Below, piece by piece: positions 1 through 64,000 of a stretch of 64,000 bases of DNA (within the stretch, counting starts at the first letter, position 1; each line of letters begins with the position of its first letter). The position numbers were made by a program, and so were the translations under genes. Below the pieces are notes generated by a model that saw only the letters and a program-made list of their open reading frames with translations, was not told the origin of the DNA and ran no database searches. The DNA is from Aquilaria yunnanensis (lineage: Eukaryota; Streptophyta; Magnoliopsida; Malvales; Thymelaeaceae). The stretch is taken from assembly GCA_039654915.1 (NCBI GenBank), contig CM077595.1, forward strand, positions 92,793,501 to 92,857,500, in the 5' to 3' direction.

Positions 1-297
1 GCCGACGTGAAGTACATTTCGTTACTTCATATACAAAGCTCTTCTTTTCACTTTTAGAAAAAAAAAAAAAAAAGCTTGATCTAGAAGCTAAGTGGTCAAC
101 TTTTTTACCTATATTTACTTGAAACTTCCCTTTAAGTCGTGCTTATTCCATAGGAAAAAAAAAAAGAGAAAAAGAAAAGAAAAGAAAAAGTAAAATGTGG
201 CTGCACGACAGATGACATAGTCGTACTTTTATGTCGTTGATTCTTTTGAAGGCTTGTAGCGCCTTCCGTTCTGATATTGTTATTTTTGGGAAATGTA

Positions 298-790
298 CCT
301 TAACCATCCCTGAGGTTTACCAAAACCTGTACTTTCTCCTCCTCTATTTACAATACCTATAGTTACCCTCTCAAATATCTAAAACTGGTAGACCAATTAA
401 CAATGAAGCAATCAAACTTGGCAACGGCTACTTGGCAGGGGCTGCAAGGTGGATGCGGGTTAAGAGAGGGAACTAAACAGCCTTGAAATCGGGTGGAGCT
501 ATTATAGTCTCTAGCTCTAAGGTTGGTGGAGTCAGAGGAGTGGCGGTAGCCATTAGGATCTTAAATTGTGAAGGTAGGCTTCCGGATGGGGGTTCCAAAG
601 AAATTGGGAAATGTAAAGTTGGGTCTTATTGGCACAATTCTGAAACCTTACATGTCAATTAGAGCATTTGATCCGATAATGTTATCAAAGAAAGTGGTGG
701 GGTTGAGGATTTTGGGGCTAAGTGTAACTATCGTAAATGAGAGGACAACAGTGTAGGTTTAGTTAAACCTCAGGGTGGCTGAGGTGATTC
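298..790. mobile_element. Short TIR element (MITE-like), ~0.5 kb
   Basis: Imperfect terminal inverted repeats of about 65 bp lie at roughly 301-366 and 724-786; the core shared by both ends is CCCTGAGGTTTA and its reverse complement TAAACCTCAGGG. The interior has no recognisable domain; its one short open frame (568-756) is not convincing. No transposase is present, so the element is non-autonomous. Superfamily and target-site duplication were not resolved. Confidence 0.6.
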
Positions 791-1189
791 TCCCAATTTA
801 GTACTCTATTTATTTAATATATTTAAATACTACTAAATAATTAAATATTGTAATAATATTTTTTCTTATTTAGCCTAAAAAATGGAATAAATAATTACTT
901 ACACAAAAAATTTTTGGATTTAATTTTTTCAAAATATAGAATTTTAGTTTTTTACAGTTTAAACGAATAATCTCTTTCTACAAAAATAGGCACTAAAATA
1001 TTCTTTTTAAATATCATTCGAAATATACTATTCAAAATATGTCTTAGATTCATCAGGAGGCTAATTTTAAATCTGTAAGAGTTGTCCCCAATTGTTCAGT
1101 TGAGTGGCAAAGAGAACACCGGTCGGATGAGGTTAGGGTTTCTAACTCCCACATCTTCTACTTTTCCTGGGATGAATTGTACGATAAGA
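791..1189. other. AT-rich spacer
   Basis: No coding signal or repeat recognised; AT-rich intergenic DNA between two inverted-repeat elements. Confidence 0.5.
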
Positions 1190-2175
1190 TCCTAATATTT
1201 AATTATTATTTCAGTTTTAACCCAAATTTCCAACTTACTCGTTTTGACTTCCTAACCTCATTAAAAAATTTTATTTTTACCTCTTGAAGACAGAAACTAT
1301 TAGATGAAAAATGTCATATTAACATATAATTATATGAATAAGTATTATTTTTAATCCCTAAAAATTTATCTTCATAAACAAATGTTGAAACTTTAAAATC
1401 AAACGATCCAATCATCGCCTCTTTGCCACCCCCTCCTTCACCGGTCCTTCCCTCCTTTTCGGCCTTCCTCTCCGGCCAACCCTGTTGGCTTCCCTCTCTA
1501 GCTTCCCTTCCCTCCCTCTTAGCCTCCCTCTCCCTGCAGTTGTCGCCCTCCATTCCCTCATTCTCCCCGCTGCCGTCCCTCTCCCTCTCGGCCTCACTTG
1601 ATTAGTGCATCTGAACACCCACCCCTGCCATTGCGATCCCGTTTAGCGCATCCTTTCCCTCATCTCTGCCATCGCGATTTCCTGTTCTGATTAACGTCGC
1701 GATTCACGTTCTGATTTTGTCGCGATTTCTGTCATGATTCCATCCCGATTGTGATTCTCTTCACGTTTTCCTGTCGCGATTTTCAGCCGGTCTGAATTGT
1801 GGTGGGAGGTGTACGTGGAGATCTGGAAGTTGCTGGCGCAAAGAAGGGGGACGGAGGATGGAGGTTGCTAAGAGAGGGTCGCTAACAGAGGAGAAGGTTA
1901 GCCGGAGAGAGGCGAAAAGGGAAAAGGATTTTAAAGCTTTAAGGATTTTTTATTAGATTTAAATTTTAAGGATTTTTTGATAAAAAAAAAAAAGTTTTCA
2001 ATGGTTAAAGTTAATATTTTTCCTACAATTATCTCTTGACATGGGAATTTATATTTGAGCTAATGAGTTTCGTCACCTACAGGATCAAAATGAAATGTTT
2101 AAATAAGATTAGAGAATCAAAATGTACAAGTTAAAAGCTGAGGTTAAAACTGAAATAATAATTAAAAATTAAGAG
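1190..2175. mobile_element. Non-autonomous TIR element with GC-rich interior
   Basis: The ends are inverted repeats: TTATTTCAGTTTTAAC near 1206 recurs reverse-complemented near 2145-2160, and similarity extends about 100 bp inward from each side. The interior (about 1415-1920) is far more GC-rich than its surroundings, with CCCTCCCT-type pyrimidine tracts followed by a CGATTT-rich stretch. That contrast is what a captured gene fragment (Pack-TIR/Pack-MULE style, often promoter plus 5' UTR) would give. The donor is not recognised and the short open frames in both strands here look like composition artefacts. Confidence 0.5.
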
Positions 2176-2655
2176 CTAGGAGTGTAATTTATTCAATTTT
2201 CCTACATAATTCCATTTAAATTGGTGCGGATGCCCAACGGCTTTTCTGGGTCTGAAACAAGTTAACATTCTCACCGGACACCCTACCTCTAGAATATTTT
2301 TATCTCTTAAATTTGTACACTTATAAAATATTTCTTGTATCCGAAAAAGAAAACTGTGAGTTTCGTTGTGCGCGTTTTTATTGTTTTCCTCAAATGTAAT
2401 ACTAAGCCTCAGAGATGTTTTACTTTTTCAGAAAGGCAAAAAAAAAAAGAAAAAAAAAAGAAATAACATACAGTTTCTATGTGAGAAATGGCGTTATCCA
2501 CTTGTCAAGCTCCAATCTAAGGAATAAAATTTAGAGTTAGTATTACGTGAACCCGGCTTATTTCGTGCGCCATGACTAAAAAATTTAAAAATGTTTATTT
2601 TGGCCCCGTGGTAGGAGAGTGTGATAATATTTCTGGACATTGGATAAAATTTCAA

Positions 2656-2775
2656 TTTGGGCAACGTAGTCAGAGCACGTGGGGTGGGAAGAAGGTTGTC
2701 TCGGTTCAAGTCTCGAGACTTCTACTCCAGCATTTTATTCTCGTTTTCTTTTCCTTTTTTTTTTCCCCCTGTCTT
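2656..2775 (+). mobile_element. Possible tRNA-derived SINE
   Basis: A tRNA-like head shows an A-box-like GTAGTCAGAGCACGTGGG near 2665 and a B-box-like GGTTCAAGTC near 2704 at plausible spacing, followed by a T-rich tail (2745-2768). Some plant SINEs end in a T-run. No family was recognised, and the T-rich DNA that follows makes the 3' end uncertain. Confidence 0.35.
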
Positions 2776-2819
2776 TAGATGTCCACTCTGGTTTTATATT
2801 TTTGTTTTATATATATATA

Positions 2820-4560
2820 TTTTTTAGAAAACCTTGTTTGTTCTTTTACATTTTCACGCATTACTTATTCTTTTTGTATTTTGGTGTTTATATTTACGGG
2901 CCTACTTGTTATTTTAGAAAGCAATGTCTGTTCTTGCTTTTACATGTTTATTTTTTGTTACCTAAGTATTTGTTCTTATAGAAGGTCTATAGAAAGCACT
3001 GTTTGTTCTTATATATGACTCTGTTTCTGTAAATTTCTTATTTTTTGTCTTCTGGTGTTTGTTCTTTCAGAAGGATATGCTTGTTCTTTTAGAAAGGTTT
3101 CTTTGTTCTTTTAGAAGGCAATATTTGTTCTTTCTTCTACATGTTTATTTTTTGTTATTTAAGTGTTTATTTTTATAGAAGACACTGTTTGTTGTTATAC
3201 ATGACCCTGTTTCTATAAACTTCTTGTGCTTTTGTCTTCTGGTGTTTGTCTTTTATAAGGATATCTTTGTTCTTTTAGAAGGAAATGTTTGTTCTTTCTT
3301 TTACATGTTTATTTTTTGTTACTTAAGTATTTGTTCTTATAGAATGCACCGTTTGTTCTTATACATGACCCTATTTCTGTAAACTTCTTGTTCATTTGTC
3401 TTCTGGTGTTTGTTCTTTCATAAGGATATGTTTGCTCTTTTATAAGAGCATTTTTGTTCTTTTAGAAGGCAATATTTATTCTTTCTTTTACATGTTTATT
3501 TTTTCTTATTTAAGTATTTGTTCTTATACATGACTCTGTTTCTACAAACTTCTTGTTCTTTTGTCTTCTGATGTTTATTCTTTCAAAATGATATGTTCGT
3601 TCTTTTTTAAGGGCATCTTTGTTGTTTTAGAAGGCAATATTTGTTCTTTCTTTTACATGTTTATTTTTTTTACTTAAGTATTTGTTCTTATAGAAGGCAC
3701 TGTTTGTTCTTATATATGACATTGTTTCTATAAACTTCTTGGTTTTTGTCTTCTCGTGTTTGTTTTTTCAGAAAGATATGTTTATTCTTTTAGAAGGGCA
3801 TCCTTATTCTTTTAGAAGGAAAAGTTTATTCTTTCTTTTACATGTTTATTTTTTGTTACTTAAGTGTTTGTTCTTATAGAATACATTATTTGTTCTTATA
3901 TATGATCCTGTTTTTGTAAATTCTTGTTCTTTTATCTTCTAGTGTTTGTTCTTTCAAAAGGATATATTTGTTCTTTTATAAGGGCATCCTTGTTCTTTTA
4001 GAAAACAATGTTTGTTTTTCTTTCTTTTACATGTTTATTTTTTGTCACTTAAGTGTTTATTCTTATAGAAGACACTGTTTGTTCTTATACATGACCCTAT
4101 TTCTGTAAACTTCTTGATTTTTATCTTCTAGTGTTTGTTATTTCAGAAGGATATGTTTGTTCTTTCTTTTACATGTTTATTTTTTGTTACTTAAGTGTTT
4201 GTTCTTATAGAATGCACTGTTTGTTCTTATACATGATTCTGTTTTTGTAAACTTCTTGTTCTTTTATCTTCTAGTGTTTGTTCTTTCAGAAGGGTATATT
4301 TGTTCTTTCAGAAGGGTATATTTGTTCTTTCAGAAGACAATGTTTGTTTTTCTGTTTTTTACATGTTTATTTTTTGTCACTTAAGTATTTGTTCTTATAG
4401 AAGACATTGTTTGTTCTTATACATGATCCTGTTTCTGTAAACTTCTTATTTTTTTATCTTCTGGTGTTTGTTCTTTCAGAAGGATATGTTTATTTTTTTA
4501 GAAGGGCATCTTTGTTCTTTTAGAAGAAAATGTTTGTTCTTTTATCATTTTTTGCCTGTT
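2820..4560. repeat. Irregular tandem repeat rich in TTTGTTCTT
   Basis: About nine units of 140-200 bp. Each contains ACATGTTTATTTTTT (near 2942, 3139, 3303, 3490, 3655, 3840, 4029, 4171 and 4361), a TTAAGTRTTTGTTCTTATAG block, a CTGTTTCTGTAAACTTCTTG block and several TTTGTTCTTT(T/C)AGAAGG sub-repeats. The units therefore have an internal shorter period and have slipped by whole sub-repeats. Open frames crossing it are Phe/Leu-rich low complexity and are not genes. Confidence 0.8.
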
Positions 4561-4739
4561 CTTTAGGTAAACTTGTTATATGTTCTTTTATTAATAATTA
4601 TTTATTTTTTTATCAGTAATTGTTTGTTCTTCTACTAGTAGCTGTTTGTTTTTTTTTTAATTTTTGCTTATTCTTTACATAAACTATATTTGTTCTTTTA
4701 TTAGTAGTTATTATTTTTTCATGAGCAGTTGTCTGTTCT

Positions 4740-5090
4740 TTTAAAATTTGAAAAAACGAAAAAGAACATAAAAGGGAAAAAAAAAAAGAAACAAAAAAGG
4801 AAATAAAAAAGAAAGGCGTTTTCAGGAATGGGGGAGAAAAAAATAATAATTATGAAAATAATGACAAAGAATAGAAAATGGAGAAAAAATAAACAGAAAT
4901 GCATCAACAGAAGGGGAGGAAAAAAAAAGAAAAGAAAAGGGAGGCATCCAGAAGAAAAAAAAAATAAAAAAAGATAAGCGCCTACAGGAATGGGAGAGAA
5001 AAAGAAACAAAACAAAAAAAATTATGACAATAATGACAATGAACAAAATATGGAGAAAAAATAAACAGAAATGCGTCAGCAGGTACGGGC
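4740..5090. repeat. Purine-rich low-complexity tract
   Basis: A-rich/G-containing low complexity directly follows the T-rich tandem array. An imperfect duplication of about 190 bp is visible: AAACAGAAATGCATCAACAG near 4892 and AAACAGAAATGCGTCAGCAG near 5064. The Phe-rich open frames on the minus strand are composition artefacts. Confidence 0.6.
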
Positions 5091-6757
5091 AGAAAAAGAA
5101 ACCACAAAACAAATCTCCAATGTGTTTCAAACCCAAGTCACCTAATTTTTCCGTAGTTTCTTAAACACTCCGCCAATACCAAAAACATACTTAGCCTCCG
5201 ACAACAATATGTAATTGCCTTTCGTGTCCAAGCTCACAGCTATGCCCGGCTCATACAAGAATTTTCCTAAAATTTAATATCTCTAGGCGTTATACACATG
5301 CAGAGTCCCAATTGTGAAAAAAACCAACAGGCGGAGGGGTCTTTAAGTATTTTGGACGTCTAACAGTTTCTGTATTAGATTATTGGTTGACACTGATAGG
5401 GCCATCGCCCCATCACATTAAATACGTCATAGGGAGCTTCTAGGGTTTGCCTTTTGTCAATTATGGAGGGTTGGAGCCAAGGCTCGCCCACCTGTGAAAC
5501 TTTTCGTTGGGACCCTTTTTATTTTTTTCTTCCTCTCGCATTTAATTGTATTACAACTTATATGTTATTGGTTATTAAGAAAAAGTTGAAACCGAGTTTT
5601 TAACATTTAATTTATTTTATTATCATCATTTAAATACTCATAAAAAAATTTAAAAGAATTTTTTTAATACTCATTTAGAGTCTCATTATAGTAAAATCTT
5701 AAAAAATAAATTTTTAATCTTCATTTAAATTCTCAATACACAAAACTCAAGAAACAACTTTTTTATAATTTTAGTTTTAGATGAAAAATTGGATTAAACA
5801 TCATAAACTATATATGCTCTATGTGTCTAGAAAAACGTATTGCCTTTTAGGCATGAAGGGAATATAATTTTTTTTTCTTCAATTTGGTTGGCTAATATTT
5901 TTGTATTACGGAGCTGCCCGACAGTGGCTGGCGTTCCAGTGGCGTCTCACTCACAAAAAAAGGAAACTAAAAAAGTAGTATAATTACAGCTCAAACCCTC
6001 CAGGTTTTGAGTATTAGACACTATCCTCCAAGCTTTACTAGGGTACTTTGTACTTGTCATGCTCATGAGTATTAAAAAAAACTTTTGCAATATTTTCAGT
6101 AATAAAAAGAAAGCTTCAGCAGAAACATCGGATGTATCAGTATTTTCTTTCAAAAGTGATTATTTTGAAATTTTACTTATTTATTTTCTCAAAAATCAAA
6201 TAATTTATTTAAATAATTTTTTCATATCGTTGACTAAGTTAGGGAGAAAATTGTATATTTTGAAAATATGTAACGAGAAAATATAATTTAAACGATATCT
6301 CATGGGTCAGTTCCATATGGATTAGATTATATTTTATTTTTTCAAAAGACTAGTCAAACAATAAATTTTGATTAAATCACTCGGTATAACCAGAGCTTTA
6401 TTAACTATTTCTCATATTTTTGAATACAACTATTTCTCAAATTTAGTGCTGTTACATAAGTTTTTCTCAAACATTTGGATATGGAACTTTTCTATGAAGA
6501 TATTTTAATTTTTTTTTTTTAGGAAATAGAAGCAGCATGATTCTGAGAGGTCTGGAAAAGAAAACATAAATAATTCATGTGTTCGAGCATTAAAAAGAAA
6601 TGGAAAGCTATGGGCTAATATTAAAGATCATGTGAAAAAAATAAAAATACCCGCCTAATGTCCCTGCACCTTTGGTGTAGCGGTGGACGACTGGGTCTTT
6701 CACCTTCTCAACTAGGAAATGAGTCCTCCCCTATCCATTCCCTCTTGACTCTTAAAT
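5091..6757. other. AT-rich spacer, nothing coding recognised
   Basis: No domain-bearing frame found. A tRNA-like stretch at about 6665-6735 (GGTGTAGCGGTGG followed by a weak B-box) might be a SINE head, but it abuts the T-run that ends the next LINE and could not be separated from it. Confidence 0.4.
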
Positions 6758-7565
6758 ATTTTTTTTAATGGCAATCAAGTAATGAATTTATTTCTAAGAG
6801 AAAAATTATAGGCAGTGGGTGGCTGAAACTCTTAATAAGACCAGGTCATACAGAGTTTCAGAATTACAAAAATGTTACAACTAATTACTGATAGAAGTCC
6901 CAAGTCCTAACACCATTCGAATTTGAAACATTTTAATATCTTACACCTGCCTGAGATCCATGAATAAGTGACCATTTGGACATCATCTATTAACTCACTT
7001 ACAGGAAATTGTTTAACTCTAAACACCAGGTTGTTTCTACGGATCCAAATTCTCCATGCTGTGCATGCTCTTACTGCCTCCCAAATCAGCATTTGTTTTT
7101 TGTTCTTAAACTATCCAGATTTGTCATTCACAACTTCCACAAGATCATTGCAGCTTAGACCGGCAATTTTCCACCAGCAGTACATCTTTCTACAAACCTG
7201 AAAAATTTGTTGACAGCTGAAAAGAATATGGTTTGCAGTTTCTAAACAGAAAGAGAAAAATGGGCACATTTGTGTTGGCGAGTTGAACACCCCTGATCGA
7301 AAGGTTCAGCTTCATTGGCAGTTTGTCCATTAGAGCCTTCCAAAGGAAAATGTTGATCTTTAATGGAATAAGCTTATTCCAAAAGATTGCTCTTTGATTT
7401 GTCTGCCTCGTGCTGCTGAATCATCAATGAAATTGCAGAGCCTACTAGCCAAAAACTTGTCATCTACAGCTAAACTCCAGATAGGAACATTATTGTTATC
7501 ATAATTTAATTGCATTGTAGAGATTAGTTGTTGTAGCTCCTCCACCATTTCAGTTTTCACTTAAA
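6758..7565 (-). pseudogene. 5'-truncated LINE, C-terminal part of ORF2
   Basis: Read on the minus strand, this encodes the tail of a plant non-LTR retrotransposon polyprotein. A stretch around 7270-7350 corresponds to the 'dK-LP-nL--RGV' segment before the zinc-binding region of the reverse transcriptase. The frame at 6907-7092 contains AWRIWIRRNNLVF and the usual YSWI motif near the C terminus. The plus-strand T-run at 6760-6768 would be the poly(A) tail of this minus-strand element. Reverse transcriptase itself is missing, as in ordinary 5' truncation, and stops break the frame. Recognised by motif only. Confidence 0.6.
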
Positions 7566-10208
7566 ATTGACTTAAATTTACTTATATTAATATTTACTAT
7601 CTTTTAAAAAAAATTATGTTTAGAAACTACAATATTTTTATTTTTTTGATATATTTTATAAAAAATATTTTAACAATTATTAATGTAAATAAATTTAAAT
7701 AAAACTTAAGTAAAAAAAAAGACTAAAATGATGTAAAGCACTCAAGACAAAGGTAATACTATCTAATACTTTTGAGTACAAAAAAAAGCCTGCCCAGAAT
7801 TAGTGGGCATTACAATATTTCAGGCGTTATTGATTTTATATGATTTAGTAACATATTATTATTACATAGTGTTTAACACTGGTATTATAAATCTTAAGGA
7901 GTAGGGAGGTCCGATATTTTCTTTTTGTTACTCAAAAGCATCTACATAAGTGTATGGGGTCAAAAGAATACATAGCTAGATATCTAAGGGGCATAAGATA
8001 CCTTTTCTTTAGGATCCAAATAATTGCTGAACCAGCATGTAAGATATTTTAAGAGATAATGAAAGGGTTCAGATTCAAATCTCCAATCTCCATCGGATGC
8101 CCCTCAAACCTTAACTATTAGCCAAAACATGCCAAAACATATTTAGGGGGAGGTCCTACATGGTAAATGTAAGAAGAGCACATGTAATGGATAAGGTCTC
8201 TTCCGGATGTCACCGATGCCTCATCCACACTCAACCAAAATTCAAGGTTGTACTGTTTTCTCATTTTAAAATGCATATTTTATTTTTTTTTTCTACTTTT
8301 TGAATTAAGTGCGCATTATATAAAGCATTATATCCCAAAACAACAGAGCCTATGTTTTATTAAAAATAATATATCATTTTTATCTTGTTATTTTTCATCT
8401 GAATTTAATATCATTTGAAACCCTAAATTTTATAAAAAAATATTTTTTTGTCTTCTTTATATTATGAACTTTTAGTTAGTATACAAGTTAAGAAAATAAT
8501 CATTATATATTAAAATAATTACTAATCATGTGTTTTCAAAAATCATTACTGTAGACAAGATTAGACAACCGTTTGTTTACGAGTAACACGATGTGGGTCG
8601 AGTAGAGGAGGTTTTTCTTATTTTTACTTTTCCCTTTATTATATTTAAATAAGCATAATTGTGATAAACCAGTAGCAGTGAAGCGTCCATTATTCTAATC
8701 TTAAAATAATAATTATTTTATTTTCTAAAAGTTTGTTACAATTTGATAGTTTCCCTATATTTTTTCGATTCTCAATTGAACAATTTTTTCAAAGAAATAA
8801 TTTATTTCTTTTCATAAATTTCTCACTCCTTTTCATCGTGAAAAGAAAAATTATAAAAAATACATGTTACATTTTGAAGTGTTATCTTTTGATTGACTCA
8901 GAGGATTTAAAAAATTGATATGTACCAAAATAAACACTTTTAATCACTTTTTATTACATAGGTAATAAATGTAAGAAGTCAGCACTAATAAATTTTTTTG
9001 TCAAAAGAAGAGCACCAATTACATTTACACTCCTAGATTTGTACACCTACTATTCTCGTGATCTATAATCAACTTTTAGAAACTTATTAATTTCAACTAT
9101 TCTGTAAGCAACCTTCTAGTGAATTCAAACTAGTACGGTAGTCAATATAGAAAATTTAAATTATCGATTTTTTCTAGTTATATAAAAAATAATTTTTTCC
9201 CCACTGTTGTTTGAAGAAAAGTATTTTTCAACATTTAAAGTGTATGTATCCAAAATCTTAAGGGTGAACATGTAATTAGGAAAATAACCTATGGGATAAA
9301 AGTGTGAGTTGGCTAAAGTAAAACTAAAGCAAACAAAAAGTGGTCGATACTTATAATGAGTTACACCTACCAGTTACTCTAGAGACAAAGCTGACTTACA
9401 AGGGTTTTAGCCGCCTCCCCAAAATCTATTTCCCCCTCACCCATTCGCATCTAGTGTCTCACCCATCCTTATTGGTCACTATAGTAATTTGGATTTCGGT
9501 CCGAATTTAGTTTATTTTTTTAATATTTTATTATTTGACTAACTTTATCTACATTATTTATTAGATTTCATGATGAATGTAATCTTCTTCAAATCTTAAT
9601 ATTTAAGAGCAATTCAAAACTCTTACGAAGTAGATTTTTAATTAAATGCGGACAATAATAAATCTAGATTTTTTCTTGGACTTACTAGAATCTCAATTAT
9701 ACATATTGGAGTGTCCCAATGTTTGGCAATAGATATGAAGATGATTGCATAAAGTAAAGTCAGTATTTATTTATTTGTTTTTAGGTTTTATAGGTAGTAG
9801 TTTTGTTTTTATAGAAATTTTATTTCATGCCTTTGATGCTTGGTTGGTTTCAACACTGTCTGGTATTGTTATTTTGATTTGGGCTTTATTTTAGTTTTTT
9901 TGTGAGTTCTCCATTCCAAATTTATTATGGTTTATATGGAAGATTCAGTTTGATTTGACTTTCTTCTTTTCATTCAATGTTACAAGAATGAGTAACTTTT
10001 AGTAGCCAATTTTATATTCTTATTGTCCCTTAAAGTCTTATGTCATCAACAGTTTGTAAGATATTATTTGACTTAATTTTAATTAGAATGAAACATCTTT
10101 TGTAAAAAAAAAAAAAGTTTGAGGTTAAGTGTGGGTAATTAGCTAGCTCCTCATCTTCGAAGCAAAATCTTGAGTCCAAATCTTATTAATGACGATGCCA
10201 ATGTTGGC
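7566..10208. other. AT-rich spacer, nothing coding recognised
   Basis: No convincing gene or complete element in this 2.6-kb stretch. Short open frames (for example 8733-8918) have AT-driven composition and no recognisable motif. Confidence 0.45.
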
Positions 10209-10957
10209 CAATGGAATTAACTACTATGGTATACTGCACAATATATCACTTACTACAGATAAGTGGTATGCAATACAAATATTTTCATATTTTGTTATTT
10301 TTTTGCATGAAATGTCGTGGTATACTGAAATATTATGTGATATTTCACATATCAGTAATTTTTTATGTACATTTTATAAAAAATGGCAGTATACTGTAAA
10401 TATTGTGAAGTACATACCATATTATTCTATTTTTCATGGATATATGTGAGATATTTTTTAGTCATATTACATCAAAATATCATACATAAATATAAAAATA
10501 GTAAAATATAATTAATACACATATTTTAACATAAATATTTACTATTATTTTTTGGTTACTTTTTCCTTTAGTTTTTTCTTTTTTTTTTTCATATTAGAAA
10601 ATATATTGTTATTATTAAAGAATTATATTTTTTTCCTCTTGTATCAATAAATTAGTTTTTTTTTGCCAATTAATACTTGTTTTGCTCTATATATAAATTT
10701 TTTTAAATTTTTTTTGTATAAAAAATAATATTCTATCATATACATTTTATTTATATTTGATAAATTATTATGAGAAAAATTAGAATATATATAAAAATGT
10801 GTAAAAAAATTTATTTAATTTATTTCATCTTAAAATAATATTCTAATATTTATTTTTTTATACAAATGGTAATAGATTTGTGTCACAGTATATCATATAA
10901 TATACCTTAAAAATATGAGATGCAGTATATATAGCAATAACAATATTTAATACATTC
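10209..10957 (-). mobile_element. hAT-like MITE, second copy of the 57.8-kb family
   Basis: End to end this resembles the reverse complement of the element at 57804-58895. Its left end (ATGGAATTAACTACTATGGT, 10211) aligns with the right end of that element, and its right end (reverse complement GAATGTATTAAATATTG) with that element's left end. Both carry repeated GGTATAC/GTATACTG motifs. It is shorter because it lacks the foldback insert present in the other copy. No target duplication was resolved. Frames at 10189-10449 are not genes. Confidence 0.6.
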
Positions 10958-11504
10958 GTTTTGGGAAGGCTTCTCTCTTAATAGAATGCGACGTGGTTGC
11001 TTGATACCATGGGCTTTTGGGCCCAACAAAAAAAATCAATTATGAAACTACGCGAGGAGCCGTGGTTTTTTAAATCTAAGCCGAAAAAGTCGGAAACGGA
11101 GAAAAATAAATTGTTATTCTTTTAGAGAATTAGAAATTGTTTTGCGTTGATTTGCCATAGCTTATTTATTGTCTTTCTTTACTTGGAATTTATTTTATTT
11201 ATTACTGATTTTTTTCTTTTTTCAGATTTGCCATAGTTTAAACAGAAAGTATGCTAATAACCAATTCTATTTCTTGGTTCATGTTGCAGAAATGTAATCT
11301 TGTTGTGGTCCATTTATCAGTACGTCAGTATGTTTATATTTCATTGGTTCACACGATGCTCTTTGACTCATTTTCGATTTGAATGGTTTTTTTAATAGAA
11401 TAAAGTACTATTTGTTAAAAATAAAGAACACCATGTATTATTGTTGTGGAAACTTTTTAGATCGAATGAAAAGAATTTGCTAGAGAAAAGAAAGAAGAAG
11501 ATTG
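10958..11504. other. AT-rich spacer
   Basis: Nothing recognised apart from generic AT-rich intergenic sequence. Confidence 0.4.
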
Positions 11505-11955
11505 GGAGGGGGGCAACCGAGGCCTTGGCATCATCTGTAGAGACTTGGATGGATCAGCAAGATTTGCTCTCCTTTATAGGATGCAGTACCCTGGGAAGGA
11601 TGCTCTCTTTTTGGAAGCAATGGTGGTTCTTTCGGGCATTCGAGAGGCATGGTGTCATGGCTTAAGCTTGATTGTGATAGAATCAGATTTTTCTGTTGTT
11701 ATCGCAAAAATGTCGAATGTTATTTCTCCTTCTCTTTTTTACTTTGGAGCTCTCATTGATGAAACTCATATGTTTAGTAGTTTTCTGAGTCATTGTTCTT
11801 GTGTTAAGCATTGTCTGAACAAAGCAACCCATGACTTAGCTAGAAGGGCCTTCGTCTTCTTGGAAGGGTGGCTTGGGAGACCCCCTTACTGGACTAGTTG
11901 TCGCATGCTTTATGATTCAACGAAGTTTTTTTAATGTAAAAAAAAAAAGAAAAAA
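11505..11955 (+). pseudogene. LINE RNase H-domain fragment
   Basis: The forward frame at 11545-11934 reads as the RNase H domain (RVT_3 type) found at the 3' end of plant LINE ORF2. It opens with RDLDGSARFALLY, continues through a conserved acidic position in LFLEAM, the IESD motif (near 11682) and the C-terminal 'NKATHDLARRA' motif (near 11817). An A-rich run (11939-11950) follows, consistent with a LINE tail. Everything upstream of RNase H is missing, so this is a dead 5'-truncated copy. Plant RNase H pseudogenes of this sort can also come from host RVT_3 genes, but the A-tract favours a LINE. Confidence 0.65.
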
Positions 11956-12099
11956 GAAGTATAAAAAGATTTCAGGACATTATGGAAGGTTTCGGTTCCT
12001 TGGAATTCAAGTAAGTTGGATACCTGTATGGGCTTTTTCTAAAACCAAAACAAAAAATGTAAAAAAAAAATATAGCATATGAGCTGTATAACATAATCA

Positions 12100-12770
12100 G
12101 ATACATTACTAAGTATTCAGATACATTAGCAATACTATTATGTGCCCTAGCCTTGATAATATCAACAACTTGGTAGATGATCACTTTTGGAATTCTAGCA
12201 TTTTAGAAATGAAACCTCCTATTCCTTTCCTATCAAACACAATATATGTCCCAACCACACAAATTGTCACTTTTGCCTTTAAGCTTTTTCACTTAACAAC
12301 CATGCTTAACCATCCCCACATTCGAGACCATTTTTAGGGAGCTTTTCTTATTTTTATTTTGCACTTTTAGACCAATTTAGAATAATTGTAGTCAAAGAAT
12401 AAATGATTTCATGACTCATCATTCTTCAAACACAAGGGTCAAAGTGTTGAAAAGGATGATTATATAATGGCTTGTCAAAATTAGGCAATTTATCTAGCAA
12501 TGCAAACCAGCAGACCATAGCAAGCCTAAGAATGTTCATAGGGCTCCAAACTATCTTACGTCAAGTAATAGTATCAAACTTCTCCACTACAGGTGAATAA
12601 GACAATTTTATCAAGAACTTACCACCCTTCACATATTCTAATGTTTGATCATGAGCCAACTCTTTGAAAATCTCTCTAAACTCTAAGACTATGCTTCCAA
12701 AAAATAGAAGAGTCACTTGTTGGGCTTTCCTATAAAATGTTATCTTCTCTGATGTAGTATGCATGCGTCC
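12100..12770 (-). pseudogene. LINE ORF2 fragment (linker and zinc-binding region)
   Basis: Minus-strand translation gives a GGKFLIKLSYSPV segment followed by WRKIVWSP and then 'WFALLDKLP', the order seen just before the zinc-binding region (zf-RVT) of plant LINE reverse transcriptases. The frame is interrupted several times and the zinc ligands are not clearly kept. No reverse-transcriptase core is seen. Confidence 0.55.
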
Positions 12771-14671
12771 ACTTTACTTGTACGCTCTATTTGTCCTCCA
12801 ATAAATCTCAAAGATTTTTCATATTTACTACAAAGTTCTAAACTCTTAACTTGAAAATGTCCAAATCAAACTAATTTTTTGGAACACAGACCTTATACCA
12901 TGCAACTAGGTACTTCTCCCCTATAATTGATCATGTCCTTTAAAAAGTTACGTAGCATTACTCGATGTGATCAAGCACACTTTTTTTTTAATGGGAAAAT
13001 AGCTTATCAATAAGATTGAACATTGAAATAGTAGTGTTAATCAACTACACCCTTCTAGCATAAGATAAATGCTTTGCAGTGCAACTAGTCAGATGGTGCA
13101 AACTTTTTTCTTCTAGGGGTTTATAATGTTTATTATGCAATCTTTGGTTTAAAGAGGCACACCTAGGGATTTTGCCTAGGGGAAAAATTGTTAGTTGTCT
13201 ACATTTGATTGGTGTTCCTGTTCCCTATTAGCCTGTAAGAATTGGGTTTAAATTGGTTATGGGTTGTGTGCTTCTATTTAGGTTGTATCCATTCATTTAT
13301 GCCCTATAATTGTGTCTGTTTTTATTGAATAAGGGCATTAAGGTCAATTCTAGTCTATGTCTTCCAATCTATTGGGGGCAAGTTAATTGGAGGCAGTTAA
13401 CACGGTTTTTGAGTTATTTTGTAAGACTTCCAATGGGTCCCTCTAATTTCTTCCTTACTCGCCCACACAATTAAAACTCATCACTAGAGTTTGATCAGAC
13501 ACAAAGGAGCCTATGTGGTCATATTGCTCTACCCATTAACTCATTCGCTAAAAAATGTTCACCTTTATTCCCTAAAAACAAAATGATAGTCATGTCTTTT
13601 GCTCAATTCTCTATTGCAATTTATGACCTTTGAGAATGATTCTCAGTGATCATCCTTCAAGCATAGAAAGATGTGGCTATTGGCAACTTGTGTGGCTACT
13701 TTCGGGGCTATCTAGAATCTGCCAACCATAGTTCTGCAGTAAGGAAGCACCGGCACATTGAATTGAGACAATAGTGGGGACTTTTTTGCACGTGAAAAAA
13801 TGACTCAGGACCATCCTTTTGTTGCAAATTTCACATACCATTGTTGCTCTATAGACATCTAGAACCTTTATTGTAGGTATTGTTCATAAAACCCCCAAAT
13901 TTTGATCTTTCGTCCAATAGATGATGAAATTAGCATATAAGATGTTTCCTTGGTTACAATGACTTGTATTTTATCCTTGGTTCAGTAAGCCTTACCAGTT
14001 TGCCTTGTTGCGACCAGCTTTTGCTAACCTTTGCGTTGAATCGACCTGGCCTTTCTCATATGAAGCAAAATGCAGCAGTGTGGACAGACAGAAAGGATCT
14101 TATTTTTCTGGTAAAAGGTAGCCACACTAAACATGGCTTTCCTATGGAGCAACTCTAGGTGATTAAATGAACATCACAAGCTGGGTTCAATCATACTTAA
14201 CTTTTTTTTTTTTTGCATTTACCATAGGGACGTATGCATCAAATGTGGGGCCATGTGAAAATGAGTTGAATTTTGGCTTTAAATTAAAATGATCTGGCTT
14301 TTTAAGATTGGTATGTATCTAGAGAATCTTGATGATTCCTATATATATATATATATATAATTTTTTGGCATTCTGTTAAAAAAGGTCTTAGTGCAATTGA
14401 TTAGCTTTTAAAAAAGTTATCGATAATAGTTTTTAGTTTTTTTGTCTCAAGGGTTTGATTTATACAATAATCCAAAACTCAAATGTTAATTACAAAAATT
14501 GTTCTCAAATGTGAGAATAAAAAAAAGCAATGGTGGCCTGGTCAATATGAGAAATTTAAAAAATTTATGGTGCATAGTATAAACTGTTAGTATAACATAC
14601 ATGGTATTGTTATTTCTATAAACTTAAAACCATTAATAAATTAAAGGTAAAATCACAAATTTGCCACTATT
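12771..14671. other. Spacer, nothing recognised
   Basis: No domain-level similarity recognised on either strand. Contains a short (AT)n run at 14341-14359. Confidence 0.4.
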
Positions 14672-15566
14672 GTTTTAGGTTGGGACCAATTTTATCACTA
14701 TTTTTTTTTTGTCTCAAATTCTCATAATGTTTCAAATTTGCTCAAATTGGCCATTGGTGATTAAAAATTACAAGTTTTTAAAATTTTAGGATGATAATAT
14801 AAATTTTAACATATTTAAGTAATTTATCATTTTTCCATTAATAAACTTCACTCAATCTTCACTAGCACCTTCATCACACATGTCACCTCTGACACCTCCA
14901 TCGTCAACACCAACCATCTTCAATATCAATTCTCATATTCCTCTCATGCCTTTCCCTATAAACCAATGGCTACATGTTTGTCTTGACCCACTTTACACTT
15001 AAGCCAATCATCATCAATTCGGTGTTCTCCTTGGCGACACCCAGTGACTTCACTCAATCGCTCAAGCTCCTACTGATGCCTCGACTATTTATCAAATTTC
15101 TTTACATCCTATCGGTCAAACTGCGAATGGGCTTTCATTTCCCAGTACAATTCTAGCTTCAAAAAATGAGAGAAAGTGGTTACGTCTAGATGGCTAAGGA
15201 TAGATCGATCTATGTTGCCGCATTTGATATAGGGTTTCATGGCAAAGAGGAGAACCTTGGTTTGGGTGTGCATTGGGGTAAGGAGTTGGGACAAAGATTT
15301 GGTGGTAAGTATGGATTGCGCTGATAGCAAAAGTGTTTAAGCCTATGGGCACACTGGAGGTGCTAGTGAAGGTGGATTGGAGTTTGTTAAAGAAGAGGAT
15401 AAATTATTTAAAGTCCTTAAAATTTGTTAAAAGTTACGTTATTACATTGAAATTTTGAAACATGCAACTTTGAACAGTTAGTAGCCAATTTAAGCCAAAT
15501 TTGAAGCATTAGTGAGAATTTGCAACAAAAAAAACTTTTGTGGCAAATTTGGTCATAACCCAAAAC
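14672..15566. mobile_element. TIR element ~0.9 kb with non-terminal-repeat interior
   Basis: The left end GTTTTAGGTTGGGACCAA (14672) is matched by the reverse complement of the right end, GTTTTGGGTTATGACCAA (ending 15566). Similarity continues for about 100 bp, including a CAAATTCTCA block on both arms. The interior (about 14830-15400) is less AT-rich and has longer frames on both strands, so it may be a captured host fragment, but I do not recognise it. No transposase and no clear target duplication. Confidence 0.55.
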
Positions 15567-15599
15567 CTTAATTTAGATTTTATTAACAATTAGAATGAA

Positions 15600-17400
15600 G
15601 AACATCTACTAAGAGGATAGGGAAATGTGTGTCCCTTATTCCATTTGACCAAATAAGCCTTTTGATAATGGAACAAGACTATGTGCCACAGAGTTTGCCG
15701 ATCTATGAACATGAACAAATCATTAGGAAACAAAGAAACAAGAAAAATAAATTATATCATCTTTGACAACTTGCAATCTGACTGAATGATGATTTCCCTT
15801 TAGCCTTTTGAGCGACCTTCAACAAACCCTTAAAAAATGCTAATGTTTCTAAATGTATAATATTATTGATGAAAGGAATGGTGTGAGAAATTGTGAGTTC
15901 GATAATGAAGAGTCTCGAACTACTACCCTAAATCAAGATGAACCATATGAAGCAAAGAGTCCAGCATCAACATTAATCCCAAGCAAATCTTCCAGAGGTC
16001 GGGGCCAACATACAATATTCTAAGGAAGATGTTTTAGTTGGACTGAGGCTAGCCTTTTTCTTTTTGATTGGACTTAAACAAGGCAGATGATTGTTGTTAA
16101 TGTATAAAATGTGCCTTTAAAATACATTAATTTTGATTTTTCCATAAGTGCCAATTGATAGACCCAAAATTGATCCAATCTTCTTTCGTCATAGCTCCTT
16201 TAGCAATTTAGAATATCTCATTCATGTTGTGGATTACAATTTGTAACTCATGCAAACCAAATGCTTGTAGTACCACATGGGCAAAAAGATTAAAAAAAAA
16301 CAATATATGCTCAATAGATTCATTTGTAGAATCATATACTGGACATAAATTGTTCTCCATAATATGGTGATGGCATAGATTATTGCGTCTTGAAAGTCTG
16401 TTAGATAATGCTTGCCATCAAAAGTTCTATAGTTTTGAAAGGAGCTTTATGTGCAAAAATCTTGCTTTATGATCTATTTGGAGAGCAAATTTTCTAGGTC
16501 AGAATGTAATAAATTGTATTGTATATGATAACCCATTTGGACCATATACACTTCCCTCAATTCAACCCCATAAGTAAAGATATTTAGGATATTCTTATAG
16601 TTAAGTGGAATCTGGATGATATTGGATACATATGTTGAGTGGAACAGAAAAGTAGAAAGTTCAATATTTTATTTAGACTCATTAAGATGCAGCAAGTCCA
16701 CCATTGTCCAATGTTCTATATCAATAATTGGAACAGTACTCAAAGAAAAGTGAGGTGCTGGGTACACCTAGTGATCATACCAAACATTATCAATGAGCCA
16801 TCTCTTACTTTCCATAAACCTCTTGTATGAAGAAGATAGCAACCTTTAATCATTACTTTCCAAACATGGGAGGAACCTAGGACATCTGTGCAATACAATG
16901 GGGACTCAAAGTTCAGATAGTATTGTCCTTACATCACCCTTAAGACCAAAGAATCAGGATGTTGTAACATCTACTAGCATTACTTTGCACAAAAGCAACA
17001 TCAAAGACATTAAGATCTCGGAAACCACATGCTTTGTTGATTTTGGATTGACTCATAGCAGACCATGAACACCAATAAATTGATATCTTTTCAGGCTGAT
17101 GGCACCAAAAGAAGATGGCCATCATAAAGTGCAAGCATTGTTTGATCGTTTTTGGGATGAGAAGGCAACTCATAACAAAATTAGGAATAGCTTAAAGGAT
17201 AGGTTTGAGTAAAACTTCCTAATCAGCTTGTGAGAGAAGGCATGACTTCCATACTTTTAATTTCTTACATACCTTATCACATAGGGATTCGAAACTCTGA
17301 ACCAATTTATGTCCCAAAATAATAAGGTATTCACATATATAGGCGGAATAAATTAAAAATAAGGTATTCACATATAATAGTGAACTCAACAATTGATTGA
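15600..17400 (-). pseudogene. Degenerate LINE ORF2 (post-RT region to RNase H)
   Basis: The minus-strand frame at 16940-17173 matches the segment after the LINE reverse transcriptase: it opens with LLIPKTIKQCLHFMMAIFFW and ends in GFRDLNVFDVAFVQSNA. Further 3' (about 16780-16870) come VWKVMIKGCYLL and LWKVRDGS, the next conserved blocks. Around 15770-15850 a fragment like the RNase H helix after the catalytic acid is seen. Stops and frame changes are frequent. No clear poly(A) tail was found; the neighbouring TIR element lies just beyond its 3' end. Confidence 0.6.
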
Positions 17401-18585
17401 AGTTCACGCATGAAACTTAGAGGAAAGCTTACTGAGAGTACTCCTATAATGAAGTTAGGTCTAAACCACATGCAAATGTTCTAAACATAGTCACAAGTGC
17501 AATATTATTAACTAAGTCCATATTTTGCAGCAAAGTAACTTCATAATTAAGGGTTCCTTCTTGAGAAAGAGCGGATCTAATCTTTGTATTAATATAAAAA
17601 TTCAATAATTTTCATACAACTAATGAGCCTGGGTCTTCGATCTATCAATTAGATATCTTAACTATTTTATATTGGGCATTTGGTATCATGTTAAATTATT
17701 ACAAACAAATAAACTCGGATGCCTTGATCAAGAATGTAATTATTTTTTCCTGAAAAATAGCAAATATACTTATGGAACCGACAAAGAAGAAAGAAAAAAA
17801 AAAGTCAAATACTATGTCCCAAAATTTTTAAAATATTTTAATTTGACATGGAAATTAAGGATGAAGGAAAATTTTATGTGTTATTTCAATTTCTGTCCTT
17901 TAATTTTAGTCCATAAATCAAGAGAAGTTAAAAAAAAAAATGAATTATGAAATAATAATAATAATATGATAAATTAATTTATCAAATACAAGAGTATTGT
18001 AAAACAATTTGGGGGCCCGAAATCGTAAATATTATAAAAAAAAATGCGGGATGCATAGAATATCATATTATTATTGAAAAACGTAAAGGGGTATGAAAAG
18101 TACAGTGTTTATTTGTTTGAATAAGTCTTAAAATTTTATAAATGAGAAAATAGGTAGTCCTAGAACTTTTTGCCAATTGCCATGTGACTGGAGAAGGAAA
18201 AGACAAATCATAGTCCCACTATCCGAAATTGTTTTCCGTATATTCTATTTTGAGAATTTTCAAAATTTTCCAATATTACCATATTACTATACATACTATT
18301 ATTTCAGTGTTCAATATTTTCATCTTTATTTATTTACTTGAAAAAAATTAATAAAAAAATAAAAATGACTCATTTTTTTTTATTATTAATGTCAATTACA
18401 AATATTTCAGGACACATTAAGTTTTAGCACACCTGCAGGTGATTTTTGCCACTTAAGCGCATGTGTTTGAACTTGAAGCCAGTAGTTTTATTGTGCCTCG
18501 AATATTTTGCTGTGTTCGGAGCTTGTTATATGATGTCACGGACCAATAAGTAAAAGCCACTTTGGACAATAATCCCTCCATACAC
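17401..18585. other. AT-rich spacer
   Basis: No gene recognised; a short frame at 17672-17950 is lysine/asparagine-rich from base composition alone. Confidence 0.4.
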
Positions 18586-18589
18586 TCAT

Positions 18590-18990
18590 TCTCCTATCTT
18601 TTGGGAAAATTTCATAAATAATTATCATTCTATTTTAGTTTCTAAGTTATTAATTATTTTTTTCATAAACATATTAAAATTGTTTCATTTTAATCCCTTG
18701 CAAATGGAATCCATTAATTTAGTGTTACTATTTGATATAAACTTTTGAAATTCTTATTTAAAATATATGATAACTGTCTTTTAATAAATTTAAATTATGT
18801 AACAATTTTTTAATAGTCAATAGATAGTTTAATGTAGTATTTTTATTCCAAAATATAATAAATTCAATTTAAAAATGGAAATATGGTTATTTGAATGTCC
18901 TTTAAATATAAAAAATTATTATATATATTAAATTTGCTAGAAGACTACCTATGAAAAGTTAAAATTATAACATAAAAAGTTCCTATCAGA
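18590..18990. repeat. Dispersed repeat, partner of 35325-35875
   Basis: Shares a run of short identical blocks in the same order with 35325-35875: ATTAAAATTGTTTC, then CTTTTA(A/G)TAAATTTAAATT, then AATAAATTCAATTTA. Likely a member of an AT-rich foldback/MITE family whose other copy retains both arms. Confidence 0.45.
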
Positions 18991-19009
18991 ATTGTCAATA
19001 GGTTAGAAC

Positions 19010-20011
19010 CAAAATGGAACATCCTGACTTTTGACCTCTTGTTGAAAAAGAATGGAATCAGGTTAAGTTTGAAGGACATGGAGATTTTATTCTGAAGGAA
19101 AAATTGAAACATCATAAAAATATTTTAAAGGCTTGGAACAAATTTGTGTTCGAGATTATGGATGCAAACTTGGATGTAATAAGATAAGTAGTATCATCTT
19201 GGGATGCCTTAATGGAATCTCGATTACTTTTAGAGGAAGAAATAAAGGAGAAAGGCAAAGCACTTAGATCTTTCTGGGATCAGGTAGAGAAAAAAGAGCT
19301 CTTTCTAAAACATAAATAGAGAGAAAAGTGGCTAAAAGAAGGAGATGAAAACACGAGTTTTTTTCATCGCTGTACGTCAATCAAGTGCAAGAAAAATTAA
19401 ATCAAAGGAATCCTAGTTGATGGCCACTGGATTAAAAGTCCCAAATGAAATCAATCATGCAATAGCCAACTCTTTCAAAAAGAAATTCACTAAAGACTTC
19501 AAAATTAAACCGGTTTTCTTTTTCTAACAAGACTAAAAAATTATCATCCACTAATTCCTTAAGCTTAGAGATCCCCATTACGGAGGAGAAGGTCAGGGAA
19601 GCTATATAGAGCTGTGGTAGCCATAAATCGCCAAGGCTTGATGGATTCAGCTTTGGTTTTTTTAAAAAATGCTAGCATTTAATCAAAGATGATATTTTTA
19701 AATTCCCCTGAGAATTCAAAGCTTTAGGAAGAATAGGGATGGGTTGTAATGCTTCCTTTATTGTTTTTATCCCAAAGAAAGAAAATACCTTGAGTTTTAA
19801 CGAATTCAGGCCTATTAGTCTTATTGGCTTGATGTACAAGATAATTGCCAAAGTTCTGGCTAACAGGCTCTAGAAAAAAATTCAACTACTAATCAACGAC
19901 ACATAATCTACCTTCATCCAAGGCAGGTAGATCTTGGACAGTATCCTAGTAGCAGATGAGGCAATTCATTGTGCAAAGGAAAAAAAAAAGATGAAAAAAG
20001 TGCTCATAAAG
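19010..20011 (+). pseudogene. LINE ORF2, first half of RT (left of copia insertion)
   Basis: Forward translation gives the linker between endonuclease and reverse transcriptase (EGHGDFILKEKLKHH, then an LKAWNKFVFE motif) and then the start of the RT domain: PITEEKVREAI near 19577, the IPKKEN block, then [20 protein letters not shown] near 19797 and ILVADEAIHCAKEKKKM. Several in-frame stops are present (for example in the linker). The reading stops at KVLIK, exactly where the copia element begins at 20012, and resumes with VDFEKTF at 27575, so the two halves were one gene. Endonuclease is missing; the LINE appears 5'-truncated near 19010. Confidence 0.75.
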
Positions 20012-20188
20012 TGTAAAGCTTGTTAATTTATACAAAGCTTTATTTTATATTCAATGAAAAGGTTTAAATATAGGACAAACAAGAGTTATAAAAGGAGCAG
20101 GACTTCGAATGGAAGTAGGATACTACGTACATATTAGATAACTTGCACAAAAAAAAAATACAAGATAACTCTTATCATATCCTTAACA
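20012..20188 (-). repeat. copia 3' LTR
   Basis: 177 bp, aligns along its length with 27393-27569 with scattered substitutions. In element orientation it begins TGTTAAGGAT and ends CTTTACA. Confidence 0.85.
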
Positions 20189-20249
20189 CTCATCCTCAAA
20201 AGTTAGAGTGTAAGGATTGAATGTGCCAAACTTGTTTACCAAGAAATTA

Positions 20250-22082
20250 AACTAAGCTCCTCCTAATGCCTTAGTCAATATATCTGCAAGCTGACATTTG
20301 CTAAAAACATGGCGAGGTAAGATATCCTTGGACAAGATCTTATCACGTACAAAATGGCAATTAATTTCAATGTGCTTTGTAGGTTTATGGAACACTGGGT
20401 TTGGTGCAATATGGACAGCTGCTTGGTTATCACAATAAAGTGTCATAGGCTCTAATTGATCAATAGTAAGGTCTTGAAGCAACACCTTAAGCCAAATTAA
20501 CTCACTTGTAGCTATGGACATCTTTCAATACTCAGCTTCTGCTGATGAATGAGACACAATAGACTACTTCTTTGATTTTTATGAGATAAGTGCATTGCCA
20601 AGCTTAACAAGAAACCTAGTAGTAGACTGTTGAGTCTTGGAACATACTGCCCAATGAATATCACAAAATACATGAAGCGTAAGAAAGCCTTTAACTGGAA
20701 AGAATAGTCCTCGTTTAGGAGCTTGCTTTGAATAGTGTAAGACCTGCATAGCTCCATTTTGGTGTTGCTCACAAGGTTCTTCCATGAACTGACTTAGAAG
20801 GTTGACCGTATATGTAATGTCCAGCCTTGTAATAGTAAGGTAAATGAGCTTGCCAACAAGTCTTCTAAACTGTCTTGGATATTTCAAACTAAGTCCTTCA
20901 ACTGAACCAAGCTAATGGTGTCACTAAAGAGGAAAACAACTTGGCTTAGCACCTATCATCCCTGTATCCTTCAACAAATCAATAGCATATTTTCTTTAAG
21001 AGAGAAAGATCCCTTCAGGGGACTAGGCAAGCTCCAAACCGAGTAAGTACTTTAACTTTCCCAAGTCTTTCAAATGAAATTTGTTATACAGGTAGCTCTT
21101 CAACTCATTGATATGGACAACTTCACTTCTAGTGATGATCATGTCATTGACATAAACTTGTACAGCAGTAAAGTGTCCTTTATATTTCCTAGTAAATAAG
21201 GATAGTCATCCTTGGATTGAACAAAACCAAACCAAATAAGCGCACTTGATAACTTTTCGAACCACTGTCGAGGGGTTTGTTTAAGTCCATAAAGAGGCTT
21301 CTAAAGTTTACACATTTGGTTGTCTCCTTCTTTGACCAATCCTGAGGAAGGCACCATATATATTTCTTCATTTAAGTCATCTTAAAGAAAGGCATTGTGA
21401 ACATTAAGTTGATGTAAATGCCAGTTCTTAATTGCGATAACAACCAATATGCAATAGAAAAAAGTGAGCTTTATTACTAGGGCGAAGGTCTCGGTGTAGT
21501 TAACTCCCTTAATCTGGATGAAACCTTTCATCACTAGTCGAGCTTTATACTTTTCAATAAAGCCATTTGCCTTGTATTTGATTTTATAAACCTATTTACA
21601 GTTAATGGGTTTCTTGTAGAGTGGCAACCTTTCTAAGGTCCAAGTTTTGTTCTTCTTAAAAGCTTGTTTTCATGCCACGTTGCATCACACCATTTCAGGT
21701 CTTCCTTTACTTTAGAAAAATTTTTAGGTTCAAATCCAGAAGATATGGCTGCAAGAAAAACTTGATTCCCAGAGGTAAAACATTTATAAGATAAGTGAAA
21801 GGCCAAAGTGTAAGGTTTACCTGACAATAAAAAGGCTTGACTTGTTGAAAAGAGTGATGGCTTGCTTACTTCATGCAACTCATGCATATAGTCTTGGAGA
21901 TAAAAAAAAGGTTGACGATTATGTTGAGGCTGAGTTTCAAGTTGTTGTTTGATGGTTTATGGTTCAGGGCTTTCAGTATTAAGGGGTTCAGGTGAGCTTT
22001 CTTCAGCTTCTGAATGCTGTGCTGTTGGTTAAGCCGCTTCAACTATCAGTTCATCTTTATGATAAGTAAAGTCAAGGACAAA
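20250..22082 (-). pseudogene. copia reverse transcriptase / RNase H remnant
   Basis: On the minus strand the copia RT and RNase H blocks appear in order. Around 21130-21160 the catalytic box reads YVND instead of the usual YVDD, so one metal-binding aspartate is changed. Next come the LKDLGKLKYLLG block, then FRRLVGKLIYLTITRLDITY (about 20820-20880). The C-terminal CDNQAAVHIAPNPVFHKPTK block follows at about 20370-20440, and LADILTKAL closes the frame. Stops and frame shifts separate these pieces. The upstream part continues beyond the nested insert, whose left edge lies at 22088. Confidence 0.8.
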
Positions 22083-22087
22083 CTAAG

Positions 22088-24969
22088 TGTGACGGCCCTT
22101 GGAGCGATAAGTCTAATCAGCCAGGTAATTAGTTAATTTAATAAATTACATTTTAGATAATTTATTTGCAAGCTAAGTCTCGGTAATTTAGGGTCTAGTA
22201 GTTAAAAATGAATAAAATTGATCATTTAAGCAAGCCGGGCCAAGAAGGGTATTTTGGTCATTTCACATATTGCACTGTTGAATAGAGCATGAGAAAATAT
22301 TAAATTTGAGGTATCACGGTTTTTCGTGATTCTCACTCTATCATCATGAATTTGTGAATTGACTAGATTGTCTATAAGTGGTTTATGTGTAATACTGAGA
22401 AAGGGACAAAATTGAATATAAATGAAAGTCTGAGACTGGCCATGTAATTATATCTGTGAAGGAACCAGGTGCCGCGTAATACCAACTTTGGTCTTCAAGT
22501 TGTAAGCGTGTTACGAATAAACCCAGATTTCTTAGAGAGTACAAAGACAGCACCATGTGCGTGGCATGTGCAATTAAAGCCTACATAAGTTGACCTCCCA
22601 CTAATTTCTCGGCCATCTTCTTCCACCTTCGTCTCCAGACCACCAAAACCTCTATTTCTCTCCAAACAGCACAAGTAACACAAAATCCAAGCTTAATCCA
22701 TCAAATTCAAGCACAGTTAATCAAGACTTTGAAGAAAAATCTAGTTTTATGCTATCTTAAGCTAGGATTTCTTGCTTCTTATCCGAGTAAGTTTAGTTCT
22801 ATTATTTCCCCTGTTTTTGAGCTACAGTTTATGTCTGTAAATTCTGGGAATTAATGTTAGACTTGGTTGTTAAGAGAAATCAAAGGTGCTCAACATGTTT
22901 ATAGGCATTCATAAATCCATGGTTAGTTTTGTTCCTATGGTGTAGATTTCATCTCCTTTGGATATTTGGTACTGTTCATACAATTTTTATGGCAGAACTC
23001 ATGGTTGGAATAATTGTTTGATGTGTTTCTTAGCTGTAATATGTGAATTGAGATGCAAATAAGCTAAAAACCTAAGAGAACTAAGGCTGGAATTTTGGTG
23101 TAGCTGAAACCGTGAGTGTTGAGTTTTGTGGTTTAACTCTTTTACAGCCAGCCATAATTTCTTGTTCTAAGGATTTTAGTAGCTTACCAAGGGTGTTATC
23201 TTGTTTATGAACTAGTTTTTGAGCGCTAAGAAGCAAAGAAACATTTATTTGGAAGTGAATTACTAATGAATGCCATGAATGTGCATTATATGGCCGCTGT
23301 AATTGTAGTTACTTCCAAGAATAAAATGTATTATTACAATATTGTTGGTGGCTTTTGGTGGTGATAATCTTGCTTATACACGAGTATACAAGGCATAAAA
23401 AGATAAGAGAGCAAGATTTAGGCTGCATTTATACTATTAAAAGTGTAAATAACCACAAGATAGGCAAACCAAAGACAGAAAATTCTGGGCAGTTGGTGGT
23501 TATTTTAGGGGCTGTTTTCAAGTGTTAAAATTGATAAATTATGCTTAAAATGATAAATATATGTGCTGGGAATAAGCTACTAAAAGATTACCTAAGTTTG
23601 GGTTGAAACCGAGACAAAAAAGCTAAGTGCTTGAAGCTTGCAAACTAAGTTATCTAAGGTAAGGATTATTTAATTTATATGCTTATGTGCTAAATAAATT
23701 TGGCTAAGATACTTGTATATCAAGTGGCTAAATTATTGATGAATTTAACAAGCATGTAAATTGAGTATTGATGACTATTAAAAAGCTTATATGATTGGGT
23801 TTAGTAAGAAACTAAACTATAAAGTGCATATGAAGTGTGTAAGTGCATATTTGTAAACTTGTACCTATAGGCAAAAAGGACCTTGATATGGTCTAAGTTA
23901 CGGTGAGTATGACGGGTTAGGAACCTACGATACCTAAGATCGCAATGATGGGCTAAGACTTGGATGAACCTAAGAGGGAGAGGTGCCCTTAACCACTCAC
24001 GAAACCTTATAAAGGTAGCACTAACACATGCACTACATAAGCAAATAGTTCGCTTCTGTACATAAAATAAGGGATATTGGCAAATACTAAAAAGCTTTCA
24101 AAGCAGTATTTGTATGGAAAAGTTGGACTTGTCAAATGTTTGACAAATGGATAAAAGAATTGTTGGAATTAGCTACTCCCATGATTATTGGCCAATAATA
24201 CGAATTCCTAGTACTACGATTTGAGCCAAGTGCTCTAGGCATATATCGACATCCTTATGGATAATATACACGGTCCTATATTGTTGATTTTCTTGTAGGT
24301 TGTAACCCTTACTGGGAACTTTTGGTTCTCACATCCCTTACATATTTTGTGTGCAGATACTGGTGGACCTGGGGCTAATAACCAATAAAAGAACTAGTTA
24401 TTAGTATTTTAATACCAGGTGTGCAAAAGTTAATTAATATTGTACATTGTTGCTAAGTTTCCTTCTTGTAGGTTTCTAATTACTGGAATACTAACTTACT
24501 GACCTTTATTGTATAGAGGCAAGGAATAGGGAATACCTGAACGCTGTAGTGACCACTTTTGGCAGTGTAACTCAGGTGGGATTAGATTCCCAGATTCTCA
24601 GTGTGCCGCATATGTATGATACTTTTATGTATGATGTATATATATGTATGTAGAAGTTATGCCTCTGGTAAATGCTATGGAACTAGTGGTTGTGTTCCCT
24701 AGTAGCTTGTATGGATTCACAATGCATAATAATATGTTTTATATAAATGCATGTTTGAAGTGCTGGCCAGCTGCATCGATTATATATTATTTTTATGGTC
24801 ATTGACCTACAGTCATAGTAAGGCATAGTATAAAACAGTATTGCATTAAGGATTTAATCAATTAGCAGGCCCACTAAGGACAAATTTACATAGGTCTAAC
24901 ACTGAATAAGTGTAAGGTTCCTGAGGTCATATATGACTTAAATAGGATTAAGGTTCAAGGCCTGTGACA
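22088..24969. mobile_element. Solo LTR (2.9 kb) inserted in the copia element
   Basis: Begins TGTGACGGCCC and ends GGCCTGTGACA, flanked by a perfect 5-bp duplication CTAAG (22083-22087 and 24970-24974). The copia protein resumes directly across the duplication. No coding domain, no internal primer site and no second terminal repeat were seen, so a solo LTR left by LTR-LTR recombination is the simplest reading. The TGTGACGGCCC start suggests a Ty3/gypsy family, but that is only an impression. Orientation was not determined. Confidence 0.75.
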
Positions 24970-24974
24970 CTAAG

Positions 24975-26170
24975 ACTGGTGACAAAGTTCATTGGTAGTC
25001 TGAAAAGGTAAATAATTCTCATAGAAGGTTACATCACAAAAGACAAGGATTTTATGTGTTTCTTAATCAAACATTTTATAACCCTTTTGACCAAATGGGT
25101 AACCAACAAACACACAAGGTTTAGCTATAGCTTGAAATTTATCGGTAGTTTTTGAATGGACATAACCTAAATAGCCAAACACACGTAGAACATCATGAAA
25201 AGGAATTTAGAGAACAACACCCGGTACAGCTTTTTCCTCCAAGTTTTGATGATGACATCTTGTTAATGAGATAAGTGGCTGTAAGAACACACTTACCCCA
25301 GAACTTTATAGGAAGGCTAGCTTGAAAACGTAGGGCTCGGGTAACTTCAAGCAAATGACTGTGCTTTCTTTCTACTACTCCATTTTGTTGTAGGGTGTTA
25401 ACACATGAAGTTTGGAGGGTGATGCCATTTTACCTGAAAAATAACAGAAGAGGACCAACAACAAATTCCTGACCATTGTCACTCCTTACTTGAAGTTTGG
25501 TTTTGCCAATTGAGTCTTAGCCATTACATGGTGGGTAGCAGCTTTGGATTTGTGTTTTAATAAATACACCCAGGTGCAACAACTGTATTTATCAACAATG
25601 GTTAAAAAATAATGAGCACCAGACAATGAAGGTGTTTTATACGAACCCAGATATCAAGATGTATTAAATCAGAACATGAATTACTAGTACTCAATCTTTT
25701 TGGAAATGGTTTTCTAGTTTGTCTAGCTCGATAACAAGAGTCAATACATTTGTCAGAGTTTCTAAAAGACAAATTGCTGAGTTAGGGAACTTGTAACAAT
25801 TTTTCAAATTGCAAGTGACCAAAATGTCTATGCCAAATGACAGCAGTTTTTCTAGTTGAGCTTGGGATTGCTACATGAACCTTGAATTCCTTGAAGTAAT
25901 ACAATCCATCACATTCTTCACTGTTTCCAATCAGTCTCTTCAATGTCAGGTCTTGCATTACACAAGAATTTGGAAAAAAAAAAGGTTACGGAGCAGTTCA
26001 AGGTTTTTGTAATCTAACTGACAGACAACATATTACAAGTGAATGAAGGCACATAGAGAACATTATTCAATTTAAAGTTAAGAGACAGTGACAACTGGCC
26101 ATAGGAATGCACTTTCGTACAACTCCCATTCGATAATTTTACTGGAGAAAAGGTTGTAGCATGCTGACAA
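24975..26170 (-). pseudogene. copia integrase region remnant
   Basis: Minus-strand translation shows late integrase-region features of copia: a [14 protein letters not shown] stretch around 25370-25400 in degraded form, then a VFGYLGYVHSK block and CVFVGYPFGQKGYK near 25080-25130, which normally lies between integrase and RT. In-frame stops and frame changes are numerous. The region is contiguous with gag on its 5' side. Confidence 0.7.
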
Positions 26171-26178
26171 TCTTTGAG

Positions 26179-27323
26179 CTAAGCTAGCTGCGACATCATG
26201 TGCTCAGAAGCACAAAAATCGATAATCCATCTTGAGGTAAGTTTGGAAACCTTACTAACAAAATTACCAGCCTTGTTTTGATTGGATAAAAAAGTTATCA
26301 ATTGGTTGAATTGGTTCTGTGTAATATTTATATTGCCATCTACCTTTTTTGAACCATCAACACTATTGCTTGCAATTGCTTTATTCGCAGTAGTCTTGCC
26401 AGGCTTTGTTGTCAATTAGTTCTCTGCATTTTTTCCTAGATTATCCCATTAGTCTAGGTAGCCAATAACCTCAAAATAACTTTTTGAGAGATGCCCTATC
26501 TTACCACAATGAGAGCAACGCAATTTGCTTTTATCCAGATTTTTGTCTAGGGCAACACCACAACCTTTGGATTGCTTAGCTGCAAAGGCAGCTGGTTCTC
26601 CAATTGCATTACGAAGGATGGCGACATCCTGTTGCTTTTCCTCCTTAACCATTATAGCATCAGCTTTGTGAAGATTCAACAGCAGGTGCATGTTGAGAAT
26701 TTGCAATCTAATGACACTATATTTGCCATTCAAACCTATGAGAAAGTGGAACAATTTCTCATATTTTTTCTCGGCTACTAGTTCGTTTACCGTTCCACAG
26801 GTGCATTGAGGAACATTAGAATAGGTGGCTAACTCGACCCATAGTGCTTTAAACTTGGAATAATATACTATAATTCAGAAATCTTGTTGTTGCATTAGAA
26901 AGATATCACACATCAACTCATATATTCTAGGAGCGTTACCTTGTGAGAAGGATTCATAAAGGTTAACCCACACTCCATAAGCTGTATCTGCATATGCTAC
27001 ACTATTATGTAACTTTGAAGAAAAAGAATTAAATAGCCAAGCTATAACCATCAAGTTGGTCTTTTCTCTAGCCTGCTTGTTTGGACCATCTTCTTCCGGC
27101 TTGACAAGAGACCTATCAACAAAATTAAGTTTATTCTTTGCTGCAAGAAATTTTTCATGGTCCTATGCCAAGTCGGGTAGTTGTCTCCTTGAAAAAGACA
27201 GGTCATTAACGACATACCAAGGCTGTCTGATGAGTTTGGGTAGTATGGAGATATTGCATCCGATCCTGAAGGCATTATGCTTGAACCAGAACCGGGGGTG
27301 TTCTTCTTACCATCGTCCACCAT
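26179..27323 (-). pseudogene. copia gag remnant
   Basis: The N-terminal frame (27323 down to 27051) carries the copia gag opening, including FQGDNYPTWHRTMKNFL. A downstream frame (26754-26449) ends in a zinc-knuckle CSHCGKIGHLSKSYFE in which the last cysteine of CX2CX4HX4C is tyrosine, so the knuckle is broken. The final piece (26415-26179) contains SRWIIDFCASEHMM, the protease active-site region, with DFCAS in place of the usual D-T/S-G-A-S. Confidence 0.8.
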
Positions 27324-27392
27324 TGAAATATAATGTAATAGTAGCTATGGGTTTTACATTTTTTTGTTGGATCAAGTTGTACTTTGATACCA

Positions 27393-27569
27393 TGTAAAAC
27401 TTGTTAATCTATGCAAGCTTGATTTTGTATTCAATGGAAAGGTTTAAATACAGAACAAGCAGAAGTTCTAGAAGGAGTAGGACTTTGAAGAGAAGTAGGA
27501 TACTATGTACATATTAGATAACTTGCAAAAAAAATCAAATACAAGATAACTCCTATCCTATCCTTAACA
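27393..27569 (-). repeat. copia 5' LTR
   Basis: 177 bp, partner of 20012-20188. The primer-binding site complement (27381-27392) abuts it directly. Confidence 0.85.
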
Positions 27570-29234
27570 TAAAGGTTGATTTTGAGAAAACTTTTTACAA
27601 TCTTAATTGGGAGTTTCTTTTTCACACCATGAAATCGATGAACTTTGGGCAAAAATGGATCAAATGGATAAAAGGGTGTCTCTTTTCAGCCTCTATATCA
27701 ATTTTAATAAATGCGAATCCCACTCCTAATTCTCTATGGAGAAAGGGCTCTAACAAGGTGATCCCTTATCGCCTTTCCTATTTCTTCTTTCTATTTAAAT
27801 TCTTCATTGTCTCATTGTTTAAGCAATAGAGATGGGAAAGTTAAAAGGTGTTTCAGTCGGTGCTCAAAATTTGGAGATCACACATCTTCAATTTGTTGAT
27901 GACATCTTCAATTCCTAGGCTAAAAATTAATCTTTCAAAAAGTTGCTTGTTTGGAGTGAATGTTTCAGATTTTAAATTGCAACGAATGGCTGGATCGATT
28001 GTTTGCAATTACAGAACCCTTCCCTTCAAATTTTTGGGTTTACTAGCTGATTGTTCTATAAAAGGATTTCAACTTAGAAAAGTGTTTGAGAAAAGTTTAG
28101 AGTAAGGTTGGCCAGTTGGAAAAAAAAGCTTTTGTCTTCCAACGCAAGAATCATTCTGATTATGTAATGTCTATCAAGCTTACCTCTGCACTACTATTTG
28201 TTTCACTGTCTGGTGAGTGTTTTAAATGCTCTTACATCTCTTCATAGAAATTTTCTTTGGGGGGCTATGGGAGAGGGCAAAAAAATTCATTCGGTAAATT
28301 GGGAAAAGGCAATGTTAGATTAAAAAAATTGGGGGGGTTGAGTTTGGGCATCCTTTTGCATAAAAACTTAGCATTGTTATCTAAATGGTGGTGGAGGTTT
28401 AAGTTGGAACTGGAGCCTTTATGGAAAAAAATTAACAGTAGCAATTTATGGGGAGAATGGGGGATTAGGGAATATCTCTTGGAACACAACATGGGAGGGG
28501 GGGATTGTCGGAATCACAATTTGTCTTGAAAATTTGGGAATTAGACTAAGTGAATGCTTTGGTTAGGCTCTAGGAAATGGGGGAAAAAATAAAATTTTGG
28601 AAGGATCACTGGATTGGGAACTTCTCTTTACAGGAAAAATTTCTTAGGTTGGCAAGGCTAACAAATAATATTGATAGTAAAATGGTGGAGATGGGTTCAT
28701 GGGTGGAAGACTCTTGGGTATAGGGAGGTTTTTAGCGAAAAAAAGTAAGGGGTAGAGAGAATGATGAGTGGAGTTTACTTGACAACTTGTTTTCTATACC
28801 TAATTTGAACATGAACACACAGGATAAAGTGGAATGGAATATTCCAAGCAATATAACCTTTTTAGGACAATGTGGAATGGAATATTCCAAGCAATATAAC
28901 CTTTTCAACCAATTTTTTGGTCTTAGCTTTTCAAGCTCATGCTTCAGCTTCTTGGAACCAGAAAGATTGCATTTTATAGAATGGATGGTGTCCCTTGAAG
29001 ATCAATTTCTTTTATGGAAAGTATCCCATTATCGAATCCCAAATAAAGTGAACTTGATCAATAAAGAAGTGCACCAAGTCGATAGCACTTGCCCAATTTG
29101 CAAAGGTACGGATGAAGATGTTGATCATTTATTGTTAAACTGCACTTTTTGCTCTCTACATTTGGCGATCCATTTTCAGATGGTGGGGTTACTTATTCAA
29201 CTACATCAGTAATACTGCTTTTCTTCTTTACTCG
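27570..29234 (+). pseudogene. LINE ORF2, second half (RT fingers to zf-RVT)
   Basis: Continues the LINE from 20011: KVDFEKTF joins in frame across the copia duplication. Next come KSMNFGQKWIKWIKGCL, then LQFVDDIF near 27888-27911 (the x-x-D-D catalytic box). A MVSLEDQFLLWKVSHYRIPN segment follows, then the zinc-binding CPICKGTDEDVDHLLLNC near 29093-29146. Several frames are needed to read it, and parts between 28100 and 28750 are heavily decayed. It is interrupted at 29234 by a TRIM element. Confidence 0.8.
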
Positions 29235-29769
29235 TGTAACAACCCAAGTCCAGAATCGATCAACGGAATACCTGCTCACACCACATAGGCTATCATTTGA
29301 AAAAGGATAAATGCTAGATCCTTATGTTCTAGAACTATGGCCTATATATCTATATAATGCTTCTCACAATTCACCCATATAGGATATGGGGGTGTTACAA
29401 ACTCTCCCCCCCACCCTTATGCACCCAACGTCCTTGTTGGAGTCAATCGAATTACTTGGTTCCCTAGACCAAGTAACCTCTCTAATTAGACTATTTAGCC
29501 ATTGGCTAAATAGTCTCTTAAATCCAGGATTAGTTCGCAAACGATGCATGTACACACCCATTATGCCACATCATTGTGGTCCCGGATCAGCTCTGATACC
29601 ATCTGTAATGATCCAAGTCCAGAATTGATCAACGGAACACTTGCCCACACCATATAGGCTATCATTTGGAAAAGAATAAGTGCTAGGTGCTTATGTTCTG
29701 GAACTGAAGCATATATATCTTCATAAGGCTTTTCACAATTCACTCATGTAGGATATGGCGGGTGTGACA
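29235..29769 (-). mobile_element. TRIM (terminal-repeat retrotransposon in miniature)
   Basis: 535 bp with 165/166-bp direct terminal repeats (29235-29399 and 29604-29769) with TG/CA ends, flanked by a perfect duplication ACTCG (29230-29234 and 29770-29774). The complement of an initiator-Met primer site (GCTCTGATACCA, 29590-29601) lies beside the right repeat, and a pyrimidine tract (29402-29416) beside the left one is the PPT read on the other strand, so the element points to the minus strand. Nothing coding lies between. No 5S rRNA homology was noticed, which argues against Cassandra. Confidence 0.85.
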
Positions 29770-30147
29770 ACTCGTTTCCATTTCCTAATGGTTCGATGCC
29801 TTGTAAGGCATGAGATGTGGTTGTAAAACCTACACGGTGGGTGTTATGGATGGCAAGAAATAATATGATTTATAGCAACAAGAGGCCAACTTATTTGGAT
29901 GTGGTCTCATCAATAAAAGCTATTTCTTTCTTCTGGATTTCAAGGAGATCGGGTATAGGTTCTTCTACTTTTGAGATTTGGAGTACGAATCCACAATTGT
30001 TCATCTAACTGTTGTTGTAATTTTTAGTGAAGCTAGCTCAGGTTGTTTGTTCTTTGCTTGGGCAGCCTTTCGAGTTCTTCTGTTCTTCTTCTCTAGCCTC
30101 TAGCTAGTCTTTTAATATAAATTCCTTTTTGCTGATAAAAAAAAAAG
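29770..30147 (+). pseudogene. LINE ORF2 C-terminal tail and 3' end
   Basis: Resumes the LINE after the TRIM: VLWMARNNMIYSNKRPTYL and SSIKAISFFWIS are the standard final blocks of this LINE group. An AT-rich 3' UTR follows and an A-run at 30137-30146, taken as the poly(A) tail. A target duplication of the LINE itself was not found. Confidence 0.75.
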
Positions 30148-30368
30148 AACAGCCAGTAAATTATGAATTAAACTGTACTACATAGCTACTTTTGTAATCT
30201 CTTCCAGCAACTTGCTGGTTATCAATAAATCTTTCTTTGATTGCCAATAAAAACAAAGGTTAGAGGAATAAAACAAAAGGATATTTAAGACTATCCACAC
30301 TATTTACCTTTATCTTTTTGTTTAGTTATACTTACAGTTATGCATTGTCATTTATCTAAAATGTAGTA

Positions 30369-30726
30369 CTTTTTCCATTCCATAAAGGATGATGAATTTC
30401 TTCATGCACAAAAATTATAATATGTGTAATTTATGATTTTTTTTTCATTTTTACCCCAAAAGCTAAAATTGAAAAAAAACCCTTTTTGGTTATGCATCAT
30501 GAGAGTTTAAATGATAATTAAAAAAATTACTTTTCGGTTTGTGCAATGAGAATTTTAATGAGAATTAAAAAAAGAAAAGATTTATTTTTTATTTTTGTGT
30601 ATTGAAAGTTTAAATGAGAGTATTAAAGTAAATTGAATGTTAGAAACTTTCTAAAAAAGTAAATACTTCATCTTTTTTGAAATGACATAAAAAGATTATA
30701 TTTTATTCTTTTTAGTACGGAGGAAA
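30369..30726. mobile_element. Stowaway-like MITE
   Basis: 358 bp between TA dinucleotides (30367-30368 and 30727-30728). Ends are CTTTTTCCATTCC and the reverse complement TTTCCTCCGTAC, an imperfect version of the CTCCNTCCGTTC-type Stowaway terminus. The interior is AT-rich with no coding. Confidence 0.5.
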
Positions 30727-32101
30727 TAGCATTTTTTTATTCAAATAAAACACAGCATAAAACCATACTCATTGAAAACTAATATACATGGGAAGATTAG
30801 TTGGGCTATACATGCATAGGTGAAAAAGAAAAACTATATCCGACCCAAACCTAATCAATTGCTTAAAAAACCTGACTTATCAGATTGGATGCAATCGGAT
30901 GCCCATTGGATTGGACATCCATTGAAATCCTTACTCACACCCATATTCTCCATAGACATCCACCGCACAACCCCACCTGAATTCATCACATTCACTAACC
31001 CATTTTGAATGAACTCAACCTATTTCCTTGCGGATAGATTGGATAGGGAACAATTGGATGGGCGGTGAGCGATTGACAGGCTGAGGCAATTAGACAGACA
31101 ATGGGCGATAAGACATTGGTGGGAGATCGGACGGGTAGGGGCAATCTGACAGACGACGGGCAATTGGACGGTAGATGATCAAATGATTAGATGACGGATA
31201 GTTGGCGATCAGACAATGGGGACAGTAAAGATTGAATTGTTGTGGGAGTGGGTGTCCAATTGAATGATTGTGGGAGTAGGTTTCTGATCAATGTCAAATG
31301 AGATAAGTTGAAACTAGTACTTGAAATGGCGGAGTAAGGGAGATAGCCAGATTCTTCGAAGATGCTAAGAAATCCCAAAGTCCGCCTCCATAATGGTTAG
31401 AGCCCGGTGCGATTTAATCGAAGCTAGGTTGTTCGATACTGGAAATCAATGGCATTGGTTCTTGAGCAAAAGAGCAAGAATCAGACAAACCCAAGTGCAA
31501 TTTTGATCAAAGCTGGGTAGAGGCCAATTCTTTCATTTTGCATTTGTTGAATTCAATTTATTGATTCATTCTCTGGATTTTTTGTATTAAATTGGAATCT
31601 TTGATTCAATTTGGCCTGATTTATAGTGAATGAGTAGAAAATGGTTATTGATGCATTAGATTTATAAGTTTAAAGATACTAGGAGTAGGAGGAGAAAATT
31701 TAGGGACTGGAGTTGTTATTTTTCACCAAGTCTCCGTTAAAGTTAAATGGCGCAATTGATGGAAATGACCCAGATAGGACGCACTATATGAGTTACAGGA
31801 GCTTGCTAAGATAAAAAAAAGTTTCATGACCCGAATAGAACAAGAAAATAAGTTAAGAAACCTACAGCGGATTTTACTCTTATTGTCTTGATTGTGTTGT
31901 ATCCATGCCTGAAATTGAAGTCCCAACTTTCATATATCCCAATTTTCTATAATAAATCGTGTGTATCATTGAATAAACATCTTATTGAACAAAAAATTCT
32001 AATGAACGAAACAACATTCTTTACTAAAATGAATAATATTATATGAAAATAATAGTAATAATAATTATTAAAGGAACAACAATTCTTTGTAAATAAACAA
32101 C
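30727..32101. other. Spacer with degenerate GGGCRATNRGAC-like repeats
   Basis: Around 31040-31210 a short degenerate direct repeat is visible (GGCAATTAGACAGACA, GGCAATCTGACAGACG, GGCAATTGGACGGTAG). No gene recognised. Confidence 0.45.
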
Positions 32102-34093
32102 TGTAGCAACGTGTTTTTGGGAGTCGTTACCAATCAGTTTACCTAGGTCGATTGGATACTTGTTATGGTCTGCGAGAGATTCTAAAATCGTGAGTCGGTT
32201 ACGCTAAAATAACCTTATTAAAGCGCTCAGAAATTGGTACCATAGGGTTCAGTTTTATCTTTTCATGACTCTTTATTTCTTAACCTAATCTTTGATTGAA
32301 AAATCATTTTAATGAATTTTATTTAATTTAATTCCAAACCATGAATCTTATCAGACCAATCGGATATGGAATCTTAGATGTCCTAGAAATCTCGGAACTT
32401 TATCAAATCCACCAAGAACTTGAAAGGAACATTTGTTCTAGCCCGTGAGTCTTATCAAACCAATCGGATTCGAATGAATAATTCACCTCGGGATTTTATC
32501 AAACCACCAAGAACGGATGTTTGAAGGGTCTACTAAATATCTTATAATTTACCTTAATTTAATCTCTTTTTAATCTCTAAGAACTTAAATTACCTAGCAT
32601 AATAATTCTTTATGGGTTATCAAATTTTAAGATGCATTTTGTAAATCAAAGATAAAAAAATAAGATGAAACTATTCTAAGAAAACTTAAAAGGAAATAAA
32701 AGAGAAACAAAGAAATAAATAAATAAAAATAAATAAATATCCTAAGTTACATCCTTATGTGAATTTAATGGTTAAATCTAATGCATGGTTAAACAAAACA
32801 AAGAAAGAAAGAAACAAAAGGAAAACAAAGAAATAAACTTGCTGTCAGTGACATATTTGCAACAAAAAGAAACGTTAGTGGCTTATATGAACGAAATAGA
32901 AAATTAGAAGGGGATAAAGGGGAGTTATACCGAAACTGGAGTTGACTGGGTTGAAACGGAAGGAACTGGGTCGGGTTCGAGGGTCGCGATTCGGATCCTC
33001 TCAATTGATTCCCGCGTTCGACGGTAGCAGGGGCGGTGGCTGCTTGGGCTTGGCTTGGAGGAGGTGCGAAGACGGCCTGGAATGCGAAGGGACGCGGCCG
33101 ACGGCGTCGAGGATGGTGGGACGGAGGAGGACGATGACGGTGGGACGCTCGGGAGTGCCTGGGCACGGTGAAGTGACGTCGGGGAGCAGCTGCTGGCGGT
33201 GACGATGGTGGGTGACGGCCTGGGATGCGAAGGGACGCGGCGGGCAGTGGCCGGAGCGACGGTAACCGGTTAGGAAGGCTGGAGAAGTTGACACAGGGGT
33301 GGCGGCGACAAGGATGGGAGGTTAGGGTTCTTAGGAGGCGAGCTGTAAGAAATCCGGAGTTCAGAGCTGCAGTTTTCTCTTTTTTTCGAGTTATTGTTTT
33401 GCTCCTTTCTCTCGAAATCTGGACCCATATTTATACTAATGGGACTTTAAAACGTGATTAATACTGTTTTTTTAGAGTTTAAACTTCATCCAAATCAGAT
33501 TTGAAGAAGTTTAAATCAATTAGGATGCAATCTTGTAAAATTACTAGTTTCAGTCCAATAAAACTCTCAATCTGCCGATCTGGCACTAATTCTGTGAAAA
33601 TTTTAATTTGACCCAAAACTTCCAGGAATTGTTAGGTTAGCCCAAAACTTTGCAAAAACCTCCAGATTTTCCTGAAATTTCATAAAATTGCCAGATTTAG
33701 CTCAAACTCTCTAAAATTGACAGATTTACCCCCAAATTTCCAATTTTACCTAGAACTTTCTAATAAACCTCGGTTTCCACCCAAACTTTTTCCTTTTACC
33801 TAAACTGACCCTACAAGACCTTTAGGATGTCAAATTAGTACCTAAACTAAACTAATTACTATTCCTACCCTAGATGATCACTTTAAACTTCTAAAGTTTT
33901 TTAGACCAAAATAACAACGCAACCTAAATGTGACCAAACCCACTAATTATGCAGAACCCTAAAATGACTAAAGTGACCTAAACTCCTAACAAATGACCAA
34001 ATAGTCCCTAAAAATAAAAATTTCCCTTAAACTAATTTTCTTAACCTAAAACTTAAACAAAAGTCAGTGTCCGGACAAAATTGAGTGTCAACA
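32102..34093 (-). mobile_element. Solo LTR of a Tat/Ogre relative (antisense)
   Basis: 1992 bp flanked by a perfect duplication ACAAC (32097-32101 and 34094-34098). The minus strand starts TGTTGACACTCAATTTTGTCCGG and ends with a block that matches the last ~150 bp of the LTRs at 37989 and 52153, including a shared GGTCTGCGAGAG motif and the ACCAATCAGTTT/CCTAGGTCGATTGG region, with many differences. A TATA-like TATAAATATGGG lies near 33430 on the minus strand. Downstream of it is a GC-rich tract (about 32940-33340) unlike the rest of the window; arginine/proline-rich frames there (for example 32789-33166) are composition artefacts of this R/U5 region. Confidence 0.85.
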
Positions 34094-35324
34094 ACAACAA
34101 TTATTTTAAAACAAAAATTAATATATGGGAACAACACTTATGAGATAAAAGAACAACAATTGATACGTGTGAAGAACAGTGGCATAACCTAGAGGATATA
34201 CGTTGTTTGCATATATATAGTGGTGCATTTTGTATATTTACTAATAATATTATTTCTTGTTCATTTAGTAATCGTTAATCATGGTTCTCAATCCCATAGG
34301 TTAGGATATCGCTCCTTGTAGATTGTAGATATATCCTATCATTGATTTCATAAAATTATATATATTACAAATATTATTTTAAAATAAAAAAATCAGATAT
34401 AATTTTTCTTTCACTTTTTTAATCAGATTTTCTCTAATATAACTAAAACATATATCAAAACATAAAAAATGGAATATATATAACAATTTTCAAATCTCAA
34501 TCATGTTCACAACATTTACCAATTAAAATTCATTTTAAAATAAATAACATCAATATTTATATCAAAATATATGCATTGATTATATTTTTTATCATTTATA
34601 CATGCAGTGCATGTAGTGCATTGATGTAATTTTTTTTAAAACACATTCTCTAACTCGTGGTACACATCCACATTTAGCGATAATATACGTGGTTATAAGA
34701 CAGAGTACTCTACAAAGTAAATAAATAGAAAATGGGTCCTGTTTTGCTAGACAATGTAGAGAAATGTTTGCTCTTGCACCTATAATATATAACATCGTGA
34801 TGTAAAAAGTAGTTAGCAATGCATTATCTCTATTGCTAAAACCCTAATTAATTTGGCTCTTTTCTCTTTTTTATTTAGTGACTAATAAAGTTGACAGTTT
34901 TACAATTATAGAACTCATCTGACAATTTGAATAATTTTTTAACTCACTTGGCTAAATTAGAAAGGTTATAGAACTAAAAATATATTTTTTTCTCGAAATT
35001 TAGCATTCATTAAGTGCCATCTTAGCTTTTTTGTAGGCTTACTAGCTGGCAAAACATCTAGATTAGGACTCACAAACCTAACGATTTTATAGTTTTAGAA
35101 CTATTTTAACAAGTCTATAAGTTTCAGACTAAGTTGGTAAAATGTGAAAAATTTTAGAGCTAACTAATATCTTTTCCCACTTAACCTACAGCTCTATATG
35201 CGCATCTTTACAATAAAGATAGAACGTTATCTTTAAATAAGATGATGTCAACGTTTACATGGACATGGAGATCTCATTATTAAGACAACATTTTAAGTGG
35301 ATTGTAATGAGAAAATTGCGTGGA
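34094..35324. other. AT-rich spacer
   Basis: Nothing recognised on either strand. Confidence 0.4.
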
Positions 35325-35875
35325 TGTCCCTAACCTTTAATTATTTCTGTTTTAGTACTCTATTGTATTATTTTGACCCTAAATCTATTAAAATTGTTTC
35401 GTTTTTATTTTTTACTAGATAAAATTAAAATAACTGTCTGACACAAATTTTTAAAATTTTAATTTAATTATTTAGTAAATGTCTTTTAGTAAATTTAAAT
35501 TGTTAAATATTTTTTTACCATAATTAGATAATTTAAGTTAGTAATATTTTTTCCTAGATGAATAAATTCAATTTACAAGGTGACAGTTTTTTTAATTTTT
35601 CATTAACTACAAAAATATTATTAATTAATAAATTAAATTTATTATAATACAGTTATCAAGTAGTTTAAATTATGAGTTAAAAAAGTTGTTATCAGCCAAA
35701 TATTTTGAATTAATAAATTTTAACTAATAAAAATTAAAATAAAATATTTTTAATAAATTTAGAATTGAAATAAAGGATTTTAATGTGTTTAAGACTATAA
35801 ACAGAATATTAAAAAAATCAAAGACTAAAACCATCAATTTAATTTACTTAAATGGCACGCAAGATAAGGCGGTAC
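35325..35875. mobile_element. AT-rich foldback/MITE-like element
   Basis: The left part (TTTTAGTACTCTATTGTATT and onward) resembles the reverse complement of the right part (TTTTAGTCTTTGATTTTTTT), giving long imperfect inverted arms. The left two-thirds also match 18590-18990, so this is a repeated family. No coding. Confidence 0.45.
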
Positions 35876-37988
35876 TGAAATGACCTAAAACTGGACACGA
35901 ATGAGTTGACGGCCAGGCATGTGAAGCACGGTTGTTAAGCCCGTGTAGTATTTGTGACATGGACCTGGTGCTGCCAACTCGAAGGTGCCTTGGAATTCCA
36001 GCAAACGCCCATTTCTATGCATATCTACTTTGTACAGCTGCCTGCTGCGCTGGCAACACTTTACATCATAATGTTTGACTTAGCTTTAGCAATTTCATTT
36101 CTATCAATAATAGTTACACATATTCCGTTTCTGTTAAAACTTTGTGCATATATTTTAGTAATGACTTGCATAATTATTAGCAATAATGTTTTTTAATTTG
36201 TATGGATTAAGAATAATCTACCCATATTGATTTTCTCCTATCTTTTCTACACATTCGATTGGTTTTAGATTTCATTTCAAAACTGACCGTTGATTTATTA
36301 TCATTACTTCACCTAGTAAATCACTATTATTTTTTTATTATTATTTCATTTTCTTCTTCTTCTTCTTCTTCTTCCACAAAATTATTTTATCATTACTACC
36401 AGGAACATAATTAGGTTTATCAAATGTTTGGATGGATACGGGTGATCCGTTTCATTGTTAGTGAATTAAGTGAAGTGTAGAAAGCAACATTGTGTAGGTG
36501 GTGAGGTGGCTTTGAAGAAAGGATCAGGTGATGGTGTCTTTCTTTCTTTTTTTTTTTTTTGTCCGTTTAAATTATCATTCATATTTTGTGCTTGCATGGT
36601 TTGTTAGTCAAACCATGTGTTAGTATGTTAGTTTAATAGAGTATACATTTAGTAGCATGTTAGTTTGTTTTTCTGTTTATTTTCTTGGTTTATCTCTATT
36701 ACGCTGTAGATTTGGATACCAAATATATATTCATTATCCACTTTATAGTGTTACAATGACTTAAAAATATTCAAGACCTACAGTTGAGCCAAACTTCCCT
36801 TGTTTCTCAATGCTATGTTTCTTTAGTAGATACTGTATATTCTATATTAAATGAGAAATAATTTTCATTGAAAAAAAAAACAGTTGAATCGATTAAAGGA
36901 GTTTCATTTAAGTTTTATTATTGGTAAAATTTGCTATAGCTAATTTATAGCTATAAGTTCAATTTGTTTGGAAGGTGTTCCATCTTATAATTATCGCTTT
37001 TTTATGTTTAAAGGATTAAGTTCGGCGTAATTTATTTCATATCAATTGTAAGAAAATAAAACCTACAGATACTCCCTTCAAGTATGAATGGTATTACATT
37101 TTCAACCTTAGAGCTTTGACAATCGACATTTACATCAAGTTTCTGTTAGAAACGAACCAACTTGAAATAGGTTTGGTTACCAAAAATTCCTACCTAACCT
37201 AAGAAAATAGAACCAAGCAGAACCGAAACAATGGTCTTGAATTTTTTGGTTCAAGTTCTCAAGTTTTTTAGTTTATATCATATACCTATAACAACATCAA
37301 TATATAATAAAATTGCACCCACAACCCTTACACGATGATGGTCTGTGAAATGAGGAATGCATTTATGGAATAAAATTGAGATAGTTAGGACTTAATTAGG
37401 ATTAAGTTTAGAAATAAAAACTCCCATAATATAATTTTCAAAAACTAATTATATATGTAAAATCATAAATTTTATAATATATTTAATACATGTACCTGGG
37501 CTGGTTTCACATCAATTGGTTTTATATAGAACTGGAACCAACAAAAAAACCGATGATTTTTCCTGAGAATGAACCAACCTGTGAATCATGATCAATTTAT
37601 ACTCAACCTAAAACAACTCATCTTTATTGAGTTGAGTAAACTCATTGTTCTACCTGCCCATGGTCACTCATACACTTGTACCCTCTTATCATCTAAAGCC
37701 TACGACCTCAAGGAACCAATTTAAAATGACAAGGTTATCAATCTCCGGTAAATTGCACCTAAAAGCCCAAATCTTTAAATTGGGCTACAAATTTATCTAT
37801 AAGAACCATTGCCACTTATTATTTATTATTTAGAGGTCCCAAATCTTTTCCTTCCATTACAAATTCATCCCTTGGCCTCAAGTTAGACTTAGTTTGTGCA
37901 AAAACCTGATTCATAAAGAGAAAAAACTGATAATTTACATAGTTTCTAAAGGTATCAATTCTAAATTGCTCGTTTACCATTTTACTCC
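35876..37988. other. AT-rich spacer with a (CTT)n microsatellite
   Basis: A (TTC)n run lies at about 36353-36375. An A-run at 36871-36880 following an AT-rich stretch could be a LINE tail, but no LINE protein precedes it. The right end, up to ACTCC at 37984-37988, is the insertion site of the large element. Confidence 0.4.
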
Positions 37989-40315
37989 TGTTGACACCCA
38001 ATTTCGTCCGGGTGTTTTAAAATTTTGAAAAAAATTTTATTAAAAAAAATTAATTTAAAAAAATATATATATTATTATTATTAAAAAAAATTTAATTAGT
38101 TTAAAATATATTTTTGTTTTGTGAAAATTTGATTTAAAATGATATATGTGTGAATATGTGTATGTTTGAAATAAAATAAAATTTCATGAAAAAAATGACA
38201 AAAAATTAAAAGTTTGAGGTAAAAATGACAAAATTGAGAAGTTTCGGAAAAAATTGACAAATTCTAAAAGTTCCAGGAGCATTTGGTAGTTTGTCACATA
38301 AAATTTTGAGCCTGCCGACGTTTTTGGCTCAAATTGACAGAAAACGACAAAATTGTCAAAATCAGAAGCTTCAGGAACTTATCCTGAGTCTGAGAGACGT
38401 AAAGGACTAAAATTGTCATTTTACCAATTTAAGAGATAAGTTTGAAATTTTTTATTAATTTATCCATCAACAGTTCAGCTAAACTTCCTCTATAAATAGC
38501 CCCCCAAATTTTGTGCTGAACACAGAGAAAAATAGAAAGAAAAGCTTAGAGCTCCGTTTTTAAAATAGAAAAAATTACAGCCTTAGTCCCTAGCTCTCCT
38601 TCCTTTCCTCAGAAAATCTCAAAAATTTTCATTTTGACGATTAAGCCATCTTCTTCCCCCCCCCCCGCGCGCCCTCTGTTTCCATTTCTCAGAATTCAGA
38701 ATTTAAAATCAAAGGTACAACTCTCATTTAATCCTTCATCTTTTCAATTTCTTTCACTTTGGTCACTAACTTTGTATTTTATTCTTGCAGAATTAATTAC
38801 TAACCCTTTTAATTTTTACTTGTTTGTTTATTATTTGTTTATTACTAACCCCTTTTTTTTATTGTTGTTATTAACTTACTAACAACTAACTTTTAATACT
38901 ATTATTGTTACTAACCTTTTAATTTTTGCATTATTACTAACTTTTATAATTGTTGTTAACAATTAATTAACTTTTATTATTGTTGTTAATTAATTAATTT
39001 AATTAACTTGGCTAACTTTTTACTGTTGTTAATTAATTAATTTAATTAACTTGGCTAACTTTTTATTATTGTGGTTAATTAATTAATTTAATTAACTTGA
39101 CTAACTTTTTATTATTATTGTTTAACAATTAATTTAATTAACTTTGCTAACATTTATTATTATTTTTAAAGTGGATGGCCAAAAAGCCCCACTTTATTAT
39201 TATTAATTTTTTTTCTTTATATAATTTTTTTATTTAATTCACCTTTACCCTTTACTAATTAATAAATAAATGAAAATTAAAAGAAGATTATTTTGTAATT
39301 AATTATTAAGGCTAATAAAAATTATTTTTAAAAAAGCCAATTATTTTTATTTTTATATACATGTTTTTAATTCTTTAAAGATAACAAAAAGTTAAAATTA
39401 ATTTTAATAGTTATTTTTATCCAGTAAAAATAATAAAAAAATAAAAATAAAACCTGTTTAAAAAAATACATGAAAATTAAGACTTTATATTTTACTGATT
39501 TATTTAAAATATAACTTTTAAATCCACTAAAATAATAAATATTTTTCATTAAACAAGAAAACAAAAAGAAAATTAAAACAAGATAAGAAAAAGATAAGAA
39601 AGATAAGAAAAAGATAATAAAGATAAGAAAGATAAGATAAGATAAGAAAGATAAGAAGGAAAAGAAAGAAAAGAAAGAAAAATATAGAAAATAAAAATTT
39701 TTAGATTATTAATGAATCTAAAAATTCTATAACAAAAAGAATTACGAATTAGTAATTAAACTAATAATTAATTCCATAAAAATAAGAATTAAATAATTAA
39801 CTATAAATTAAATCAACTTACATATCCGGATGATCCGTCAGGATCTGCGGTTTAAAAAAAATATCACCCTTTTAATTAAATAAATTAAATAAAAAAAAAA
39901 GATAAAAATCCATATTTACAATATGGATTAAATTATTTAAAAGTTCACCAAATTCCGTGTCCAAATGACTCGGCAGAGTCCATGGTTCGGAATCAAAAAT
40001 CTTCCGTGTCCAAATGACTTGGCAGAGTCCATGGTTCGGAAGTATAAAATTTCATACAAATTAATTAATTTAAAAATCCACATTTCGACTAATCCAGTTA
40101 AAATTTCTAATTTTGAAAATTAACTGAGAATTATTTAAAAGCAAAGCAAAACAAAATTAAAATCAACTAAGGTGCCAATTTTTGGGCGTTTTAACAAAGT
40201 TGTTTTAACGTAACCGTACTCCCGATCCCCGAACTCTCGCAGACCAATTTTAAGGTGACCAATCGACCTAAGAAAACTGATTGGTGGCGACTCCCGAAAA
40301 CCCGACGTTGCCACA
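37989..40315 (+). repeat. 5' LTR of the Tat/Ogre-type element
   Basis: Starts TGTTGACACCCAATTTCG and ends GTTGCCACA. By eye about ten substitutions and a few homopolymer length changes separate it from 52153-54479. Internal structure: a TATA box (38491), a C-run near 38658, a fourfold TTAATTAATTTAATTAACT repeat (about 38985-39150), an A/G-rich GATAAGAAA array (about 39590-39680) and a twofold ~53-bp repeat with GTCCAAATGACT (39955-40045). Confidence 0.92.
38491..38498 (+). promoter_or_regulatory. LTR TATA box
   Basis: TATAAATA in the context CTTCCTCTATAAATAGCC. Transcription would be expected to start about 30 bp downstream, near 38522, which would define the U3/R boundary. The identical box is present in the 3' LTR at 52658-52665. 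Confidence 0.65.
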
Positions 40316-40318
40316 GCT

Positions 40319-40336
40319 TGGCGACTCCACTGGGGA
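40319..40336 (+). other. Primer-binding site, tRNA-Arg(ACG)
   Basis: TGGCGACTCCACTGGGGA, three bases after the LTR end, is complementary to the 3' end of plant tRNA-Arg(ACG) including its CCA tail. This primer is characteristic of Ogre-type elements rather than the iMet primer of most plant LTR elements. Confidence 0.85.
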
Positions 40337-41428
40337 CTCGATGTTAGTGAGTCGAGCCTAAAGTTGATTTGTTTTAATTTACTTTGCTTATTATGTGGAT
40401 TTTTATATGCTATATTTACTTAGCGAAAACATGCATTATGGATTCACAATATGAAGCTCTATACCCGAGCTTACTTAAATCGAACACGATTCTTTCTAAG
40501 CGGAATTGGTGTTGTTGTCCTTGTGAGGCCATGGTCTCCAAGCCTTCACCGGTTTCAAAGTAGCAAAGTAGTGTATTGCCTTCTGAGACGGTTAGTCTCT
40601 GCATGGGCCCACGAAAAGCTACGACTCGAATTAATCCATTCCTTACATTAACCCTAGAGGGTAAGGAATCGGGCCGTCACTATAATTTAGTGACGGGATT
40701 CGGGAACTATCCCTTGCCTTTTTGATAAGCCACCTTATGCATATAGAACTCCCCACTTAACCATAGAACTAACCATAGTATTCCTCCCATTTACCAACGC
40801 CATAAGCATATCCTTGTTATGCTGTGTTGTTGCTCTACACTTTTATTTTCGTATTTATGGTTTTAACTCATTTTTCCATAATAGTTCATGAGTTGTTAAT
40901 TGCTATTTAAGTTATTAATAAACTTATCTTTCTTTTGTTATACTTCTGTTTTGTGCAAATATTCTTCATGCATCAAAACCACGCATCAAACTATGCTAAC
41001 TTTTTGATCTTTTTAATAACAACTAAAAGTCTTGAAGTTCCATGATATTGGATAAGCAAACTCACTCATTGCATGCATTCCATTACATTAATCACGTGCA
41101 TATAAAGTCTGATAAAAATAATCTCATTGCATGCATTTCATTACATCAATCACACGCATATAAAATCTGATAAAAACATAATCTCATTGCATACATCCAT
41201 TACATTAATCACGTGCATATAAAGTCTGATAAAAACATAATCTTGTTGCATACATCCATTACATCAATCACGTGTATACAAAGTCTGATAAAAACATAAT
41301 CTCATTTTTCCTACATGCATCCATTGCATCAATCATATACACATAGGATCTAATAAAATATACCTTACTTTTAAAAGGATAAAATTGGACCTCGACACCG
41401 ATATTCAATTCGGCTCCAAATAAGATTA
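40337..41428 (+). other. Untranslated leader with ~60-bp tandem repeats
   Basis: The 1.1-kb leader before gag has no convincing ORF. From about 41060 to 41340 there are five imperfect ~60-bp units, each containing a version of GCATATAAAGTCTGATAAAA and a following CATTACATYAATCACGTG. Confidence 0.65.
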
Positions 41429-43627
41429 ATGGCAGAACAAATCGAAGGACGTCTCATAAAGATAGAGTCCAAGATAGAAAGTATGGCCGAACAAATGAGA
41501 CAATTGATCGAGCTAATCAAGGCGAAAGCAATTCAAGAAGCACAAGTTCAGCCACCCATGACAGAAAGAGAAATGGTCACTTTGTTTGTCCAGACATTGA
41601 AGTACCTATATTATGACGAACTCATTGGCAATTCGGCAACTAATTTTTCTAACATTGTCATGTCTGGAGAAAGAATCGAGCATGAGATTAGGACTGGGAA
41701 TATTGCTGAATCCTTTAATAATCCTATAAAAAGAGGAGGACCATCCAGAAGAAAAGATGACGAAGTACAACAAATAGGACGCGGAAGAAGGATTCCCCTC
41801 GTGGATACGGTGGCTATCGGACCTCGCCTATCCTATTTTGCCAATGGGCCCGATAATTACCTTCCAAATAGGCCCAATGATTATCCTCTAAATAGGCCCA
41901 ATGATTATCCTCTGAATAGGCCCAATAATTATCCTCCAAATAGGCCCAATGATTATCCTTCCAATAGGCCCAACAATTATCCTTTTAACAGACCTAATCA
42001 GTCATGGCCACCTGCTCCTACTCCTCCAGTACCTGCACCAAGACCAAGAGAAGTTTTCACACCAATTTCCATGACTTATACTGAGTTATACCCAAAACTC
42101 ATCGAAAGACAATTTATCCGTCCAATTCCTACAAAGCCATTCAAACCCCCATATCCAAGGTGGTATGACCCTAACATTACCTGCCCATATCATGATGGCG
42201 TTCCAGGCCATGGCTTGGAAAACTGCATGGCATTGAAGCGTATAGTTCAACAATTAATCGAGTCAAAGTGGTTGGACTTTTCCGATGAACCAAACGTCAC
42301 TCACAATCCATTGCCGCCTCATCAAGCAAAACCAGTCAATATGATAGAAGAACACCAGCCGATAAAGAAGTCAGTCAACGATATCATAACCCCTCTTAAG
42401 CATGTATATTCATGCCTTCTAAAAGAAGGGGTTATCATTCGGAAGTCTTCTTTTAAACATGAAGAAGTCAAAGATGAGGACTGGTGTGACTTTCATGACA
42501 GTAAAAGTCATTCTATCCAAGAATGCTCAGAATTCCGTGAAAGTCTACAAAGGCTCATGGACTCATCCCAACTCATCATTTCTACGTCGGATAAAGATGA
42601 TGATGTAAATGTGATCACTAAAAAACGGGAAGTCAATGCTACGCCAAAACCACTAGTTATACCAATTTCAAAATCTATTGTCAAGCCTTTAAGAACTCGA
42701 GTCCCGAGGTCATTCCTCTACAAATCAGACAAGGCTGTTCCATGGAGCCATGATTACACTTCCAACATCACATCAACTCCGTTAGAAGTTAGGAGTATGA
42801 CTAGAAGTGGTCCATGTTACTCTCCAGAACAAATGTACAAGCTTCGACAAGATAAGAACGTCACAGACCTAACAAGTGAGCCTCTAGATACAGATACATC
42901 TAAAGAGCAAAAGATGTCTCAAGAGGTGACAGATGAACAAACTACTGAGTTCCTCAAACTCATGAAGCAAAGTGAGTACAGTGCCGTGGAGCAGTTAAAC
43001 CACCTGCCAACAAAGATCTCCATACTTTCACTACTCATAAGCTCTGATGCTCATCGAGAAACCCTCCTCAAAGTCTTGAATAAGGCCTATGTTGAGCCAG
43101 ATATTTCAGTGAATAATTTTGACCACCTCGTCAACAACATCACCGCACAGAATCTCATCACATTCACTGACGATGAGATACCAGCAGAAGGAAGGGGTCA
43201 CTCTAAGGCTCTATATATTTCGGTTAAATACAAAGATCGAACTATGACTAGAGTTATTGTTGATAATGGGTCAGCTCTAAACATAATGCCAATTGAGACC
43301 TTACACAAGTTTGGTATAGACTCATCATACCTCAACTACAGTCATATCACTATTCAAGCATTTGACGGGACGAATAGAAATGTCGTCGGAAAAATAGAGC
43401 TGCCAATAGAGATCGGCCCTTGTGTCTTTCATATCACATTCCAAGTTATGGACATTAATCCTTCTTATACTTGTCTGTTGGGAAGACCATGGATTCATAT
43501 GGCCGGAGCAATTCCCTCCTCATTACACCAAAAAATGAAATTCATTTTTGAAGGAAAGTTAATCACAGTCTTTGCTGAAGAAGGCATTCTGCTATCATCT
43601 ATATCAATAGTAGCAAAGGCCAAGTGA
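41429..43627 (+). CDS. Tat/Ogre-type Gag-protease polyprotein, gag core shortened
   Basis: An uninterrupted 732-residue ORF. Residues 1-40 are a hydrophilic helical N terminus; then MVTLFVQTLKYLYYDELIG and a GERIE motif, the end of a Ty3-type gag core. Most of the core that normally precedes this is absent, so gag has an internal deletion. Residues ~140-189 are a run of eight-residue NRPNDYPL repeats. Two histidine/cysteine motifs typical of Tat/Ogre gag follow: CPYHDGVPGHGLENC (~251-265) and WCDFHDSKSHSIQEC (~352-366). The protease has IVDNGSALNIMP (~610-621; D-N-G instead of D-T/S-G, as commonly seen in this clade) and the C-terminal LLGRPWIHMAGA (~683). The ORF ends right after the protease, with no RT in any frame downstream. 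ATG at 41429 is the first in-frame start after the leader. The intact frame implies recent function or very recent birth. Confidence 0.88.
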   Translation: MAEQIEGRLIKIESKIESMAEQMRQLIELIKAKAIQEAQVQPPMTEREMVTLFVQTLKYLYYDELIGNSATNFSNIVMSGERIEHEIRTGNIAESFNNPIKRGGPSRRKDDEVQQIGRGRRIPLVDTVAIGPRLSYFANGPDNYLPNRPNDYPLNRPNDYPLNRPNNYPPNRPNDYPSNRPNNYPFNRPNQSWPPAPTPPVPAPRPREVFTPISMTYTELYPKLIERQFIRPIPTKPFKPPYPRWYDPNITCPYHDGVPGHGLENCMALKRIVQQLIESKWLDFSDEPNVTHNPLPPHQAKPVNMIEEHQPIKKSVNDIITPLKHVYSCLLKEGVIIRKSSFKHEEVKDEDWCDFHDSKSHSIQECSEFRESLQRLMDSSQLIISTSDKDDDVNVITKKREVNATPKPLVIPISKSIVKPLRTRVPRSFLYKSDKAVPWSHDYTSNITSTPLEVRSMTRSGPCYSPEQMYKLRQDKNVTDLTSEPLDTDTSKEQKMSQEVTDEQTTEFLKLMKQSEYSAVEQLNHLPTKISILSLLISSDAHRETLLKVLNKAYVEPDISVNNFDHLVNNITAQNLITFTDDEIPAEGRGHSKALYISVKYKDRTMTRVIVDNGSALNIMPIETLHKFGIDSSYLNYSHITIQAFDGTNRNVVGKIELPIEIGPCVFHITFQVMDINPSYTCLLGRPWIHMAGAIPSSLHQKMKFIFEGKLITVFAEEGILLSSISIVAKAK

Positions 43628-45600
43628 CCTTCTCTTCCAAGTTGGTGTGACCCAAATCCCAAATGTAACTGAAAAGTCTGTGGTGCTGAAACTCAAGGTC
43701 CAACAGTTGGTCGAGTCTAAGTTGCTAGGCCATGATGTGATTGATAATTGAAAGTGAAGATTTTGAGCTGGAATTACATTGATTTTGGAAGGGCTCCAAG
43801 TCAGATCTGACCTAACAGTCCGCATACATTTTCGAATGACAGGGAATCCTTTGAATAAACTTGTATATTTGAAAGCTTGCAAAAGTAATCTAATAGTAAA
43901 AATCTCCTAGATTTAGTCCAGAATCTAGGGTGTAGTCTTTGTTAGATGGACACCTGGTATTCTTTCTGGTACAACAAAAAGATGTAATGCGTGCATTCTA
44001 CTACTTTCCATTTTTACACTTTTTGCCATTATACTATCTATTATTGCCATCACACTTTACTTTTTGACAACTGGTAATTTTTTTTGTTCTCTAACAAAAA
44101 GATGTTACGTGTACATTATACCACTTTTTAATTCCATTATTACATCTACATATTGTACCAATTTTTACCAAAAATTCAATTATTACACCTACACATTCTA
44201 TCACTTCTTACCAAAAATTCTGTTTTTACATCCATCTCTCACTCCTTTCCATTATACTATCCATTATTGCTATCATACTTTGCTTTCTAAATGATACTAC
44301 TCGTGGGTGAAAATAAAAAGTTAAGGAAAATTTGATAGTAATGATCTTGAAAGTGCTGCCAAATCTAGTAAGAAGGATTTCATATGTTGCACCTCAACCC
44401 TCAAAAAGAATTCACAGTGGTTATCAACATCCTTGCAAGGAGTCCGGGATTAACTTCCAAAGAAGTTAGCTCTCATATTAAATGACTTCAGTGGCCTCCC
44501 AATTCTCACAAATGCTCAATACAAAAAAAAATTCTCAGTTTTCCACAACACAAATTCCAACAAAGGAAAGAAGTTCCTCCCTTCCATCAAAAGCCATTAA
44601 AGAGAAAATCCAAATAAGAAAAAAAATCCAAAAAAAAAAAAAGAGACTGAGAAGCAAATAAAGCCACTTAAGTCATCTCACTTCAAGAAGGCTATGATCT
44701 CGGTTCTCCATAACACAAACTCCAAAAAAAAAAAAGGGAAAAAGTTCATCCCTTCCATCAAAAAGCCAACAAGGGAAAATTCAAAACCAAAAAAAGAGAG
44801 ACTGAGAGCAAACACAAGCAAGTAAGGCCACTTGAATCATCTCATTTCAAGAAGGCTATGATCTCGGTTCTCTGTAACAAAAACTCCGAAAAGGAAAAAG
44901 TTCATCCCTTCCACCAAAAAGCCAACAAGGGAAAATTCAAAACCAAAAAGAACTGAGAACAAGCACGAGCAAGCAAGGCCACTTGAGTCATCTCACTTCA
45001 AGAGAGTTATCAAGTATGTTATCACCATAGCTCACACAAAAAAACAAAAAAATAAAAAAAAAAAAAGAGGAAAAAGGGCTCAAACTAGAAAAAAAAAAAA
45101 GAAAGAAAAAAAGTGAGCTATGGATTCTAGACTGAAAACCTGCAAAGGCGGTTTAGAACACAAAAGCAACTTTCAAGCCAAGCATACATAAAGACCACGA
45201 TAGTTGGGGGGCAACAGATGAGGTTTAACTTTCTGGAAAGAGTGGCAAGTTTGAGGTCATCACTATTGAGTTTTTCATCATAATCAAATTTGCTCACGAG
45301 TAGTATTAAAAGACCCTTCTTTCAAACCACTTAAACTTAACTTTCCTCAGACTTATCATCCTCATTCAGCTAAAAGACTATCATTGTGAAACTTGTTTCT
45401 ACCTTATTTAATACTGCTCATGAGTAGTATTAAAAGACCATTCTTTCACACCACTTAAACTTAACTTTACTCAGACCTAATATTTACCTCTTCATATTAT
45501 TCTCATTCAGCTAAAAGACTGCCACAAAAAAAAAAAACATTCAAACTTAACTTTCCTCACACCTAACATTTTTCCTCTCGATATCATCCTCATTCAGTTA
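43628..45600 (+). other. Non-coding spacer with tandem repeats (pol position)
   Basis: This is where RT/RNase H/integrase would be expected, and none is recognisable. From 44535 to about 45005 there are three ~165-bp units with AAAGTTCATCCCTTCCA, GAGACTGAGAGCAA and CACTTGAGTCATCTCA(C/T)TTCAAGAAGG. At 45205-45218 a PPT-like TTGGGGGGCAACAG occurs. From about 45300 to 45600 a further ~120-bp repeat recurs (GAGTAGTATTAAAAGACC and CATTCAGCTAAAAGACT, 2-3 copies). Confidence 0.6.
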
Positions 45601-45613
45601 AAAGGCTATTATT

Positions 45614-45805
45614 GTGAATCATGTTCCTACCTTATTGCCTTGCACAGTTTATGTCTTCGAGTTGGAAAGGGAAGAATGGCAGGATATTTTAATTAAAAAC
45701 AAAGACCGTAAATTACTTTGTCAAGCTTTGCAAATTGATGAAAATTTTTCTTTAAGGCCAAACCATTATTCATTAATGTATGTAGACTTAAAAGTAAGGA
45801 GATAG
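45614..45805 (+). other. Unrecognised short ORF in the cargo spacer
   Basis: A 63-codon frame with balanced amino-acid composition (contains LEREEWQDILIKNKDRKLL and NHYSLMYVDLKVR), unlike the AT-driven frames around it. It is not similar to anything I can name. It may be the stump of a further cargo gene: translation of the next ~200 bp in nearby frames also looks protein-like but with stops. Confidence 0.3.
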
Positions 45806-46499
45806 CTTGAGTCTTTCTTTAATAAGATGTGGTTCTTGTAAGAGAAATTTACGATCAAGTGCCATCACAAAGGTCTAGAAATCCTCAACCTTCTGTTAAA
45901 TCAAAGGCGAGATGATATCTCTTTCCACATAAACACCATAATCAAGGGGGCAAAGTAGTCTCTACTAAGCGCAAGAAAAGTACTGCCAAGAAAGAAGCTC
46001 AATAGACAAGGGGGCAAGTCTTATGGATCAGAACCTGAGTCTAAGGAAGAGCAATCATTCGGACTGTAACATGGGGGTAAACAAGTGTCGGCATGGCCAC
46101 AAGAAAATGGGCAAAGCAGACATTGAAAGTAAAGCCTTTGATGGTATCAAATCCATGACAAAGGATGAGTATTCGAAAGAGATATAAATTATGAGGTGGG
46201 CCAACCTTAAAGAAACTGAGGCCAAAATTCAAAGAACAAGTCAAAGAAAGAGGATTTTGAAAAGAGTTGGGCTTTTGAGGCAGTGAACAAAAGCTGGAAA
46301 GCATAAAGAGATTCAATGATAGTCCAAGAAGGCAATCATAAAGAAGATCCAGTAAAGCAAAGACATGAAGAACTAGATTCACCAAAAATAAAAAATAAAT
46401 AAAAATAAAAAAATAAAAAAAAAAAGAACCATCAATTACACATGCTTTGCATTCATGCATTTCACATCATGCATGCATGATTTTTACACGATAGGAATC

Positions 46500-47040
46500 A
46501 AATGGGAAACACATCCACCGCACCGTTACAGCAGTATAAGCTGAGATCTCAATAATATCAGCTCTTACCAATCTATCACTGGATACACGGCTAATATGCG
46601 GGACCAACCCGCATCAGGAATTCAAGGATAAGGTAGACAATATGTCAAAAGCCTGGCAATCGATTCAATAATTGAGACTACACCTGGAAGGACAGGATTG
46701 ACGTCAGCTAGTAGTATCCAAGATAAGAGATAGCTATAGCCAAGGATAAGGCAGATATCAAAAAAAATATAAATTAGACAATATTGTCAAAAGCCTGGCA
46801 ATTGATTCAATAATCGAGGCTACACCTGGTAGGACAGGATTGATGCCAGCTTAGCAGCATCCAAGATAAGAGATAGCTGTGGTTAAAGATAAGGCAGACA
46901 TCAAGAAATATTGTCGTTGAAACTTTGTCAAAAGCGGACAAAAGATTCAATAATCAAGGACTGGATCAATGTCATGCCTGACAAGATATCAAAGATAAGA
47001 AATATCTATGATACCAAAATAAAGTAGGATCCACTTTTCC
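46500..47040 (+). repeat. ~130-bp tandem repeats upstream of the cargo array
   Basis: Three imperfect units between about 46640 and 47010, each with GTCAAAAGCCTGGCAAT, GGACAGGATTGA(C/T)G(T/C)CAGC and ATCCAAGATAAGAGATAGCT. Non-coding. They may represent upstream promoter DNA of cargo copy 1 or slippage-generated filler. Confidence 0.6.
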
Positions 47041-47145
47041 GGTTAAATGGCGGATACGGTACTCCGTGACTCTCAAGTCGGTTCTCTCAGTTGCCCATAA
47101 TAACTGATTCTTTCCTCTCTTCTGTCTTTTACTTCCCTCTAGAAA

Positions 47146-47695
47146 ATGGATCCTACTCTTTCTGTCTTACGAAAATATTTTCCTTCTCTCCCAATGAACA
47201 TTCTCAAAAAGATCTACCAAGTTCGCTGTGAACGATTAAGAGATTCTGATGCACAAAGGAATCTCTGAAGATGTGCGGTGGTTAATCGAAGCCAAGGTTC
47301 GTCTGGCAGGTGAAATCCCAGAGGCATTTGTGTCTCACATGCCTGGTATAGGCAAAAGCTCTTATGCCAAAAAGCGAAGAGCGAAAAGGTTACAAGTCTG
47401 CCATAAATGTGGACGGTGGACTTGTAATACTAAATGTCGTTCTTTAGGGATGATCTCTGATAATCGAGAAGATAAAATACGATTCATTAAGAATGGCCTG
47501 AGTAAGGACTCGTTGGATGATATCCAATTGACTCTTGAGACGCGTTCTTGTGGATCCGTGCAACGTGAACTTCTTGGTTTATGGAGCATTTTTCATGAAG
47601 AACGAAACCGTTACAGTCTCGGGAATCTGACTGTAAATGACCCTGTTTGCCAGCTTGTAAGAAAACTGGATGGGAAGCAAATCCTCGACTCATAG
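47146..47695 (+). pseudogene. Viral NABP-like cargo gene, copy 1 (frameshifted)
   Basis: Homologous over its length to the intact copies at 47984 and 48749. It opens at ATG 47146 in the same context and ends with the same QLVRKLD tail. Relative to those copies it has one extra base near 47244-47248, so the frame from 47146 runs into TGA at 47266-47268, while the remaining ~148 codons are open from an internal ATG at 47249. Zinc-type cysteines VCHKCGRWTCNTKC and the basic YAKKRRAKRL stretch are kept in the downstream frame. Either a recent pseudogene or an N-terminally shortened product. Its 5' leader (about 47050-47145) resembles the copy 2 leader, but no TATA box was seen upstream. Confidence 0.75.
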
Positions 47696-47856
47696 AAGGC
47701 GTTAATGCCGTTACTAGATGTAAAGCCAGTGGAAGATGTGAGTCACAGTCACAATTACTGTACATACAGTTTGTTATATTTGGAAAAGTTTTCATTTTCT
47801 TTTGACAGATGTACAGGCTCCCCTAAGTGTAATTGACACGTTATCCCCTTTCATCA

Positions 47857-47864
47857 CTATAAAT
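47857..47864 (+). promoter_or_regulatory. Internal TATA box before NABP-like copy 2
   Basis: CTATAAAT in TTTCATCACTATAAATGC, 120 bp upstream of the ATG at 47984. The same block precedes copy 3 and, slightly altered, the LOG-like gene. Confidence 0.55.
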
Positions 47865-47983
47865 GCGTGTTCTTCCTTCTGATTAAGCAGCGGATAAGAT
47901 ACCCCGTGACTTCTAAAGTCGGTTATTCCAGTCTCCTACAATAACTGATTCATTCCCTCTCCTCTCAAATTCTTCTCTAATCA

Positions 47984-48532
47984 ATGGATTCTACTTTTTC
48001 TGCACTGCGAAAATACTTTCCTTCCCTTCCAATAAAAGTCCTTAAAAAGATCTACCTTGCTAGATGTGAAAGAATCAGAGTTTTTACACGCAAAGGCATT
48101 TCCGATAATGTGCAGTGGATAATTGAAGCTAAGGTCCGTCTGGCGGGTGAAGTTCCAGATGCATTTATGCCCCGCATGCCCGGTTTAGGTAAAAGCCGTT
48201 ATGCCAAAAGGCGAAGAGCAAAGAGACTAGGCGTGTGTTATAAATGTGGGCGATGGAATTGTAATACTAAATGTCGCTCTTTAGGATACATCTCCACAAA
48301 TCGTGAAGATAAAAGAAAATTCATTAAGAATGGCCTGCGTAAGGAATCTCTGAAAGATATCCGAGAGACTCTTGAAACGCATTCTTGTGGAAAAGTGCAA
48401 GGTCAAATTGTCAAATTGTGGAGGACTTACCATAAAGATCGAGACCGTTACAGTCTTGGGAATGTGACTGTAAACGACCCTGTCTGCCAGCTTGTAAGAA
48501 AACTGGATAGGAAGCAAGTCCTCGACTCATAG
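47984..48532 (+). CDS. Viral NABP-like (cysteine-rich nucleic-acid-binding) protein, copy 2
   Basis: An intact 182-residue ORF with no introns. What is visible: an N-terminal helix-prone segment LRKYFPSLPIKVLKKIY (8-24), a second conserved block IIEAKVRLAGEVP (46-58), a basic patch GKSRYAKRRRAKRLG (69-83) and directly after it a putative zinc finger CX2CX4CX3C (C85, C88, C93, C97), then a FIKNGL motif. The basic patch followed at once by a cysteine finger and an 'F-I-x-x-G' block is the layout of the cysteine-rich nucleic-acid-binding proteins of carlaviruses and relatives (Viral_NABP / Carla_C4 families), small proteins with nucleic-acid-binding, nuclear and, in some genera, silencing-suppressor roles. 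The C-terminal ~70 residues extend beyond the usual viral length. Family assignment is by motif, function is inferred. About 70% identical, gap-free, to copy 3. Confidence 0.75.
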   Translation: MDSTFSALRKYFPSLPIKVLKKIYLARCERIRVFTRKGISDNVQWIIEAKVRLAGEVPDAFMPRMPGLGKSRYAKRRRAKRLGVCYKCGRWNCNTKCRSLGYISTNREDKRKFIKNGLRKESLKDIRETLETHSCGKVQGQIVKLWRTYHKDRDRYSLGNVTVNDPVCQLVRKLDRKQVLDS

Positions 48533-48681
48533 AAGGCCTTGAAGCCATTACTAGATATAAATCAGTGGAAGATGAGAGCCACAGTCATGATTGCTGTACA
48601 TATAAGCTGTCATTTGTCTTTTCTTTTGACAATAATGTACTTGCTTCTGTAAGTGTAATTAACGCATTATCCCTTTCATCA

Positions 48682-48689
48682 CTATAAAT
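48682..48689 (+). promoter_or_regulatory. Internal TATA box before NABP-like copy 3
   Basis: CTATAAAT in TTTCATCACTATAAATATG, 60 bp upstream of the ATG at 48749. The shorter distance reflects loss of part of the leader found in copy 2. Confidence 0.55.
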
Positions 48690-48748
48690 ATGTGTTAGTT
48701 ATTTTCGTTTCCTACAATCACTAATTTCTTTCTTTGCCTCCTTCATCA

Positions 48749-49297
48749 ATGGAGTCTTCTCTTTCCGCCCTACGAAAGTATTTTCCTTCCTTCCCAATAA
48801 ATGTTCTTAAAAAGATTTATCAAGCTAGATGTGAACGATTCAGAGTATTTATGCACAAAGGCATTCCTGATAATGTGCGGTGGCTAATTGAAGCTAAGGT
48901 TCGTTCAGCTGGTGAAGTTCCCGAAGCGTTCTTTCCCCGTATGCCCGGCTTTGGTAAAAGCCCTTATGCCAAAAAAAGAAGAGCAAAGAGGCTAGGTGTT
49001 TGTCATAATTGTGGATGGTGGATTTGCGGCAATAAATGTCGTGCTCCAGGAGTGATCACCAGAAATCGTAATGATAGAATAAGATTCATTAAGAATGGCT
49101 TGCGTAAGGAATCTCTAGAAGATATTCGAGAGGTTCTTGAAGCGCATTCTTGCGGAATAGTGCAATTTGAGGTTGTTGGATTATGGATAATTTTCCAAAA
49201 AGAACGAGATCGTTACAGTCTTGGGAATCTGACCCTAAATGACCCTGTTTGCCAGTTTGTGAGAAAGCTAGATGAGATGCAAATCACCGATTCATAG
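48749..49297 (+). CDS. Viral NABP-like (cysteine-rich nucleic-acid-binding) protein, copy 3
   Basis: Intact, 182 residues, the same length as copy 2 with no gaps; I count 53 differences, so about 71% identity. ATG 48749 is chosen because it aligns with the copy 2 start; the frame is open a few codons further upstream without an ATG. All four finger cysteines are kept (VCHNCGWWICGNKC), as are the basic YAKKRRAKRLG patch and FIKNGL. Substitutions cluster between the second and fourth cysteines and in the region after the finger, so the copies may have different binding preferences. Keeping frame, length and cysteines at this divergence points to past selection on the encoded proteins. Same caveat as copy 2 on family and function. 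Confidence 0.75.
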   Translation: MESSLSALRKYFPSFPINVLKKIYQARCERFRVFMHKGIPDNVRWLIEAKVRSAGEVPEAFFPRMPGFGKSPYAKKRRAKRLGVCHNCGWWICGNKCRAPGVITRNRNDRIRFIKNGLRKESLEDIREVLEAHSCGIVQFEVVGLWIIFQKERDRYSLGNLTLNDPVCQFVRKLDEMQITDS

Positions 49298-49329
49298 AAA
49301 GCATTGAAGCCATTACTGGACGCAAAGCC

Positions 49330-49735
49330 AGTGGAAGACGAGGATCAAAGTCACGATTACTGTACGTACTAGCTGTCGCTTTTGAAATTTTCCTCCCCTT
49401 TCAGCAATAATGTATCCACTCCTGACATGAGCCATAGTCACGATTACTGTACGTGTTAGCTGTCGCTTTTGAAATTTTCCTCCCCTTTGGCAATAATGTA
49501 CCCACTCCTGACACGGACTACTGTATATAGCTGCCACTTTTGAAATTTTCCTTCTCTTCCAACAATCACGTACCTACTCCTGACGTAAGCTACAGTAGTG
49601 ACTACTGTACATGCTAGCAGCTATTTTGAAAATTTTCCTCCTCTTTTAACGATAGTGTACCCATACCTGACCAGAGTCATACTCGTGACTACTGTGTATA
49701 GCTGGCAATAATGTATCCACTCTTGAAAATAAAAT
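49330..49735 (+). repeat. ~75-90-bp direct repeats upstream of the LOG-like gene
   Basis: About five imperfect units, each with versions of AGTCACGATTACTGTACGT, TTTTGAAATTTTCCTC and AATAATGTAYCCACTCCTGAC. Related single units follow copy 1 (near 47740) and copy 2 (near 48575), so the unit is part of the cargo cassette's promoter side and has been multiplied here. One unit contains TGACGTAAG (49581-49589), an as-1/bZIP-type core. Could act as an enhancer array; that is inference. Confidence 0.6.
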
Positions 49736-49756
49736 TATTGCCTTATCTCTTCATCT

Positions 49757-49764
49757 CTATAAAT
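49757..49764 (+). promoter_or_regulatory. Internal TATA box before the LOG-like gene
   Basis: CTATAAAT in CTTCATCTCTATAAATATATCC, 34 bp upstream of the ATG at 49798. Such close spacing would leave almost no 5' UTR unless the start is further downstream. Confidence 0.55.
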
Positions 49765-49797
49765 ATATCCTCTTTTCTCACAAGGATAAGGATAGGA

Positions 49798-50427
49798 ATG
49801 GAGAAAACCCCAACTCGTAAATCCCGAAGTATTTGTGTATTTTCTGGGGCTTTTCCTGGAAAAGATGAAGAGTATTTAAAGGCAGCCAACCATTTGGGTA
49901 GAGTATTAGCTGAGCGAAAAATACATTTAGTTTATGGAGGAGGTAGTGTCGGATTAATGGGAGGTGTAGCATCAGCAGCATCTTTAGGAGGAAGTCAAGT
50001 TTTGGGCATCATCCCTGGACCTTTGAAATTTGTTTCTGGGGGCACGATTGGAGAAGAATTAGTGGTTAAAAATTTGCAAGAGCGTGTGCTACAAATGCTT
50101 TTAAATGCTGATGCTTTCATCGCTCTACCCGGCGGTTTTGGCACATTGGGAGAAGTCTTTCAAATTGCTTCCATGGCCCAACTTAATTTGCATAAGAAAC
50201 CTATTGGGCTTTTGAATGTTAACAATTTCTTTACAGGTCTGATAGCTTTTATGGATTATGCTATGCAGAAGAATTTCATATCAAGAGTGGCACGGTGAAT
50301 CATAATATCCGCAACAACTGCTGAAGAATTGCTAGATAAAATACAAGCTTTTGTTCCTGAACCAGATCCAGCAATGATTCAGATAGACTGGACACGACAG
50401 TCTTTCCCGACCAGTTCACTCCCATAA
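49798..50427 (+). pseudogene. LOG-like cytokinin riboside 5'-monophosphate phosphoribohydrolase, with in-frame TGA
   Basis: LONELY GUY enzymes release active cytokinin bases from riboside monophosphates in the cytosol. The ORF begins MEKTPTRKSRSICVFSGAFPG, has the nucleotide-binding YGGGSVGLMG (46-55) and the family signature PGGFGTLGE (111-119), then LNLHKKPIGLLNV, and after the TGA ends with AEELLDKIQAFVPEP, all in register with a typical ~210-residue plant LOG. A TGA at 50296-50298 (codon 167) splits it; the same frame then runs to TAA 50425-50427. The segment before the signature reads NLQERV, keeping an arginine but not the histidine and lysine usual there, so activity is uncertain. There are no introns, whereas plant LOG genes have several, so it was probably captured from mRNA. 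ATG 49798 is preferred over the in-frame ATG at 49711 because that would lie upstream of the TATA box. Confidence 0.85.
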
Positions 50428-50975
50428 TGGTCCTCTACTCACCCTGTTGAAGTATTGTGGAAGAAAGAAGCGATCTGATCCGTTTTTCTTGTCCTTTAGT
50501 TTTATTATCAGCATTTTCTTTCGCGTTTCAGTTTTTCTTTTCAGGGAATTTCTTTTTATAAGATAGTTTCGTCCATGCTGATATTAAAACCATGCGACAA
50601 TGCCTTTAGGTTGGAATGGTTGAGTAAAGAGTAATTTTTATTACTCTTGAGACGCATCCTATTAGATCTACTAGGCATAACATTTTGGGGTAGTTAAGCT
50701 TTAACCTTATTCGGATGACATATCTCACAAGGGAATCTATATTTACTGAAGAAAATATTAGATGAACCTTGAATATTGATTCCAAACATCCACTCCATTT
50801 ACATAATTTGTCAGTGTTATTGTCATCATCAAGATTCACTCGTTTTATCGAAGCCTAATTCTTTGCGCTCGCCAATTATGAAAATTCACACTTTCGAAGA
50901 AAATTATTCCAATTTCAATTGCTTTTATATAAATTTCGCTCGAGGTCCTAAGGAAAGCTCCTTAGCCTCAAAATC
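50428..50975 (+). other. 3' flank of the LOG-like gene
   Basis: T-rich, 3'-UTR-like DNA; no recognisable coding. Short frames on both strands have no motif. Confidence 0.4.
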
Positions 50976-51890
50976 AATTTTCATCATCGGGGTTTTAAGG
51001 ATGGAACCTTTGCCTCGAAAACAATCAATTTTCATCAATTCAGGGTTTTAAGGATGGAACCTTTGCCTCGAAAACAATCAATTTTCATCATCGGGGTTTT
51101 AAGGATGGAACCTTTGCCTCGAAAATAATCAATTTTCATCATCAAGGTTTTAAGGATGGAACCTTTGCCTCGAAAACAATCAATCAATTCGAGGCTTTAA
51201 GGATGGAACCTTTACCTCGACATCAATCAATCAATTCGAGGTTTTAAGGATGGAACCTTTGCCTCGACATCAATCAATCAATCCGGGGTTTTAAGGATGG
51301 AACCTTTGCCTCGAGATCAATCAATCAATCCGAGGTTTTAAGGATAGAACCTTTGCCTCGAGATCAATCAATCAATCCGGGGTTTTAAGGATGGAACCTT
51401 TGCCTCGAGATCAATTATCAATCCGAGGTTTTAAGGATGGAACCTTTGCCTCGACATCAATCAATCAATTCGAGGTTTTAAGGATGGAACCTTTGCCTCG
51501 AGATCAATCAATCAATCCGAGGTTTTAAGGATAGAACCTTTGCCTCGAGATCAATCAATCAATCCGGGGTTTTAAGGATGGAACCTTTGCCTCGAGATCA
51601 ATCAATCAATTCGAGGTTTTAAGGATAGAACCTTTGCCTCGAGATCAATCAATCAATCCGGGGTTTTAAGGATGGAACCTTTGCCTCGAGATCAATTATC
51701 AATCCGAGGTTTTAAGGATGGAACCTTTGCCTCGACATCAATCAATCAATTCGAGGTTTTAAGGATGGAACCTTTGCCTCGACATCAATCAATCAATCCG
51801 GGGTTTTAAGGATGGAACCTTTGCCTCGAGATCAATCAATCAATCCGAGGTTTTAAGGATGGAACCTTTGCCTCGAAAACAAATAATCAA
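50976..51890 (+). repeat. ~47-bp tandem array, about 19 units
   Basis: Unit core GGTTTTAAGGATGGAACC followed by TTTGCCTCGA and a variable CAATCAATC spacer. I count 19 occurrences of CCTTTGCCTCGA or close variants from 51006 to 51864, spaced about 46-53 bp. The first four units have a longer TTTTCATCATC spacer. A block of units (about 51210-51440) seems duplicated as a whole downstream, so expansion was partly by multi-unit duplication. Tandem arrays between pol and the 3' LTR are typical of Ogre-type elements. Confidence 0.9.
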
Positions 51891-52045
51891 TCAATCAGTC
51901 CATCTTACAACGATAGGAGCTTTCCCATCGTTAGAGGTTCTAAGGACCTTTCCTTAACCTCAAACAAATAATCAATCAATCAGTCCATCTTACAACAATA
52001 GGAGCTTTCCTATCGTTAGAGGTTTTAAGGACCTTTCCTTAAACC
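51885..52045 (+). repeat. Two ~78-bp direct repeats
   Basis: Two units with AATCAATCAATCAGTCCATC, TTACAACRATAGGAGCTTTC and TAAGGACCTTTCCTTAA, directly following the 47-bp array and sharing its AATCAATC spacer, so probably a diverged higher-order form. Confidence 0.75.
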
Positions 52046-52139
52046 TTACTGTTTGGGCGGCGAGAACATTCTCAATGCCTACCTAAGCCGGACGAAATTT
52101 GGTAACGACTTTGCATACATCATGTCCCATGAAGCATGC

Positions 52140-52152
52140 AAAGGGGGGCAGC
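52140..52152 (+). other. Polypurine tract
   Basis: AAAGGGGGGCAGC directly precedes the 3' LTR; the priming site for plus-strand synthesis. Confidence 0.8.
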
Positions 52153-54479
52153 TGTTGACACCCAATTTCGTCCGGGTGTTTTAAAATTTTGAAAAAAATT
52201 TTATTAAAAAAAATTAATTTAAAAAAAAATATATATTACTATTATTATTAAAAAAAATTTAATTAGTTTAAAATATATTTTTGTTTTGTGAAAATTTGAT
52301 TTAAAATGATATATGTGTGAATATGTGTATGTTTGAAATAAAATAAAATTTCATGAAAAAAATGACAAAAAATTAAAAGTTTGAGGTAAAAATGACAAAA
52401 TTGAAAAGTTTCGGAAAAAATTGACAAATTCTAAAAGTTCCAGGAGCATTTGGTAGTTTGTCACATAAAATTTTGAGCCTGCCGACGTTTTTGGCTCAAA
52501 TTGACAGAAAACGACAAAATTGTCAAAATCAGAAGCTTCAGGAACTTATCCTGAGGCTGAGAGACGTAAAGGACTAAAATTGTCATTTTACCAATTTAAG
52601 AGATAAGTTTGAAATTTTTTATTAATTTATCCATCAACAGTTCAGCTAAACTTCCTCTATAAATAGCCACCCAAATTTTGTGCTGAACACAGAGAAAAAT
52701 AGAAAGAAAAGCTTAGAGCTCCGTTTTTAAAATAGAAAAAATTACAGCCTTAGTCCCTAGCTCTCCTTCCTTTCCTCAGAAAATCTCAAAACTTTTCATT
52801 TTGACGATTAAGCCATCTTCTTCCCCCCCCCGCGCGCCCTCTGTTTCCATTTCTCAGAATTCAGAATTTAAAATCAAAGGTACAACTCTCATTTAATCCT
52901 TCATCTTTTCAATTTCTTTCACTTTGGTCACTAACTTTGTATTTTATTCTTGCAGAATTAATTACTAACCCTTTTAATTTTTACTTGTTTGTTTATTATT
53001 TGTTTATTACTAACCCCTTTTTTTTATTGTTGTTATTAACTTACTAACAACTAACTTTTAATACTATTATTGTTACTAACCTTTTAATTTTTGCATTATT
53101 ACTAACTTTTATAATTGTTGTTAACAATTAATTAACTTTTATTATTGTTGTTAATTAATTAATTTAATTAACTTGGCTAACTTTTTACTGTTGTTAATTA
53201 ATTAATTTAATTAACTTGGCTAACTTTTTATTATTGTGGTTAATTAATTAATTTAATTAACTTGACTAACTTTTTATTATTGTTGTTTAACAATTAATTT
53301 AATTAACTTTGCTAACATTTATTATTATTTTTAAAGTGGATGGCCAAAAAGCCCCACTTTATTATTATTAATTTTTTTTCTTTATATAATTTTTTTATTT
53401 AATTCACCTTTACCCTTTACTAATTAATAAATAAATGAAAATTAAAAGAAGATTATTTTATAATTAATTATTAAGGCTAATAAAAATTATTTTTAAAAAA
53501 GCCAATTATTTTTATTTTTATATACATGTTTTTAATTCTTTAAAGATAACAAAAAGTTAAAATTAATTTTAATAGTTATTTTTATCCAGTAAAAATAATA
53601 AAAAAATAAAAATAAAACCTGTTTAAAAAAATACATGAAAATTAAGACTTTATATTTTACTGATTTATTTAAAATATAACTTTTAAATCCACTAAAATAA
53701 TAAATATTTTTCATTAAACAAGAAAACAAAAAGAAAATTAAAACAAGATAAGAAAAAGATAAGAAAGATAAGAAAAAGATAATAAAGATAAGAAAGATAA
53801 GATAAGATAAGAAAGATAAGAAGGAAAAGAAAGAAAAGAAAGAAAAATATAGAAAATAAAAATTTTTAGATTATTAATGAATCTAAAAATTCTATAACAA
53901 AAAGAATTACGAATTAGTAATTAAACTAATAATTAATTCCATAAAAATAAGAATTAAATAATTAACTATAAATTAAATCAACTTACATATCCGGATGATC
54001 CGTCAGGATCTGCGGTTTAAAAAAAATATCACCCTTTTAATTAAATAAATTAAATAAAAAAAAAGATAAAAATCCATATTTACAATATGGATTAAATTAT
54101 TTAAAAGTTCACCAAATTCCGTGTCCAAATGACTCGGCAGAGTCCATGGTTCGGAATCAAAAATCTTCCGTGTCCAAATGACTCGGCAGAGTCCATGGTT
54201 CGGAAGTATAAAATTTCATACAAATTAATTAATTTAAAAATCCACATTTCGACTAATCCAGTTAAAATTTCTAATTTTGAAAATTAACTGAGAATTATTT
54301 AAAAACAAAGCAAAACAAAATTAAAATCAACTAAGGTGCCAATTTTTGGGCGTTTTAACAAAGTTGTTTTAACGTAACCGTACTCCCGATCCCCGAACTC
54401 TCGCAGACCAATTTTAAGGTGACCAATCGACCTAAGAAAACTGATTGGTGGCGACTCCCGAAAACCCGACGTTGCCACA
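52153..54479 (+). repeat. 3' LTR of the Tat/Ogre-type element
   Basis: 2327 bp, the same length as the 5' LTR and almost identical, with a TATA box at 52658-52665. It carries the same internal arrays. The host sequence resumes with GCTCC at 54480. Confidence 0.92.
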
Positions 54480-54564
54480 GCTCCAGAAATTCATCTGATG
54501 TGCAGGGGCGGAGCTAGGAAATTTGATCATTAGGGGCAAACTATAGTTCATAATATAGATCAGT

Positions 54565-54615
<51 letters not shown>

Positions 54616-56500
54616 ATGGAATTTAAAAATCTCAATTATTTTCTTTCAAAAGAATTAATAATATAGAAATTAATCAAGGTTTAAAATATAATTTAAATAA
54701 AAATAAATTCACTAATTTCCTATTGAACAATGGTTATAACATAAAAGTGTAATAAATAAATTTAGACCTCACATTAGAGCTATTAGAAATCATATTAAGA
54801 ATTTCACAGCTATCTTTGCCAGTAAAGAATAAAATGAAATTAGTAATATTTTGATATGAACTAAATAAAATTTATAGAACTTTGTTCAACAAAATAAAAA
54901 AAATAAGTGAAAATTAAATTATACTTTTAAACTTATCCCATGAAATTTAAAATTTTGGTGTGGAAAGATAAGTTTTGATAAGATGAGAAAAATAATACTG
55001 TAGTGGCTTAGATGATAGAGATTTGGAAGAGAGAGTTAATGGATACAATCAACAAGTTATGAAATGATAGGAAATGGATAATTAGTTGAAAAATTGGATT
55101 GTGTGTTAAGAGGGAAATAAAGAGTGATTAAAGGAAAAATGAGAATGTGCCCTATTGTAGCAAAATTTGGGGAATAGGTAGTCAAAATTATTCTATAATG
55201 GTGAGGTCAAAATTCAATTCATCCAATTTCATTGGAATAATTTTTAGTGACTGGAGGCAACATGTAAAAATCAGTGGGTTCATTAATGCAATGTTTACAG
55301 AAACTCATGGACTAAGTATGTATTTTTCCCAAAGCAAGTGAGGTTAATTTCCCCCACTTAGCAAGGTATGGCTTTACCCATGCTGATGTGCCTTGGAAAG
55401 TTGATGGTGCTGTCCTACCTCAATTGGAATCAGTTGATTGTGTTGAGTTTGATGTTGGGAAAAAAATCCAAGAATGAAATAGAGGTATACCTTTTAGGCG
55501 AATCTTAGTGTGATGAAAAAGAAGTAGTCAGTGGAACTGAAAATGAAAAGGAACTTCAATTGGCAATTATCCTTGTTCTGGATTTCGCTTGTGGGTTTGA
55601 AGAGAAAAAAAAATACCAAATCCTAGGCAGAGCATTTGGTAACGAGGTGGTTCCCTTATACATGGTTCAACTAGTTAAAGGTGTGTGTGTGTTGGTTTTA
55701 GAGATGATTCTTTATAGTTGAGTGTATCCCTTGGGCTCATAAATTTTTTAAAAGGGTTTGTAAAATGACAAGATTTACTTTTGATGAATTTGGAGACCTA
55801 GCCATTAAATTTGTTAAGAAAGTGGCCAAAAAAAGAGAGATGTCGAGGGGTACAACACATTGCAAGAAGGTTGTGTGAAAAGAAAAGATCGTTAAATGAA
55901 AGCTTAAAAAATGGGAAAGTGGCATTAATTATGAAATAAGAATTAAGGGTCCTTGTAAGGAGGATGCAACTAGTATTATGGAAGCTCGTCTAGCATCTTT
56001 AGAGAATTTGTTGACGAAAAAAAACATGGGGAGTCGACCAATATTCTTCTTTCCTCTAAGATAGGCCTAACTTCAAAGGTTCTAAGGTAGGGTATTTAGG
56101 TGGGCTTATTTTTTAGATGGGCTTTCTATGGGCTTAAATTTATTCTCTTTTGAAGTTAGGTCTTCGATTTTGGGAGTTTGATTCATTTGGGGATTTTGAG
56201 AGTTCAATATTTTCTAAAGCTTTGGGATTTGAATGTTCTTTTCATCATCTTTTACTCTAAGATGATGTTTTTATCTTTTACTTTTTCTAATAAATTTTTT
56301 CATTGCCTTAAACAAACCAAAAAATTATGACATAATTTGAATTTGAATTAATGATAACATAAATACCAAATATTTTAAATTATGAGTTAACAAGTTTATG
56401 CTAAATAGTGGCAGATTCTTATGTACAGTATGGGGATTTATGAATCTTTTTTTTCCTTATAAAATTGATAACAATATATACATAATTTAATAATTGAATC
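54480..56500. other. Degenerate TE-like DNA with (AC)n(AT)n microsatellite
   Basis: A microsatellite of about 17 AC followed by about 7 AT repeats lies at 54567-54615. CAGGGGCGGAGCTAGG at 54503 resembles the end of a common plant DNA-transposon family but no partner end was found. Between 55330 and 56060 the forward frames look like broken protein (for example WKVDGAVLPQLESVDCVEF); I do not recognise the family. Confidence 0.4.
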
Positions 56501-57795
56501 TCTAATAAGTGCATTTTTGTAGTGGCCAAAGTTGTTGACTTTTTGGCGGCTTTGATCATCAATTTTTATCATGTCATGCCACCTTTCTTAGTAGTTCATG
56601 CTTTGTTTCCTTTTTATGCAAGGAGGAGTGCATTGTGGATGTATCGGAATGAAGCGGGGTTGAGTGGAGCAAAAATTGGTTGTGCACAAGTCAAAGCTGG
56701 AAAATGCCATTGGCAATGCGTCACCAACGATATCAACTTACTATCAATTTTTGCCACTATTGGTGACGCATTGCCGTTGTTCGAAGCTATTTGGTGATGT
56801 GTTGGCCAAGTTTCCAAATCTTTATGGGCCCTTATTTCATTTTTTTAATCTAAGCTCTCCATTGGCTAGGGGATTATGTCTCTTAAATTAGGTGGAGCAT
56901 AGGACAAGGTTTTAGAGGGGTTTTGGACAAGAACTTCTCCAATAAGGGTTTCATTGTTTATCCATTCACCATATGCTTCTTTTCTTCTTTTCTTGGAAGC
57001 CACCATTTGAGGCTTGAGCTCGAAGCTTGGTTTAAAGGTGCTAAAAGAATTCTTGGAGCACAAAGAGGCTTAGAATAATAGGGGTTTTCATTTGGTTTTT
57101 TTTTTTTTTTTTTGTATTTTCACTTTAATGTTTGGATTAAACTATAGTATTTTGTCTATGGATGTTTTAGACATGAAGTAGATTTCTTTATGTTTCTCTA
57201 CGATGAAATTCTTAATACTTGTTATCTAATGTCTGTTTGAGGCTTTTCATGAGTATTGATTCTCTTGTGTTGTCTATTCTTGTATTTAATGGTTGTGTGT
57301 TAATTGGTCATTACACACGCTTCACAATCTCACTCTTTTCTCAACAAAAAAAGGATGAAGGTGGAAATGATGAGTAGAACATAATGGGTCTTGTGGATTA
57401 ATGGGTCTTGTGGATTAGAGGTAATTGATGAACCCATTATGTGATTGAAATGAGGTTACATCTTAATCTATCCTAGATTAATATATGAGCTTGAGAAACG
57501 CCATAGTTAATCATAGGTGAGCAAAACTTGGTTTTAAGAAAGAGAGTTTTGAGTGTTGAATCCTCACACCACATAGGAAGTCAATATCCTTATAACTTCA
57601 CTTGACTTAGTTAACAATTAAAACAATGGAATCCTAGGAAGATAGCTTTCTCGACCACAAACTTATATTTTATTGGTTTTGGTAAGGGTGTTTAGTCTTT
57701 TTAACGATTAAGAGACATTAAAAGAGACTTAGGGTGTTTGAGTTCTATTTATATTTTGGTTAGATTTTGCTTTGGGTTATAGATTTTGCCTTTCG
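56501..57795. other. Spacer with a 16-bp perfect hairpin
   Basis: GGCAATGCGTCACCAA (56712-56727) is the exact reverse complement of 56760-56775, with a 32-nt loop. TTTTTGTAGTG at 56512-56522 resembles the inner face of a CACTA terminus, but no matching CACTAC end was found. No gene recognised. Confidence 0.4.
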
Positions 57796-57803
57796 GATGA
57801 TTG

Positions 57804-58895
57804 CAGGGTATTAAATACTATTACCGTTACATATACCACATCCTAAATTTTTAAGGTATACCGCATGGTATATTGATTTACATACCATTACTGTTTTAGC
57901 AAAAAAATAAATGTTAGAATATTATTTTAAGATGACATATATTCAATAAATTTTTTTACACATTTTATATGTTTTCTAATTTTTCTCATCACAATTTTTA
58001 AAATATAAATAAAATATATATGATAAAAGATATTTTTCTAATACAAAAGCATAAAAAAATATTATATATATAGAGAAAAATAAATAATACTAAAAAAGAA
58101 ACCAATTTATTATATAAGAGAAAATAAATAATACTTTAATAATAAAAATATATTTTTCAATACTACATTGAGGGCCAATTCATTTGAGCTAAAGTCAACT
58201 AACTTTTTTTAACTTTTACATCTTTTTTACATGAAACCAATTTTATTTGAAAGCCAATGTTATGTAAATATAATAATCAATTTGAAAGTAAATTTTTATG
58301 ATGTTGTTAAATTTTTATAAATTTTTCTTTTTTAAGGCTTGAAACTAGAAAAATTTATAAAAATTTAGTAAGATTATAAAAATTGTATTTTCAATTGATT
58401 ATTGTAACTACATAATATTGGCTTTTAATTAATATTAGTTTCAAGTAAAAAAGATATCAAAATAAAAATAAGTCATTTTATAGTTAATTGACTAAAGTTA
58501 AAACGAATTGGGTGTGAGTTCCTAGGTGTCTCAAAGTAACTATTAAATTTTTATATTAACTAAGAAAAGTAACCAAAAGAATAAAAGTAAATATTTATTT
58601 TATGGTATGTGTATTAATTATATTTTAATATTTTATATATTTATGACATTTTTATGTAAAATGGGAAAAAAAATCTCACACACATCTACAAAAAATAAAA
58701 TATTGCAATATGTACATCGCGGTATTTGCAGTATACAGTAGTTTTCAGACAAAAGGTATACAAAAAATGAGCAGTACGCGAATCACTGTATATTGTGTGA
58801 TAAAATAACAAAATATAAAAATATTTATATCACGTATAGATTACCCACAGTAAGCATTATAACTGCGTTATACCGCGGTATCTAATAACTCCATA
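57804..58895 (+). mobile_element. hAT-like MITE with nested foldback element
   Basis: 1092 bp flanked by a perfect 8-bp duplication GATGATTG (57796-57803 and 58896-58903), the size typical of hAT. The left end is CAGGGTATTAAATAC and the right end, reverse complemented, TATGGAGTTATTAGATAC, so the terminal repeats are imperfect. Many GTATAC/CGGTAT motifs occur near both ends. A second copy in opposite orientation lies at 10209-10957. No transposase. Confidence 0.7.
58172..58513. mobile_element. Foldback MITE nested in the hAT-like MITE
   Basis: Two arms of about 165 bp are near-complete reverse complements: GCCAATTCATTTGAGCTAAAG at the left against ACCCAATTCGTTTTAACTTTAG from the right. The same family recurs at 59822-60092. 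It is absent from the related MITE at 10209, so it inserted into this copy. Confidence 0.65.
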
Positions 58896-59821
58896 GATGA
58901 TTGCTAGGTTGATTTCTGCCAATATATTTTTGTAAGTCGGAACTTTGCATTTTATTTGTTATCAATAATATTTGTTCTTGCCGTTAAAATTTAAAAAATG
59001 AAGCGCATAACTTTTTAAAGTTATCTCTAGCCCTTTAGCATGGTAGCTGAGGGATACGACGAATGTTAAGAGTTTAAATCCTAATCATTCAATTTCCCCA
59101 TATAGTACCCCAACATGTGTTCAGGTGCTTTCTCAAAAAAAGCGGGCATTTCTCATAGCCTTATATAGGAATACCTCCTAACACTTACATGTTTGTACAA
59201 AAACTTCTGATTTTTTTTTTTAAAAAAACCTTTTTAAATTGCCCATATTGTATACTCTTGATAATTGATTTTTCATCAAGGCTGTAGGTGTGGTTCGAGG
59301 GAGGGTCCTACACCAGTACACCCGTGACTGCTAGTTATTGTCTTGCTCAATAATATTGACATATTTATCATGTAGCATTATTTTTTGTTCATTGGCTTAT
59401 ATTTATAGGGTTTTGCTTTTTTTGAGAAAAAGTTTGTGCCTAAGGGATACCTAAAAAGTTCTCATAATAAATAAGTGGCACTTATTAGTCAATGCATGTC
59501 TAGTAGTGGAAGTCATTGGTATGCTTAGATTTGCGACTTATTAAGCATTAACTACGGAATGAAGCTATAATGCTTACTATAGAAGTTGGAAAAGACTTGC
59601 GACTTCTTCATAAACTCCATTAGTAATCTTTTTTTGTCTATTAGACCTGACCCTTTCTTTTATTTAATTAGTAATAAAAAGAAATTTAAAGCCAACCTAT
59701 ATAAGCTGATCTTAGCTAAAAGACTCAAACACGTTAAATAAAAAATCATTGTTTTAGTTCATGATTTTATATATGGAACAGATTTTAATTAGATTCGGCG
59801 TCAACAGATCTTATATATAGA
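58896..59821. other. AT-rich spacer with a possible SINE head
   Basis: At about 59027-59150 a tRNA-like sequence occurs: TAGCATGGTAGCTGAGGGAT (A-box-like) and AGAGTTTAAATCC (B-box-like), with a tail containing an A-run. Weak; no family recognised. The rest shows nothing. Confidence 0.35.
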
Positions 59822-60092
59822 GCCAATTCATTTTAATTTAAGTTAACTTAATCTAAAATAATTTTTTTTTATTTTTATATTTTTTTGTTCAAAACTAATC
59901 CTATTTAGAATTTAATATTATATCAGTGTAATAATCCATTGAAAATATAATTTTTATTATTAAAAAAATAAAAATATAAAAAAAATTAATAATATTATAA
60001 AAATTTACATCTATATAATTCTAGTTTTTAAATGAAATTGGTTCTAGATAATAAAAAATAAAAAATTATTTTAAATTAAAATAAATTAGTTT
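59822..60092. mobile_element. Foldback MITE, second copy
   Basis: Inverted arms: GCCAATTCATTTTAATTTAAG at the left and, reverse complemented, ACTAATTTATTTTAATTTAA from the right. Same family as 58172-58513 by arm sequence. Confidence 0.55.
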
Positions 60093-60295
60093 ATCTAACC
60101 TTTGTGCTGGGCTGCTCAAAACTCAAAAGAGCCGCTTGCTTCATTATTGGCATTGTTTTTAAGGTAAATTTTTATATTTTCCAAGTCCTCATTGCACTGT
60201 AGTTGGCATCTCTCCTCTGACAATCGATGAGCCCACCTGTAGGACAAAGGTACTGTTTATCATCGGGTGAATGTACGTCATATCCAAGTTTAATA

Positions 60296-60607
60296 CTCTC
60301 TCCGTTTCATAATAACTGGCCTCTATTCTTTTTTTGACAGTTTTAAAATAGTTATCTTTTTTCTATCTTTTCAAATAAAATAATTTTTTTTTATTATTTT
60401 ATATATATATCATTTATTAAAAGAAGAGAAAATTAAAAAAATTAAAGAGTGAAAGTACGTAGGGCCCATTAAAAAGTAGATAAGTACATGTACTTTATAT
60501 AAAAATAAATAAATTAATAGTTTTATACTAAAAGAAATAGATAAAAGTAGAGAAGTCTTAATTTACGTGCATTATAAAAAATGACAGGTTTTATGAAACA
60601 GATGGAG
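60296..60607. mobile_element. Stowaway-like MITE
   Basis: 312 bp between TA dinucleotides (60294-60295 and 60608-60609). Left end CTCTCTCCGTTTCATAATAA; right end reverse complement CTCCATCTGTTTCATAAAAC. These match the Stowaway consensus form closely. Confidence 0.8.
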
Positions 60608-61738
60608 TATTTATTTGCAGCAATGAGTTTAGTTTTGAGACATATTTGTTTAGTTATGATATACAGTTATTTATAATGATTATTATCTTTTCTAGATTTA
60701 AGATATATTTATTTTATTTTAATTGTATGTTTATTTCTTAGATGTAACTGGTTTTTTTAATTATATACGATTGAGATAATCTTATATAGGTTTGTGATAT
60801 AACTGTTACGCATCAATTATATATATATTTTTTAGATTCATTTGTTTAATCCTATTATGCATTTGTCAAATTCCAATAAACATCTGCCTAAATTTGAGAT
60901 ATGTCTATTCACTTAATTATATTTCTATTTCTAAGATTCATTTATTTTATTTTAGTATATATTTCTCTAGTTCTTATAGATATTTATCTCAGATTGAGAT
61001 CATTTAAAAAAAAATAGATACAGTCGTTTTACTTTAATTATGTCTATTTTTTAGATGCATTTGACTATATTTTTAAGATATATTTATCCAATTCAAATAT
61101 GTATTTGTTTAGTTTTGATATGTATTTATTTAAATTTTATGTTATCTTTAATAATTTTCGTTAGTGAGTGAACAAACAGGAGAGAAATTCCGAAAGATAT
61201 ATGTCACTTTCTCGTAGTTTTAATGGCCGGCTAGATTGCACCCATTAAATTAACTCAGGAACAAGTTTAATTTTGTCAAGTGTCTGTTCAATTACCACAT
61301 AAAGATGTTGACGTGTATTTGTCTGTCTCATGCAACCAAAAAAAAAAAGGAAATTCTTAATTTAAAAAAAAAATGTTGTCTTGACGATTCGTCGTGATGA
61401 TGAATAGGCCACATGTCATTTTCTTTAGAAAAGAGTGAAAGAATTGTTAATTTTGTAATATTAACCTGCCGCCCCCAACGTGTGAACCGATCCTCATCTT
61501 ATATCCTATAAAGGTAGAAATTAACAACAAATATTTTAACCTAGTAGCAATAGTCAAGATTTATGATTGTTACCATGAAATTAAAAATTTAATTCTTTAC
61601 TTCCCTCCGTGGCGTCTCATTCATATAAGAAAAGGTAAAAATATTAAATTTGTCATTGATATTTTATCTTGAATATGAATATGTTATAATAAATTTTTAT
61701 TTTTTTTAATTTTTTATTAATATTTTAAAATAGATTAA

Positions 61739-61897
61739 GGCCCCGTTTAGAAATAGCTTTTATCATCAACGTTAGAGTTTTGGATAAATTATTTAATGGC
61801 TGAGATGAAAACGCTGAAGCTAAAAACTAAAAGCTACCATTAGATAGCTTTTTCAAAACTCTAACACTAATCGCTGACGCTAATGACAAACAGGGCC
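61739..61897. mobile_element. Tourist/PIF-Harbinger-like MITE
   Basis: 159 bp with ends GGCCCCGTTTAGAAATAGC and, reverse complemented, GGCCCTGTTTGTCATTAGC, flanked by TAA on both sides (61736-61738 and 61898-61900), the 3-bp duplication of the PIF/Harbinger group. Confidence 0.8.
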
Positions 61898-63531
61898 TAA
61901 ATATGTCATAGAAGTTTAAAATTATGAGTGGATATGTCATTTTATGTTAAAAAGATAACAAAAAATATTAAAAATAACAAATTTAAAATTTTATATTAAT
62001 AATATAAGTTTTAACAAACCTCATAAACCCTAGATGATTGGGCTCTTTCTCTCAAATCTTGGTTAGCTACCATCACTGCCGTTTGGAGCTTTTTCGGCTG
62101 CCATGGATTAAAAAATTCCAAATTTCAAAATCCTCTTCAATTTTCTCATCTCCTCCCATCGCCATTGGTACTCTTCCATCATTAAATCCTTCTCTCCTTC
62201 CTGCTACCCCACCGTAAGGGTGTAGCTGAACTTTGCCTCCTTGGTCATCTTGCGACCTCTCCTAGTCCTTGCTCAATTGCTAGATGGATTCCGACTAATC
62301 GATCAGTCCACATGTTATTGATTAATCCTTCTCATTAGTTGATAATAATTGATTTCGACCAAGCAATTGAGTTCTAGATGGATCTGTAGGGACTATTATT
62401 GTAGTGGTAGTGTCAATTGCTAGTTTTATGGTGGCGTTGGCTATTGGATGATCAAGAACACACTCAATGGCCAAGATCAGCCACACTCAATGGTGATGGG
62501 CCAATTTCAAGTTACATTAGTTCTAGAGTACATTAAACAACAAAAGTCTCAAAAGACCTGATATTTTTTTAAAAATGCATAATAACTCCAAGATTTCACA
62601 GTTTATTATTTTTATCATTTTCTGTTAATTTTTAATAGATAATGACATATTTGAGCCAATTTTAAAATATTAGTAAGATATAAGGGAAAAAAAACTAAAA
62701 TGGTAAAAATACACTAAATCCAAAAATATTAATGGTAAATTTAGGACTTTTATCTATAAGAGAAAAAACTAAGGTCCAAATTAACTAAGCCCGATAGCTT
62801 TGAAAGTAAAACCAATTGAGCCTTATATTACCAGAAGCTAGCTGGCTGGCTCCTCCTTTAGTTATACATTGTTCTAATTCTTTTTGTATTTGTCTTTTCT
62901 ATGCAGAGATTTTAATTGTATTTTTCTCTTATTATAGTTGATAAAGTTTAGTGCGACCTTTTGACTTTGACCGTTTGCCCCGACTTTCTTATATTAGTTT
63001 GTTAGGTTTGTTGAATAAAATTTAAGAAATTTAAGTATTATGATTTTATTTAGAATTTAGTTTTAATTTTTTTATTTATTTATAATTTAATTTTCCTATT
63101 TTGATATGGTTTGGGTTTATGTATGCTTATAAAAAACTTGTTATATTATGATTTTAAGTGAGAGAAAAATTAATTGTTATGAATAAGCAAAATGTAAGGG
63201 TTTTAGGAGGAATAAGAGATATGGAGACCGAAGAGGGTTAGCACGAGAAGCTTTTTGTGATTTTTTTATATTAAAATTATAGGGTAAATTACACACGTTA
63301 ACCTTAACCTTTTAATTTTGTTCCTATTCTAACTCCAATCTCCATTTTATTCATTGCACCCCCTAATGTGGTTAATATGTTCTGTTTTAGACCTTTTTTG
63401 GACCCATGAAAAATTTTCAATTTGCCAAAAAAACTTAAAGCTTTGAAATCTAATGATTATACCACCATCTTCCGTAATTCCCCAAATCGACACAAATCCT
63501 TCCTTTATCTAATTCAATCAAAGTGAAATAG
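61898..63531. other. Spacer, possible TIR element start
   Basis: A 62040-62470 stretch is less AT-rich but not recognisable. GGTAAATTACACACGTTAACC near 63283 looks like the end of a MULE/MITE-type element whose other end would lie beyond the window. Confidence 0.35.
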
Positions 63532-63993
63532 CCAGTCCTCAGAATCACTGCCATAGTTCTCGAAGAATTTGTGATTGAGACAAGATTGGTCAAAGAAAAT
63601 CTAATCCAATTCACCCAGGAGCTCCAGATCTAGTTTAAGATGGAGTTTTTTCCCTTTCATGATTTTAAGATGTTACCGTTAAAGGCTTTTAAATTCGTCA
63701 ACGGTGAAAAGGTCGTGATCCTCTTACATCTAGTAATATTACAGTGTTGAGATTTAAACATCCCTACAATACTGACAGATTTCCAATGGGTTTCACCAAG
63801 TGTGTTGGCATTTGTAGACAGTAAGGTGCGGATGGAGACCAGTACAACTTTGTTTAGGAGGAACCTGGTGAAGGGGCTGGACTTCTACGCGATGATGTTC
63901 GAGTCATTGAAAGTGGCAATGGTGGGAAGAGAGGAGTGGGGGAAGAAGATAGAGTGGTACTTTATTCAGCCCAGGATTATGTGGAATTCATGA
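63532..63993 (+). pseudogene. GRAS-domain transcription factor fragment (SCL15/HAM-like)
   Basis: One forward frame, broken by TAG (63631) and TGA (63748), reads as the middle-to-late GRAS domain. EEFVIETRLVKENLIQFTQEL corresponds to the region before the VHIID-to-PFYRE stretch; then FKFVNGEKVVILL and WVSPSVLAFVDS. The last open segment contains FRRNLVKGLDFYAMMFESL and IEWYFIQPRI, matching the PFYRE portion of SCARECROW-like 15 / HAIRY MERISTEM type proteins. The N-terminal domain, the start and the SAW motif are absent before the stop at 63991. With a TIR-like sequence about 250 bp upstream, capture by a DNA transposon is possible; a simple decayed gene copy is equally possible. Confidence 0.65.
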
Positions 63994-64000
63994 CTATTGT

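Follow-up and report, generated by a model that had tools for sequence, protein, structure and literature searches.

Why does a young retrotransposon of Aquilaria yunnanensis carry genes of non-retrotransposon type in the position expected for pol, and do these genes belong to the element? The window (the whole 64,000-nucleotide stretch of DNA that was analysed) contains a real, young LTR retrotransposon insertion, the features of which are collected in Table 1. Its two LTRs, of 2327 bp each, differed by 9 substitutions at 2324 aligned sites and by three gap events (K2P 0.0039). Paired LTRs, a primer-binding site (PBS) and a polypurine tract (PPT) were accompanied by a flanking duplication of 4 bp, or of 5 bp with one mismatch, together identifying an LTR retrotransposon. 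The near-identical LTRs, primer site and PPT described in an earlier note were all borne out. The PBS is presumably of the tRNA-Arg type. Within the window, the internal order is protease, NABP, LOG, tandem array and PPT.

Table 1. Features of the element and its immediate flanks, in window coordinates.
Feature	Position	Strand	Remarks
Putative target-site duplication	37984..37988 (left); 54480-54484 (right)	.	ACTCC (left), GCTCC (right); 4/5 bases match
5' LTR	37989..40315	+	Begins TGTTGACACC, ends GTTGCCACA; 99.6% identity to 3' LTR
PBS-like TGGCGACTCCACTGGGGAC	40319..40337	+	Immediately inside 5' LTR
Gag-protease frame, open	41429..43627	+	Retrotrans_gag core absent, protease part kept
Stretch in expected pol position	43628..47145	+	Low-complexity and tandem repeats; pol domains not found in 31 of 44 listed frames
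NABP copy 1	47146..47695	+	Viral_NABP/Carla_C4-like; 148-aa open remainder 47249-47695
TATAAA, cassette before NABP copy 2	47858..47863	+	
NABP copy 2	47984..48532	+	182 aa, open
TATAAA, cassette before NABP copy 3	48683..48688	+	
NABP copy 3	48749..49297	+	182 aa, open
Repeated block separating NABP copy 3 from LOG	49370..49720	+	Imperfect repeats resembling part of NABP 3' flank
TATAAA, cassette before LOG	49758..49763	+	Resembles cassettes of NABP copies 2 and 3
LOG-type cytokinin riboside monophosphate phosphoribohydrolase gene	49798..50298	+	Intronless, premature stop
47-bp tandem array, 18.9 copies	50991..51892	+	Upstream of PPT
PPT AAAGGGGGG	52140..52148	+	Immediately ahead of 3' LTR
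3' LTR	52153..54479	+	Basis: alignment to 5' LTR

The gag-protease is a single uninterrupted frame of 732 aa. Its protease part matched Asp_protease_2 (E 2.5e-4, slightly below the curated cut-off), but the Pfam scan of this frame gave no match to Retrotrans_gag (PF03732). Alignment with the gag relatives P0232 and P0233, in which Retrotrans_gag is present, showed the core to be missing from the window frame. The gag-protease is open as previously described, with its protease part kept but a gag that has lost its core. The gag homologue search returned eight relatives, the nearest in Vicia villosa (34%); none of the eight was linked to NABP or LOG, and the gag alignment found no match in viral_contigs. 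We take the Vicia villosa relatives to be members of the Tat lineage. The element has long LTRs, a tandem array before the 3' LTR and gag relatives at 34%, and it is best read as a non-autonomous, putatively Ogre/Tat-like member of Ty3/gypsy, its probable lineage being that of the nearest gag relatives.

Between the protease and the cargo, 44 stop-to-stop frames of at least 40 aa were listed, of which 31 were scanned (23/23 on the plus strand and 8/21 on the minus strand). No reverse transcriptase, RNase H or integrase was found in these 31 frames, which gave chance-level unrelated matches only. To that extent the earlier account was right to see here a Tat/Ogre-like element that lacks pol and has an organised cargo. 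A minus-strand ORF at 46041-46460 was considered as a gene and rejected, as it matched no family. TR-GAG elements retain a gag domain and lack pol. The window element resembles them, and other non-autonomous LTR elements, in combining LTRs, PBS and PPT with a gag frame but no recognised pol. It nevertheless falls outside the TR-GAG class: pol was not found, but neither was a Retrotrans_gag match, and it has four non-retroelement genes in addition.

The cargo comprises four sense-strand genes of non-retrotransposon type. This part of the earlier account was correct, but the genes are of two kinds, three tandem NABP paralogues and one LOG, and two are broken. NABP copy 1 is frameshifted, its ATG at 47146 being out of frame with the rest of the gene, and LOG has a premature stop, whereas the reading frames of NABP copies 2 and 3 are uninterrupted. 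The suggestion that each gene has its own promoter held in part: TATA cassettes, recognised by sequence alone, precede copies 2 and 3 and LOG, but none precedes copy 1. When the LOG cassette was compared with those of copies 2 and 3, 0 of 500 shuffles reached the score for either copy.

All three NABP copies scored above the curated Pfam cut-offs for both Viral_NABP and Carla_C4. The matches to these viral families are modest (22-29 bits) and cover mainly the basic/zinc-finger part. In an alignment of 78 members, 74 matched each of the two families at E <= 0.01; one cysteine was invariant and three more were conserved at >=90%. The carlavirus CRPs (PVM CRP and CVB p12) share both Pfam families with the window NABP, which differs in its length of 182 aa, in the conserved stretches flanking the virus-shared part on both sides, and in being chromosomal and within a retrotransposon. 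Scanning viral_contigs with NABP copy 2 and with the NABP alignment retrieved no viral protein, and a PDB sequence search with NABP gave no match. The predicted NABP structure was too weak to build on (pLDDT 55.4 with 19 sequences and 62.8 with 78).

The window copies of NABP show an excess of synonymous change. Over 438 shared bases, the three pairs gave NG86 dN/dS values of 0.36, 0.21 and 0.37, with dS of 0.47-0.90. Because this dS compares with an LTR divergence of 0.0039, the triplication is much older than the insertion. At least 111 NABP homologues were found, the 15 organism-named ones coming from Xanthoceras, Acer, Citrus, Rhamnella, Parasponia and Orobanche, and NABP clusters held up to 109 member sequences. 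A tree was built from 29 of the 111 listed proteins and the three window copies. Copy 1 was identical to P0001 at 142/148 positions and copy 3 to P0002 at 161/182. Copy 2 had no clear partner; P0046 was identical to it at 99/126 positions and to copy 3 at 96/126.

The window LOG scored above the cut-off for Lysine_decarbox (92.9 bits) and contains PGGxGTxxE, which we take to be the LOG phosphoribohydrolase motif. It stops at 50298 after 166 aa and is not full-length. Among the best 120 of 3123 relatives passing E 1e-30, 86 have 215-217 aa, 109 carry PGGxGTxxE, and P0112 reached 92% to the window LOG. LxLxL formed the exact C-terminal end in 84 of the 96 homologues of at least 205 aa among these 120, the 24 shorter rows being excluded from the count. 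In 86 unselected rows, leucine occupied positions -7, -5, -3 and -1 in 80, 85, 83 and 84 cases, respectively. EAR-motif proteins carry an LxLxL that binds TOPLESS; the EAR-like tail of the LOG relatives, a candidate motif of this kind, has been lost from the truncated window LOG. In a tree that combined the window LOG with 27 of the 120 listed proteins, two fused pieces and four PDB sequences, the relatives from rosids and asterids formed one clade, separate from two Arabidopsis LOGs (97/98).

Organism-named homologues of both NABP and LOG occur in rosids and asterids alike. Moreover, NABP is joined to LOG within a single gene model in P0082 (Rhamnella) and P0104 (Citrus), although Pfam placed NABP under the cut-off in P0104 and did not list it in P0082. 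The Citrus model keeps the sequence directly after the NABP stop, with a best score of 88 (copy 1) against <=32 in 200 shuffles. A conserved stop read-through was rejected as the explanation, since copy 2 shifts frame in this block, which was left as a conserved 3' flank. In addition, three contigs of 2.4-8.7 kb were common to the NABP and LOG lists on size and source, a number reached in 0 of 5000 jittered controls. This test, from which 15 NABP and 48 LOG organism-named rows were excluded, gave eight coincidences, four of them impossible by size or source. A 1386-bp contig pair that fits by length was rejected as linkage; it is probably chance, because the NABP and LOG trees disagree.

The possibility that the cargo is confined to the present copy, which would speak against the earlier interpretation, was weakened by the close relatives of copies 1 and 3 and of LOG. 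As judged from these homologues, the cargo did not arise as an accident of a single copy, since flowering plants that are only distantly related have relatives of both genes, sometimes side by side. The cargo was seen linked to gag-protease and LTRs in the window only; LOG relatives in other plants may be element-borne. The NABP-LOG block could instead be neutral baggage, captured from a neighbouring element or a host locus and of no benefit to the element. Two broken genes out of four fit such a history, and retrotransposons are known to transduce gene sequences in one or few copies (available text of PMC7264820, which also describes many captured genes in sorghum as still functional). The low dN/dS among the tandem NABP copies, the cysteine conservation, the conserved leucines of the LOG tail, and the NABP-LOG gene models in both Citrus and Rhamnella argue against neutral baggage, which we consider unlikely.

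The same purifying-type dN/dS would suit domesticated plant genes that benefit the host and merely lie within retrotransposon-rich DNA, and some LOG relatives are annotated as ordinary genes, for example LOGL10 in Populus. The window genes are nevertheless enclosed by a 99.6% LTR pair with a flanking duplication, and the multi-copy pattern (Reevesia pubescens contributes 34 of the best 120 of 3123 LOG rows, on many different chromosomes, besides the large NABP clusters) speaks against host benefit, which we consider very improbable. Also very improbable, in our judgement, is a nested or chimeric locus, in which an ordinary gag-containing element received the cargo by a separate insertion or through a join made in assembly. 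The DNA that separates protease from cargo is indeed rich in repeats and gave no recognisable coding signal, and NABP is joined to other retroelement-like pieces in P0063 (Rhamnella) and P0091 (Orobanche). However, no second pair of repeats of >=100 nt bounds the cargo, since repeats of that length were confined to internal arrays, NABP copies and the LTRs themselves, and the order from protease to PPT fits an internal region.

The earlier note had the cargo replacing pol. No pol domain was found in the 31 frames scanned, but deletion of pol from an element already carrying the cargo as extra ORFs is likelier than replacement. Counted toward deletion was the Rhamnella gene model P0063, in which NABP follows an upstream piece that we take to be an integrase C-terminus, although Pfam lists no integrase there. 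Also counted was a published result from Citrus (PMC9289625, in the text available), where the consensuses that yielded a LOG-type (YgdH) domain had been assembled around reverse transcriptase.

With moderate confidence, we regard the element as a recent, helper-dependent, pol-deleted insertion of Tat/Ogre type carrying an old NABP-LOG module, the role of which is probably counter-silencing and hormone manipulation, as the gene sequences suggest. Its ancestor would have been an element with the accessory module, from which pol and the gag core were then lost. The module would have comprised a nucleic-acid-binding protein of the type found in carlaviruses and their kin, triplicated here, with a captured intronless LOG gene behind it; we infer that NABP passed from virus to element. 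An intact relative, the candidate helper, would package, copy and integrate the element in trans. If the lesions predate insertion, NABP copy 1 and LOG are dispensable in cis for this step, because they are broken. Transcription could start from the LTR or from the putative TATA cassettes.

The available texts on the viral relatives describe the PVM CRP as a silencing suppressor (PMC10219291) and CVB p12 as a transcriptional activator as well (PMC7588395) that causes hyperplasia (PMC12172455). By analogy, the plant NABP may weaken silencing by small RNAs and perhaps also alter transcription programmes. LOG, for its part, would supply more active cytokinin locally, and the EAR-like tail of intact LOG family members may engage TOPLESS-type co-repressors. 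Dividing cells would thereby be favoured, and element copies would reach the next generation.

The earlier note took an Ogre/Tat-type element with an organised multi-gene cargo to be undescribed, which is partly wrong. A LOG-type (YgdH) domain has been published in Gypsy elements of Citrus and Populus (Steinbauerova 2011, as cited in PMC9289625, Alvarado-Marchena 2022), but neither a virus-type NABP in plant retrotransposons nor its pairing with LOG was found in literature searches. Like the window element, the YgdH elements have a LOG-type gene within a plant Ty3/gypsy element; their consensuses are built around a reverse transcriptase, of which none was found here, and their description in the available text of PMC9289625 mentions no NABP, pairing or C-terminal tail. 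The same text describes Phalaenopsis AlkB Gypsy elements, with a captured m6A demethylase that, according to its authors' proposal, works against the control of transposon RNA by the host. These are large Ogre relatives in Tat with a tRNA-Arg PBS, as the window element may also be, but they have pol and one captured gene and are given for Phalaenopsis only, whereas the window element has two gene types with rosid and asterid relatives. Accessory ORFs in a long Tat internal region are shared with Grande, Retand and Ogre (PMC7264820, PMC6317226 and PMC11963269, as available), where gene23 of Grande has its own promoter. There, no clear relatives exist for the antisense ORFs, and those in sense orientation are termed env-like, in contrast to the sense genes of the window element, the relatives of which are recognisably of virus type and host type. 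According to the available part of PMC9289625, known conserved domains are mostly lacking from the extra ORFs found in plant Ty3/gypsy elements. Both accessory genes here have relatives with testable activities, namely silencing suppression and transcriptional activation (viral relatives) and cytokinin activation (LOG).

More tentatively, the pair may be a lineage-spanning module of at least rosids and asterids, made of a flexivirus-derived NABP and a single captured host LOG with an acquired basic patch and EAR tail, carried by more than one Ty3/gypsy lineage with shared TATA cassettes. Its carrier would act selfishly, disarming small-RNA defence and biasing cells to proliferation. NABP would then stem from a flexivirus-like RNA virus gene for a silencing suppressor and transcription activator, and the basic patch of LOG would be of nuclear type. 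The flanks of P0063 and P0091 are presumably Athila-like. If this holds, retrotransposons recruited a counter-defence protein from an RNA virus together with a hormone enzyme from the host, and both were retained in rosids and asterids. Acute transforming retroviruses combine a captured growth-promoting gene, loss of pol and dependence on a helper. The window element shares this pattern, its helper dependence being predicted, and the module might be the plant counterpart of such oncogene-carrying viruses, by analogy only, in the form of a plant Ty3/gypsy element. Some plant genes annotated as 'LOGL10' or 'Viral nucleic acid binding' may be transposon genes.

The LTRs of the element are nearly identical: 9 substitutions and three gap events separate them over 2324 aligned sites (K2P 0.0039). 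Under the two rates applied, this divergence gives an insertion age of about 0.15–0.28 million years. A PBS-like sequence lies directly 3′ of the 5′ LTR, AAAGGGGGG is found immediately 5′ of the 3′ LTR, and the flanks ACTCC and GCTCC represent a duplication of 4 bp, or of 5 bp with one mismatch. The near-identical LTRs and boundary signals claimed in the earlier note were thus confirmed. A tandem array of a 47-bp unit (18.9 copies) is located a short way upstream of AAAGGGGGG and the 3′ LTR.

Coordinates of features in the element and elsewhere in the window
Feature	Position	Detail
Complete LTR element	37989-54479	two 2327-bp LTRs
Gag-protease open frame	41429-43627	732 aa
NABP copy 1 upstream stretch homologous to copy 2	47036-47146	
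Block 3′ of the NABP stop codons	47693-47780, 48530-48610, 49295-49380	~80 bp, one per copy
LOG gene	49798-50298	
AT-rich array	2988-4720	
Degraded LINE-like pieces	11470-11934, 27518-29212	
MITE-like inverted repeat	58197-58478	

The protease in the gag-protease frame was matched by Asp_protease_2 with E = 2.5e-4, slightly under the curated cut-off. Eight relatives were listed, including proteins of Vicia villosa and Mucuna pruriens, and identity to one of them, P0232, was 34%. Pfam detected Retrotrans_gag in the relatives P0232 and P0233 and did not find it in the window protein, from which the gag core is also absent in the alignment with relatives. The window gag is therefore a deletion derivative; the frame is open, as had been claimed, but its gag core is gone. 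Scanning of 23/23 plus-strand and 8/21 minus-strand stop-to-stop frames of at least 40 aa between the protease and the cargo detected no reverse transcriptase, RNase H or integrase, in agreement with the earlier reading. As both pol and the gag core are missing, the element would depend on a helper for mobility.

Four non-retrotransposon protein genes are indeed present, although three of them are tandem copies of one gene, resembling the carlavirus nucleic-acid-binding protein (NABP), and the fourth is a LOG gene of the cytokinin riboside monophosphate phosphoribohydrolase type. The NABP genes are spaced 837 and 765 bp apart, and all three exceed the curated cut-offs for Viral_NABP (PF05515) and Carla_C4 (PF01623), with 22–29 bits. 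Copies 2 and 3 each have an open 182-aa frame; the start of copy 1 is in a different frame from the remainder. Over 438 shared bases, NG86 gave dN/dS values of 0.36 (copies 1 and 2), 0.21 (1 and 3) and 0.37 (2 and 3); the YN00 ratios were about 0.40, 0.15 and 0.30, respectively. NG86 dS among the copies was 0.47–0.90. Synonymous divergence is more than 100 times the LTR divergence, and the triplication is therefore far older than the present insertion. Close relatives were found for copy 1 (P0001, 142/148 identical) and copy 3 (P0002, 161/182). A further protein, P0046, matched copy 2 at 99/126 and copy 3 at 96/126 positions, and was not tied to copy 2 in the NABP tree.

Each cargo gene had been proposed to carry its own promoter. 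Cassettes containing TATAAA were found upstream of NABP copies 2 and 3 and LOG, and the LOG cassette is similar to both NABP cassettes (0/500 shuffles reached the score in each case). The region upstream of copy 1 matched that of copy 2 better than shuffles did (74 vs 30), and showed no excess over shuffles (27) against copy 3 (20) or LOG (22). The homology with copy 2 begins about 107–110 bp before the ATG, just 3′ of the copy 2 TATA box, so that copy 1 is without the cassette. The proposal thus holds, at the sequence level, for the other three genes. The block following the NABP stop codons is conserved among the three copies and readable in gene-model tails of two other plants, Citrus (P0104) and Orobanche (P0100). 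Copy 1 gave the highest score with each of them, 88 for Citrus and 99 for Orobanche (shuffle maxima 32 and 38); copy 3 also scored above shuffles, and copy 2 clearly so in one comparison only. Candidate roles of this block are a terminator, a promoter or a lost coding extension.

The LOG protein gave a Lysine_decarbox match of 92.9 bits, and its closest solved structure is Arabidopsis At2g37210. Ordinary plant LOG genes typically contain introns; the window LOG is uninterrupted. It stops at 166 aa, whereas 86 of the 120 listed relatives have 215–217 aa and P0112, 92% identical, is without the early stop. Among the 96 listed homologues of at least 205 aa, LxLxL lies inside the final 12 residues in 85 and forms the exact C-terminal end, preceded by a K-rich patch, in 84, counts that are not independent because the proteins are related to each other. 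With shuffled tails the count averaged 10.4 of 96 and never exceeded 21, and such a tail occurs in 1 of 111 NABP proteins. In all 86 rows of 215–217 aa, selected without use of the motif, leucine occupies positions −7, −5, −3 and −1 in 80, 85, 83 and 84 rows, respectively, and the intervening positions −6, −4 and −2 are variable. Another relative, P0164, ends in DLNLTP. Both patterns, LxLxL and DLNxxP, are forms of the EAR motif, which recruits TOPLESS, and the tails of the relatives are accordingly EAR-like. The window LOG is without the LxLxL tail. The tail counts cover relatives of the window LOG, and the two Arabidopsis LOGs available for contrast are represented by aligned parts ending short of the C-terminus.

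Of 161 candidates, 111 were listed as NABP homologues. The 15 named ones come from Xanthoceras, Acer and Citrus (Sapindales), Rhamnella and Parasponia (Rosales) and Orobanche (Lamiales); individual NABP clusters comprised 47 and 109 sequences. In the viral sequence collection, no NABP homologue was detected by either of two scans. In the NABP tree, the Orobanche proteins and P0079 form a well-supported group (100/100), the two Rhamnella proteins pair (100/98), and the Sapindales proteins and P0051 are weakly joined (80/84). Among the best 120 of 3123 LOG matches passing E 1e-30, 34 rows are from many chromosomes of Reevesia pubescens, and other sources include Paulownia, Populus, Parasponia, Diplodiscus and Orobanche. 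This multi-copy pattern suggests that the relatives may be carried in LTR elements. In the LOG tree, the sampled relatives and the window protein form one group (97/98) apart from Xanthoceras P0113 and two Arabidopsis LOGs. Close relatives include Populus genes annotated LOGL10 (P0155, P0200 and P0206), the first and last of which group with the window LOG; all three may be transposon genes.

Single gene models in Rhamnella (P0082) and Citrus (P0104) contain an NABP part followed by a LOG part. Pfam detects the LOG part in both; its NABP match is under the cut-off in P0104 and unlisted for P0082. The relationship is drawn there from direct matches to the window NABP, at 52% identity each, and from a precomputed PF01623 label. 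These two LOG pieces sit on long branches in the LOG tree. Same-sized contigs were also sought between the NABP (96 contigs) and LOG (72) lists. Eight lengths coincided, and size and source fit in four (8723, 4511, 2425 and 1386 bp); at least three such coincidences at ≥2 kb occurred in 0/5000 controls. The 1386-bp pair was rejected as linkage because the NABP and LOG trees disagree. Gene models P0063 (Rhamnella) and P0091 (Orobanche) fuse NABP to stretches that we take to resemble an Athila-type integrase C-terminus and protease; Pfam found no retroelement domain in either. These models may represent this cargo within a different lineage of Ty3/gypsy elements.

The cargo had been called undescribed. 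For the LOG-type domain this does not hold: PMC9289625, citing Steinbauerova 2011, places YgdH in consensus sequences of Gypsy elements from two Citrus species and, once a filter is lifted, from Populus trichocarpa, a domain these elements have in common with the window element. The prominent extra-ORF domains according to PMC6317226 are plant mobile domain, Transposase_28 and Athila ORF-1, and the portions available of PMC11963269 and PMC7264820 do not mention NABP or LOG. Searches of open-licence literature by title, abstract start and term counts found, among the papers listed (30 of 11,695 matches in one search), no report of NABP or carlavirus-type genes in retrotransposons. The combination of NABP and LOG is surprising and directly testable, with part already in print; its function we infer. 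Carlavirus cysteine-rich proteins suppress silencing, as shown for PVM (PMC10219291). By analogy, an NABP-type protein could shield element RNA, and the predicted role of LOG as a cytokinin-activating enzyme could be to favor dividing cells.

Elsewhere in the window, the degraded LINE-like pieces matched zf-RVT and RVT_3, as well as RVT_1 at a score under the cut-off. The AT-rich array has 22-bp units nested within ~165–190-bp repeats, and the MITE-like inverted repeat has 137-nt arms, 80% complementary, separated by an 8-nt gap.
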